DNA from: Ianthella basta
Lineage: Eukaryota; Porifera; Demospongiae; Verongiida; Ianthellidae
DNA: 64,000 bases
Reading direction: 5' to 3'
Assembly (NCBI GenBank): GCA_964019415.1
Contig: OZ025874.1
Coordinates: forward strand, 2,253,512-2,317,511
Shown in pieces: positions 1-64,000 of the stretch; the first letter of the stretch is position 1, and each line of letters begins with the position of its first letter. The notes beneath the pieces are model-generated. The model did no database searches. It was given only the letters and a program-made list of their open reading frames with translations, and was not told where the DNA came from. The translations under genes were made by a program, and so were the position numbers.

Positions 1-50
1 CTGTTCTCCACTGCCTATATACACCTTGGGTGGTACTGTGGTACTCCTTA

Positions 51-590
51 CTAAAGGTACCACACCAAGTCTGCGGAGCAAATCATGCCATATATATATA
101 TATATAACATATTGTCATCCTTCCCAACTTTTATTGTACATAAAAACCCTACACTATTTTTTTTGGGGGGGGGGGGGGGGGCTATAGTGCATGTAAACAC
201 CATTGGGGTTTGAGGATCCATTATGTAGCTACACCACGAAGTCTCCTCTACAGTCATCTCATGACTGCCACTACTACTAAAGCTGTCAGGAATCCAGATT
301 TTCTTAGAGAGTGGACTCATAGTTTAAAGGTAAGTGGATGGATGGAGCGCTGTAGCTACATGCATGTGTAAATCCGTGACAATTGGGTGAAGCAGTTGGA
401 ATTCCCCCAGAATGCTGAGAAAATCTTTGAATCCTTGCACACCAGTGACAGTGATGGCGTTCTTAACACTCTGTAATATGCGTGAGTTCTTCGCTTCTTT
501 GACCTCCTGGAAGTCCCTCACTGCCTCCAGGTCGTTGTCACTAAGTAGATGCTTTTGATGAAGCTTTAACGCCACTGACAAACTATCCAT
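51..590 (-). CDS. CARD-like death-fold gene fragment, copy 1 (partial)
   Basis: Two minus-strand reading frames are visible. The first runs from a Met codon at 590 down to 324 (88 residues). Its pattern of LLSDNDLEAV, then a KNSRIL helix, then GVQGFKDFLSIL resembles a CARD-type death-fold domain, which mediates homotypic adaptor contacts in apoptosis and innate immunity. The second, 320-51, contains KKIWIPDSFSSSGSHEM and may be the next exon; it runs into a G-run at about 164-181. A second copy of both parts lies at about 60.55-61.2 kb in the same orientation and is frameshifted, so this copy is the better preserved. No upstream exon or full protein can be built. The CARD assignment rests on pattern alone. 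The fragment could also be a decayed duplicate rather than an expressed gene. Confidence 0.45.
155..182. repeat. T-run followed by a long G-run
   Basis: A run of T is followed directly by about 18 G. The matching place in the duplicate near 60.62 kb has only a short G-rich stretch, so the homopolymer grew after the duplication or is a sequencing or assembly artefact. Confidence 0.8.
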
Positions 591-599
591 GCCGCTACA

Positions 600-1635
600 C
601 AGCTCTCCTTTCTTTTCTGCAATGGCTTCCTTGGCTGCTAGGCTGCAAGGATCTTTGACGAGGGAGCGCTGTTGTGTCTACCCGACAACATCGGGAGTGG
701 GTGGGCTGTGAGCCATTAATCGACTCACAGATGACTCAATCACTGCTAGCTAAGGCTTTTCTGCACATGCCCCATTGATTTATGCGTACGCGGTCCGTTC
801 TTGGGCAATGTGCATGACGGCCCACCTTCGGGGGGCTGGGAACGAGACTACAGCTTGGCGGGACGCACCCAAAAGGGGAATTCATAGTCTCGCTCCCAGC
901 CCACTTCCGGCCGCCATTTTGCAATGGCCCGAAAGCTAAAGGTGATCTTGCGCTCACGGACGGAAGTAGTTCTCTCCATTTTGGAACATTGGAACATTTG
1001 GAACGCTGTTGCGCAATAATTTTGCACATTGGAACATTGTTGCGCAAGTCGTTGTTCCAAATGCTAACTGTGGCGGCACAGGTATTTTGGTTGCGTAGGA
1101 GCCGCATGGAAGAGCCACCGTTCTTCTTCGGAAGGGTCGGGACGCGTCTGGTTCTCCACGAAAGCGCCAAGCACGGGACTGGGTCTACCACTGAAGGTGA
1201 CTGAGGGTTTTATATTATGTATATGCATGCGCTGGTAGCTAGCTGTTTGCAAGTGGCCACGAGGGTGTTGATTAGCATAGACACTGGGATCTGTCAAATA
1301 AATGTCAGAAAAGATGAGCAACATTGACATTGGGGATCTGCCGAATATCAGTCAATCATTATTAGAGTGCACCTCACCAAATGGTGCTAGGACACAAGAG
1401 GCCCAATGTAGCACTAGCATAAGAACACAAGGACAACAACTAGCTCAACAGAGGGAGAAAAGGAACAGAGCTAGGAACGTAGATAAAAAAAGGCCTGTGC
1501 TTACACACCAATCGGGCACACCACATAGAGCTAAGATGTTATACAATACTAGGATTAGTGCACGCTAAAGACAGAAAGAATATATGTCAGTGAAGATGCA
1601 TCTCAATTATGTAATTTAACCAAGTTATGGCTAGT
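600..1635. other. Intergenic region with two solo transposon termini
   Basis: No supported gene. At 831-850 and 883-905 lie oppositely oriented copies of a terminus (CTGGGAACGAGACTA, then TAGTCTCGCTCCCAGCC). They match the ends of the 9-bp-TSD elements described at 10.8 and 42 kb, but no partner end for either is visible. A plus-strand frame at 1302-1568 encodes 88 hydrophilic residues starting MSEKMSNIDIGDLP. I do not recognise it and do not call it a gene. Confidence 0.5.
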
Positions 1636-1892
1636 TTATTGTTTCTCTGCTGCTTTGGCTGCTGCCTCTCTTCTCTTTGCGGCCAGCCATTCCTCTTTTG
1701 GTACCTGCCCCGGAGCATCAGGGCAGTACCGCTGGCCACGAAACTGAGTGTGACCTGCTGTAGCCATTGGCTTCCCACACACCCTGCAGCAGTACTTTCG
1801 GCCCTGTTCTGTGCTTGCCTTCTGCCTGTGCCTCCACGCTGTGGTTCTGGACACAGCTTGAGTGGCTGGTGGTGTGTCTGTACTGCCTGATG

Positions 1893-2167
1893 GTCTAACA
1901 GGTGGTGTAGCTGCAGTGCCCGATGGTCCAATAGGTGGTGTAGCTGCAGTGCCCAATGGTCTAACAGGTGGTGTAGCTGCAGTTCCCAATGGTCCAATAG
2001 GTGGTGTAGCTGCAGTGCCCAATGGTCTAACAGGTGGTGTAGCTGCAGTGCCCAATGGTCCAATAGGTGGTGTAGCTGCAGTGCCCGATGGTCCAACAGG
2101 TGGTGTAGCTGCAGTGCCCGATGGTCCAATAGGTGGTGTAGCTGCAGTGCCCGATGGTCCTGCATTG
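1893..2167 (-). repeat. 33-bp coding minisatellite in the last transposase exon
   Basis: About eight copies of a 33-bp unit encode an 11-residue repeat (GTAATPPIGPS type) on the minus strand. The unit length is a multiple of three, so copy-number change keeps the reading frame. Alternate copies differ by GTCCAATAGG or GTCTAACAGG, suggesting expansion of a two-unit block. Confidence 0.9.
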
Positions 2168-5083
2168 CCGCTACGCCTACGTGCCTGGCCGGTTGTGTCC
2201 TCCGGTTCTGGGTATTGGTGAGGGCTGGTTGGTGCCTCACGAACAGTTGGCAGTTCTTGTGCAAGGGGAAGGGTGACACTTGCAGTGACCTTGGCACTTG
2301 GAAGTGGACGACCTTGTAAGAGCAACTGTATCTCCCTCCTGCGTGTGGTGTCCTTGTACCACCTCAGTAACGTGGTCTCATTGATGGTGTACAAGGACAG
2401 CGTGGTGCCTTCCAGCAAGGCTTGACTGTTGAACAGCCGTGCTCTCACCCCGTTGTAGGCTGATAAAATCAACTTCCAGCGGGATGTCTGTCTCTCCTTG
2501 CCCCGGCTGCTTCGCTCTTTCTGTGGCTGTGTGATGGAGTCACACAGCCGAATACAGATGGCCTCCACAAGGCGGCTCTTTGATGGCGAAGAGGCAGAGG
2601 ACCCAGCTGACAGGAAGCACCTATATAATGATTGTAAAGGTGCAACAATGTGTATCATGTATTTAATAAGCAATTTCAAGGAAGAGTGTACCTTTTCATG
2701 TTGTCCACGGTGTTGTGACCAGAGCGGTAACTCTTGGACCGACCAAATCTCCCCCGAGGTGGCTTCTGGGGTCTGGGCTTAAATATCAGAGGACGTTTGT
2801 CAAACTCCTCCAACTTCTGGTAAAGCTCCAGAATCCTCTTGGCAGCAGCACCGGCGACTGATAGGCCACTGAGTCCGAGTAGAGCCTCTGCTAGGGCATC
2901 TACTCTGTCCCAGCCCGGAATTCCACGTGAATCTAGGGCCTCCTCTGCTTCCTCTGTGCTGTCATCCTGTACGTATAAAAGTAAAATGTATTTCTTGTTT
3001 AACCTAGTATTGAACACCAATGACAACGCCCCCACCCATGACTGCTATAGGTGTGCAAACCCACCTCATCCCCTTCCTCACTGCTGTCACCCTCATCCAC
3101 TGGAGAGGCCACAGTAGGGTCACCATCATCCACTTCTAGGGGGGCAAGCGGCTCAGAATCCTCCCCAATATCCTCAAACCCCTCATCAATCTGCTGGTCC
3201 AACTCCTCGGCTGTGGGGGAGAATGCCTTACCACACTGGTCATACAAGTATTCTACCCTGAAGAGCTCGCCAGTGTACTGGGCAGGTGGTTGGTATAGGG
3301 GGAGGATGTCCTTGCCATGGACAGATTGGCTGAGTGCCTTTACCTTGCTCTGCAGCCTGGTGTCAAAGGTCCTCAGGGTTTGTTCTGTGGGGGGATGGAC
3401 TGCACTGGTGGCACGGGCAGCATTCCACCTTGTGAGTCCCTCCAGCAGGTAGGCTTGGAAGTGGAGGTCACTTGCCGAGGTGCCAGGTATGAACCTGGCA
3501 AGGTGGAGGTGGAAGCTCTCAAGGGAGGTTGTCCCTCGAGCACAGTGTAGTATGGGGAGCTGCACTCCACCCTTGTTGCTGTGGCCAGTGATGGTGTACA
3601 GAGACATGTTGGGTGGGTCCTGTATGCAGGCAATGTGCTTCCTTTGCTCATCCCAGATGGTCTGCATCTCCTCCTTGAGAAGCGGGACTCCCAGAGTGTC
3701 AGTGGCAGAGGAGAGAGCCAGGAGCAAGGACTCAATCAGCTCAACTGTCTTCTCCACTCCCCTAGTCCTCCGGCGACAGTGCCTAGCCAGCTCCTCCTTG
3801 CTGATAGCCTTCTTGATGGCTGACTCGGAGGGATTTGGGATGCCAGCCCTCACCATCTCGCCTCTCTTTGCAACCATAAGTAGATCAAAATCCCCTGCAT
3901 CCCACTCAAAAATGGAGCTAGAGAGATGGGCCATGAAGGTCCCATATAGGGGGTGAGATTCACTGTTGCAGCTGACTGCCAACCTCCGCATAAAGTGCCA
4001 GATGTCGAGGCAAACTTGCAGATCACTCCACCTGCCAAAGAGCTGTTGCAGCTTTGACTGACCCTGCGAGCAGCAGTCCCTGTCAGTGTACAGGAGAGCA
4101 GGGGGGTCTTGCCCAGCCTTCTCATATCTGTCCATTAGCCCCTCTGCCAGCCTCTGCAGGTCCACAATCCCCTCTGAGCTGGTCAGCACCGATTGTAGAA
4201 CCTCTCCCCTCTCATTGCCAATGTTGGTGGTCCAGGTTGCTGTGTTGGCAGCAGCACCCTGCAACTTCTTGCAGATCTTCTTTGTTGAATCAATTTTTAG
4301 AATGTTGCCATAGATTGAAGTGGCTTCTGCAAGAAGTGCAGGGAGCCTGGACCACACATCGCGAACATGAATGGAGAGGAACCACTTGGTGCTCGGGAAG
4401 GGTGGACAAGGAGTTGCCTCCTCGTACTGAGGAATTGGTAGATTCAACTCCTGCCTTCTCTTGCGGTGCTGCTCGCAGTCGCTGAGGTAGCAGAGGTGCA
4501 TGCGCAACCACTCCTCACTGTGCACCTCCTTCATGTTCTGTCGCAAGGCAGAGGGACTGTTCCCAAGGGTGCGTGCACGAAGGAGAGAGACAATGGCCTT
4601 GTCACAAGCATACTTGTGGGTAAGTACTACAGGGAAGCGAGCTCTGACACCATCACTGAGCTGCTCCAGCATCCGGTGATCCCATGAAATGAATGTACCC
4701 TTGCTCACCCTTTTGGTAGTCGAAGGCTGAAGTCAGTCGTCCTCTTAGTGATGCCCTGGAAAACTGGTGCACTCGGGGAAGGAGAAGCCATGGGTGCAGT
4801 TGTCTGTGGTAAAGCGAGGGTGTGAGAATTTGTGATTGAGTGTTACAGCAAAGCTGCATGTGCATGCATTGTTGTGAGCAACAGTGCATGCTTATCAGGT
4901 CCTAGCTATGTCATCTCATGGAATAGTTTTCTAGCTACATGGCAATTTATGCTATGTTTGCATGCACCAATGTTTGCAGGTGCCATAGTTAATTTTACAT
5001 TGATTAGAACGTGCAAATCTATCAACTAACTAGAGTGGATGAATGTTGTTAGGGTTTTAGATTGCTGTTGCTTAGCCCCATAC

Positions 5084-5631
5084 CTCAGATGGTGTTGAAG
5101 CTTCTGAAGTTACAACTTGGCCTGGAGGAATGGCCACGGGCAAGTCCCTGCTCACCACCGCAGGTGAGGGATGCACTGACGTAGTGCATGCGGTTGCCTG
5201 TGTGAAAGGGTATAGTCAATGGTAAGTACTTAGTGACTCTTGAGTTGTAGCAAAGTTGTGTTGTTGTGGACTGAGCGCTGACTATACATGCAAAAGATCA
5301 TGCCTGTACTTCACCCCATACCTCAGGTGGTGTTGTAACTGGGTCTGGGGGTATATTGATGGGCAAGCTTGGTGAGGGGCCCACAGGTGTGGGACACACC
5401 GATCCAGTGAGTGTGGTTGCCTGTGTGAAAGGGTAGTCAATGGTACATGTGTGATTCCAGGTTCTAGCAAAGTTTTATAGTGTTGCAGTCTGAGCACTGA
5501 TTATATCATGCAGAAGACCATACACTTGCTTTACTTCATACCTCAGGTAGTGCTGTAACTGGGTCCGGGGCTATGTCCATGGACAAGTTACTCTCCGCCA
5601 CAGATGAGGGACACAGTGATGCAGTGGCTGA
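5084..5631 (-). repeat. Three tandemly duplicated phase-0 exons
   Basis: Three copies of one exon with its flanking intron lie about 210-240 bp apart, at 5631-5542 (90 nt), 5420-5322 (99 nt) and 5197-5084 (114 nt). Each is preceded by a conserved TTTCACACAG acceptor and followed by a GAG|GTATG donor. All are multiples of three, so the array lengthens a Pro/Thr/Ser-rich linker without breaking frame. Confidence 0.8.
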
Positions 5632-6193
5632 CTGTGTGAAAGCGTAGTCAATAGGTTGTGATGTAATATGCTTACTTTGTGCTTGCTGTAATAATATGCA
5701 ATTTCTCGGCTAAATTTAACCCAACAAATTGAGACAGCAATCTAGCACTTATCTGGGGGTGAGGGTGCTGAGCCGGCACTGGCCTCTTAGGAGGAAGCGC
5801 ATCAAGGGTGTGGGATGTGGCACTGCTCCTACGCACTGGCAGAATGCCTGTGGGAATCTATGAAAATGTGCAGTATTGGTAGTAGCATATATAATGTACT
5901 GTAAATTTTCAATGCGTATGCATGTAAGAAGCTTAACTACTGACATGTACTTACTTCTGTTGCAAGTAGCCTCTCAGGCAATCCATGATAGCCACACATG
6001 CAGGCAGTCTTCCTTCCATAAGGATCACAGCTATTGGGGTTTGTGTGCTTGGGACAGCTATCTATCCTAGCCAACTCCTTCTTCCAGTGAGTCCCTTCAC
6101 TGGGCCTCTGGCCACGGCTGAAAAAAAGATGCCTTGTGCATACTGCGTAAGACGCTCTTTCCACTCAAATGCAGTGAGTCCTTTCTTAGGCAT

Positions 6194-6480
6194 TGCCACT
6201 AAGCACTAAGACTTCATGCAGTTGAGAGCAGCCCTTGACCTGGGTTTCTCCTATATATAAAACAATTTCTTATTCTTGCTCGCGATCGCTATCACATCAC
6301 ACCTTAGGGCATTCTCATGGATCTACCATGGATACCATTATTGCGGATTAACAGTCGCGATGCTCCTGTTCGTCTAGTAGCTACGTTATGTACAGATCAC
6401 GAGCAATATGAATGCATCAATTAAACAATTTGTGCTTGCACCCCCGTACCAATTTACCGTACGAACGACATCGAAGTTAT
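6194..6480. promoter_or_regulatory. Divergent promoter region between the transposase-like and CARD genes
   Basis: On the minus strand a TATATATA-type element lies at about 6250-6258, some 60 bp upstream of the first ATG at 6193. On the plus strand TATAAAAG lies at 6481-6488. The two genes diverge from this interval. These are motif matches only. Confidence 0.35.
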
Positions 6481-6488
6481 TATAAAAG
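6481..6488 (+). promoter_or_regulatory. TATA box of the CARD gene
   Basis: A consensus TATAAAAG stands about 240 bp upstream of the chosen ATG at 6729. A transcript starting about 30 bp downstream would have a 5' leader of roughly 220 nt. Confidence 0.4.
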
Positions 6489-6728
6489 CTGGCAAAACGC
6501 TCTAGCTCCTCTGCAAAGATAGTTGAAAGGTTGAGCGTTGTACGGAAACGGCTATCAGCGCTTTGTCATTCGGAGTATGTGTCGCGCGATCCGTGCATTT
6601 CAGTGGTCCCTTCCCGGGAAATCCCCCTCCTTCTACTATTCCCCTTCCTTCCTTTTGCCCCCCTGACGGAGAACTATATGCCCCAGCTTTGGCCCCTGTC
6701 CTGGTCCTATTTATCCCTGGTCACAACA

Positions 6729-9700
6729 ATGGCTGCTAGGGAGAGGAGGGCGGATGTCAATGAAGCAGCTCTGCAAGAGGTCTTTCCACGATTGGTCCAA
6801 GAGCTTCAGGCGAAGGACATCATTGACGAACTGTACCAGAAACATCTTCTGAAGAAGGAAGAGTACGAAGGAATTCTTGACGCTTCTTCCAAGGATGGCT
6901 CTGAGTTCGTCAACAGGCATATCTTGATAGCTGTCAGCCGTCGTCCCCCCGGTTTTGTGTCAGTGCTGGTGGAGATCTTGAGGGAAAAGTACAGTTCTTT
7001 GGCCAACACGTTGGAGGAGGGTGAGTGTGGTTGTTTGCTTGCTCCACAAAAATGGTTGGCGTCTTGCTAGTCCGCAAACTGTGACTCCTCTCCTTCCCAT
7101 ATACTGCAGCCTTTGCTGAAGAAGTCAGTCGACAGAAGACTGACCCTGTTCCATCTCAGCGTCCTCGTTCGAACGGACAGCCCTCCAGCAGTGGAGAGAC
7201 GGCAGGTAAGGCAACTTAAATTTAGATCATGTACTACCCTCCCATTTCTTAATAGATTCTAACTATCCAGCAGCTAGCCTGGTAATACATGTTGTGTGGC
7301 ATGTATACTAGCTGTACCTGCATTGTGTGCGTTGTTTCCAGGTCCAATGGCTAAATGGAATGCCGATGCTTTGGTAGCATTGAAAGGGAAGCTCAAAAGT
7401 AACATCAAGATGATCACACTCAAGGACATGTTGGAGAGACCTGCAGGAGGATTCATGAATACAGCTGAGGCACTCAGGGTGACTGCTGAGAGTGGAGATG
7501 GGAGCAAGTTGGCCAAGTGATCACGATACTACAAGGAAAGGGAGATGAGGACTTCACTATCTTCTGTCGAATGCTGCGACAGTGCAACTACGAGGTTTGG
7601 GCACATGAGCTGGAGTTGACTGCAGAGAGTAACAAGGCCAGTAAAGGTATCTCATCTTGTCTTTCTGTAGTTTACGAGCTATTACATACATCCAGTTTTT
7701 TGCTTTATAATTTATAATTACTGTATTCACTCTAAAATTCGTCATTCTAATTTTCATCAGGAGAAAAAATATGCTCAAGTGTACTCTAATCGTGACGAAT
7801 TCCCTGTCTCTCTAATTTCCGCCATTGGCCTCTAATTTTCGTCATGAACAGGAAGCATTCTAAATATTCGTCGGAAATGCCTGCAATATGGCTGCGACAG
7901 TCAAGGAACAAAGCCTAGGAGCAAAGCCAACAGCACTCGCTGTTGTCTTTGTCCTTTTGGTATTGTTCTGTTCGTCTAGAAGCCTTCTCGACGCTGTGTA
8001 CGTCGTTCATTTTCCTTCTGGTGCGACAATGGAGTTCAGTGATGGCGAATCGTCTCCACATCCTTCTCGTTCGGAGGGTAGTCTCGCACTGCTGTTCGCC
8101 CGGTCAACGTGAAAGCGGCCATTTCAGCAAGAAATGCCCATACGGAATAGCTCTCTAATGTTTCGTCTTCGCTCTAATGTTTCGTCCGAAAACTCTAACG
8201 CATGTGGGTTATGTCCACTCTGTTTACACAACGTGAACCTTGTGGTATTCGCGCCTTGAGGTGTGAAATTCTTGTGTTGCTATGGCAACGCCTGCGCTGC
8301 ATGTGATGTGCGCGTGATTGAAGAGGCCTGTGCAATCAAACGTCATATCCGGTGATGGCAAGAAACCGGCTTTTAGGGGACAACAAAGAGTTCTGGTAAG
8401 AGTGAATCAAAGATGAAATCTTCACCGTTCTTAAACTTTGAAACTATCAAGGTTTCATAGCTTTTTGCGAATGAATCCTGCACTTCGAACACGGCGAACG
8501 TGAAATGACGTCATAGCCATGCTTTTGTTTTGTCTTCCATATATGGCATGTCACGAGGTTCGGCCGCGAAGGAAGAATTTAGTTTTCGCAATGTAACTCT
8601 GCACCAGAGGGGTTTATCAAAAGCGGTCACATGGAAAACTTTGATGATGTGATTGTGCATGGTTCTGTGTAATTTTATTCGCTTTTAGCCTCTTCGACGA
8701 AGTCGATCGGCGATTTTGTGCGTTTTCATAGGTACTCTTGTCAGCGGCGAGTCTCCGTCAAGGAAGCCGTCAATGAAATACTTGTTGCGCAGAATTGAAG
8801 TACAAGAATGCAGCTTCAATTACATATACAGCTTGCTTTGTGCAGATTCTATCTGCAGGAGAAAGAGCAAAGAATACGAAGGTCAAAAAAGGTCAAAAGT
8901 CGGCCCGCATTGTTTACATAGGACATAACCCACATGCGAAATGTTCATCACCTTCGACGGTCTTCTCTATTACAGCTCTAATTGCCTCAAAAGATGAAAT
9001 TTTCGCTGCACTAGGGGTGACGAATTTTTAGAGAGGATACGGTATTGGCATTTTGTTTGTGACTTTATGTTATAAATATTGCATTATGGAAATCATGTTT
9101 TGAAATGAGTTTTCCATAGTCAATGCTCTTTGCTGGGATATTCCATTTACTTAATTACTGTAGTTACTTTGATTTGTGGTATATTGTCTTATATTGCATT
9201 TATGTTCTATTCACATGCAGCCCTTCCTGGCACTGATCCTGCCCCACTACGAGGAGAGCACCAAGTAGCCATCCCTGCGAGGGAACAGGGACCCTCTAGA
9301 GAAGGAGGAACCGCCTCACAACAACCTGGAATTAACATGACTCACCCACTGTCATCACCACCAAAGAAGGTGTATTGGCCTGAGTTTCCCGCACTCCAAC
9401 ATGAATTTTCAAGTATCGTTAGCATTCTATCAGAAGTAGTGCATGAACTTGAGCCAGCTAAGTTTGAGAGCCTAATAGTATATCTAAGAGAGCGTTTGCG
9501 GCCAATGGTTGATGGTATCTTTCCCTTGAAAGGACCTCCTAACCTTCCTTGGGGTCCTCTGACACCCTCAAAGCTGTTTCAACACTTGCAGAACTGTCAT
9601 TATTGGGATTATCTCAACATTGGCCTCCTAGAGGACATCATTAGACAAGTCACCATGGCAGATAGCTCCCTACGAACCCAGATGGAACAGTACAAGAATA

Positions 9701-10155
9701 ATGTCTGCAGCAAAGTGACACACACCTTGGAGAAGTGCAGGGCAAAGAGTGTGAAGCTTAAACCCCCTCCTGACTACACCCCCGTGGCAGTTAAGGTCAA
9801 TCACAGTGGAATCCCCCTAAGCTTCCCCCTCCATCAGATTCTACAGTTAAAGGACCTGCTAGTCACCAAATTTGGTGTGGGTGATGCCCTTTTTGCTGGC
9901 TTTGATGAGGGCTGCATTGTCCTCTACTTCTTCATCCCTGAGGAGGCTGCGTATTCACTCTGCCCAAAGCTGGAGTCCAACTGCACTGCTCTGCAGGACC
10001 TGCATGTGACCACAGTGGTCGTGTTCGACCACCTTTTAGTGGACATCAGCTTTCAACAGATGACCCTTCTCAACAAGGTGGGTGACGACACATATGTTGT
10101 GTCGCACTGTCTTGCATGCAATTTGTGTAACTTCATTCACAACGAGTACCGCTAG
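6729..10155 (+). CDS. CARD-domain protein with conserved C-terminal region; frameshift in exon 3
   Basis: Four exons fit: 6729-7020, 7110-7205, 7342-7646 and 9221-10155, all with GT-AG borders and phase-1 junctions. I start at AACAATGGCT (MAARERRADVNEAAL) because of its good context. Exon 1 is a death-fold domain of CARD type, with HLLKKEEYEGIL followed by SRRPPGFVSVLVEIL. Exon 2 is a Ser/Pro/Gln linker. Exon 3 encodes a second CARD-like helical domain (LVALKGKLKSN, then VITILQGKGDEDF and FCRMLRQCNYEVWA). The last exon has a helical segment (CHYWDYLNIGLLEDIIRQV) and a compact region near GFDEGCIVLYFFIPEEAA, as seen in sponge and cnidarian death-fold proteins. Such proteins are usually cytosolic signalling adaptors. 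A one-base loss near 7517 gives a premature TGA, so this is a pseudogene, a truncated isoform or a base error. Confidence 0.65.
7517..7520 (+). other. Frameshift and premature stop inside the second CARD-like domain
   Basis: The frame reads KLAK and stops at TGA 7518-7520. The neighbouring frame resumes at once with VITILQGKGDEDF, the expected continuation. Exon 3 is 305 nt where 306 would restore the phase-1 junction, which fits loss of one base. Confidence 0.7.
7719..9044. mobile_element. 1.3-kb inverted-repeat element in the CARD intron, TA-flanked
   Basis: The ends are inverted copies: CTGTATTCACTCTAAAATTC at 7721 and the complement of the sequence ending GGATACGG at 9042, giving about 25 bp of imperfect TIR. 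TA dinucleotides at 7719-7720 and 9043-9044 would be the target duplication, as in Tc1/mariner-type elements. The interior repeats short CTCTAAT...TTCGTC blocks. A 74-codon frame at 7888-8112 has no recognisable domain, so the element is probably non-autonomous. It contains another element at 8199-8938. Confidence 0.7.
8199..8938. mobile_element. 740-bp element with perfect 18-bp TIRs, nested in the previous one
   Basis: CGCATGTGGGTTATGTCC at 8199-8216 is perfectly inverted at 8921-8938. A related sequence lies in opposite orientation at about 59830-60310, sharing the stretches near CTGCATGTGATGTGCGCGTG and GGTGTGAAATTC. No coding capacity is seen. The target duplication is unclear. Confidence 0.7.
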
Positions 10156-10681
10156 CTATTGTATTGACAAATGCCAAAGCGCTGTACCTGTTTTCTGGTA
10201 ACGTCACTTTTGTGACTGTTGTAGTCGTTCATGGGTTCATCCATTTGAACACCTTGTGTGTTTACTATTTACTGTTGATACTGTTTACATGTATAAATGG
10301 CACAGCATAGCAGCTGTGAAATTGAACAGTGCACATGTGCAAGCGGTGAATGGTACAGAATGCATTACTGTCCAGTGAATCATTTCGCCGACATTTCAAG
10401 CCAGCCAAGTCACTTTAATGCAATTTGATGCTTCTCCAACCTCTGGCTGCATACAGAACAGTCGTGTACCTAGCCACTCAGGACTTTACCACATACATTG
10501 CCTTCCCTTCTTTCTTCAATTGTATTGTCAGTTTCAATCAATCACACAGTGTGTTGTATTCAGCACCTTCCATGAATTATGTGTCATTTGCTATGTGATT
10601 GGTATCATATTGCAGATTACATTCACACCTACAATGGTAATGTACTGAATGAAAGTTCTCTTCTCCCTATGGTCCATGTAG
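10156..10681. other. 3' flank of the CARD gene, no further gene seen
   Basis: AT-rich non-coding sequence, presumably 3' UTR plus intergenic DNA. I see no clear polyadenylation signal close to the stop codon. Confidence 0.4.
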
Positions 10682-10792
10682 GTTCCCTCACAGGGCGCTG
10701 TCTTTCATCAGCCTAGGTTTAGTGGATCAGGGCAACCTGTCCTTCAGACTCCTCCCACCTCACATTTAGCACAGACAGGACCACTCCAATAT

Positions 10793-11457
10793 TAGTCTCG
10801 CGTAGCCCAGACCCTTTCCTTTCCGGTTATTGCGCAATAAACGGGTGGAAAGGGTCTGGGAGTTTTCTTAAGTGTAACTGTTCAATGTCCGTGGGAACCC
10901 GGACAAGGTGTAAATCTAACACCTCTTTGATGTGGTACCACAAGTCATCATAAGCGAGTCAGCGAAAGTGACGGCGAGTGTTTGTGCAAGCGAAGACGAA
11001 CTGAAACGAGACCGTATTACCGCGATAGTACGTGTGGCAGCAGCCGAAGCAGGGTTCCAAGATCTAAAGCAAGAACAGATGCAAGCCATCTTAGAATTCA
11101 TCGATGGTCGTGATATTTTCGTGTCGCTTCCTACTGGCTACGGTAAATCTCTTATTTACGGATTGCTGTCCTTGTCATCGAGCGAGACCCGAAAATACAT
11201 CTGCCGCCGTTTGCAGTAGCTTACAGAAGTAGCAGTTCGCCATCTCAGTCTTCTACGCATTATAATTATACAGACGTGCACGCGCATCTCTGGTGTAACA
11301 CCTAATCAACACCTCAGATTATTGTCCCACAATGGTGTTAAGTAAACAGTGGCTGTGTGTGGGTGGAACAGCTTGTGCTTAGGAAAACTCCCAGACCCTT
11401 TCCTCCCTATTACGCAACAGCGGAAATGGAGGAAAGGGTCTGGGCTAGGCGAGACTA
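10793..11457. mobile_element. MULE-like element carrying a RecQ helicase fragment
   Basis: The termini are inverted copies beginning TAGTCTCGC and continuing TAGCCCAGACCCTTTCC. Each terminus is itself a hairpin around an ATTGCGCAATA-type loop. The flanks CTCCAATAT (10784-10792) and TTCCAATAT (11458-11466) form a 9-bp target duplication with one mismatch. A 9-bp duplication is typical of Mutator-like elements. There is no transposase; the cargo is a RecQ-like piece at 10932-11219. The insertion splits an exon-like sequence. Confidence 0.75.
10932..11219 (+). pseudogene. RecQ-like DEAD/H helicase fragment (captured)
   Basis: The frame encodes GFQDLKQEQMQAILEFIDG followed by RDIFVSLPTGYGKSLIYGLL, matching the Q-motif region and Walker A (PTGYGKS) of superfamily 2 RecQ-type helicases. 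It stops about 30 residues later, before any DEAH box, and no in-frame Met precedes it. It lies entirely inside the TIR element, so it is best read as a captured fragment. A related but distinct fragment lies at 46613. Confidence 0.7.
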
Positions 11458-11478
11458 TTCCAATATCAGCAAGCACAG

Positions 11479-11481
11479 GTC

Positions 11482-11513
<32 letters not shown>

Positions 11514-11687
11514 TGTGTGTGTGTGCATGTGTGCGTGTGTGTGTGTGTGTGTGTGCGTGCGTGCGTGCGTGTGTGTGTACTCATGCAGGTATGTGTGTGT
11601 ACTCATGTACTTGGGTATGCATACGTATGTGGTGTGTGTTAGCACAGACAGGACCATTCCAATATCAGCAAGTGAAATTACATATGT

Positions 11688-11726
<39 letters not shown>

Positions 11727-11735
11727 ATGTTTGAG
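11479..11735. repeat. (TG)n microsatellites
   Basis: Two TG-rich arrays, about 11480-11580 and 11688-11725, separated by the partial exon-like copy at 11639-11671. Confidence 0.95.
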
Positions 11736-12333
11736 CATGCATGTCTGCTGCCACTCACTCACTGGGATCAATGCACCCAAGACACAATATAGATATCATC
11801 TTCAATTTGGCTGGCTGCATGGTGATCAGAGCTGCATGAGCCACACTTCAGAAGCATCATCAGACATAACACCAAACTTGTATTCAATTGTGCCCCAACT
11901 GTGCATACAATGATAAAATGAATACACTTATAAGCAAACATCACTAAGAGTAATAAAATGAAAACGTTTAATTTTCGTGTGTAGATTTGTGTGCTTGCTC
12001 ATATGTGTGTCGACAAGATGGATGTTCGTCATACACTCTTCTCTTGTGGTCTCTATGTAGGTTCCCCTAAAGAGCAGTGTTGTCCGTCACCCTGTAGGTC
12101 AACCTGTCTTTCAGTCTCCTTCCGACCTACCATCAGTACAGATGGGACCACTTGGATCTCAACAAGCACAGTTGTACAGCACTGGAGTGGACACTGAAGG
12201 TTTGTCTTGCTTGTTCACTAAGCTATTTGTGCACTGGTATAAGGATTCATGCCTGAAATAAGCATTAAGATGCAATAGACTGTTTGGTTTGCAAGAGTTT
12301 CGAGTCACCAAAACAGCCACACACAACACACAT

Positions 12334-12336
12334 GTG

Positions 12337-12366
<30 letters not shown>
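12334..12366. repeat. (CA)n microsatellite
   Basis: A short CA array followed by CTC triplets, close to the 3' side of the minus-strand LINE fragment. Confidence 0.95.
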
Positions 12367-12367
<1 letters not shown>

Positions 12368-12454
12368 CCTCCTCCTCCTCTGTACTCCTTATCCATCAAG
12401 GATGTTGGGCGGGATCTAGACTCAAGATACTACAGCACATTTGCAGATTAGGGA

Positions 12455-12712
12455 CGGTGGATGAAGGCTCGCCATGCAGCTCTGTCCTTCACCACTTCTT
12501 GCCAGTTGGTCAGTTTTGTCAGATCTTTGCTGACAACATCAACCCATCTCAGTGGGGCTCCACCTGGTGGTCTCTTCTTCCTTCGAGGTCGACATTTCAT
12601 AAGTTGTTTCTGGGGACGCTCATCAGACATTCTCTGTACATGGCCAAACCATTGCAATCGTTTCTGCCTTAACTGCTCCTCAATTGGCAATTCTCCAGTC
12701 TCCTCTAGCGGA
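12455..12712 (-). pseudogene. LINE reverse transcriptase, C-terminal fragment
   Basis: The minus-strand frame contains LRQKRLQWFGHVQRM, then a basic KCRPRRKKRPPGG stretch, LRWVDVVSKDL and KDRAAWRAF. This is the typical C-terminus of a non-LTR retrotransposon polyprotein. Only about 85 residues remain, and CA/TG arrays bound the piece, so it is a relic. Confidence 0.75.
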
Positions 12713-12713
12713 G

Positions 12714-12734
12714 ACACACACACACACACAGACA

Positions 12735-12794
<60 letters not shown>
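12714..12794. repeat. (CA)n microsatellite with CAGA variants
   Basis: About 80 bp of CA repeats directly upstream (in coding sense) of the LINE fragment. Confidence 0.95.
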
Positions 12795-12798
<4 letters not shown>

Positions 12799-12816
12799 CT
12801 GTAAACATGTTATATA

Positions 12817-12917
12817 TAGTTATATTATGGCTGCGAGGGCGGTATCTAATTTAGCCATGAGGGCGTGAAGCACCCAAGTGCGTTAAATTAGATTAACGCC
12901 TGAGCGTACCATAATAT
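12817..12917. repeat. 100-bp palindromic foldback
   Basis: AGTTATATTATGG at the left is inverted as CCATAATATAACT at the right, with complementary GAGGGCG and TAAATTAGAT blocks between. It resembles the hairpins at 39488, 40312 and 41921. Confidence 0.7.
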
Positions 12918-13227
12918 AACTGGCTTGTTGTATTTTGAACGAGAATGGTTTGAATCGTCAAACGAATCAAGCTACAACGTTGTTTCTTAGGTACCAACGG
13001 CAGACGCTTATAGACTCAAGAGGATATATCGAATAGAAAGTGATTAGAGGCGGTGCAGAACCGAATAACTCCAAGAAGTCTATTTCTTCGTTAAACCATT
13101 GAGCGTTTCACTGCCAAGCGTGTAGCGGATAGGATCAGAAGGAATGTGCAAGAGTTTGGAAGGAAACCTCTGTAGAAGGAGCACTGTTTTGTTTGGCCAT
13201 GACCAATGGAACTTCGTAGCTAGCTAC
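12918..13227. other. Non-coding stretch
   Basis: No supported gene or repeat seen. Confidence 0.4.
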
Positions 13228-13944
13228 CACAGGGTAGTTATACCTGGAAACCGCTAACATGGCCGCTAAATTTGCACCTTTTTGAAACATTATATTCTCG
13301 CTCTCTGAATGATTCTACGAAAAACGAATGGCAGGAGAAGGAAGTACGATCTTAGCTTTATCAGAAAAGTCGATCAGGGCAAGGGAGAAAGCTTGGATGA
13401 AGATGTTTGAAGGTGTTGAAAAAGGCACACTCGCCGACATTCAGAGCAAAACCGGCATATCTAGACGACGCCTGAAACACACGTAGCTGCACTGGTTAGG
13501 TGTAGGAAAATGTAAAGTTTCAGAATCGACTGAGAACTGGGCACATATGCATCTGTTCGCAGAGAAAATAAAGAAAAACACCTTTTTTGTAGTAATTTTG
13601 CCACAATTCGCACGTTCAAATGTTATTTTCTCGAAAAGAGACTACAGCACACTTCTGTTCTCAGTCGAATATGAAGGTATATTTACTACTAAACACGATG
13701 ATGTGCAGCACACTCACCAAGATGGGGCTCTAAGTATGCCGGTTTTTTATACAAAATTTCCTGAACAACAAACCGGCCATTGTGATGACGTCAAAAAACG
13801 TCACTTACGTTATCGACTAGCAATGTGTTAAAGGGAAGTTAGGACGCCGCTCGTCAACCGAAGTGCAGCAGATCGAGGACAGTATCTGTTATTGTTGTCA
13901 GGCCTACAGAACTGGAAGAGTATGATTTAGTAAAGGTACGTTGG

Positions 13945-14255
13945 GGTGCATCCATGTGTGCCACATTACACGCTGCCTAAGTCACCGCGCAGCTTCAATT
14001 CACGCGTTGTCTCCCTCCACGCGCTGCCTAACTCCACACGCAGCCTCAGTCCACGCGCTATTTTATTCCATGCGCTGTCTCACTCCACACACTGCCTCAT
14101 TCCGTACGCGACCTCACTCAACACACTGCCTCTCTCCACGTGCTGTCTCACTCTACGTGCTACGTACGTAGCTAATTTAACACAGTCTCATTCGACGCGC
14201 TGCTTCGCTCCACAAACATTTTCTCATTCCACACGCTGTCTCGCTCTACACATAC
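13945..14255. repeat. About 18-bp minisatellite (CACGCGCTGYCTCACTC type)
   Basis: Roughly 15 imperfect copies of an 18-bp unit combining CTGTCTCACTCCAC with variable CGCG or CACA. It lies inside the TIR element at 13228-14639. Confidence 0.8.
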
Positions 14256-14329
14256 TCAGTACCAACTTGATTTATGCTGTAGACTAATACTGGAATACAG
14301 AAAATAACTTCATTAGGCAAAGACTCTTG

Positions 14330-14540
14330 TGTGAGAACTGTAGCAAGTGCTTATCTGCTATGTAAGCACTCTAGCATAGGGCTAGTCTGTTGTGTGAGTA
14401 CTTCGAAGTGCTGGTGTGTTGTATAAACACTCTAGCTGAGTTTTGATCTATTGTATGAGCACTCTAGCTGAGTGCTGGTCTATTGCGTAGGCTCTAGCTT
14501 AGTGATGTCACTTGTGACATCAGTGATGTCATTCGTGACA
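14330..14540. repeat. Degenerate tandem repeat of about 45 bp
   Basis: Repeated blocks of the form GCACTCTAGCTGAGTGCTGGTCTATTG-like sequence occur about four times. They are followed by an inverted GTGATGTCA...TGACATCAC pair. Confidence 0.55.
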
Positions 14541-14639
14541 TCACTAAGTTTCTCCCTCCGAAACTGTTAATGCAAGGAATTTAGCGGTTATCCACGCCTT
14601 TCACCTAAAGTACAGGTTTCCTGGTATAACTACCCTGTG

Positions 14640-15047
14640 ACGTACGTTTGCCGGTAATGAGGCCATTGATTACAAGGAAGTTATGCACGCCAGGCCTTAC
14701 CCAATTACCTGAATTCGCTGTAATAAATGAAGACAAGGCAGCCACTGTGTGTAGCGAAGGCCCTGCTTAGCTACTTGGAACTGTTTTAGCTTGCATGTAG
14801 CAATGTTGTGCAGCGGTCAAAGCCCATTGTATTGAGAAAAGAGTTGGACACTTCCTTGTGAAAAGCACTTCATGCTAAATACATCTACATCAACCAATTT
14901 TATTCCATTCTTTGCTTGATGCATCTAGCTAGCTGGCATGCACAAGCAAGTCATGTGTAATCATGGGATGTCATGAGCATACACTGCCATGACATTGTAC
15001 ATCCACATGGTGACACATGAATGTGCTGTAAGAAATAGTCACATGCT
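14640..15047. other. Non-coding stretch
   Basis: No supported gene. The sequence is AT-rich and contains scattered GCATG and GCTAGC words. Confidence 0.4.
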
Positions 15048-15056
15048 ATGTGAACA

Positions 15057-16638
15057 CGGCATTACTAAAACGCAGAATACGGAATAGCGGAATAACGGAA
15101 TAGCGGAATAACAGAATTAGATAATATTAAAATGGCGGACAACTCGTACGCAAACCAGTCTCGCTGGCGTGCGCTTCTGCCCAGAAAGGTTCAAATTTCG
15201 AACGAAAGTAAGGGAAATGGGTACATTGACAACTGTTTGGAAGTGATTTGCGCAGAAGTGCTTCTTCAAATGGAAACAGCAGCTAATCGCAGTTTCCTCG
15301 CACAAAAACCTCGAGAAAGGCACCGTACAACCCACTATCCACTCAACAGCAGAGCCTCCGTCGCTCGCCAAAGTAGAGATTCATTCTTTCTTGCTGCGTA
15401 TACCACATATCTTGTCCCCACACCCAGTGAGCACCAGGCAGACTTTTGGTAGGGGAAGTGGAGGGATCAATTGAAGGTTTATGTGTCGGGGGGAGGGGGT
15501 GAATTGCCCTCCCACCTTGAAGATTGTGTGGCTCTATTCTGCCCCCTCCCCCCCTCACACACACACAAGTACACTTCAGCATTTCACAGAGCCATTCTAT
15601 GCATGTAGCTATTGGTACAATCATACAGTGCGTGTCACTGTGCTTGTGTGTGAGCATGTGTACATGCGTGTGTGTGTGTGTAAGTAAGTGGAATGTGTGT
15701 GAGCGGAGTGTGATGTATGTAATGCATGGGTGGAGTGTGTATGTGTTGTGTGTGTGTATGTACATGTGTGTGTGAGTGGAGGTGTAGTGTGTGCATGTAT
15801 GTCACTGTGTGTGAATGAGTGGAGTGTGCGTGTGCATGTATGGGAGGGAGTTTGGGGGAAAGCAATACCAAAGGTTTTGTCCCCACACCCACCACAGGTC
15901 TAGGCATGTGTGCGAAGACTATGTCTGTCATTGCCTTCCCCCCATACTCCCTCCCACACACATGCATGCACACTACACCTCCACTCTCACAAATGTACAT
16001 ACGCACATACGCACACATATCACATACACACTCCACTCATTTGCACACACACACACACACACACACAGTGGCACACACACACACGCACACACACACACAC
16101 ACACACCCATCACATTCCACTCACTCGCTCACAGTGACACACATGCACATGCACACATCACACTCACAATCTTCCAGGTGGGAAGGCAATCCACCCCCCC
16201 CCCACACACACACACCTTCAATCGATCCCTCCACCTCCCCTACCAAAAGCCTGCCTGGTGGTGGGAACGAGATATGTGGTATACACGTAGCTATCGTTGC
16301 GTCGGGACATAAGATAGGATGAATCTCTACTTCGGCGAGTCTTGGAGGCTCTGCTGTTGAGTGGATAGTGGGTTGTACGGTGCCTTTCTCAAGGTTTTTG
16401 TGCGAGGAAACTGTGATTAGCTGCTGTTTTCATTCGAAGAAGCATTTCTGCGCAAACCACTTCCAAGCAGTTGTCAATGTACCCATTTCCCCTACTTTCG
16501 TTCGAAATTCGAACCTTTCTGGGCAGAAGCACACACCAGCGAGACTTGTTTGCGTACGAGTCGTCCGCCATTTTAATATTATCTAATTCCATTATTCTGT
16601 TATTCCGCTATTCTGTATTCCGCGTTTTAGTAATGCCG
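15057..16638. mobile_element. Foldback element with about 300-bp TIRs and a perfect 9-bp TSD
   Basis: CGGCATTACTAAAACGC at 15057 is inverted at 16638. Complementarity continues for about 300 bp through matching blocks such as GAATTCC-type AT steps, TTTCTGGGC and GAGCCTCC. The flanks at 15048-15056 and 16639-16647 are both ATGTGAACA. The 9-bp duplication and long TIRs fit a Mutator-like non-autonomous element. The interior is TG-rich on the left and CA-rich on the right, so the whole is close to one palindrome centred near 15.85 kb. Frames inside are low-complexity and not credible genes. Confidence 0.85.
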
Positions 16639-16647
16639 ATGTGAACA

Positions 16648-17056
16648 GCAGCTGCATGGCAAGAAATGTGTGAAAAATGAGCAACAACTTTAGAACAAAA
16701 TAAAGTTAACATTCCACATGAAGCTGATTGGCTAACAATAAGAGCCCAGTGCTCCTGGGGAAGTTAAAGTATGGCAAACTGGTGGTTATACAATATGTAT
16801 CACAGTTTTCTCCTTTGATGTATGGCTTCATCATACAATAAGTTATTTAGTCATATACATCACTAGCTCAAGTTCTGTCAGATCTGTTACAATGGTGTTA
16901 GCACCTTGCACATGGAGAGGTGTTAACATTGTTACATAAGGCACCCCATGTAAAGTGCGTGTAAGTGTGTTTGTGTGTGTGGGGAGGGGGGGGGCTGCAT
17001 GATGAAACCATGTAATTAAGATTGTATAACTTTTACTTTGAACTCTGTTACTCCAG
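16648..17056. other. Non-coding stretch
   Basis: No supported gene. It has a short G-run at about 16981-16994. Confidence 0.4.
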
Positions 17057-17266
17057 ATAATAGCAACAGAAGAGCATCTTTGATCTCAGATTCCCCACCC
17101 CCATCAACTCTACGACCTGCACGTGTTCTACTTGTTTTTGCTGTGATCATTCCATGTGCTGCTGTGATAATCAATGGGATACCCATCTGTGTTCCCCCAT
17201 GGCCTTTCACTAACATCTGGCAGCATCAGGTGTGCTGGGAAGGCATGCCTTGGACCTGGGGTACAG
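17057..17266 (+). CDS. Candidate exon with a transmembrane segment
   Basis: A 210-nt block sits between the acceptor CTGTTACTCCAG and the donor ACAG|GTATGG. It is open in the frame reading NSNRRASLISDSPPPS, then PARVLLVFAVIIPCAAVIIN, then GIPICVPPWPF. A basic Ser/Pro-rich stretch precedes one hydrophobic helix of about 20 residues, so a single-pass membrane protein is plausible. Both junctions are phase 1, which would let it follow the exon at 12061-12199. The family is not recognised and the link is inference. Confidence 0.35.
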
Positions 17267-18020
17267 GTATGGAAGAAAGTGTAGATTGATAGGCATACAT
17301 TTATTGAATTATGATCTCATACATCAAAGAGATTGCCACTGCAGTAAATCAGATACTGCAGTGCAGTAACTTGGATAAAAGCCCCTAACACCAAATTAGC
17401 ACCTCACAATAATTGTCACCTTAGTAAAGGTCAAACACGATCTGCTATAAACTGTTAAAATATTTTTTAACGAAATGCCCCAAAATCCTTACTGATTTGG
17501 CTCTTTTGTGCAAGAAGCTTGTTTGTTTTGCCTTCGGTTGGTGCTTAGAAGCATTTTGCCTATTAATCGAGTGCTTCCCGTGCACACAGCAACATTGACA
17601 GTGATACAAGAGATTGGTTCATTTTGATACAATAATAGTGCATTGACAGTTTACAATAGAAAAAGATGAAATGATGTACAATGGGACAAGACTGTAGTAA
17701 TGATATTGTGTGTTCTCTTGCACAATCTCTTTTTAACGTAATAATGACTGCTCCTTCAGCTGCTTATACCTGGTAATCTGGAAATGTACAGCAAAATAGA
17801 ATTCCTTCTTGTACTGTGCTCTGAAATCCACATTTCTACACCTATACCTTACATTTGAAGTGGTCTAAATGATGGAAAATGCCATTGTGTTCTCAATTTC
17901 AGAGAATACACATCTCTAGAAGGTGCAAATTTGCACTCACCTCCAGAGAGTGCAATTCTGTAATGCATACAAATGAATGGTGCTTGAGGGGGTGTCATAC
18001 GCACATACACACACACACAT

Positions 18021-18067
<47 letters not shown>

Positions 18068-18654
18068 GAGAGAGATGGGGGTAGACACAGACCGTCAGCT
18101 AGCTAGGTCTGTTGTAAATGGAGGAACATTTCAGCACATGTTACCTGCCCATAGTGTAATTTCGATTCCTCTAGGAGTACTTTGCACACTTCTTGAAGTG
18201 CGCCGCACTGTTCCGCTGTCTAAACGAACTCCACGAGGGTAGCTAGCTAGCTTGCCATCATGCGCAATATCAGGCTTTTCAGTCGAAAATCAAGCCAATT
18301 CATCCAAGGAACCTCATTGCGTTGGTACATTATAATGAACAAATGGTTCTAAGCCCACATTAACTAATTAAATAGCACTATGCAATAGAGGAATCTTAAA
18401 TGTAGTAAGTCAATAGCGACTCATATCAGAGCGCCGTCATTTTAAAATGCCCATCACTCGGTCTTCATGATATTTGGAGCTATATCTCTCAGGAGAGTTT
18501 TTCAATAGGCTTCTTACTAGTATTACCGTGTAAACACATACCTATGTCCTAATTTCGTTTAAAAATAGACGGCGAAATGCGAACATAGATGATTGCGAGC
18601 CTTGTAAAGCGTAGACCTCATGCGCCGCTGAATTGCCCGAAATATACATACCAT
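17267..18654. other. Non-coding stretch with a (CA)n array
   Basis: No supported gene. A CA microsatellite lies at about 18002-18062. The rest is AT-rich. Confidence 0.45.
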
Positions 18655-18935
18655 GTCATACATACATTTGTTACATGAGGAAGCCATACATCAAAGCAAG
18701 CTGCAGTGTGCTAATTTTGCATAACACCACTGTTTACGCTTTCACACCTCACAACACACTGCGTCGAATGGGGCTCTTATTTGCTAACCCAATCACTTTC
18801 TAGCCTTAAACAAACGTTTGTTTACTGCTTTATCAAAATGCCTTTGATATTCATCACCTTGTGAAATTTCTCTTGAACATTGGCTCTGGAAAGATGAGTC
18901 ATCAACATAAATTTATGCCTAGCACACGTGTATTT
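18655..18935. repeat. Dispersed repeat R1, copy 1
   Basis: It begins TTACATGAGGAAGCCATAC and includes AAATGCCTTTGATATTCATC. A closely similar copy lies at 39595-39890 in the same orientation, on the far side of the palindromic array. Confidence 0.8.
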
Positions 18936-19016
18936 TTGGGGCGCCAAAGGCGCCCCTATATTGTTTTCAGATTTAGGTATTCGTATGGCTTCATGTTCGT
19001 ATATATATATATATAT
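18936..19016. repeat. Repeat R2, left part of copy 1
   Basis: GGGGCGCCAAAGGCGCCCC (a small hairpin) is followed by TATATTGTTTTCAGATTTAG and ends in (TA)n, where the LINE is inserted. The same left part recurs at 21431-21495. Confidence 0.8.
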
Positions 19017-20405
19017 ATTTGAGGCAATTGAGGACGTCATCAAGGCCAAGATTGCCGATCTGCAGAGGATGGGTGAGCGTTTGCTTCTGCTTGAGGCCCA
19101 CGATTCCCTGAGCCTTCACCGGAGTGCCTTTGCCATTCCAAAGCTTTTGTACACTCTAAGAACTGCCCCCTGTTTTTTGTCACCTTCGTTAGACTGTTTT
19201 GACGGTCTCCAGAGATCTCTGTTGGAGTCGATCTGCAACATCCAGCTCAGTGATGTTAGCTGGCATCAGGCATCTTTACCCATCAACAGTGGAGGCCTAG
19301 GAATTAGGAGCGCTGTTATGCTGGCACCGTCAGCCTATTTGGCTTCAGCTGCAGGCAGTGTCCCTATCTCACAGGCCATCCTACCCGCAGATGTGGTCCC
19401 GTTCCTTCCAACCATCCAGGCCCAGGCACTGGAGAAATGGAGGCAATTAGTGGACCAGTCCGTCAATCCACCTACAGGACAAGCAGCCATCAAACAGAAG
19501 GCTTGGGACTCGCTAGCCATTGAGTGTTGCTTCTCCCGCCTGTCCAGCCAGCAGACAGCAGACCCCAGGGATCGGGCACGGCTACAGGCCTGCAGTCAGA
19601 AGGAGTCAGGCGCTTGGCTCACGGCCCCACCAATAAGCGCCCTCGGCCTTCGGATGTGCAACGCAACAATCCGCATTGCCACCAGTCTTCGACTGGGCAT
19701 TCACATCTGTGCCCCCCACGACTGCACCCACTGTGGGAAGAGAGTGGACGAAACAGGGCTTCATGGCCTGAGTTGTCGCAGGAGCATAGGCAGAATCCCC
19801 CGCCATGGTCAGTTGAACACCATCATTAAACACTCCCTCGCCAGCGCTAACATTCCATCAGTGCTAGAGCCCCAAGGACTGTCTCGTACGGATGGCAAAC
19901 GCCCTGATGGAATGACTATTACACCATGGGCCCAAGGCCGGCTTCTCATTTGGGATGCCACCTGCTGGGATTCGATGGCAGCCTCCAACATCCACATTGC
20001 CATGTCTGGCCCTGGACGGGTGGCAGACATGGCAGCGAGAAGAAAGAGACATCTATCGTGAAATCTCGCAGAACCATCACTTTGTCCCAGTTGCCGTGGA
20101 GACCATGGGATCCTTCGGCGAGGATACAATAGACTTCCTCCATCAGTTGGCATCACGACTGCAATCAATTTCCAAGGACCCCCTAGAGTATCTTAAACTG
20201 TGTCAAAGATTTAGTGTGTGTATCCAGAACTTTAATTGTGCTTCAATTTTAGGATGTAGTTCTTCATTTTGACATCTTTAGGACTGACTCTGTTAGGGTT
20301 AGAGTTTTTTTGATTTCTTTAGGACTGTTGCTGTTTGAGTTAGTGTTTGCCTGTAGTTGAAAAAAAAATAAAAAAAAAATTAAAAAAAAAAATAAAAAAA
20401 AAAAA
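19017..20405 (+). pseudogene. 5'-truncated LINE with zinc knuckle and restriction-like endonuclease end
   Basis: The open frame runs to 20061 and ends MAARRKRHLS; the continuation DIYREISQNHHFVPVAVET lies in a neighbouring frame up to 20272, so about one base is lost near 20035-20045. Visible parts are a helical RT-linked region, then CTHCGKRVDETGLHGLSC and RRSIGRIPRHGQLN (zinc knuckle), then DGKRPDGM and LLIWDATCWD. This matches the PD-(D/E)XK-type endonuclease end of R2-like non-LTR elements. The catalytic RT core is missing. A poly-A tract at about 20360-20405 marks the 3' end. It is inserted in a (TA)n stretch of repeat R2. Confidence 0.7.
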
Positions 20406-21430
20406 ATATATATTTCTGTCATTGCAAATGGCGGCGCTCACGTCAATCTTTACAACGCTTTAAATCCTCGCTAATGATGTTTTGTCGTGTTTGAATCGAA
20501 CGAAATGTGGTCATAAATATGTGTTAATAGAGTCTCTCCATCGCGGTGCAAAGGGGAAATGCTGCCTCAGTGATGGGAACTATGGGGGGCTCCACCTCGC
20601 ATTTTAATTTCTTTGATTGACTGGACTTATTTTTGAGGGGGCACCCCCCTCATCTGACTGCATATTTTTCTTTTATTCTATTTTTCTTTTACTCAGTTTA
20701 TAGCTCAGGCAGTGCGCATGTGTGCCTATAATCTGTAGAATTGAGTGCAGTTAAATTAAGTTGTTGGTTGATTATTGTAAAAAAAAAAGTTAATAGAGTG
20801 ATACTAATAAAAAGCCTAAGGAACGTCTCTTCTGCGAGATACAGCTCCAATTATCACTGACGGACATTGTAAAATGGCTGCACGATCGACGCTTTCTGTT
20901 TGCTAGGCTCAAAACCATCTTTCTTTAGATTTCGCCGTGTATCCAAAGAACGCAAAGTGTTTCTAGAACATGTTTAAGTAATAGTATTGTGGTAGGAAGC
21001 TTACTTAACTGTTTTTCTGCGAGGTACAGCCCTAAATACAACAGAAGTCTAGTGACCCGTAGGCCAATAATGGGAGACCAGCGAATCATGACACATAATT
21101 ATAGCCATGATTCGCTCATAGAGTCATCATAGGGTAGCCTTTTAGCCAGCAGACTCCTCCTCCAGGCACAAAGTAACAATTGCTCATTTAGAATGTAATA
21201 TAGATCAAAAAGCAGTAGGCAAACATTTGACAGTTTGGTAGGGATGCTTTCACTGGATATGGCTGGCTGCTCTGGAGACTTGAACTCTTGCAAACCCAAC
21301 GGTCTAGTGTGTCTTGATGTATCTTTCAGGCCAACAGCAATACTGTACCCCCAACTATCTGATTTACTGAACATACATGGGAAAATTGCTAGCAAGTAGT
21401 ACGAGGTTCAGGGGCGCCCTGGCGCCCCAC
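20406..21430. repeat. Repeat R2, right part of copy 1
   Basis: It starts TCTGTCATTGCAAATGGCGG and ends at GGGGCGCCCTGGCGCCCC. A shorter copy occupies 38171-38890. No convincing gene; short minus-strand frames at 21099-21395 are not supported. Confidence 0.75.
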
Positions 21431-21495
21431 AAGTTTTTGGCCCCTATATTGTTTTCAGATTTAGGTATTTGTATGGCTTCATGTTCGTATATATA
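21431..21495. repeat. Repeat R2, left part of copy 2
   Basis: TATATTGTTTTCAGATTTAG and GTATGGCTTCATGTTCG run into TATATATA, after which the 16.7-kb array begins. Confidence 0.8.
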
Positions 21496-23145
21496 CAGTG
21501 CAAGTTACAATATACACCACTAATCTAAAGTAAATAATATAATATAATATAATATAATATAATATAATATAATATAATATAATATAATATAATTCCCGGG
21601 TGGTTTGGCAGCCCTCATGAACATGTGCTAGGTATGGCTTTGAAGTATGGGAGATTTTAACACTTTTAAATGAGACGGAATTTTTAATTAGGTCTTCGTT
21701 CTTCTACAAGCAGCCCGCAAAATGCTTATATAAATGCACATAGGAGAACACTTAATGTATGGTGCATTTATATTGATGCATAGTGGTATCTTGTATATTA
21801 ATGCAACTCGGCTCGTTGAGACATGAAACTTGGTGGACACGTCCAAGTGGTCCACCTTCCTATGTTATTAGCGGGATTTCTTAATTAGTCTCAAAATGGC
21901 CGACATATGTGAGGTGTATGATTTATACAACCAGCCAGGCCCGCTCAGTCATGACACTTTGTGAACCTAGCCAGATAATCCGACTGTTCATGTCATTAAC
22001 AGGATTTCTTAATTAGTCGCAAAATGGCCAAGAAAAGTTAAGTTCATTGCATATCCCACCAACCCAGCCCCGCTAGGTAGTGATACTAAGTGGACATAGT
22101 TAGATGGTCCATTTGCTCATGTCATTAGCAGGATTGCTTAATTAGTCACAAAATGGAGGCGACCTTTTGAACAATCACATTTTGACACTAATTTGTAGGC
22201 ATTTGCCGCTATGCTGGAGCAGAGCAACACCCACATATACACATGCTCACAACTATTCAGCCACAATATCCAGCTACTATACCACCACATATATAGCTAT
22301 AGATAAATACAACCACCATCACCACCACCACAGTGGAAGTTGCAATGAGTAGCATATTATGTGCTAGAGCTGCAAGAAAACAGACCACCACATCAGGCGC
22401 TGCTACCACATTCTACTACCACCACCACACAGTGCAAGTTACAATATTACGGCCACCACATGCATTCCTAGATGGAAATGACTGCCACCACCACCGCCAC
22501 TCAGTGCAAATTACAATGCATACATTCAGTATATGCACCATTGCTCTAGAAAAAAACACCACCGCCACCACCACCACACAGTGCAAGTTACAATATCACA
22601 GCCACCACCACCTGTGCCAGTAGAGTATCTGCGACAGTTGGTCATAGAAAAAGACCACCAGTGCAAGTTACACTAGCCACCACCACCTGTGCCAGTAGAG
22701 TATCTGCGCTAGTTGGTCATAGAAAAAGACCACCAGTGCAAGTTACAGTAGCCACCACCACATGTGCCAGTAGAGTATCTGCGCTAGTTGGTCATAGAAA
22801 AAGACCACCAGTGCAAGTTACAGTGGCTCCAGGCCAGCACATGCACGCACCATTCCCACCACCACATGTGCCAGAAAGTGAATGCGCTCAATGGCTGAAG
22901 AAAAAGACCACCAGCGCAAGTTACAGCCGGGCAGTACCTGCACCGCCGCCATTGGAGTGCACGCTGCAGCAAGCAATTGTAACTTGCCTAAGGGCATGCC
23001 ATTGAATTTCTTCCCATGCACTCTCAATTCAATGGCATGCCCTTAGGCAAGCTTACATTTGCTTGCTGCAGCGTGCACTCCAATGGCGGCGGTGCAGGTA
23101 CTGCCCGGCTGTAACTTGCGCTGGTGGTCTTTTAATATAATATAA
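21496..23145. repeat. Array unit 1 (forward)
   Basis: It has the end sequence, (TAATA)n at about 21536-21593, the core, the motif-bearing CAC arm from about 22310, the hairpin near 23015 and a truncated right arm. Its core differs from units 2-5 (GGTGGTTTGGCAGCCC instead of GGGGGTTAGGCACCCC) and groups with units 6 and 8. Confidence 0.8.
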
Positions 23146-23151
23146 TATATA

Positions 23152-24942
23152 CAGTGCAAGTTACAATATACACCACTAATCTAAAGTAAATACTATAATA
23201 TAATATAATATAATATAATATAATATAATATAATATAATATAATATAATATAATTCCCGGGGGGTTAGGCACCCCTCACGAACATGTGATAGGTGTGCCT
23301 TTGAAGTATGGGAGATTTTAAGACTTTTAAATGAGGCAGAATTTTTAATTAGGCCTTCGTTCTTCTACAAGCAGCCCGCCAAATCCTAATATAAATGTGC
23401 ATAGCATAACACTTAATGTATGGTACATTTATATTGATGCATAGTGGTATCTTGTATATGAATGCAACTGGGCTCGTTGAGACGTGAAACTTGGTGGACA
23501 CATCTAAGTGGTCCACCTTCCTATGTTATTAGCGGGATTTCTTAATTAGTCTCAAAATGGCCGACATATGTGATGTGTATGATGTATTCAACCAGCCCGG
23601 CCCGCTCAGTCATGACACTTGATGGACCTAGCCAGATAATGCAACTGTTCATGTCATTAGCAGGATTTCTTAATTAGTGGCAAAATGGCCGAGAAAAATG
23701 AGGTTCATTGCATATCTTACCAACCCAGCCCTGCTAAGTCATGATACTAAGTGGATGAAGTTAGATGACCAATTTCCTCATGTCATTAGCAGTATTGCTT
23801 AATTAGTCACAAAATGGAGGCGATGTTTTGAACAATCACATTTTGAAACCAATTTGTAGGCATTTGCCGCTATGCTGGAGCAGAGCAGCACCAACATGTA
23901 CACTTGCTCACAACTATCCAGCCACAATATCCAGCTACTACACCACCACATAGATAAATACAACCGCCATCACCACCACCACAGTGGAAGTTGCAATGAG
24001 CACACCAGTATAATATTATGTGCTAGAGCTGCAAGAAAACAGACCACCACATCAGGCGCTGCTACTATATACTACTACTACCACCACCACACAGTGCAAG
24101 TTACAATATTACGGCCACCACATGCATTCCTAAATGAAAATGACCACCACCACCACCACATGGTGCCAGTACAATGGATGCATTCAGTATATGTGCCATT
24201 GCTCTAGAAAAAACACCGTCACCACCACCACACAGTGCAAGTTACAATATCGCAGCCACCACCACCTGTGCCAGTAAAGTATCTGTGCTAGTTGGTCATA
24301 GAGAAAAAGACCACCAGTGCAAGTTACAGTAGCCACCACCACATGTGCCAGTAGAGTATCTGCACTAGTTGGTCATAGAAAAAGACCACCAGTGCAAGTT
24401 ACAGTGGCACCAGCACCATTCGCACCACCACATGTGCCAGAAAGTGAATGCGCTCAATGGCTGAAGAAAAAGACCACCAGCGCAAGTTACAGCTGGTCAG
24501 AACCTGCACCGCCACCATTGGAGTGCACGCTGCAGCAAGCAAATGTAACTTGCCTAAGGGCATGCCATTGAATTTCTTCCCACGCACCCTCAATTCAATG
24601 GCATGCCCTTAGGTAAGCTTACATTTGCTTGCTGCAGCGTGCACTCCAATGGTGGCGGTGCAGGTTCTGACCAGCTGTAACTTGCGCTGGTGGTCTTTTT
24701 CTTCAGCCATTGAGCGCATTCACTTTCTGGCACATGTGGTGGTGCGAATGGTGCTGGTGCCACTGTAACTTGCACTGGTGGTCTTTTTCTATGACCAACT
24801 AGTGCAGATACTCTACTGGCACATGTGGTGGTGGCTACTGTAACTTGCACTGGTGGTCTTTTTCTCTATGACCAACTAGCACAGATACTTTACTGGCACA
24901 GGTGGTGGTGGCTGCGATATTGTAACTTGCACTGTGTGGTGG
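23152..24942. repeat. Array unit 2 (forward)
   Basis: It restarts with the full CAGTGCAAGTTACAATATAC end. The complementary right arm is retained through GCACTGTGTGGTGG. The hairpin centre is near 24588. Confidence 0.8.
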
Positions 24943-26720
24943 TAATATAATATAATATAATATAATATAATATAATATAATATAATATAATATAATATAA
25001 TATAATTCCCGGGGGGTTAGGCACCCCTCACGAACATGTGATAGGTGTGCTTTTGAAGTATGGGAGATTTTAAGACTTTTAAATGAGGCAGAATTTTTAA
25101 TTAGGCCTTCGTTCTTCTACAAGCAGCCCGCTAAATCTTAATATAAATGTGCATAGCATAATACTTAATGTATGGTGCATTTATATTGATGCATAGTGGT
25201 ATCTTGTATATGAATGCAACTGAGCTCGTTGAGACGTGAAACTTGGTGGACAGATCCAAGTGGTCCACCTTCCTATGTTATTAGCGGGATTTCTTAATTA
25301 GTCTCAAAATGGCCGACATATGTGAGGTGTATGATGTATTCAACCAGCCCGGCCCGCTCAGTCATGACATTTGATGGACCTAGCCAGATAATCCAACTGT
25401 TCATGTCATTAGCAGGGTTTCTTAATTAGACGCAAAATGGCCGAGAAAAATGAGGTTCATTGCATATCTTACCGACCCAGCCCTGCTAAGTCATGATACT
25501 AAGTGGATGCAGTTAGATGACCAATTTCCTCATGTCATTAGCAGTATTGCTTAATTAGTCACAAAATGGAGGCGATGTTTTGAACAATCACATTTTGACA
25601 CCAATTTGTAGGCATTAGCCGCTATGCTGGAGCGGAGCAGCACCAACATGTACACTTGCTCACAACTATCCAGTCACAATATCCAGCTACTACACCACCA
25701 CATAGATAAATACAACCACCATCACCACCACCACAGTGGAAGTTGCAATAAGCACACCAGTATAATATTATGTGCTAGAGCTGCAAGAAAACAGACCACC
25801 ACATCAGGCGCTGCTACCACATACTACTACCACCACCACCACACAGTGCAAGTTACAATATTACGGCCACCACATGCATTCCTAGATGAAAATGACCACC
25901 ACCACCACCACCACCACCACATGGTGCCAGTACAATGCATGCATTCAGTATATGCGCCATTGCTCTAGAAAAAACACCACCACTACCACCACACAGTGCA
26001 AGTTACAATATCGCAGCCACCACCACCTGTGCCAGTAGAGTATCTGTGCTAGTTGGTCATAGAAAAAAGCACCACCAGTGCAAGTTACAGTAGCCACCAC
26101 CACATGTGTCAGTAGAGTATCTGCGCTAGTTGGTCATAGAAAAAGACCACCAGTGCAAGTTACAGTGGCACCAGGCCAGCACATGCACGCACCATTCGCA
26201 CCAACCACATGTGCCAGAAAGTAAATGCGCTCAATGGCTGAAGAAAAAGACCACCAGCGCAAGTTACAGCCGGTCAGAACCTGCACTGCCGCCATTGGAG
26301 TGCACGCTGCAGCAAGCAAATGTAACTTGCCTAAGGGCATGCCATTGAATTTCTTTCCATGCATCCTCAATTCAATGGCATGCCCTTAGGCAAGCTTACA
26401 TTTGCTTGCTGCAGCGTGCACTCCAATGGCGGCAGTGCAGGTTCTGACCGGCTGTAACTTGCGCTGGTGGTCTTTTTCTTCAGCCATTGAGCGCATTTAC
26501 TTTCTGGCACATGTGGTTGGTGCGAATGGTGCTGGTGCCACTGTAACTTGCACTGGTGGTCTTTTTCTATGACCAACTAGCGCAGATACTCTACTGACAC
26601 ATGTGGTGGTGGCTACTGTAACTTGCACTGGTGGTGCTTTTTTCTATGACCAACTAGCACAGATACTCTACTGGCACAGGTGGTGGTGGCTGCGATATTG
26701 TAACTTGCACTGTGTGGTGG
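24943..26720. repeat. Array unit 3 (forward)
   Basis: (TAATA)n opens the unit. Both arms are long, with the hairpin near 26363 and an expanded CAC tract near 25900. Confidence 0.8.
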
Positions 26721-28301
26721 TAATATAATATAATATAATATAATATAATATAATATAATTCCCGGGGGGTTAGGCACCCCTCACGAACATGTGATAGGTG
26801 TGCCTTTGAAGTATGGGAGATTTTAAGACTTTTAAATGAGGCAGAATTTTTAATTAGGTCTTCGTTCTTCTACAAGCAGCCCGCAAAATACTAATATAAA
26901 TGTGCATAGCATAACACTTAATGTATGGTACATTTATATTGATGCATAGTGGTATCTTGTATATTAATGCAACTGGGCTCGTTGAGACGTGAAACTTGGT
27001 GAACACATCCAAGTGGTCCACCTTGCTATGTTATTAGCGGGATTTCTTAATTAGTCTCAAAATGGCCGACATATGTGAGGTGTATGATGTATTCAACCAG
27101 CCCGGCCCGCTCAGTCATGACACTTGATGGACCTAGCCAGATAATCCAACTGTTCATGTCATTAGCAGGATTTCTTAATTAGTTGCGAAATGGCCGAGAA
27201 AAATGAGGTTCATTGCATATCTTAACGACCCAGCCCTGCTAAGTCATGATACTAAGTGGATGAAGTTAGATGACCAATTTGCTCATGTCATTAGCAGTAT
27301 TGCTTAATTAGTCACAAAATGGAGGCGATGTTTTGAACAATCACATTTTGACACCAATTTGTAGGCATTTGCCGCTATGCTGGAGCAGAGCAGCACCAAC
27401 ATGTACACTTGCTCACAACTATCCAGCCACAATATCCAGCTACTCACCACCACATAGATAAATACAACCGCCATCATCACCACCACAGCGGAAGTTGCAA
27501 TGAGCACACCAGTATAATATTATGTGCCAGAGCTGCAAGGAAACAGACCACCACATCAGGTGCTGCTACCACATACTACTACCACCACCACCACACAGTG
27601 CAAGTTACAATATTACAGCCACCCCATGCATTCCTAGATGAAAATGACCACCACCACCACCACATGGTGCCAGTACAATGCATGCATTCAGTATATGCGC
27701 CATTGCTCTAGAAAAAACACCACCACCACCACCACACAGTGCAAGTTACAATATCGCAGCCACCACCACCTGTGCCAGTAGAGTATCTGTGCTAGTTGGT
27801 CATAGAAAAAGACCACCACCAGTGCAAGTTACAGTAGCCACCACCACATGTGTCAGTAGAGTATCTGCGCTAGCTGGTCATGGAAAAAGAACACCAGTGC
27901 AAGTTACAGTAGCCACCACCACATGTGCCAGTAGAATATCTGCGGTAGTTGGTAATTGAAAAAGACCACCAGTGCAAGTTACAGTGGCTCCGGGCCAGCA
28001 CATGCAAGTTACAGCTGGTCAGAACCTGCACTGCTGCCATTGTAATGCACGCTGCAGCAAGCAATTGTAACTTGCCTAAGGGCATGCCATTGAATTTCTT
28101 CCCACCCTCAATTCAATGGCATGCCCTTAGGCAAGCTTACAATTGCTTGCTGCAGCGTGCATTACAATAGCAGCAGTCCAGGTTTTGACCAGCTGTAACT
28201 TGCATGTGCTGGCCCGGAGCCACTGTAACTTGCACTGGTGGTCTTTTTCAATTACCAACTACCGCAGATATTCTACTGGCACATGTGGTGGTGGCTACTG
28301 T
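26721..28301. repeat. Array unit 4 (forward)
   Basis: Shorter arms around a hairpin near 28105. The CAGCAAGCAATTGTAACTTG variant is used at the loop-proximal arm. Confidence 0.8.
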
Positions 28302-29997
28302 AATATAATATAATATAATATAATATAATTCCCGGGGGGTTAGGCACCCCTCATGAACATGTGATAGGTGTGCCTTTGAAGTATGGGAGATTTTAAGACT
28401 TTTAAATGAGGCAGAATTTTTAATTAGGCCTTCGTTCTTCTACAAGCAGCCCGCAAAATTCTAATATAAATGTTCATAGCATAACACTTAATGTATGGTG
28501 CATTTATATTGCATGATGCATAGTGTTATCTTGTATATTAATGCAACTGGGCTCGTTGAGATGTGAAACTTGGTGGACACATCCAAGTGGTCCACCTTCC
28601 TATGTTATTAGCGGGATTTCTTAATTAGTCTCAAAATGGCTGACATATGTGAGGTGTATGATGTATTCAACCAGCCCAGCCCGCTCAGTCATGACACTTG
28701 GTGGGCCTAGCCAGATAATCCAACTGTTCATGTCGTTTGCAGGATTTCTTAATTTGTTGCAAAATGGCCGAGGAAAATGAGGTTCATTGCATATCTTACC
28801 AACCCAGCCCTGCTAAGTCATGATACTAAGTGGATGTAGTTAGATGACCAATTTCCTCATGTCATTAGCAGTATTGTTTAATTAGTCACAAAATGGAGGC
28901 TATGTTTTGAACAATCACATTTTGACACCAATTTGTAGGCATTTGCCGCTATACTGGAGCAGAGCAGCACCAGCATGTACACTTGCTCACAACTATCCAG
29001 CCATAATATCCAGCTACTACACCACCACATAGATAAATACAACCGCCATCACCACCACCACAGTGGAAGTTGCAATGAGCACACCAGTATAATATTATGC
29101 GCTAGAGCTGCAAGGAAACAGACCACCACATCAGGCGCTGTTACCACATACTACTACCACCTCCACACAGTGCAAGTTACAATATTACGGCCACCACATG
29201 CATTCCTAGATGAAAATGACCACCACCACCACCACCACCACATGGTGCCAGTACAATGCATGCATTCAGTATATCCGCCATTGCTCTAGAAAAAACACCA
29301 CCACCACCACCACACAGTGCAAGTTACAATATCGCAGCCACCACCACCTGTGTCAGTAGAGTATCTGTGCTAGTTGGTCATAGAAAAAGACTACCAGTGC
29401 AAGTTACAGTGGCCCCGGACCAGCACACGCACCATTCGCACCACCACATGTGCCTGAAAGTAAATGCGCTCAATGGCTGAAGAAAAAGACCACCAGCGCA
29501 AGTTACAGCCGGTCAGAACCTGCACCGCCGCCATTGGAGTGCACGCTGCAGCAAGCAATTGTAACTTGCCTAAGGGCATGCCATTGAATTTCTTCCCATG
29601 CACCCTCAATTCAATGGCATGCCCTTAGGCAAGCTTACATTTGCTTGCTGCAGCGTGCACTCCAATGGCGGCGGTGCAGGTTCTGACCGGCTGTAACTTG
29701 CGCTGGTGGTCTTTTTCTTCAGCCATTGAGCGCATTTACTTTCAGGCACATGTGGTGGTGCGAATGGTGCGTGTGCTGGTAGTAACTTGCACTGGTAGTC
29801 TTTTTCTATGACCAACTAGCACAGATACTCTACTGACACAGGTGGTGGTGGCTGCGATATTGTAACTTGCACTGTGTGGTGGTGGTGGTGGTGTTTTTTC
29901 TAGAGCAATGGCGCATATACTGAATGCATGCATTGAAACTTGCACAGTGTGGTGGTGGTGGCGGTCATTTTCATCTAGGAATGCATGTGGTGGCCGT
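28302..29997. repeat. Array unit 5 (forward)
   Basis: Hairpin near 29605. The right arm reaches further than in other units and includes a complementary copy of the GTATATGCGCCATTGCTC segment. Confidence 0.8.
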
Positions 29998-31661
29998 AAT
30001 ATAATATAATATAATATAATATAATATAATATAATTCCCGGGTGGTTTGGCAGCCCTCATGAACATGTGCTAGGTATGGCTTTGAAGTATGGGAGATTTT
30101 AACACTTTTAAATGAGACGGAATTTTTAATTAGGTCTTCGTTCTTCTACAAGCAGCCCGCAAAATGCTTATATAAATGCACATAGGAGAACACTTAATGT
30201 ATGGTGCATTTATATTGATGCATAGTGGTATCTTGTATATTAATACAACTCGGCTCGTTGAGACATGAAACTTGGTGGACACGTCCAAGTGGTCCACCTT
30301 CTTATGTTATTTGCGGGATTTCTTAATTAGTCTCAAAATGGCCGACATATGTGAGGTGTATGATTTATACAACCAGCCAGGCCCGCTCAGTCATGACACT
30401 TTGTGAACCTAGCCAGATAATCCGACTGTTCATGTCATTAACGGGATTTCTTAATTAGTCGCAAAATGGCCGAGAAAAGTGAAGTTCATTGCATATCCCA
30501 CCAACCCAGCCCCGCTAAGTAGTGATACTAAGTGGACATAGTTAGATGGTCCATTTGCTCATGTCATTAGTAGGATTGCTTAATTAGTCACAAAATGGAG
30601 GCGATGTTTTGAACAATCACATTTGTAGGCATTTGCCGCTATGCTGGAGCAGAGCAGCACCCACATATACACATGCTCACAACTATTCAGCCACAATATC
30701 CAGCTACTATACCACCACATATATAGATAAATACAACCACCATCACCACCACCACAGTGGAAGTTGCAATGAGTAGCATATTATGTGCTAGAGCTGCAAG
30801 AAAACAGACCACCACATCCGGCGCTGCTACCACATACTACTACCACCACCACACAGTGCAAGTTACAATATTACGGCCACCACATGCATTCCTAGATGAA
30901 AATGACTGCCACCACCACCGCCACTCAGTGCAAATTACAATGCATACATTCAGTATATGCACCATTGCTCTAGAAAAAAACACCACCGCCACCACCACCA
31001 CACAGTGCAAGTTACAATATCACAGCCACCACCACCTGTGCCAGTAGAGTATCTGCGACAGTTGGTCATAGAAAAAGACCACCAGTGCAAGTTACACTAG
31101 CCACCACCACCTGTGCCAGTAAAGTATCTGCGCTAGTTGGTCATAGAAAAAGACCACCAGTGCAAGTTACAGTAGCCACCACCACATGTGCCAGTAGAGT
31201 ATCTGCGCTAGTTGGCCATAGAAAAAGACCACCAGTGCAAGTTACAGTGGCTCCAGGCCAGCACATGCACGCACCATTCGCACCACCACATGTGCCAGAA
31301 AGTGAATGCGCTCAATGGCTGAAGAAAAAGACCACCAGCGCAAGTTACAGCCGGGCAGTACCTGCAACGCCGCCATTGGAGTGCACGCTGCAGCAAACAA
31401 TTGTAACTTGCCTAAGGGCATGCCATTGAATTTCTTCCCATGCACTCTCAATTCAATGGCATGCCCTTAGGCAAGCTTACATTTGCTTGCTGCAGCGTGC
31501 ACTCCAATGGCGGCGGTGCAGGTACTGCCCGGCTGTAACTTGCGCTGGTGGTCTTTTTCTTCAGCCATTGAGCGCATTCACTTTCTGGCATATGTGGTGG
31601 TGCGAATGGTGCGTGCATGTGCTGGCCTGGAGCCACTGTAACTTGCACTGGTGGTCTATAC
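29998..31661. repeat. Array unit 6 (forward)
   Basis: Core of the unit-1 subtype, hairpin near 31446, right arm cut short at GGTGGTCTATACAGTGC. Confidence 0.8.
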
Positions 31662-32920
31662 AGTGCAAGTTACAATATACACCACTAATCTAAAGTAAAT
31701 AATATAATATAATATAATATAATATAATATAATATAATATAATATAATATAATATAATTCCCGGGGGGTTAGGCACCCCTCACGAACATGTGATAGGTGT
31801 GCTTTTGAAGTATGGGAGATTTTAAGACTTTTAAATGAGGCAGAATTTTTAATTAGGCCTTCGTTCTTCTACAAGCAGCCCGCTAAATTTTAATATAAAT
31901 GTACATAGCATAACACTTAATGTATGGTGCATTTATATTGATGCATAGTGGTATCTTGTATATGAATGCAACTGGGCTCGTTGAGACGTGAAACTTGGTG
32001 GACACATCCAAGTGGTCCACCTTCCTATGTTATTAGCGGGATTTTTTAATTAGTCTCAAAATGGCCGACATATGTGAGGTGTATGATGTATTCAACCAGC
32101 CCGGCCCGCTCAGTCATGACATTTGATGGACCTAGCCAGATAATCCAACTGTTCATGTCATTAGCAGGATTTCTTAATTAGTCACAAAATGGCCGAGAAA
32201 AATGAGGTTGATTGCATATCTTACTGACCCAGCCCTGCTAAGTCATGATACTAAGTGGATGTAGTTAGATGACCAATTTGCTCATATCATTAGCAGTATT
32301 GCTTAATTAGTCACAAAATGGAGGCGATGTTTTGAACAATCACATTTTGACACCAATTTGTAGGCATTTGTCGCTATGCTGGAGCAGAGCAGCACCAACA
32401 TATACACTTGCTCACAACTATCCAGCCACAATATCCAGCTACTACACCACCACATAGATAAATACAACCACCATCACCACTATTATGTGCTAGAGCTGCA
32501 AGAAAACAGACCACCACATCAGGCGCTGCTACCACATACTACTACCACCACCACACAGTGCAAGTTACAATATTACGGCCACCACATGCATTCCTAGATG
32601 AAAATGACCGCCACCACCACCACACTGTGCAAGTTTCAATGCATGCATTCAGTATATGCGCCATTGCTCTAGAAAAAACACCACCACCACCACCACACAG
32701 TGCAAGTTACAATATCACAGCCACCACCACCTGTGTCAGTAGAGTATCTGTGCTAGTTGGTCATAGAAAAAGACTACCACCAGTGCAAGTTACAGTGGCT
32801 ACCACCACATGTGCCAGTAGAGTATCTGTGCTAGTTGGTCATAGAAAAAGACCACCAGTGCAAGTTACAGTGGCCCCGGACCAGCACACGCACCATTCGC
32901 ACCACCACATGCAATTTCTC
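31662..32920. repeat. Array unit 7 (forward half unit)
   Basis: It has the end sequence, (TAATA)n, core and left arm but no hairpin or right arm. It stops at CACCACATGCAATTTC, where the diverged spacer begins. Confidence 0.75.
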
Positions 32921-34770
32921 TACTTCTCTACTCTACACTCTACTTGCACTTGGGCAGAACACGGTTCACATATAGTGCCCAAGTGCAAGTTGCATACCTG
33001 TTGCTGCATCCTGCTCCAACTTGTGCTGTTCGACTAGCACCAACACTGTACTTGCATTCATAGTGGTCCCCCACTGCATGCCAATCAATACTGGTGCCTG
33101 GTCCCCCTGACCTTCAGCAACTTGCGCTGGTGTTTTTTTCCTTCCTTCAACTAGCGCAAACACTCTACTTGCACTCGGGGTGGTTACTCTCGGCAACTTG
33201 CACTAGCGGCCTTGTTCATAGAAGCACTGGCGCACATACTGAATGCGCACATTGCAACTTGCACTGTGTGGTGGTGGTGGGTGCTGGTGGTGATGGTGCT
33301 GGTGGTGTATATATAGCACAAACACTCTACCTGCACTCGGGGTGGTTACCCTTGGCAACTTGCACTGGTGGTTTTGTTCCTAGTAGCACTTGCACATATA
33401 CTGCATGCTCAGATTGTAACTTGCACTGTGGAAGTGGTGCCATGGGATAGTAGCATGTGGTGGTTGTATAATGTTGGCTGTACATGTATTTGTATGTGGC
33501 AGTCAGTGCTGGCAGTTGTGCACTTGCGCGCTAGCTTGCCTTTGGCAGGATTCTGTACAAATACCCTATCATCATTTGTCTCACCATATGTGAATGTGGA
33601 AGTCAGTGGTAGTGATGGAGCACTTGTAAAAAAGCTTGCCTTCAGTGGTGAGTGTGCCAGTTGGTAAGCGAAGAAATGCAAGGTGCACACACACTGGAAG
33701 TGTGTGGTGTCAATGCATATGGCTATATTTATGCATGTGAAATGCCACCATAGCTAAAGTCTATGGTGCAATACACACTACGGAAAGCTATAGTGTACAG
33801 GCACATACACAATGAGCCACATGGGAGTTTATTTCTTTCACCGAATCAGGCAAGCATAGCACAGTGTTAACTCAGAAGAGGCTTCATCCAGTAGAGCGCA
33901 TTGACTCGCGGCAAGCCAACTTGCGCGAGCGCGCTCCTGCTTACCGTATACGCGTCCGGGTGGAAACGTCCCACGTTTGACTAATGGTTGAAGAGTACGC
34001 TGCTAGCACTTACGGCAGCATTTCTCGGAACACTTCCTCAAGGCTCTGCCTCCACAAAGGCCGTGCGTCTTCCCAGTACCCACTGATTCGCTGTCTTCGC
34101 GCAGTAGGCACTCAGAGTCGTCTGGAAACTCTCTCACGCTCGCGTAACCCCCAAATTCAGAGGCGCCCTTGGCGCTTGCACACAGTTCCTGGCAATGTGT
34201 TTCAAAGAGAAGCGTGCGCTGCGGCCCTTTCTTCTTGCCAGCGGCTTTAAGGAGGTCTTTGAGGTGCGAAAGGTGACATCACGAAACGAACGCTATATTT
34301 TGGAGCGACTAGGGTGTGACGTTTGCGTGATGTCACAATAAAACGTCACCGTTCCATGACGTCACACTAGATTGTCAGCCTTCTAATTGAACAGCAGAGT
34401 CTTTAATTACTAATCCCTGCTGAGTGCACAGCCTCATCGACCACTTGCACTTGCCTACAAAGTTTTGTGAGCATTTGCCGGATTTTTATATTAAATTATT
34501 ATAGCACCCACTATCAGTATAAATGTGCTATAGTAATGATATGGGGCTATGGCATTTTATATTTGCAATTTGGCGCCACCTTGCACGTAAACAAAGACCT
34601 AATTAAAAATTCTGTCATATTTAAAATCGTTAAATTTCCCTTAAGTTTGCCATCTTACCAATGGTCTGTGCCACAGGGTGCCCAAAGTCCCCAAACATTA
34701 TATTACATTATTTTATGGCTTCAATACCCTTGTATTTTGCAACTTGCACTGTATATATATATATATATAC
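32921..34770. other. Spacer between forward and inverted units, with diverged repeats
   Basis: The segment 32980-33480 holds degenerate copies of GTAACTTGCACTG and GTGGTGG blocks. The segment 34470-34760 resembles an old inverted unit core (GACCTAATTAAAAATTCTG). The segment 33830-34440 looks unique, with GC-richer sequence and a plus-strand frame at 33984-34250 that I cannot assign. Confidence 0.6.
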
Positions 34771-36366
34771 CACCATCACCACCACCACACAGTGCAAGTT
34801 ACAATATCACAGCCACCACCACCTGTGCCAGTAGAGTATCTGCGACAGTTGGTCATAGAAAAAGACCACCAGTGCAAGTTACAGTAGCCACCACCACCTG
34901 TGCCAGTAGAGTATCTGCGCTAGTTGGTCATAGAAAGCAAGCAAATGTAAGCTTGCCTAAGGGCATGCCATTGAATTGAGAGTGCATGGGAAGAAATTCA
35001 ATGGCATGCCCTTAGGCAAGTTACAATTGCTTGCTGCAGCGTGCACTCCAATGGCGGCGGTGCAGGTACTGCCCGGCTGTAACTTGCGCTGGTGGTCTTT
35101 TTCTTCAGCCATTGAGCGCATTCACTTTCTGGCACATGTGGTGGTGCGAATGGTGCGTGCATGTGCTGGCCTGGAGCCACTGTAACTTGCACTGGTGGTC
35201 TTTTTCTATGACCAACTAGCGCAGATACTCTACTGGCACAGGTGGTGGTGGCTACTGTAACTTGCACTGGTGGTCTTTTTCTATGACCAACTGTCGCAGA
35301 TACTCTACTGGCACAGGTGGTGGTGGCTGTGATATTGTAACTTGCACTGTGTGGTGGTGGTGGCGGTGGTGTTTTTTCTAGAGCAATGGTGCATATACTG
35401 AATGTATGCATTGTAATTTGCACTGAGTGGCGGTGGTGGTGGCAGTCATTTCCATCTAGGAATGCATGTGGTGGCCGTAATATTGTAACTTGCACTGTGT
35501 GGTGGTGGTAGTAGTATGTGGTAGCAGCGCCTGATGTGGTGGTCTGTTTTCTTGCAGCTCTAGCACATAATATGCTACTCATTGCAACTTCCACTGTGGT
35601 GGTGGTGATGGTGGTTGTATTTATCTATATATGTGGTGGTATAGTAGCTGGATATTGTGGCTGAATAGTTGTGAGCATGTGTATATGTGGGTGCTGCTCT
35701 GCTCCAGCATAGCGGCAAATGCCTACAAATTGGTGTCAAAATGTGATTGTTCAAAAGGTCGCCTCCATTTTGTGACTAATTAAGCAATCCTGCTAATGAC
35801 ATGAGCAAATGGACCATCTAACTATGTCCACTTAGTATCACTACTTAGCGGGGCTGGGTTGGTGGGATATGCAATGAACTTCACTTTTCTCGGCCATTTT
35901 GCGACTAATTAAGAAATCCTGTTAATGACATGAACAGTCGGATTATCTGGCTAGGTTCACAAAGTGTCATGACTGAGCGGGCCTGGCTGGTTGTATAAAT
36001 CATACACCTCACATATGTCGGCCATTTTGAGACTAATTAAGAAATCCCGCTAATAACATAGGAAGGTGGACCACTTGGACGTGTCCACCAAGTTTCATGT
36101 CTCAACGAGCCGAGTTGCATTAATATACAAGATACCACTATGCATCAATATAAATGCACCATACATTAAGTGTTCTCCTATGTGCATTTATATAAGCATT
36201 TTGCGGGCTGCTTGTAGAAGAACGAAGACCTAATTAAAAATTCCGTCTCATTTAAAAGTGTTAAAATCTCCCATACTTCAAAGCCATACCTAGCACATGT
36301 TCATGAGGGCTGCCAAACCACCCGGGAATTATATTATATTATATTATATTATATTATATTATATTA
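34771..36366. repeat. Array unit 8 (inverted)
   Basis: Reverse orientation of the unit-1/6 subtype, with hairpin near 34984, core about 35700-36330 and inverted (TAATA)n at its right edge. Confidence 0.8.
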
Positions 36367-38170
36367 CCACACAGTGCAAGTTACAATATCGCAGCCACCA
36401 CCACCTGTGCCAGTAAAGTATCTGTGCTAGTTGGTCATAGAGAAAAAGACCACCAGTGCAAGTTACAGTAGCCACCACCACATGTGCCAGTAGAGTATCT
36501 GCACTAGTTGGTCATAGAAAAAGACCACCAGTGCAAGTTACAGTGGCACCAGCACCATTCGCACCACCACATGTGCCAGAAAGTAAATGCGCTCAATGGC
36601 TGAAGAAAAAGACCACCAGCGCAAGTTACAGCTGGTCAGAACCTGCACCGCCACCATTGGAGTGCACGCTGCAGCAAGCAAATGTAAGCTTACCTAAGGG
36701 CATGCCATTGAATTGAGGGTGCGTGGGAAGAAATTCAATGGCATGCCCTTAGGCAAGTTACATTTGCTTGCTGCAGGGTGCACTCCAATGGTGGCGGTGC
36801 AGGTTCTGACCAGCTGTAACTTGCGCTGGTGGTCTTTTTCTTCAGCCATTGAGCGCATTTACTTTCTGGCACATGTGGTGGTGCGAATGGTGCTGGTGCC
36901 ACTGTAACTTGCACTGGTGGTCTTTTTCTATGACCAACTAGTGCAGATACTCTACTGGCACATGTGGTGGTGGCTACTGTAACTTGCACTGGTGGTCTTT
37001 TTCTCTATGACCAACTAGCACAGATACTTTACTGGCACAGGTGGTGGTGGCTGCGATATTGTAACTTGCACTGTGTGGTGGTGGTGGTGGTGTTTTTTCT
37101 AGAGCAATGGCACATATACTGAATGCATCCATTGTACTGGCACCATGTGGTGGTAGTGGTGGTCATTTTCATTTAGGAATGCATGTGGTGGCCGTAATAT
37201 TGTAACTTGCACTGTGTGGTGGTGGTAGTAGTAGTATGTAGTAGCAGCGCCTGATGTGGTGGTCTGTTTTCTTGCAGCTCTAGCACATAATATTATACTG
37301 GTGTGCTCATTGCAACTTCCACTGTGGTGGTGGTGATGGCGGTTGTATTTATCTATGTGGTGGTGTAGTAGCTGGATATTGTGGCTGGATAGCTGTGAGC
37401 AAGTGTACATGTTGGTGCTGCTCTGCTCCAGCATAGCGGCAAATGCCTACAAATTGGTGTCAAAATGTGATTGTTCAAAACATCGCCTCCATTTTGTGAC
37501 TAATTAAGCAATACTGCTAATGACATGAGGAAATTGGTCATCTAACTTCATCCACTTAGTATCATGACTTAGCAGGGCTGGGTCGGTAAGATATGCAATG
37601 AACCGCATTTTTCTTGGCCATTTTGCCACTAATTAAGAAATCCTGCTAATGACATGAACAGTTGCATTATCTGGCTAGGTCCATCAAGTGTCATGACTGA
37701 GCGGGCCGGGCTGGTTGAATACATCATACACATCACATATGTCGGCCATTTTGAGACTAATTAAGAAATCCCGCTAATAACATAGGAAGGTGGACCACTT
37801 GGATGTGTCCACCAAGTTTCACGTCTCAACGAGCCCAGTTGCATTCATATACAAGATACCACTATGCATCAATATAAATGCACCATACATTAAGTGTTAT
37901 GCTATGCACATTTATATTAGGATTTTGCGGGCTGCTTGTAGAAGAACGAAGACCTAATTAAAAATTCTGCCTCATTTAAAAGTCTTAAAATCTCCCATAC
38001 TTCAAAGGCACACCTATCACATGTTCGTGAGGGGTGCCTAACCCCCCGGGAATTATATTATATTATATTATATTATATTATATTATATTATATTATTTAC
38101 TTTAGATTAGTGGTGTATATTGTAACTTGCACTGTATTTAGATTAGTGGTGTATATTGTAACTTGCACTG
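36367..38170. repeat. Array unit 9 (inverted)
   Basis: Reverse orientation of the unit-2 subtype, hairpin near 36720, ending with inverted (TAATA)n (about 38053-38098) and the inverted end sequence present twice. Confidence 0.8.
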
Positions 38171-38890
38171 TATATATATATCTGTCATTTTGCAAATGGC
38201 GGCACTCACCTCAATCTTTGCAAAGCTTAAAATCATCTCCAATGGCGTTTCGCCGTATCTCAATCGAACGAAATGTGTTCAAGAAGATGTTTTGATAGAG
38301 TGATACTCGTAAGAAGCCTAACAAAGGACTCTTCTGCGAGATACAGCTCTAATTATCACTGACGGACATTGTAAAATGGCCGCGCTCGACGCTCTGTTTG
38401 CTAGGCTCATAATCATCTTTCTTCGTATTTGAACGCAAAGTCTTTCTAGAACATGTTTAAGTAATAGTATTGTAGTAGAAAGCTTATCTAACTATTCTCC
38501 TGTGAGGTACAGCCCCAAATATAACAGAGGTCGAATGACCCATTGGCCAATGAGAGACAAATCGAGTCATGGCATTACCACTTAGGGTAGCAGTTTTAGC
38601 CACCACACTCCTCCTCCAGGCACAAAGCAACATGTGCATCCTCATTCAGAATGTTATGTAGATCAAAAAGCATCAGCGAAGCATTTTGACAGTTTGGTAG
38701 GGGTGCTTTCACTGGATGACTTCCTGGTCTGGAGACTTGAAACTCTTGCAACCTCAACAGTCTATCCGTGGTATCGTGATGTATCTTTCACACCAGCAGC
38801 AATACTGCATACCCAGCAATCTAAACTATTGAACATACATAGGAAAGTTCTTAGCAAGTAGTTCGAGTTCAGGGGCGCCCCGGCACCCCA
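38171..38890. repeat. Repeat R2, right part of copy 2
   Basis: TCTGTCATTTTGCAAATGGC through GGGGCGCCCCGGCACCCC, colinear with 20406-21430 but shorter. Confidence 0.75.
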
Positions 38891-38924
38891 CGAGTTTTTT
38901 TAACTCGAAATACTTGTTATGGCA

Positions 38925-39148
38925 GTGACATGTAATTGTGCATGTAATGTCTTTAGTGATAGAGAAACCAAGATACCCTTGTGACATGTAATTGTGCGTG
39001 TAATGTCTTTAGTGATAGAGAAACCAAGATTCCCTTGTGACATGTAATTGTGCATGTAATGTCTTTAGTGATAGAGAAACCAAGATTCCCTTGTGACATG
39101 TAATTGTGCATGTAATGTCTTCAGTGATAGAGAAACCAAGATTCCCTT
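38925..39148. repeat. 56-bp tandem repeat, four copies
   Basis: GTGACATGTAATTGTG starts copies at 38925, 38981, 39037 and 39093, exactly 56 bp apart and nearly identical. A single diverged copy lies at about 39899-39955. Confidence 0.95.
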
Positions 39149-39154
39149 TCACGA

Positions 39155-40420
39155 GTTCACTTGTTGGATCAAATTGAAGGTAGATCTCACCACTCCAGTC
39201 GTTTAAATCCTAGTACACTCTCTAAAAAGAAAGTTCTCCCTTCATACGCTGCTTGTAGGACTTCTAATTATTTGCCCTAGTGCCGACTCAAGCGACACCG
39301 ACGCTTTATTCAGTACGAGAGGCCGCTGACAGCCTTTTTCTTGCGACACGCTTCTCGCCTTGTGCTCCGAGAAGTGCGTGTTCTCTGGTTTCTATAGTAA
39401 CTTCAGTCAGGTTCGTTCAGTAAATTCATTCGACAGCGAACAAATTCAAGCGCTAATCGCTGCTGTTTGAATCGTAACAAGTCAGTTATAACATGGCTGC
39501 TCGGGCGCTTAGCTGATTTATCGCACTCGGGCGCTTCGCGCCCTCGTGTGATAAATCAGCCAGCGCCCTCGTGGCCATGTTATAACTAGTACTTGTTACA
39601 TGAGGAAGCCATACATCAAAGCAAGCTGCAGTGTGCTAATTTCGCATAACGCCACTGTTTACGCTTTCACACCCCATAACACACTATGTCAAATGGGGCT
39701 CTTATTTGCTAACCCAATCGCTTTCTAGCCTTAAACAAACGTTTTGTTTACTGCTTTAGCAAAATGCCTTTGATGTTCATCACCTTGTAAACTTTCTCAT
39801 GAACATTGGCTCTAGAATGATGAGTGCTTGGCACTTGGAAGCATGGTCATCAACATAAATTTATGCCTAGCACAGCACTGCACGTGTACTTTTATGGCAG
39901 TGACGTGTAATTGTGCATGTAATGACTTTAGTGATGGAGAAACTCAAGATTCCCTTTCCTGAGTTCACTTGAGGGTTCAACTTGAAGTTAGTCTCACCAC
40001 TCCCAAGTTCTCCAGTTGTTTAAATCCTAGTACACTCTCTAAAAAGAAAGTTCTCCCTTCATACGCTGTTTGTAGGACTTCTAATCATCTGCCCTAGTGC
40101 CGACTCAAGCGGCGCCGATGCTTTATTCAGTACGAGAGGCCGCTGACAGCCTTGTTCTTGCGACGTTTCTCGCCTTTCGCCTTGTGCTTCGAGAAGAGCG
40201 TGTTCTCTGGTTTCTATAGTAACTTCAGTCAGGTTCGTTCGGTAAATTCATTCGACAGCGAATGAATTCAAACGCTAATCGCTGCTGTTTGAATTGTAAC
40301 AAGCCAGTTATAACATGGCCGCTCGGGCGCTTAGCTGATTTATCGCACTCGGGCGCTTCATGCTCTCATGTGATAAATCAGCAGCGCCCTCGTGGCCATG
40401 TTATAACTAGTACTTAGACC
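39155..40420. repeat. Direct duplication around a palindrome, with R1 copy 2 between
   Basis: 39155-39595 is repeated at about 39960-40415, including TAGTACACTCTCTAAAAAG and the hairpins at 39488-39591 and 40312-40415. Repeat R1 (39595-39890) lies between. Nothing is coding. Confidence 0.8.
39488..39591. repeat. 104-bp palindrome
   Basis: AGTTATAACATGGC at the left is inverted as GCCATGTTATAACT, with GCTGATTTATC pairing with GATAAATCAGC and a GGGCGCTTCGCGCCC tip. A copy is at 40312-40415. Confidence 0.85.
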
Positions 40421-40834
40421 ATGATGCAACAAATTGCTGTAATCTGATTGGTCCAATGGAGGTGTTCTAAATCGCTTATACCACCTCTGATTCACTTATA
40501 CCACCTCTGGTAGCTTCTGGCACTTTAAGGCAAACTTTCGACAACGTACCTGCGACAAGCTTGGAGCAAAATTAACTTTAGCAACGTTCCGAGGTACTTC
40601 ACAGTAGCTGGGCTTCGCAGGGTCATTTCCGCGCAGTTTACGCTGCCGTTTGACTACTCGGCTGCCTCTTGTCGTTATTTCTCAGTAGAACTGGCCAGCG
40701 CGGTCCTTCCCTGTATTGACACTGGTTGCTATCATTGTCTAAACACCTTATACTGAGCTCCTCCGGTGTCTACTGGGTTTAGAACCCCTAGGAAACCGAT
40801 ATAAAGGCCCTTGTGCTTCGCGCGCAGGCCTCTA
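40421..40834. other. Non-coding stretch
   Basis: No gene seen. ACTTATACCACCTCTG is repeated at about 40485-40510. The right part (from about 40768) is the outer inverted arm described with the next element. Confidence 0.4.
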
Positions 40835-41798
40835 CAGGGCCGTCGGAAGCAATTTAGAAGTGATAAGGCCATTGGTTATGATCATGGGTGAAAGAAACAA
40901 AATGTTGCAAGCAAAGCGAGCGAAAATGTTTTCTTATTGTTATGGTACAGGCAATTTTCCTACAAATTTGTGCCTCATGAATGTAGGGTTACATAGCTAC
41001 ATAGATTTTACAATATAATTATCATGCACTTTCTTTGCAATGTGTCTGTGTACTACACTGCAGCTGCAGAATATATAAAATTATATTAATGAATGAAGCC
41101 ATTTCAACATTTCACCACAATAGCAATTCCTACAAAAATTAGTCTATAGGTAGCTATAAGACAATGTTATCTATGTAAACTTCCCAAATAGCTAACTAGC
41201 AGCAATCTGTGCTGCAACTCTGAATCTGGAACAAAATTATTATCAACATCTTTCGAATTCAAGACATCAGTTATTTGTTCATGGATGTGGAGTACCATCA
41301 AATGATTCAGCCGATTTTGGTTCATTCTGGTCCTCAAGAATGTTTTTGCGTAGCTGGCATCACTAGTATGAGCTTCAACAAAGTAACAATCACGGTAAGT
41401 TACAATTTTTGTGCTGCATACAGGCTTCTGGCATATGTAGCACCAGGTGATGTGGGTTTATTGGTGGGAGAAGACGATTGCCTACGTTCGTGCTGCTAGC
41501 CTCCATTTCTATTACGTTCTGAATTGATTACGTAACAAAACATGGCGGAAGAAACTAGCGCGGGTGCACATAGTAATCGTAGTAGTATTGGACCCTATTT
41601 AATATCTCCTGCTCATTGGATCTGCTAACAACCTAAGTTCATTGCTTCCTTTGTTTCCTCAACAGTTAGTATTGGTAGGGTAGGGGGTATCCTGTTTAAT
41701 AGCTAAAAAGACTGCATTTGAAAAATGATAAAAGCTGCTAGCTGTCCAAAAGTGGTGCAGCCATGGCCGTACCTGCCTTACTGGCTCCGACGGCCCTG
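40835..41798. mobile_element. hAT-like non-autonomous element inside a larger inverted repeat
   Basis: CAGGGCCGTCGGAAGC at 40835 is inverted as GGCTCCGACGGCCCTG ending at 41798, a hAT-style end. CTCTA occurs on both sides but no full 8-bp duplication is clear. Outside these ends, GGTGTCTACTGGGTTTAGAA (about 40768) and its complement (to about 41860) also pair, so the inverted repeat extends beyond the CAGGG ends. No transposase is visible. Confidence 0.5.
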
Positions 41799-41920
41799 AC
41801 TCTATAGTAATCGGTTTCCCACAGTGTTCTAAATCCCGTAGACACCTTGGATCTCCTATAACCAATGTGTAATACATATAGTACGGTAGGGAAGGTCTAT
41901 AGCCGATAATTATATAGGAT

Positions 41921-41981
41921 CGAGGCGCTTATATATTTACCGAGGCGCGAAGCGCCAAGGTAAATATGAGCGCCGAGGAGA
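41921..41981. repeat. 60-bp palindrome
   Basis: GAGGCGCTTATATATTTACC pairs with the complementary GGTAAATATGAGCGCC across a GCGCGAAGCGCC tip. It directly precedes the target duplication of the next element. Confidence 0.7.
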
Positions 41982-41994
41982 CGATGCCATTTGC

Positions 41995-42716
41995 TAGTCG
42001 CGCGCGCCAGCCCCTATTATTGTGCAATCGTGCTTAGAATAGGGTCTGGTCAGACTTGACATGTTTTCTGGATCTCTACTGGAATTTGAGTAGACCAATC
42101 AGATTGCAGGAAAGGTGTTTGTGGTTAACAAACTCCTTTGATCTTGGACAAGGCAGCATGCTGTTCTTCAGAAAGAAGGTTTTCCACCTCTTCAGGGAGT
42201 TGTGTACTCTGGATTCTGGGTTTCGGTGTGCTGGAGTGAGTCCATAACGAGCGACGAGACGAAAATAGGCACTTTAGCCCAGTGACAGAGCTACGCATTG
42301 GCTAAAGAGTTATAGTGTAGTGGAACGCGGCTCCAACGAGCTACAACTCCGACTATTCGGTTGTTGAGGACACGTCCCAGTATATTGTGACCCTTTGGCA
42401 AACGAGCAGCTCTCTCACGTGTACCGTCCAGGTTGACTACTCCAACGGCTGCGCACGACAACTGACAACTTTGTGTCCTGGCGAAATTGACAGCAATATC
42501 ACTGAACGCTTCTTCCCTACAACGCTGAGTAGTTCGGAGCGCTCACCGTGGCTGCTCTGGGTCCTGCTCGCCGTATAATCCAAAGCTCTAAAGTGGCTTT
42601 GATGACGTCACACATTCCACACATTCACTGGCAACCCAGGAACCGGTCAAGTCTGACCAGACCCTATTTCTCCGCGATTGCGCAATAAGGGAAATAGGGG
42701 CTGGCGCGCGAGACTA
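41995..42716. mobile_element. 722-bp MULE-like element with perfect 9-bp TSD
   Basis: The ends are TAGTCGCGCGCGCCAGCCCC at the left and the inverse at the right (TAGTCTCGCGCGCCAGCCCC read inward). GCCATTTGC flanks both sides (41986-41994 and 42717-42725). Each terminus forms its own hairpin around ATTGCGCAAT, ending in GGTCTGGTCAGACTTGAC. The same family carries the RecQ fragment at 10.8 kb. The interior has an exon-like frame at 42321-42578. Confidence 0.85.
42321..42578 (+). pseudogene. Exon-like cargo with hydrophobic C-terminus
   Basis: It follows a possible acceptor (TATAGTGTAG). The frame reads NAAPTSYNSDYSVVEDTSQY, continues with TLWQTSSSLTCTVQVDYSNG and several Cys, and ends SPWLLWVLLAV before the stop. 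The hydrophobic tail recalls a GPI-anchor or membrane signal. I do not recognise the family. Capture is inferred from its place inside the TIR element. Confidence 0.3.
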
Positions 42717-42776
42717 GCCATTTGCATTTGCTAAGCGCTTGCATTACGTCACTGCTCCTAGGAAGGGGCTACGGCA

Positions 42777-42864
42777 TAGTCTTGTACCCAGACCACTTCC
42801 AGCTGCCATTTTGAAATTGGCCCATTTTAAAATGGCGACCGGAAGTGGTCTGGGTACGAAACTA
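42777..42864. mobile_element. 88-bp MITE with perfect 9-bp TSD
   Basis: TAGTCTTGTACCCAGACCAC folds onto the inverse ending GTGGTCTGGGTACGAAACTA. GCTACGGCA flanks both sides (42768-42776 and 42865-42873). It is essentially two terminal hairpin arms with no interior. Confidence 0.85.
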
Positions 42865-42874
42865 GCTACGGCAC

Positions 42875-42930
42875 TAGTCTCGTTCCCAGACCCTTCCAAA
42901 GCGAGCGAGGGGAGGAAGGGTCTGGTGAAA
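42875..42930. mobile_element. Solo left terminus of the same family
   Basis: TAGTCTCGTTCCCAGACCC followed by the complementary GGAAGGGTCTGG forms a terminal hairpin. No right end is found nearby. Confidence 0.5.
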
Positions 42931-43056
42931 ATAGACAGGTTCTCGTGACCGCTGCCGGAATGTGGGCAGCGCCAATCAGATTGCTAGTAGCAGAATATTG
43001 CGCAACTTCTCACCTCACGAACGAGTGAGTGAGTGAGTGGAGTGAGGTGTGACAAG

Positions 43057-46000
43057 ATGGCGGGTGGAGACCCCTTACCCGAATCAGGAGCCGCCCTTGT
43101 CGCAAACCTTCCGATCGACTGGCGAGTTGTCAACGCTGACCTACGGGCTGACCTAGATGTCCTACATCACTAGTTATCATCTCGTTCTATTAGTATCTCC
43201 GCTGCCGAGGAGGCGTTTGTCACCATCACCATTAGCACCTTATCGCGGAGCAACCTCCTGAAGGAAAAGCGTCTGGAAATCAACCCGCGTGGGCCTCACC
43301 GCCTCTTATCAATCCAGAAGACAGCACGGAACTTGGCTATGGCCAAGAACAGCCTTCGTGGGTCCATCTCCACCAACCCTAGGCCCTTCTTAAACGCAGT
43401 TAGGGCACATAACAAAGTGGCCAAAGCGGCAGCTGACGCCGCTAACCACCGCTCCACCCTACAACAGGAGAGGAAGTACCACCAGAATCCTTTCGAGTTT
43501 GCTAGATCAAAGAAGAACCAACCCCCAGAGTTCAGCGCACAAAGTGCACACCAGTTCCTACGGACATCATTCAGCTAAGAATTGTGCACCTATGCGGGCC
43601 TCCCTGATTGGATCCACTCCGTGATGCCCACCCCCTAATGAGGAAACCTTTTGACATGTCTCCCATTACCCCTAGCCTAGTCAAACGTGCCCTGAGGAAA
43701 TGCTCTACCAAGTCATCCCCCGGCTGCAACGGCATTTCCTTGTTATCACCTGAAGCACCTAACGACCACCCACCATTTCCTTACTACTTTATTCTCTCGC
43801 ATCCTACTTGATGAACACAGCTGCCCCCCATCCTGGTGTGTTGGAAAGATCCCTCTTGTACACAAGTCAGGTCCCCCATCTGAGCCTAGCTCCTTCTGTC
43901 CCATTGCCCTGACCTCCACAGTGGGGAAGCTATTCAACCGCATCATTGCCAGTCACCTAGAACACTTCGTTCTTGCAAACGATATCATCGACCCTTCTAC
44001 ACAGAAAGGCTTCCTATCTGGAATCCCAGGTGTGATTGAGCATATCTTCACCACCTCAGCCATTCTGAGCAACGCCAAGACGAATGGTCTCCCGCTGTAT
44101 TTGACCTTCCTGGATCTCAGCAATGCCTTTGGCTCCATCTCTCACCAGCTGATCGCAGATATGCTAAAACACATATGCATCCCCACCCCAGTCATCAGCT
44201 ACATCAGCAACACCTACTCTCAACTGAAGGGCTTCGCCTCCTCACCTAACTGGACAACCAATGTGTTCCCGATAGAACGTGGGGTTTTTCAAGGTGACAC
44301 TCTGTCCCCAATGATCTTCCTCATTGCCTTCAACCCCATTGTGGAACTAGCTAACATGGACAAGGCATCAGGCTTCTCCCTCAGATACCCCGTCCCATCT
44401 TCAGCGAAGTGAACGCTCATATCTATGTGGAGTGGAACGAGCCCTCATCAGATGAACCCCCTGGTTGGTACCGCTGCTCTGTCACCGAGTACTCGCCTGC
44501 TGGCCTGTCCACAGTCCTGTACGCCAATGGCAGCACCGAAACAGTTGACCTTCGCACAGTGCAGCGGCACCTTGCCACAGGCAACTCCAGACATTTCTTG
44601 TCCAGGGTCAGCACGCCACCCACTGCAAAGGTCCCAAAAGTGAGGGCAAAGCTCCAAGACACCAAGTTCTTCAAAACCCGTCCCCACAGAGCCAAGGCAT
44701 ACTGTGATGACCTGTCCCTGATATCGACCAATCGTGAAGAACACAAGTCTGCCCTCGGCCTCATCGATGCCCGCTGTAAATGCCTGGATCTCCACCTAAA
44801 GCCATCAAAGTGTATCTCCCTGGCATTTGATGGTAAGAGGATTGTCCCCAACGCCACCTTTCCCCTCTCTTCTGGCAGCACCACCAACATCCATGACCAC
44901 CCGACCAAGTTCCTTGGGAAGACCCTAGCCGACTGCCCCAAGTCTACCGGCCAGAGCGCTTCACAGCGGTTGAAGGAACTCATTCTGCCCCAACTCACAG
45001 CTCTGGACGAAACACCAGTCAGGGGTGAATACAAGACATGGATGTTGAACCACTCACTGCTACCATCCCTACACTTCCACCTCATGGTAAATGACATCCC
45101 CAAGAGCCATGTCTATTCCCTTCAGAGGCTGCTCACAAGAATGGTGAAGAAGTGGCTGCACCTCCCTCGCTGCACCACTCCATCTGCTATTTTTCATCCG
45201 AACAGCCTTGACCTGAAGTTCCTCCCGCTATTCCTGGAAGAGGCCAAGATGTCACTGCTGACAACGGTGGTTCACTCTACTGATCCACATGTTCTTGAGT
45301 GTCTCCCCTCTCTGCAGGACCCGTCTTACCTGAAGGCTTCCTATCTTGATCCAAAGGCTGTGGAGCAGTTCCAAACAGCCGTTGCCCAGTGCAGAGCCGA
45401 GCCATACACCCCTAAGAAGCCGCAGGTGCTTGCCAAGTGTAAGAAGCTGACGAGCGAGAAGCAGGTGCAGGATTGGGAGAACCATCTCAGCCAGCTCACT
45501 GTCCAGAATGGTCTTTTAGACATCCTCCCTCTTGGTGCAGAAGACCACCTCTGGCAGCGCTTCCTCACAGGAATGCCAGCGGGTCAGCTGTCCTTTATAC
45601 TGAGGGCAAGCTGCGACTGTCTACCATGCCCAAGCTCCCTGGTCCGATGGGGCTACTCACTTAACCGGCAGTGCCCTCTGTGCAATGGCCCCCTCTGCAA
45701 CATGCAACACGTGTTGAATTGCTGCCCAACAGCCCTGACTGATGGCAGGTACACATGGCGACATGACTTGGTGCTCACCGCCCTACTCCCATTCTTGCAG
45801 AGGTTTAATCCAGAAACCTTCGTCTATGCAGACCTGCCGGATCACAGAGCATGTGAATCTCCTCCAGCAACCATTCCCCCCACCATCATTGGGACCACCG
45901 CTCGGCTGGATCTCCTTATTGTGGATGGTAAGCGTGCTACCATGTTAGAACTCACTGTGCCCTGGAACAACCTCACCAGCATCAAGAATGCTAGAGCCCG

Positions 46001-46160
46001 GAAGCAGGGGAAGACCAACTACCAGCTTTTGGCTTTGAACCTATCTGCCCAGGGTTACCAAGTTCAACTGCTGACAATTGAGATTGGCAGCCTAGGCCAC
46101 TACACGCACGAGGCCTATACAGCTCTAAGGCTTGCTGCCCCCCCAGAGCAAAGCCTCTGA
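43057..46160 (+). pseudogene. LINE (non-LTR) with Tudor-like insertion in RT and restriction-like endonuclease; decayed 5' half
   Basis: A Met frame starts at 43057 (MAGGDPLPESGAALV) with TAG at 43171 and TAA after 43578, then shifts frame at least three times before 44409. RT pieces are ALRKCSTKSSPGCNGIS, GKLFNRIIASHLEHF, LYLTFLDLSNAFGSISH and RGVFQGDTLSPM. The intact 583-codon frame 44409-46160 begins with about 90 residues resembling a Tudor/SH3-like fold (WNEPSSDEPPGWYRCSV, VLYANGSTETVDLRTV) inserted between RT motifs. The YCDD catalytic motif follows (AKAYCDDLSLIS). Near the C-terminus are CPLCNGPLCNMQHVLNCC (zinc knuckle) and RLDLLIVDGKRATMLELTVP with ARARKQGKTNYQLL, the PD-(D/E)XK-type endonuclease of R2-superclade elements. 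It cannot make a full polyprotein. Confidence 0.8.
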
Positions 46161-46560
46161 CAGACGTAAAGCTCTGACCGATGCAGCTAAAGCAGCCATC
46201 TCTGGGAGCTACTTTATCTTTTCAGCCCACAAATCACCCTGGAACCCGGGTGCCAGTTGCCCTAATGGAGACTGAGCCCCAATTGACCGCCAAATATGCC
46301 CATCAATCGCTGTTTTTCTTTTAATGTTATGTTTAGTGTATTGTTCACATGTAGCACCACCATCCCCTTACATATCCATGTATTACTTGCCTATATATCC
46401 ACCAAATTGTATCCCCATACAGTCCTTTTGTTCCCCAAAGTTATGTTTTCCCCACTTTGTTCCCTCTAGCTTTTTCTCACCCTTACCTTGCCAGGGCATT
46501 CCCTAGCAATGCAGTTCCTACTGCTTAGCAACCTGTAACCCTGTGTCCGAGGTTCTAACC
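46161..46560. other. LINE 3' untranslated region, end not clear
   Basis: C/T-rich sequence without a gene and without an obvious poly-A tail. Confidence 0.4.
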
Positions 46561-46612
46561 CTTTTCTATCACACCATTATCACTGATTGTATACCCCTGT
46601 TTTAATAATGAT

Positions 46613-46900
46613 GTGGTCCCCCCTAATACGAGTACGTACACCAGCAGATTCGTAGTTGAAGAAGTGAGCGCAGCCATCTCCAGAGCAGCTAAAGAGCTTG
46701 GATATAGACAGTTGGAGGACAAGCAGTACCAGGCAGTGTCAGAGTTCGTTTGTGGCAAAGACGTTTTCATAAGTCTGCCAACAGGCGGCGGAAAATCGCT
46801 CTGCTATGCACTGCTGCCCGCCGTTTACGATGTTCTAAGCCAGCGTGCCAGTATTACCTCGATTGCCATCGTGATATGTGTGTCTGCGCGTCTTCCACAC
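46613..46900 (+). pseudogene. Second RecQ-like helicase fragment
   Basis: The frame reads ELGYRQLEDKQYQAVSEFVC, GKDVFISLPTGGGKSLCYAL and, after SQRASITSIA, IVICVS; similarity to RecQ helicases then stops. Walker A (PTGGGKS) is intact but the DEAH box and all later motifs are absent. It differs clearly from the 10.9-kb copy, so the two come from different sources or are old. No in-frame Met precedes it and no flanking TAGTCTCG ends are seen. Confidence 0.65.
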
Positions 46901-48203
46901 CATAGTTTCGCGCAGCAGAGCCGGACACAGTGCTCGGTTCCTAGAATACATCCCTTTATGCATGTATTTTGGTATCTTGTCCAACTGATTTTCCTTCATG
47001 CGACGATTTTTGCGGTCCTCCGCAGCACTGATTGTCACGGCCACAGTGAAATGGTAAGACTGCTTCGCCTGACATTGTTTAGCACACACATTTGGCTCTG
47101 GTTTCATGACATTTCTTCTTGATATCAGACCTGTTGCGCAATCAGAGGCTTGATATTGTGATATCAGACCTCTTTTTGGGTCTATATCACATATATAGGA
47201 CCACCTGCCAATGCTTAACTCCCTATAGTTGCACAATCACCATACTATATATTATACATACATAGTCCATTATGAACCTAAAGCCATACGAATACCACGA
47301 ATACCCAAGCTCCTGGTCCTCCTGTCTCCTCCATGTTCCAGCAACGGTGTTCCTCCTTCACTAATGTAGCTAACCTTGACACTTTGTAGGTGTTATTTCA
47401 ACTGGTATCTATTCCGTGTCAAGAAGTCGCGTTCACCACATATTCATCGCTCATGTCAACGAATCCCTTTTATTGAGCCTCAAACTCAGCGACCATGCCA
47501 TATTAACCTCAATCAATGACTGTCAGGTGGACATTTGTGCAAAATCCAGCTGAGCCATCTAAATGGGAACATTCGGCACGAAGCGCTTGAGGCTGCCGAT
47601 GCAACACCTTTTTGCCTATCCTTTCAATGTATTAACCTGCCACCAGTGATGACATTATACTGCATTCCTTAACGCTTATACGAAACTGGTCTATTGCATT
47701 CCTGAGCATGACCATACATACAAATGCTAGTCAAGACCCAGATTCAGAGCCATGCTATGCTTGGCAATTAAAGAGCTCTGAGACTCTGACCACTGCACTT
47801 CTTCTCTCTCTGTAATTCTGCTATATCTGAGCTTCAATACATGAGCTCCCAGAAATGTGAGACTGAAACATCCCTTAGGCATCTTCAGTGAATTATATGG
47901 TTCAGTACCTTCTAGAGATGGGACACGGCATCGCACATTCAAACATTGAATGAAAGCCTCTACCCAGTTTGTGTGTCAATTGAGACGCCATCCCTACGCA
48001 GACAGATAAGTATGTGTGTACGTATGACTGTTAGGATTATTGAGCATTTTTGATGCATCAAACTGTAGTATATCCAGTTAGGAACAGTGAATATTTACTA
48101 GCACTGGAGTAGACAATGAATGTGGCTTGTGAATTCACCTGCATGTTATGCATTAGGAGTTAATTCTCTTTCATTCCATCTTGTATGTACTAGCTACGTA
48201 TAA
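46901..48203. other. Non-coding stretch
   Basis: No supported gene. Minus-strand frames at 46835-47236 and 47727-47942 lack recognisable domains. Confidence 0.4.
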
Positions 48204-48366
48204 AGGGTTGGTTCTCTAATACCAGCTTCTCAACAGGGTTGAAAACCTTGCCGACGTTTCGACCAGATGCTCTGGTCTTCTTCAGGGCGAAGACGTCGAC
48301 GTCGGCGAAACGTCGGCAAGGTTTTCAACCCTGTTGTGAAGCTGGTATTAGAGAACCAACCCTTTC
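48204..48366. repeat. 163-bp near-perfect hairpin
   Basis: AAAGGGTTGGTTCTCTAATA at the left is inverted as TATTAGAGAACCAACCCTTT at the right, and pairing continues through CAACAGGGTTGAAAACCTTG to a short loop near GTCTTCTTCAGGGCGAAGAC. The arms are about 70 bp with very few mismatches. Confidence 0.9.
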
Positions 48367-48644
48367 TGATGCCTGAGCCAGCTGAGAAGCCCTCACTTCA
48401 TAGCTACGTATATACCACACTCAAGTGTAATAGCCACTGGAGGCAAAGGCCAAGAGTGAATTTTACTTAGCATCATGCATGAAGTATAAGTAAAAAAATA
48501 CTGCATCTATCATGTCAAGTTCAAGTGTTCGCAACGGTACTTTGTCGCACTCCAGATGTCACCCAGTTGCCATGGTAACATGATAATGATGGCTACAGTA
48601 TTATGATACTTTGTTATGGTACTGTCTGCTCCATGTGCATGCAG

Positions 48645-49969
48645 GTGTGGAAGTGGTGAAAACAGACATGAATCTTACAGGAGAAGAGCTGCATGCCCTT
48701 CAGACTGTTAGTAGTGATGATATTGTGTGGCAAATGGTTGGTGTGACCGGAGTGGGAAAGAGCTTGTTAGGGAACTTCTTGCTTGAAAAGGATAAGTTCA
48801 AGGTCAAAGGTCCAGGTGTTGCAGGCTCTGTGACTGATACAGTTCAAGTGGGCTGCTCTGTGCTGAACAGCCAGCGATTGTGCATCGTGGATACTCCTGG
48901 CTGCTTTGATACTCGGCGCGGGAGAATGCAGAATGAAGAAGCTGAGAACTTGGCAAATGATATAGCCCATTTGGCTGTAGATCTCAGCAAAACTATTCTG
49001 ATGGCTCGGCATGGCATTCACGCTTTCTTGGTGGTGGTTCGAGCTGACGAAACAGAATTGAACAGCACCATAATGCTGTTGAATCTGCTTGGCATTATTG
49101 GTGACTTCGGGAACCACACCATTGTGGTGTTCACACATGGAAAGATGTTTGACGAAACAAGTGAGGATAAGAAACACACTGCACTGGAGGCAACACCAAA
49201 CAGTCCCACCAACTTCCCAGATGATTGGAAGTTTCTCACTGAAAAGGCTGGCAATCGGTATGTGATCGTTGAGTCAAAGGAGTGGCGAGATGACAAAGAA
49301 TACCCCAAAAGAAAGGTGGAAGAATTTATAAAGTACTCTTCTGCCATTGTCTCTTCTCGTGGCCCATACAATGATGCATTGCTTTCTTTGGTCCGGGTTC
49401 ACATTGAGAATGCCAAGCTTGAACTACGCCATGATTTCAATAATGTGGACAGTCCAGAGGCACAGGTTGCAGCACTGCAGATTGCATTTCCAAACATCAA
49501 AAGCTCTCTTCAAAAGATTATTAGCATCAAGCTAAAGGGAGGGATTGACGTTGATGCAACAGAAGAAGAATTGTTGGAAGCTCGTAGGCAAAATGACCAG
49601 TTGCATCAGCAGGTCCTGAAGGAGCAAGCAGAAACACGCAAGGCTAAGGAAGCAGAAGACAGAGCAAGGGAGGAACAGAGAGAGGCCGAGGAACAAGCAA
49701 GGGTAGCACATGAGGCAGAAGAAAAGGCTAGAAAGGAATTGAAGGAGTACCTAAAAAAAACTACATTTGATGAAAGGGTTGTAGAGATACATGTCTCAAG
49801 TGGCAACTTCTACAAGTGGGAGTGGGTGTACTCTGCTAAAGCTGTAGATGTGGCTACAGGGATAACGGCTAAGGCTCAGAATTACTATACCAAAGGTGGG
49901 GCCAAGGAACACGCTAGAATTTATCTCCAGGCCATTTTACTGGAAAGAGGCATCATCCGCAAAGATTGA
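48645..49969 (+). CDS. AIG1/GIMAP-like GTPase with coiled coil and extra C-terminal domain (upstream exons unknown)
   Basis: The open frame follows the acceptor TGCATGCAG at 48644. I treat 48645 as an exon start in phase 1 and not as the gene start; MNLTGEEL at about 48669 is an alternative. Counting from a Met at 48611, G1 is GVTGVGKS (residues 44-51), followed by a GIMAP-like GSVTDTVQ and G3 IVDTPGCFDT. Then comes HTIVVFTHGKMFDE near the G4 position. AIG1 GTPases assemble on membranes and act in immune responses and cell survival. From EEEELLEARRQNDQ on lies a charged coiled coil of about 65 residues. A final segment contains FYKWEWVYSAKAVDV and YYTKGGAKEHARIYLQAIL and is not part of the usual GIMAP. 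TGA ends at 49969. No lesion is seen. Confidence 0.75.
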
Positions 49970-49977
49970 GTGATCTT

Positions 49978-50040
49978 CTGCAATTAACCTTCATCCACAA
50001 TTGACCTTCATCCACAATTAACCTTCATCCACAATTAACC
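49978..50040. repeat. 19-bp tandem repeat just after the GTPase stop
   Basis: About three copies of CAATTAACCTTCATCCACA lie within the presumed 3' UTR. Confidence 0.85.
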
Positions 50041-50690
50041 CGCAATCATGAGTGATTGTAATGCAGCTAATTACATGGTTGTACGGTTTAACTTTGTCTA
50101 GCTATAATAGTTATGCTTTGCTCATTTGCTGTACATTGCAATTGGTAAGCAAATTTAGCTCTTTGTAATTATATCAATTGGTGCAGAATTACAACGGTAT
50201 TGTACATTGATGGCCAGAACATATGCTTTCCTAGCTGTATAATTGCATGCAATATTTGGGCATGCATGCATTGATGAACTCGATCTATTGCGTGATTATA
50301 TAGTATATATTAGGTGCATGCAAATTAATGCATGCGACGTCTTCATCATTAATTTATAATATTAATTATAGTATAGATATAGTTGCGCCTATAATTATAG
50401 TAATTAAATATGTAGCTTGATCTATTCCATGACAAAACGAATGATTATATATATATGCTCCAGTCTGGTCCCATGCCCCAAAATGAACTATATAATTTAA
50501 TTATAATACTGTTATTATATTATAGACTGCATGAATTAATTATATATATATAGAATGATTATTAGAGTGACCGCAGCATGAGAATCAGAGGCTGCTCAGC
50601 CAAGGTTGGCTTACTGGTCACTGAAAATGTTTTTTACAAAAATTAGCTTGCAGGTGAAAGTGGATAGGTGAGTATACATAGTGACTATAC
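50041..50690. other. AT-rich intergenic stretch
   Basis: No gene seen. (TA)n tracts at about 50540-50552 lie near the 3' end of the minus-strand LINE. Confidence 0.45.
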
Positions 50691-50691
50691 A

Positions 50692-53140
50692 CTAATTGAT
50701 GCATAAAAGTGATTGCCTTAAATGGTACATTTGAAGAATAAGGGATATGGTTGTATTATCAGTATTCGTTAAGAGGAACTTACATTTGTCATAAGAAGAA
50801 AGATTTGTAAATGAGTTTGATAGAGTTAGGCAATGAGAAAATAATTTTTGTCTAACAGAGCTAAGAGTGTGGCAGATGATTAAAAAGTGATGCTGATCCT
50901 CCACCTCCCCACAATTACACAGTCTACACACCCTATCACTACAGGGTGTCCCAGTGTACCTCCCCACCTCCACCGCCAGGGGCAGGCATCCCGCTCGGAG
51001 GCCCGCCATAACTCTCCTACCCCCCAGTGATCTCATAGTGAATAGATAGTCCTCTGTACCTGGACCATGTTTAATTTGCCTATATAACACTAGTCTACCA
51101 CCTGAATCAGAGCCTACTGGAATTTCGCTAACCTCTGACTTCCATTTATCTATTGAGCATCTGATTAGATATTCCCTATAATATTGTAGACTTTGATTGA
51201 TGCATAATGTTGGTGCTGAATATTCATTGGAGTGGTTGTTTTTAAAAATGTCATGGATATGGGCAATCCAATTCTTATACCCTTTATCAGATGCTAGATT
51301 ACTTGCTTCAATAAATATCTGCTTATTTAATCTACCTTCAGCCATTTTACTTAATCTGAACCAGAATCCTATGCATGAGATCTTAGTGATTGTCGTAATG
51401 GGGAGCCAGCCTAAATCACCTAGAAGAGCTACAATCGGGGCATTTCTGCCTACACCTAGGAAGCTTCTCATTAAATTATTCTGTATCTTCATTATATCAC
51501 TATATCCCTTATAGCCCCACAAGAAACTGCTATATCCAATGATAGGTAAGACAAGTGTGTTATACAGGTGAGTATAAACTTCAAATACTAGCGCTCCGCT
51601 GCTTCTAGTTTTTGCAATTAAGTAGTTTGCTGCTCTGCTTGCTGATATTGATGTGCTCTCAATTTGTTGTGCCCAGCTAAGATGTTCCGTAAATTCTACT
51701 CCTAGGTATCTGTAAATGTCTGTATAATAAATACGATATTCTCCGCATGTAAAGAGAAAATTTGAAATTTGTTTCTTCGGATGTCTGAAATGAATAATCT
51801 TGGTTTTGTCTGGATTTATGCACATTCCATTGTCAGTGCACCACTGATTAAGTGCCTGTAACAAATTATTGAGTGAGTCAGGCTTATCTGCTACTAGTAC
51901 AAGATCGTCTGCATACATGAGGACATTCAATTGGCATGATCCAAAGGAAATCCCCTCAGCTTTTTCATTCAAATATCCAATCAAGTCGTTTATAAAATAT
52001 TAAACAGGGTAGGGGAGAGAGGGCAGCCTTGCTTCACTCCACGCTTAATAATAATGGGGGAGGAGAGGTTGTTATCAATTTTTATGGAGCTTCTGGTATT
52101 CATATATAATGCCTTTATACTAGCATGAATGTTATTATTAATTCCTATATGTAATAATTTATTCCAAAGCAGTTCCCTAGGAACAGAGTCAAAGGCCTTT
52201 CTAAAGTCAACGAAACAGGCATAAGTGTCTTGCTTGCTCAATTTCCTATTTTCAATTATGAAGTATAAGGAAGATATGTGGTCCTGACAGCAGCGACCCT
52301 TACGGAACCCATTCTGTTCATCATGTAAGAGACTGTTAGATTCTAGGTAGTTGGATAGCCTGTTATTAATAATTTTAGCAAATGCCTTAGCTATGCACGA
52401 TTGCAGTGTAATGCCTCTATAGTTATTGGGATCATTTTTGTCACCTTTTCCTTTATAGATTGGCTGGATAGTGCTATTCAGCCATGCTGGGGGCACAATT
52501 CCTGTTTCAAAACACTTCTGGAATAATCTATGGAGGTATTGGGTGACTTTGTCATCCTTAATAATACTTGGGCATATGTAATCAGGACCAGGTGCTTTAT
52601 TTTCCTCTAGTTGTGCTATGGCCTGATACACTTCTTCCAGATCAATAGGTCTATTCAGTACTTCATCATCAAATGGGGTATAACTATTGCTAGATTGTGA
52701 TCCTAAATTGCTAAATTCTGTGTCGTGGGGATTTAGGAGGGACTCAAAATGCTTTCTCCAGGTCATCATGGTTTCCTCACTGCTGGAAGTCAGTGTGTCA
52801 TCTTCTTTTATAATGAAACTAGGCAGGTCAGTAGTGTTGCACTTATCAGTATTTATTCCAATTGAGTGGTATTCTTTCCAGAACTTTTTTGTGTTAGAGG
52901 CCTTTGTTAATAAGAAGTAAATTTGTTTTTCCTTAATAAACTGTCTTTTAGCTTTACGGGTACTGAGATTGAATCTCCGCTGTTCTTTCTTGAATTTTTG
53001 CCACAGCTTGTGTTTCTTTTCTGTATTTTGTTCTACTGTTCATTCTTTCTGTATTAGTCTCAGGTTTTTCCTAGCTGAGTCCAGGTCAGAACTCCACCAT
53101 GGCTTTTTAGATGATCTGATCAATTATAGTATAACGATGG
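50692..53140 (-). pseudogene. LINE (Jockey/CR1-like) reverse transcriptase, 5'-truncated, one-base frameshift
   Basis: Reading leftward, the piece starts near KKPWWSSDLDSARKNLRL, the linker after the lost endonuclease, with one in-frame TGA shortly after. The frame 52769-51990 then carries EENKAPGPDYICPSIIK, NYRGITLQSCIAKAFAKIIN, YACFVDFRKAFDSVPRELLW and RGVKQGCPLSPTLFNIL. The next frame, 51984-50692, resumes with INDLIGYL, YADDLVLVADKPDSLN and a cysteine-rich C-terminal motif (CRLCNCGEVEDQHHFLIIC). The break at about 51990-52000 is loss of one T in a T-run, with all later motifs kept, so the copy is young. The family is inferred from RT motif spacing. Confidence 0.8.
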
Positions 53141-53297
53141 GTATATTATAACAGATCTAGAAATGCAGTATGTGTACACAAATGTTGCGTTAGTGTGACA
53201 ACTGTCAGTAACATGCATGCAAACAAGAACTTAGTGCACACGTGAGTGAAACACAGTACAGGCATTGTAATCAAACACATGCAGCACTTTGCCATGG
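53141..53297. other. Short spacer, nothing seen
   Basis: No feature supported between the LINE end and the next gene. Confidence 0.4.
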
Positions 53298-54523
53298 CTA
53301 CATATCATCCATGCCACTCGGCATGTAGTCGTGGTCAAACTCCTCCCCGCTATTCCTCACCTTCTGCCCTTGCAGTGCCATTGTCTCAATGACAAGGTGA
53401 CCACTAGCATCACTATCGTCAGAGTCCTCGTCATCCCGTAATGGCACTCCCATGTAGCCGTCCTCAAGATCATCAAGGTTGTCTAGGTCCTCCAAATCAT
53501 CTTCCATCTCATCCACATCGGGCTGCTCAGCAGGAGTGTGTTTCGCTGTCTCCTTTGGAAATGATGACACCACCTTCTGTTCGGGTGATTTGTGGGTATG
53601 GACGGGAGAGGTGGGATTCTTTTGTGGCTGCGGGGCACTGTGTACTGGTGATTTGATTATGCTCCCAGTGTCAATGCTGACTGAGCGGCGTGGGGAGAGC
53701 AACAATTTGGGCCTTTCCTTCTTCAAAGGAGACTGTTGAGGTGTCAAGGTGACACCTCCTCTGGACGGACTTGAAGTTGGAACTTCACTACTTGCAATCG
53801 TAGGACCGATAGGGATGTCCTCTAGCGGTGGAGCAGGGTTGCTGTCCTCCTCTTCTTCAGCTACAATTCCGTCTTGTGGGCTGTGGGCGTGGTCAGAAGA
53901 GGGGGTGTGGTCAGCGGGAGGTGATGGAGGGAGTTCCTCATCACCATCAGATAGCTCTTCCTGTATTGCATCATCTTCTTCCTCTTCCAAATCTGTTGCT
54001 TTCTTCTGATCATACACCAGTGGTATTATGACAAGAGCTTCCTTGCAGAACTTTGCTCTCTTCCTCGTGTCCTCATACTTGGCACCCAGTCTGTCCCTCT
54101 TCCTCCGCAGACGCTCTTCCTTGTTACAAGTGTCCCTGACTTCTTCCCACAAACTCTCCAGCTCCTTATTGCGTTTTGCGATCTCTGCGTTCACCTGTGT
54201 GAGTTCAGTTTGGAGCTGAGGTGCCTTCTGGCGACAATACCTGTAGGTCTTTAGAGCACCTGGTAGCAGTAGAAAGGGAGGAGGAGTCAATGACAGGGCA
54301 GTATAAAGTGGAAGATGGAGCAAGGCAGTGTTTCATACAAGAAAACTGAACCTTCTCATATGTACATACATGACATTGTCACACACACACACCATACACA
54401 CTGCGAGTGCACACACACAACACACAACACACACTCACCACACACTGCGAGTGCACACACACAACACACAACACACAACACACACTCACCGCACACCACA
54501 CACACTGCGAATGCACACACACT

Positions 54524-54563
<40 letters not shown>

Positions 54564-54789
54564 TCCCCCACAGCCTTACCATCCAGCAACCTCTTCATCC
54601 TCTGCAGTTCCTGCTCTGCCTGGCGATGTTGGTCAGCCACCATTGCTCGAATAGTGCTCACAGGCACTGCCTTGGTCAGCAGAGAGATAAACTCGCTCTC
54701 CACACTACCAGCACCATTGGGCACTCCAGCTGTGGGACATTCAACTCCCTCTACATCACTCACAGTGCCATTCTCCTCAGTCCTTGGTG
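53298..54789 (-). CDS. Coiled-coil protein with acidic disordered tail (two 3' exons; upstream part unknown)
   Basis: Exons 54789-54580 and 54259-53298 join in phase 1 (LLD|G). The first encodes a Ser/Glu-rich part and the helix MVADQHRQAEQELQRMKRLL. The second continues ALKTYRYCRQKAPQLQTELT, a Glu/Lys/Arg-rich coiled coil of about 80 residues, then KFCKEALVIIPLVYDQKKAT. A long Pro/Ser/Glu/Asp tail follows with MEDDLEDLDNLDDLEDGY and ends YMPSGMDDM. The acidic low-complexity tail suggests an intracellular scaffold or nuclear protein, but I do not recognise it. Canonical splice sites, conserved phase and the absence of lesions support a real host gene. The intron holds CA microsatellites. Upstream exons were not found. 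Confidence 0.6.
54379..54563. repeat. (CA)n microsatellite in the intron
   Basis: Repeated ACACAC blocks with interspersed CACACTGCGAGTGCAC units, ending in a pure CA run at about 54527-54561. Confidence 0.95.
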
Positions 54790-56305
54790 CTGTATGCAAA
54801 AGGCAGAACACATAACATGAACAGACCAGGTCAAAGTACATGGTAGCACACATGGAAGATACAGTGTATTACAATATTGACTACCACACATGAACGGGAG
54901 TGTCATGTACTGTGAAGGTGACACTGAATTGGACAGTGTGAAGAGTACAGTGTTAGTCACTGGAGACATTCACTGAAACATTCTAACTTTGTTTGAATGA
55001 CTGGGGGATGGATGATTTACCAATCAACAAGGCCGATTACCCCTCCCCCCCCCCCCCCCCCCCCAGCCTTGTTACCATAAGCTTATCATATTCTAGTCAT
55101 AAACTACTATGGCGTAGATAGATGTCGTAGTGACATTCCACTATTGGGTGTGGCCAAGACGTCACAATTCTCACCACGCTTTGGATGGCACAGTAAATTA
55201 CAACATGCATGCATGGGCTCAGCCTTACGGAAATGTGGCTGCGGGTGCTGTGCCATTGAAGATACTGACACAATGCCCGCACCCAAATAGCACTTATTCT
55301 GTGACCACCATTATACAACCTTTAGGGTTTTATGTGTTACATGCGTTTGTGTATCACCTTCTACATCTGAACGAAGGACAAGAGGTATCGGATCCTTTTG
55401 CTTCCTCAATACTCAAAGCCTGGAGAAATTGGGGGATAACAGCCGGCGTTGTAGCCATCTTAACCACAAGGGGATTCCCAGACGCTTATTAATTTTCGTC
55501 CTAATTTCCATAGCAACCCTGCATGTGGAATCACCCACCAATTGATAGGGGGCATCATCACTGCAGCAGACCGATGTGTCATTGGTGATCTCGAGCTCTA
55601 AGCACCCTCCACTTGCACATCCCCTATCATGGGAATCACATGTGTGCCGTGGAGGGGGGACAACTGCAGGCAGGCAGAGCTTGGCTGAAGGACGATCTAC
55701 ACTGGTGGGATACTCAGCAGTGCATTCTGTTGCTCCTAAAATTTACCTAGAAGAGAAGGGAGATAGGATGAATCCCAACCTGGTCATATCCCCGCCTAAC
55801 TCATCTATCTTCGTTACTCAACGGAGCAATATTCTCAACATTTCAAGTACCATGTTCAAGGTAGTGTAGACGGGGACGTGGAAAGTGGCTCTATTTTCAT
55901 TTTACTACAGTTGGTTACCCAAATGACAAATGGTAAATCACACATGGTAAATGGCAAATGGCGTGACATCATTGTGCAACTTCATAAAATGTGATGACTA
56001 CTGCATCATTTTAGTCACATGTGCCACTCAGGACAAATGCACTAGACGTCACTATACGATGCCACACTACTACATACATACTACTACATACCATTCGCAA
56101 TCTATCATTTGACATTAGGACAACCTTCCTGAAATAGACAGTAGATCACAGAGAGTATGCTTACATGAAATTGTATATTTATGCATCATCAAAATGATGC
56201 ATAATTGTCAGTCCACACAGTGGTATGGTAAACAACATCTTTCTAGAGTAACAGCAGCAACAATGTCAGCAGTAGCTCTAACTCATCCTTTAGCACAGCT
56301 CAGTA
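54790..56305. other. Mostly non-coding; poly-C run and unassigned frames
   Basis: A C-run of about 20 lies at 55043-55064. A plus-strand frame at 55130-55492 (ends TTRGFPDAY) and another at 55576-55869 have no recognisable domains. ATGGTAAAT/ATGGCAAAT is repeated at about 55930-55962. Upstream exons of the coiled-coil gene would lie here or further right. Confidence 0.4.
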
Positions 56306-56400
56306 TTAGTTGTCAGAATCCTCTGATAGGGGTGTCCTGAATTGCTTGGAAATCCCCTTCCCTAAGTCCCTGAAGTACTGCACCAACACAACCCATGCCC
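56306..56400 (-). CDS. Possible terminal exon
   Basis: After the acceptor ATAATGTAG the frame reads AWVVLVQYFRDLGKGISKQF and ends LSEDSDN before TAA. It is short and unrecognised, supported only by the splice signal and amino-acid composition. Confidence 0.2.
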
Positions 56401-56906
56401 CTACATTATTGCTATATACAAGTACTGCACTGTGTGTGTGTGTGTGTGTGAGTGTGTGTGTGTAGTTGCACATACAGGATTGCTCGTTCCACTTCAGAAT
56501 GCTCTGAAGCTGTTCGGCATACAACTCTGCAGGGAAAATGGCAAATGGTCAGCGGTAGTGTATGCATATATCGCATGTGGGACATGGCTATGTAAACAAT
56601 GCGCGGCCGATTTTGCCCTTCGCATTTTTGCTTATATCTCCTACAGGCTCAGCTGGGTCAGAGCGGGACAAATACCAAAGTATAGACAAAGAACTCTTCT
56701 ATAACTCTGTGCATAAGCGTTGTTAATAATTCTTTCTTTAATCGAGTTATAGTGACAATTACGAAGCCACCGAAATAGCAGTAAATGGCGATGTCGAAAT
56801 CAATGGAAGGGCGCAGCGGGTAAAGAACAGCATCATTGGGTGTGCAACAGTACTATCTAACTTTTGCATGAGGGATTAGTTGATCAACCAATCTACTGAG
56901 AACTTA

Positions 56907-59738
56907 GGGTAAAGCGGGGGAATTCGGCATATAATTTGAGCACCGGAGTTTGACGCCATGGCTCCAGAAAACGAGAAGACTAAGGTAAGCAGTTTTCACC
57001 GAGAAGTGAGGGGAGCTAGTACTCTGTGATATCATACAAGAACAATGGCTAGTCGGTCATGACAGGAAGAATGCGAAGCCCTGGTTCGATTTCATACGAT
57101 TTCTTGCAAAAAATGGCCGACGGGGTAATTTGAAAATGATGTATTTCAGAGAGAAAAGCGTACTATCGTCAGCAATGAAAGTAGCAAAGCAGCAGTTAAG
57201 GTGTATGCACATGTTTAAATGTCAAAACACAGCGGGCAGATCCACATGTCTTCCGGCCCAGGGCTTTCCTTTAGGTCAGTACAACATAGGTGGTACCACG
57301 AGCTGCACTCATCGCATGCTACCCAAAACACATCATCAACGGCATTGTTGCATTCACAGCATATTCTGTCGTCTTCAGATTCAGGATCTACAAGCAGAAA
57401 AGAGTGAACTTTTAATAATTCTATATAGCTTAAGTGTATGACAGAAAAGTACACTGTATAGTACAGCTATATAGCTACCTTCTACTGTTGCAACACTGGG
57501 AGCATCAGACTTCTTCTTGGATAGCAATGCTGTGGTAGACTTAAGCCTCTTGGATGCTGAGGGAGACTTCCTGGATGCTGAGGTAGACTTCTTGGAAGCT
57601 GCTGCCTTAGCCTTGCGCTTTCCTTTGCCAGAGGTACCTGCATACATTTATGGAATGACACGTGGAATCTTAATGTTAATATACTAATGATTGTAATACA
57701 TATTGCTGAAACTTACTAGATACTTTCTTCCTCTTTTGACTCTTCATTTCTTTCTCTCTTTCCAACAGCTCAACCAGTTCATCTGATGTCAGGACTTGAC
57801 CGTAAAAGGATGGCTTTACCTTCCGCTTGTCCTTATCGCTCTTGCATTTGTGCTGCTTCTTGTCTAGAAGTCTGGCAAAGTGGTCCCGGAGATGCAGCCG
57901 AATTGGTGTCAGATGTGGTGTTCCTCGAGAGCATTTAGACATCACTTCAATGCTCAGCCTTGGCCGAGGCGTAGGAATACTTGGCTGAGGATCTGTGCTG
58001 CAATTGAGTGCTGGAGACAACTTGCTGTCTGGTATGGCCATTTTCGAAAGTGGGTGGAGGCCACAGCACTTGAATCCGCTCTTCAGGTGACAAGCAAGAA
58101 GGCTCCTCTCCCACATGTCCTTCAACAGTGATGGAAATTCAGCCTTAGTGATGTGCATGGCCCTGCTGCTCATCTTGAAATCCTTCAGTGTTTGCCTCCA
58201 CACTTCCTTCAGCGGTCCATAACAAGCCACATCCAGTGGCTGAAGAACGTGACTGGCATGCGGTGGCAAACACATGAGGATGACGTTATGCTTCAGGGCC
58301 AAGCTCACGAGTTCGAAATCAATGTGTGAGCCATGTCCGTCGAAAAAGAGCACAACAGGACCGGTAGCTAGTAAGTGGGAAACGGCTGGCGAAAATGTAC
58401 GGTCAAACCACTGGCAAAAATTGGCTTTCTCCATCCACCCACTATCTGAGACACCGTATGTGGCTCCTGCTGGACCATCTTTGGTCCACCTTGACCAAAA
58501 ATTCTTCGCCTTGTATATGACAAATGGAGGCAGCTTGACCCCATCGGCTGAGCCGCACCCAAGTACTGTGATGTACTCACGGCCAGATCCTCCTCCTACT
58601 TCATATACAGCTTTTACACCCCTCCGTGCAAGGACCTTCTTCGACGTAGCATCCAGGCACAACCCAGTTTCATCTGCATTCCAAAGTCTTTTTGCCAACT
58701 CATCTCCACAGTACTCATTCAAGCCGTACTTCTCAAATGCTTTACCTACAGTGTCGATCCACGCATCAACAACTGGGCGGGTTACTCCCTCAGCTCGCTT
58801 TCGGGACAAGTGCTCCGGCTTCCTTTCACTTAGCTGAGGCCATCTCTTGAGAAAAGATGGCCACCAGTCAGGGCCAGGCACACCATTCAGGAAAGGATTG
58901 GTCCTGTGTATGGTAGCTAGGTAGTCAGCGACTACCTGAGCCACCATCTCCCGCGTCAAGCCAAAGCCAAGATCCTGCATGGCTTGGCAGGTTGCCACAA
59001 TCTCCCTTTCTTCATCATACATCAGAACTGTCGGGTGACCTGCATTTTTGCTTTTGCTTTTCCCTACACATTGTGTTAATGTTGGTGTAAATGCATACTA
59101 ATTTCATAGTCAATGAGTCCACATAAGAGGGCATTGAGATTACCTCTGTAATGCCGATGGAGTGTGCTGATCGGGATCCCATATCTCTTCGCAGCAGAAG
59201 TCTGGCTTATACCTTGCTTTACAGCATCAATGGCATTTGCCAACGACTCGCTGGACCATGAACCGTGCTCAGTTTTCTTCTTATATGTCCTTGGCATCAC
59301 TACTCCAAACGTTGGATTCAAATTTCGCGCCGGAATGATACCATCGACTTGCTAAATATTAATTAATTACTTCCGTTAAGAGCAAGTCGGCAGTTGGCGA
59401 TAGATTACAGTGCTGCTCGACGATTTCAGCGATTCAGTTGGTCTCATTTGCACCATGTCTGCATGATTGTGTGAGCTATTTCAGGACATCGCTAGAGCTG
59501 TGACTTTCATCAAGGTGAAATTTTAGCTCATGAGAATAGTTGCATATATCCGTATATTGTACGCTATCTTCATTATTTCATTGTCTTCTACCGTCGTTTT
59601 TACATGCAGAGAATCGTCACACACTATGCTTCGTTGTTCCGAGTTTTCAAGATATTCCCACAATTCTTCGCTAAATGCGAGCCGATGAGGGAAAGTTATT
59701 TCAAATTACCCCGTATTTCAAATTACCCCACTCTACCC
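56907..59738 (-). mobile_element. Complete pogo-like DNA transposon
   Basis: The left end GGGTAAAGCGGGGGAATTCG and the right end (GGGTAGAGTGGGGTAATTTG, read inward) are inverted repeats. TA duplications lie at 56905-56906 and 59739-59740. A CGGGGTAATTTGAAA block is repeated inside both ends, a likely transposase-binding repeat. At 2832 bp it holds one spliced gene that translates without interruption, so it looks autonomous and recent. Confidence 0.9.
57215..59297 (-). CDS. Pogo-like transposase with N-terminal HTH and C-terminal PHD finger
   Basis: Four exons join without frame loss: 59297-59144, 59039-57717, 57637-57479 and 57387-57215 (1809 nt, 602 codons plus stop), all junctions phase 1 with GT-AG borders. 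Exon 1 is a Psq-type HTH (MPRTYKKKTEHG, then TSAAKRYGIPISTLHRHYRG). Exon 2 begins GHPTVLMYDEEREI and holds a CENP-B-like second DNA-binding part. The DDE domain follows: LWNADETGLCLD, VVLFFDGHGSHIDFE and HVLQPLDVACYGPLKEVW supply three Asp. Exon 3 is Lys/Ser-rich and probably a nuclear localisation region. Exon 4 is a PHD-type finger (CCECNNAVDD, ACDECSSWYHLCC, MWICPLC) that may bind chromatin. The enzyme cuts and pastes at TA. I start at MPRTYKKK because it is the first in-frame ATG. Confidence 0.9.
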
Positions 59739-59740
59739 TA

Positions 59741-59829
59741 TAGCAAGAAAACAGCGACTACTTCTTTATCCAAGAAAGTTCGGGTCGCCTAACTCTAGAT
59801 AGGAAAGGCGCAAAGCATAATCCCTCAAG
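59741..59829. other. Short unique flank of the pogo-like element
   Basis: No feature supported. Confidence 0.3.
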
Positions 59830-60310
59830 GAAAACTTAGAAAACTCACTTGGCTAACCATTTCAATCTTTATCTGGCCAAGAAATCGTCTCAGCGATTTC
59901 GACAACGGCGGTTTGTGAAAGCGATGGCAGGCAAGCCTCTTTGCCGAGCGCATCACATGACGTTCTCGTGACAAACCATATATGGAGTACAAAACGGAAG
60001 CAAGCACATGACGTCATTCAACGTTCGCCGAGTTTGAAGTGGGAGATTCCTCTGTATAAAGGCTTGAAACGTCGATCCCTTCAAAGTTTGAGAACGATGA
60101 AGACATTAGCACTGTTTCACTCTTACCAAAACTTCTTCTTGTCTTTTTAAATTTTGTTCCTTGTCACCGCCGGATATGACGTTCGATTCCCAGTACTCTC
60201 GAATCACGCGCACATCACATGCAGCGAGTGCGTAGTCATGGCAACATAGGAATTTCACACTTCAAGGTGTGAATACCTCAAGGTTCGCCTTATGTAAACG
60301 GACTTGACAT
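59830..60310. mobile_element. Inverted relative of the 8199-8938 element
   Basis: Read on the minus strand, it follows the left half of the 8.2-kb element: GTTTACATAAGGCGAACCTTG, TGAGGTATTCACACC, GTGTGAAATTCC, CTGCATGTGATGTGCGCGTG. Its termini are diverged and no clean TIR pair is found, so it is an older or truncated copy. Confidence 0.6.
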
Positions 60311-60554
60311 ACGTATCTATCACCGAACTTGGTGCATGGGACTTGACATGTCCCATGCACATGCGTACAGTCAATATGAAGCATTCAACACACCTAAGGA
60401 CAACACAGGGTAGAGATTGTCCAAAGGTGAATCACAATGTTTATTCTCCGAGACACATGATGAAAGTAGACTTGTGGTTTATACACATCAGTGTAAACTG
60501 AGCAGTCCCTATATGCCAATGTGTCAAATTTCACTGATTGAAAAATACAGCTGG

Positions 60555-61440
60555 GTGCATATTGTCATCCTTCCCAACCTTTATTGTACATAATAACCCT
60601 ACACTGCTTGAAGCGGCAGGGGGTGGGGGGCTACAGTATATGTAACACCATTGGGGTTTGAGGATCCATAATGTTGCTACACCACGGAGTGTCCTCTACA
60701 GCCATGTCGTGACTGCCACTACTACTAAAGCTGTCAGGAATCCAGATTTTCTCAGAAAGCAGACGGAGACAGAGATGAGACAGACAGAGATGGAGCGCTG
60801 TAGCTACATGCATGCATATAAAGAGCATTAGCTACCTTGCAAATCTGATACAATTGGGTGAAGGAGTTGGAATTCTCCCAGAATGCTGAGGAAATCTTGG
60901 AATCCTTGCACACCAGTGACAGTGATGGCGTTCTTAACACTCTGTAGTATGAGTTCTTGGCTTCCTTGACCTCCTGGAAGACCCTCACTGCCTCCAAGTC
61001 GTTATCGCTAAGTGGATACTTTTGATGAAGCTTTAACGCCACTGACAAACTATCCATGCCACTACAAAGCATCCCAGTCCTTTCATAATGGCTTCCTTGG
61101 CAGCTAGGCTGCAAGGATCTTTGACGAGGAAGCGCTGTTGTGTGTAAGATAGGGAAGGGGTTTCCGAACAAGACGGGTCCGAATAGGGCGCTGCGTTTCG
61201 CCTGCACTCAGTAGCTCAGCTTCCGTTTCTGTATGCAGTTAGCACAAGAGTCAATGTATAAACTGACACAACGAGAAGCGCTGTTCCTTCGATGCAGACG
61301 GAGTGCGGCGCAGTGTTCGGAAACCCCATCTTGTTCGGAAACCCCCTACTTAACCTCACCCAACAACACTGGGAATGGGTGGGCTCCGAGCCATTAACAG
61401 ATTCACAAACGACTCAACCACTGCTAAGGTTGTAGCTGTG
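60555..61440 (-). pseudogene. CARD-like cassette, copy 2, frameshifted and split by a MITE
   Basis: Colinear with about 85-735. The minus-strand frame starts MDSLSVALKLHQKYPLSDND and is broken after EAKNS by a four-base loss relative to copy 1 (TCACGCATATTACAG against TCATACTACAG). The expected GVQGFQDFLSILGEF continues in another frame. The second exon-like part reads KIWIPDSFSSSGSHDM. An upstream extension reads SALFGPVLFGNPFP because a 208-bp element is inserted there. Confidence 0.6.
61145..61352. mobile_element. 208-bp MITE, absent from the paralogous copy
   Basis: TAAGATAGGG then GGGGTTTCCGAACAAGACGG at the left is inverted as CCATCTTGTTCGGAAACCCC then CTACTTAA at the right. The corresponding site at about 670-680 in copy 1 is uninterrupted (GCTGTTGTGTCTACCCGACA), which directly shows the insertion. 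Confidence 0.8.
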
Positions 61441-61571
61441 CCATTGATTTATGCGTCCTCCGGCCAAATAACTAGTCACTTCCCACACCCACACACGAAA
61501 TAGAGGGCATGCATGTTTCGATCTTCCACTGGCGCGACGACGGCCATTTCCCAAAGGGATTCACTATGCTC

Positions 61572-62260
61572 ACCAATGTTGAAGTACGGAAGTAATTTTA
61601 GGATGCACGTGACATGACTATATTCTAAACTGTATAAATTCCGTTACTTACCCAGTCCCTAAGTAACTAGTATAAAATACTGTCGCTCACGGTGGCTGGT
61701 TGCTTTTGGCGGTTCGTTCTGGTGGTTCGCTTGGTCGACTGCTTGCTGCATTTCCTGGCTTGTTTAGCTACGTTGTGGCAATAGAGTAGGACGGGAGCAG
61801 TTGAGTTCGGTGGTACCATTACCGTTACCGTTCGCTGTCCTCGCTGGTGGCTCGCTTGGAATCTGCTCATCTGGCTTGCCCCCACTGGGGTTAGCTCGCT
61901 CGGCCACTGGGGTTAGAACGCTCGGCCACTGGGGTTAGCTCGCTCGACCACTGGGGTTAGCTCGCTAGGCCACTGGGGTTAGCTCGCTCGGCCACTGGGG
62001 TTAGCTCGCTCGGCCAATGTGATTAGCATGCTTGGATTTTAGTGTTAGGGTTAGGGTTATGGCTGGTTTTATTTTTAGTCTCTTACATTTAGTCATCCTA
62101 TATGGTAGGCCTGGTATACCTAGGCATTTGTTTGCCCTAGGACTGCTGTCCATGACGTCATGGTCGCTCTGACATCATTGCTCACCCCGTATATATACGT
62201 AGAAGAGGGCTTGCGCAACATGTAGTCACGTGCATCCTACTTCCGTACTTCAACATTGGT
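61572..62260. mobile_element. Inverted-repeat element with internal minisatellite
   Basis: ACCAATGTTGAAGTACGGAA and GGATGCACGTGAC at the left are inverted at the right (GTCACGTGCATCC, CTTCCGTACTTCAACATTGGT). The TIRs are about 30 bp with a small internal gap. No transposase is seen. Confidence 0.7.
61885..62030. repeat. 22-bp minisatellite ending beside telomere-like sequence
   Basis: About seven copies of CCACTGGGGTTAGCTCGCTCGG, followed at about 62041 by GTTAGGGTTAGGGTTA, two to three telomere-type units. Confidence 0.85.
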
Positions 62261-62514
62261 CATTTCCCAAAGATGACGCAATCTCAACTTGCAGGGATTA
62301 TGAAAGGGAAAGTCCGCTATCAGAGCTTACCGAGATCGATCACCGGCCGACAACTACCCTGGACGGAGACCAAATGACTTCTGGTAAGCAATTGTCCAGT
62401 CTCACACGCCCACGCATCTTTATATTCACCAGCGACCACATCAGAGAGTTCAAAGTACTCTCTATGCAGGGATAGTCGAGGGGTCCGACACGCGAGAAAT
62501 CTCGTACACCGTCA

Positions 62515-62690
62515 TAGAAATCCAGCCCGAAATCCAGAAATCCAGCCCGAAATCCTGAAATCCATGTGAAATCCAGAAATCCATTTGAAATCCATCTGAA
62601 ATCCAGAAATCCTAACTGAAATCCAGAAATCCTAACTGAAATCCAGAAATCCCAACTGAAATCCAGAAATCTCGACTGAAATCCAATTCA
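62515..62690. repeat. Minisatellite of GAAATCCAGAAATCC blocks
   Basis: About eight degenerate copies of a 19-22 bp unit (CTGAAATCCAGAAATCCTAA). The minus-strand frame across it (62947-62612) ends in repeated FWISVGISGFQLGF and is a shadow of the repeat. Confidence 0.85.
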
Positions 62691-64000
62691 AGCGCCATTA
62701 CTTCTGTTGAGAAAATGGCGGTTTGACTAGCGCGCTGGTGCCGGCTAGCCCTTCCACTAGTCCAGCCAGCTGGACTAGCCCTCCACCTATATGCCGAGCA
62801 GAGAAGTAGCGCAAGATTATGGATTGTTATACATATATACTGACTAACACCAATGAATAATGAATCGGCAGGTGCGTTCTCGTGCTTGACCTCGTGCGCA
62901 ACTTCGCACTGTGCTCGACCTCCGTCGCGACCGTGTTCCAGCTGCAAGATCAGACAGTTATTGCCAGCTAGCTACATGTGAAACATAGCAATAACTAGCC
63001 AAGCATGCAACCTAATCTATTCATCATTTACTCATTAAACTGAGCTGATAACCATAAGTTCCACTTTGAGAGCAGAAGAACTCTCCAATCTCCGAGCTGC
63101 GTACAGGCCTGCGTCAGCAAGCAATAAAGTCTTTAAGTACTAAACAATAAATGAATTAATGATAATGAGGATTACATAGGCATACATGCGCAATGCCTGA
63201 TAAAATAACAAACAATAATTGATGAAATAATGCATACATTACAGTAATAAAGTCTTTAAGTCCTCAGCGCCTCCGTTTTCAAAAGAACGAGTACGGCCAT
63301 TACGTTCGTGGTTCACACCTCATAGCAGTATTAGGTGTTATGTAAACAACTAACCACAACCTACCACGGCTGTTTCGCATATATAAATGGCGGCAACTTA
63401 GGTTTGGTTTGGAAACCAGAAGGGCGCGCACGAGTTTTTCTCGAGGAAAGCTATGCATAGGAATCTCTACCCTTTACTGCACGAAAACTCATGCAAGGAA
63501 AGTGAAACCCTTTGCATGGATAGAGGTGACCAGAAGTAAGCGGTATTTGCATTCTAACTTATTCTTTATTCTTATTATTCTTTCCCAGTGTGAAAATATC
63601 GACTATTGGTCGCGTTATTAAATTGCTCGTAGCGTAGTTCTGCGGGTTTTCCCGCCAGTGAGCTATGTCTTGTGTGATAGCCAAGGGAGCGTAGAAGTAG
63701 CCGATACAGAGCCTGTTCTGCTGCGCGCTAAACTTTTGGCGAAATATGCGTTTGTACTGTAGCATGTTCTGCCATTTGCATTTGCATTCAATCAGGCAGG
63801 CCTACTTGATAGCTGTCATAGAATTTGAATATGATGGGAAGATCTTCTATGTGTATGGACATGCATGTCACATATTATTATACACTTCAAAATTGAAATT
63901 CTGTTGCATGGCATGGACTTCATATAATATACGTATTGCGGTGATCAATGTTATACGTTTTATTCATCCTGTTGCCTATATAATATATATTATACATGCC
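62691..64000. other. AT-rich, no supported gene
   Basis: AATAAAGTCTTTAAGT occurs twice (about 63123 and 63245). Short frames at 63409-63621 and 63559-63765 have no recognisable domains. Confidence 0.4.

Follow-up and report, generated by a model that had tools for sequence, protein, structure and literature searches.

Within a 64,000-nucleotide window of the Ianthella basta genome (contig OZ025874.1), a palindromic array occupies positions 21496-38170, and the question that it raises is what kind of DNA could have built it. An earlier note offered two possibilities, one giant composite foldback element or a satellite grown inside a transposon. The best reading of the array is a third one, namely a common small mobile DNA present in stacked copies, and not one giant element.

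Layout of the array

Self-comparison and feature mapping of the window bear out the count of about nine units, seven forward and two inverted, that the note had given (Table 1). The fixed plan described there, consisting of (TAATA)n, a core of about 730 bp, an arm with CAGTGCAAGTTAC motifs, a hairpin and a complementary arm, is followed in eight of the nine units and breaks down in the seventh forward unit, which lacks a hairpin and ends in its first arm at about 32911. The (TAATA)n tracts of the forward units start at 21534, 23190, 24943, 26721, 28301, 29997 and 31699, with a spacing of 1580-1778 bp, and those of the two inverted units end at 36366 and 38096; internal tandem repeats of 75 bp and about 129 bp are present besides. 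The inverted member of a diverged sister family at 32912-34751 was absent from the note. The outermost ends are indeed inverted copies of one sequence, 41 bp long, at 21496-21536 and 38094-38134, and the right end of the array bears an extra tandem copy of 36 bp (38135-38170). This terminus stands immediately before just three of the seven forward units. Long matches between units are about 85-98% identical in the window self-comparison, so that a plain collapse of identical repeats is unlikely, as judged from the assembly and not from reads.

The idea that the two outer ends bound one giant element is not supported, and we reject it because the 41-bp terminus marks the end of every single copy, preceding single copies elsewhere in both orientations, and because other clusters lack a bounding pair of inward-facing termini. 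At one locus (L006), two termini lie head to head in the middle of the cluster. The suggestion of a satellite grown inside a transposon comes closer, with the difference that growth looks like the insertion of copies into copies and not like amplification of a monomer. The forward and inverted blocks are most simply taken as separate insertions into palindromic (TA)n.

Table 1. Features of the array and its flanks, in window coordinates
Feature	Position	Strand	Remarks
Host repeat XY, left side	20406..21495	+	(TA)n at its end houses the array
Older Y part, interrupted	20406-21438	+	Within left host repeat XY
X end of next XY copy	21440-21495	+	Ends in (TA)n
Unit 1 terminus	21496..21536	+	41 bp; outer left border; ATA before it
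Unit 1 (TAATA)n tract	21534..21593	+	Landing pad
Unit 1 core	21594..22330	+	
Unit 1 first arm	22331..22989	+	CAGTGCAAGTTAC motifs and 75-bp repeats
Unit 1 hairpin	22990..23044	+	19-bp inner stems and loop
Unit 1 second arm	23045..23133	-	89 bp; 0/67 mismatches past first 22 nt
Unit 2	23152..24943	+	Terminus, tract, core 23255-23981, hairpin 24556-24610
Unit 2 second arm			333 bp; 0/311 mismatches
Unit 3	24943..26722	+	No terminus of its own; tract, core 25007-25733, hairpin 26333-26387
Unit 3 second arm			335 bp; single 15-bp gap relative to first arm
Unit 4	26721..28303	+	No terminus; core 26760-27485, hairpin 28078-28128, second arm 175 bp
Unit 5	28301..30002	+	No terminus; core 28330-29060, hairpin 29572-29626
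Unit 5 second arm			376 bp; patchwork in part
Unit 6	29997..31657	+	No terminus; core 30036-30754, hairpin 31414-31468, second arm 189 bp
Unit 7	31661..32911	+	Terminus 31661-31701, tract, core 31759-32480, first arm; hairpin absent
Sister family B member	32912..34751	-	Inverted; own terminus at 34751, own palindrome near far end
(TA)n	34752..34769	.	Separates element B from inverted units
Unit 8	34770..36366	-	Inverted; no terminus directly in front; hairpin 34959-35013, core 35597-36327, tract 36328-36366
Unit 9	36366..38134	-	Inverted; second arm 330 bp, hairpin 36696-36750, core 37325-38051
Unit 9 tract and terminus	tract 38052-38096, terminus 38094-38134	-	
Second tandem terminus	38135..38170	-	36 bp; outer right border
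Host repeat XY, right side	38171..38918	+	(TA)n and Y part

Terminus and target site

The note had called for a search of the same genome for other copies with these ends and for an empty site, and both searches gave matches. In the 209-Mb assembly, a 36-letter terminus pattern has 731 matches at no more than two mismatches, against none for the reversed control. Each copy is a non-coding element of roughly 1.4-2 kb with a precise left end, ATACAGTGCAAGTTAC..., and ATA directly precedes the terminus (ATA|CAGTG) in all 65 termini examined, in a sample that is centred on termini and draws 30 of its 34 sequence blocks from one contig (C1). The flanks of the array, X on the left and Y on the right, are two parts of one repeat, whose uninserted form X-(TA)n-Y was found 114 times (55+59; reversed control 0); the array borders are therefore real. 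Eleven of the 65 termini abut this XY repeat (8 on the X side, 3 on the Y side), while 19 follow a TAATA tract, 8 follow another terminus directly and 4 stand head to head with one.

The point of insertion is T|A. The surrounding repeat is either (TA)n or the (TAATA)n tract that follows the terminus in the copies themselves, 40 bp inside the older one. The phase of the tract is nearly fixed: the same base comes last in 18 of 19 left junctions, and resumption of the tract at the next base is compatible with 16 of 17 right junctions. Thus all but at most two insertions use a single step of the 5-bp repeat, which fits a simple T|A insertion, although a target duplication in multiples of 5 bp would be invisible. 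No 8-10-bp target-site duplication was seen at sites that are mostly microsatellites, and visual inspection of L041, L047 and L050, three copies in which one flank is not a microsatellite, showed none of 9-10 bp, which is a weak test.

Probable nesting of copies

An element that targets TA-rich repeats and carries one internally can be expected to land repeatedly in its own copies. A new copy landing in the tract of an old one leaves an orphan terminus on one side and a terminus-less body on the other; because each new copy splits an older one, repetition of this step gives head-to-tail arrays, and since (TA)n is palindromic, copies are inserted in inverted orientation too, so that the array comes to look palindromic. 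The neighbourhoods of the parts can be compared with this picture. Downstream of the 65 termini there is a core in 33 cases, another terminus in 21 and something else in 11, four of which continue by eye into a core through an irregular tract. Upstream of 59 cores there is a terminus (33), a second arm (14), other sequence (11, two of them second-arm ends by eye) or a block edge (1). Self-insertion explains both the terminus-on-terminus pile-ups (21/65) and the terminus-less bodies. The forward strand of the window holds three termini and seven bodies, so that four termini must have been lost, and nesting by itself does not give such loss.

The second arm

The second arm of each unit is a mirror of its first arm, 58-678 bp long in the 31 right ends measured. 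The merged blocks contain 55 hairpins, of which 24 yielded no right end (12 had no arm match from the hairpin, 10 were cut by a block edge and 2 had no core nearby). Among 28 units, arm divergence within a unit has a mean of 0.9% and a median of 0, computed after removal of the inherited asymmetry, which inflates the mean, against a between-unit median of 5.7% (re-pairing test, p ~1e-5). Rare variants were shared by both arms of one unit in 14 cases and by two different units in one; another 16 variants were present in one arm only. In a tree, the arms group by unit and not by side; two apparent cross-pairings look like slice-end artefacts, as those units show 0 mismatches. The second arm of the same unit is the sole nearest relative of the first in 10 of the 28 units, is tied in 7 and is not the nearest in 11; the low share of sole nearest relatives is due to near-identical sister copies. 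Beyond the first 22 nt, 15 of the 31 right ends show no arm mismatch at all. The length of the second arm is not the same in sister copies: in one such pair, C13/C1, that is 99.8% identical over 1092 bp, the second arms measure 336 and 145 bp and both are mismatch-free.

Differences between the arms that recur from copy to copy are confined to the neighbourhood of the hairpin. In 39 hairpins, they fall outside the 19-bp inner stem at positions 4 (11 hairpins), 8 (36) and 14 (13); past position 15 and as far as position 59, no difference recurs more than twice; the 35 counted at position 60 are a slice-end artefact. The inherited asymmetry thus ends about 33 nt from the loop. The right ends themselves have two regularities. 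The last base is T in 26 of 31 (expected share 0.318, p 3e-9), and 18 of 31 fall 5-22 nt past a motif copy (null 0.19-0.25), which pure run-off would not predict, yet they are not located at the motif edge. In units 3 and 5 the second arm departs from the first by a 15-bp gap or by stretches like the alleles of other units, so that recombination or template switching also acts. From left to right, the arm mismatches of window units 1-6 are 0/67, 0/311, 0/313, 3/153, 4/353 and 2/167, a rise that would fit younger units on the left.

From these arms we infer that the second arm is made by snap-back synthesis from the terminal palindrome, with gene conversion as a less likely source of the match. 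A single DNA strand would be laid down from the precise end through the core and first arm to the palindrome; its 3' end would fold back at the stem of about 33 bp and be extended by 58-678 nt on its own first arm, and the extended end would then be connected to the opposite side of the T|A target, in most cases via a single shared T. As a whole, the picture of a self-nesting stack of non-coding copies with one precise end, T|A insertion and a snap-back second arm has, in our judgement, an even chance of being right. The stronger statement, that copying-in is one-ended, that the inverted arm is rebuilt at each insertion by self-primed snap-back and that nested arrays arise because the element brings its own landing pad, is put forward tentatively, at somewhat below an even chance.

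Relation to known elements

The note knew of no family with this architecture, and the precedent that exists is partial, coming from plant SaTar/MuTAnT elements and from HINEs. As far as the portions of the literature available to us describe them, the Helentron/HINE elements (DINE-1, oyster Cg_HINE, Pearl) are non-autonomous rolling-circle elements that are likewise non-coding and have a left-end microsatellite, internal tandem repeats and a short repeat a few nucleotides from the left end, of which an inverted copy stands immediately before a palindrome. They make no target-site duplication, which the tract phase seen here would fit. The element has its counterpart of the 11-15-bp subTIR placed 2-5 nt from the 5' end, namely GTGCAAGTTAC, 5 nt inside ATACA; its inverted copy in the left hairpin stem matches at 9 of 11 letters in family A and at all 11 in family B, and the hairpin lies directly 3' of GTAACTTGC. 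In the right stem the motif is interrupted by an extra base in 36 of 39 hairpins. The left microsatellite and internal tandem repeats are present as well. In the same partial descriptions, however, HINEs target T-rich or TT sites and have a precise end no more than about 60 bp from the 3' subTIR, whereas this element targets T|A in (TA)n or (TAATA)n, and its far end is a variable mirror arm, reaching 58-678 nt beyond the inner stem in the 31 right ends measured. The anatomy resembles that of Helentrons and HINEs but departs from it in two defining features. Read from left to right, the parts come as a short repeat close to the end, a microsatellite, internal tandem repeats, and an inverted short repeat with a palindrome, and this order suggests a rolling-circle, Helentron/HINE-like element that would be mobilised by an unseen partner; a route by reverse transcription would be expected to give the same picture.

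The plant elements SaTar, MuTAnT, Micron, TAFT and Ac-mMITE are non-autonomous Mutator-like elements that share the targeting of (TA)n and the formation of clusters joined by microsatellite, and MuTAnT is a fold-back element with 144-bp terminal repeats. They have two defined terminal repeats, and some members make 9-10-bp duplications, whereas here only one end is precise. The SaTar and pineapple clusters are reported as non-nested, and among over 300 guayule clusters none was interrupted; for MuTAnT, twenty copies had nested insertions or rearrangements of unstated kind. Unlike in the SaTar and pineapple clusters, new copies here interrupt older ones within the tract of the latter. Long inverted arms containing internal tandem repeats, as found here, are also known from FB of Drosophila and the TU elements of sea urchin, where they surround a middle part and have a link to satellite-like arrays. 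The Drosophila element Tetris is similar in both respects; in the part of its description available to us, it carries two terminal repeats, makes 8-10-bp duplications and forms arrays from amplified internal repeats, not from nested whole elements. A Tc1/mariner MITE, with a TA duplication and CAGT...ACTG at both ends, was put aside, since the right end is no terminus: the motif marks the left end only, and the right ends lie elsewhere. No description of self-nesting through an element's own microsatellite was found in the open-licence literature, nor in the accessible portions of the Helentron/HINE reports.

No mobilising enzyme or coding partner was found among the ORFs of the window and the sampled loci. 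Pfam scans of 10 window ORFs and 20 locus ORFs, and of 58 short frames from L044 and L042 (out of 84 that included L052), gave no plausible partner. L044 has weak zinc-finger matches that are situated in a tandem repeat, and at L046 one Helitron_like_N ORF lies beside an element, with no shared ends seen. Rfam gave no match in the window at gathering level and a single chance-level match in one unit, ARAGORN (bacterial code) found no tRNA-like part, and the terminus has 0 matches in IMG/VR.

Alternative explanations

A cut-and-paste fold-back transposon, Mutator and SaTar/MuTAnT-like or of another superfamily, is an unlikely explanation that still deserves serious weight. Its transposase would pair the left end with one of the many inverted motifs in an inherited second arm, and gene conversion would keep the arms identical. 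Repeated terminal motifs in the arms, with 18 of the 31 right ends shortly past one, speak for it, as do the existence of fold-back plant MULEs that target (TA)n and the exchange evident in the patchwork arms. Against this, the right ends miss the motif edge, the three copies inspected by eye show no duplication, for what that weak test is worth, and conversion would have to spare only the 15 positions beside the inner stem, where 36 of 39 hairpins keep the asymmetry, and homogenise all that lies farther out. A SINE-like retroposon, whose RNA, with the terminus at its 3' end, would prime at T|A by target-primed reverse transcription and whose cDNA would snap back at a hairpin at the RNA 5' end, we consider quite unlikely. 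It would account for one precise and one variable end, for the T overlap at the variable junction and for an ATA that needs no target match beyond A/T, and LINE-type ORFs for reverse transcriptase and endonuclease occur in the window and in L050. Most copies examined, however, span core and arm and stop only past the hairpin, as random 5' truncation would not; the Rfam and tRNA searches lend it nothing, and no LINE sharing the element's end was seen in the window and the sampled loci.

Growth in the style of a satellite, in which one or a few insertions multiplied into tandem units by unequal crossing-over between tracts and arms, is very unlikely. The four forward-strand bodies without terminus and the similar unit lengths are what it would produce, but the neighbours 2, 3 and 4 are about 93% alike, yet unit 2 is 99% like copies on other contigs, and neither the terminus-tract-terminus pile-ups nor the fixed junction phase is predicted. 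That the array is an artefact of misjoined palindromic repeats is scarcely credible: palindromes are difficult to assemble and the case was judged from the assembly and not from reads, but the units differ by several percent and the same grammar recurs in the other clusters examined.

Implications

If the second arm is rebuilt at each insertion, fold-back arms in other genomes may be insertion products and not inherited terminal repeats. The family touches on two open questions, the origin and lasting identity of fold-back arms and the path from dispersed elements to satellite-like arrays. With its hundreds of natural insertions, its dated arms and known empty sites, and a nesting grammar that can be counted, it makes regeneration, gene conversion and crossing-over separable by sequence.

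Layout of the array and its host repeat

The assembly that contains the window comprises 209 Mb in 96 contigs. An earlier note had described the array as about nine units, seven forward and two inverted, and comparison of the window with itself bears this out. Each unit runs from a (TAATA)n tract through a ~730-bp core and a motif-bearing arm to a hairpin and a complementary arm, and the CAGTGCAAGTTAC motifs of the first arm stand inside 75-bp repeats; the fixed plan proposed in the note holds to this extent, with the exception of unit 7, from which the hairpin is missing. An inverted member of the diverged sister family B sits between unit 7 and the inverted units. As had also been claimed, the outermost ends are inverted copies of one sequence: both are the 41-bp terminus (the precise left end of each copy), which is doubled at the right.

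The flanks of the array, X and Y, are parts of a single ~865-bp repeat with a (TA)n stretch ~70 bp from one end. Two copies of this repeat follow each other in the window, and the array occupies the (TA)n of the second. The search for an empty site, which had been suggested as a check, found uninterrupted X-(TA)n-Y in 114 matches (about 100 of them among the matches listed) against 0 for the control. The array borders are genuine. The host repeat is the favoured landing site in the genome, where it accounts for 11 of 65 termini; it is present as tandem copies too, and has GGCGCC palindromes close to its ends.

Features of the window and of the sampled loci (L) and contigs (C)
Position	Feature	Remark
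2999-4708	ORF	DUF6729
20406-21495 and 38171-38918; also L056-L067	~865-bp host repeat	
21496-38170	Array	
32912-34751	Family B member	inverted
44409-46160	ORF	weak RVT_1
48611-49969	ORF	AIG1 GTPase
50692-52769	ORF	RVT_1 LINE fragments
57122-59730	Transposase-like gene, DDE_1 domain	inverted GGGGTAATTTGAAA repeats on both flanks; Cys-rich frame downstream, presumably PHD-like
L003 (C57:27820-31694), L004 (C1:4095613-4099487)	Sampled blocks	identical feature maps
L044:4393-4433	Terminus identical to the array's	then strongly diverged core and different tandem repeat (by eye)
L048:4619-4939, L049:4588-4909	Family A copies	in family B 5' end, TAATA-like tract
C1:1348193, C1:10595552	Loop and asymmetric stem inverted relative to element	
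L038:4342	Same inversion	by eye

Proposed self-nesting of the element

The terminus has 731 matches genome-wide, and the 100 of these among the matches listed are all on contig C1. Blocks were picked around termini, giving 34 non-overlapping blocks (30 on C1) and 263,508 bases including the window. The 63-kb contig C57, which carries L003, is perhaps an unpurged second haplotype. ATA precedes the terminus in 65/65 cases in this sample; the sequence before it is a TAATA tract in 19, another terminus in 8, at least four TA in 11 and something else in 27, 4 of which stand head-to-head with another terminus. The terminus is conserved across families, since that of L044 is identical despite its diverged core and different repeat.

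In the TAATA tracts the left junction falls at the same repeat base in 18/19 cases, and beyond the far end the tract resumes with the next base in 14/17 (16/17 when arm overlap is allowed for); insertion therefore takes place between T and A, at one site per 5-bp repeat, and no loss or duplication modulo 5 is visible in these insertions. A copy landing in the TAATA tract of an older copy parts that copy's terminus from its body. The next feature after the 65 termini is a core in 33, another terminus in 21 and something other in 11, while the 59 core starts are preceded by a terminus (33), a second arm (14), another feature (11) or a block edge (1); we attribute the termini behind termini and the cores behind second arms to insertions that split older copies. 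The inverted half of the array, which reads terminus-terminus-body-body, is a balanced nest. The forward half is unbalanced, with three termini versus seven bodies, and our guess is that termini were lost from terminus-tract-terminus repeats. Neighbouring copies can be inverted because the (TA)n target is palindromic. The family A copies at L048 and L049 end within the complementary arm of B, and family B therefore has a mirror arm too.

Comparison with known elements

The published anatomy of HINE runs subTIR, microsatellite, tandem repeats, inverted subTIR and palindrome, and the Ianthella element has the same order of parts. In family A the inverted motif (9/11 letters) lies in the left stem directly before the palindrome, and in the right stem it is broken by one extra base in 36/39 hairpins; in family B it has 11/11 letters. 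The Ianthella element differs from HINE in its imprecise far end and T|A target, and for these reasons a HINE classification was set aside. The plant elements SaTar and MuTAnT share the (TA)n target and the clusters, but SaTar clusters are described as never nested. A Helitron-type ORF adjoins one copy (L046) and may be a chance neighbour.

Proposed renewal of the mirror arm

Arms were compared in 28 units that retain 140 bp or more of each arm. Their divergence averages 0.9% within units (median 0) and 21% between units (median 5.7%), and the observed sum was never approached in 100,000 random re-pairings. Of the rare variants, 14 are shared by the two arms of one unit and 1 by two different units, and 16 are confined to a single arm. 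The right end could be measured at 31 of 55 hairpins in the sampled blocks (in the others, 12 had no arm match at the hairpin start, 10 were cut by a block edge and 2 had no nearby core). These second arms are 58-678 nt long; 15/31 have zero mismatches past the first 22 nt, and the final base is a T overlapping the target in 26/31. In copies from different contigs that share 99.8% identity across 1.1 kb, the second arms measure 336 versus 145 nt. The loop and asymmetric stem are inverted in 2 of 45 oriented hairpins.

Outside the 19-bp inner stem, shared stem differences occur at positions 4, 8 and 14 (11, 36 and 13 of 39 hairpins); beyond position 14 none is common to more than 2/39, barring a slice-end artefact at position 60. 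Since the asymmetry is confined to these positions, ~33 nt of the stem are inherited unchanged and the remainder is renewed. Gene conversion could also keep the arms alike, and exchange with other copies does occur in units 3 and 5; conversion would, however, need to skip exactly the inherited stem. Self-primed copying from the terminal palindrome would be expected to leave just such an inherited stem and a renewed arm.
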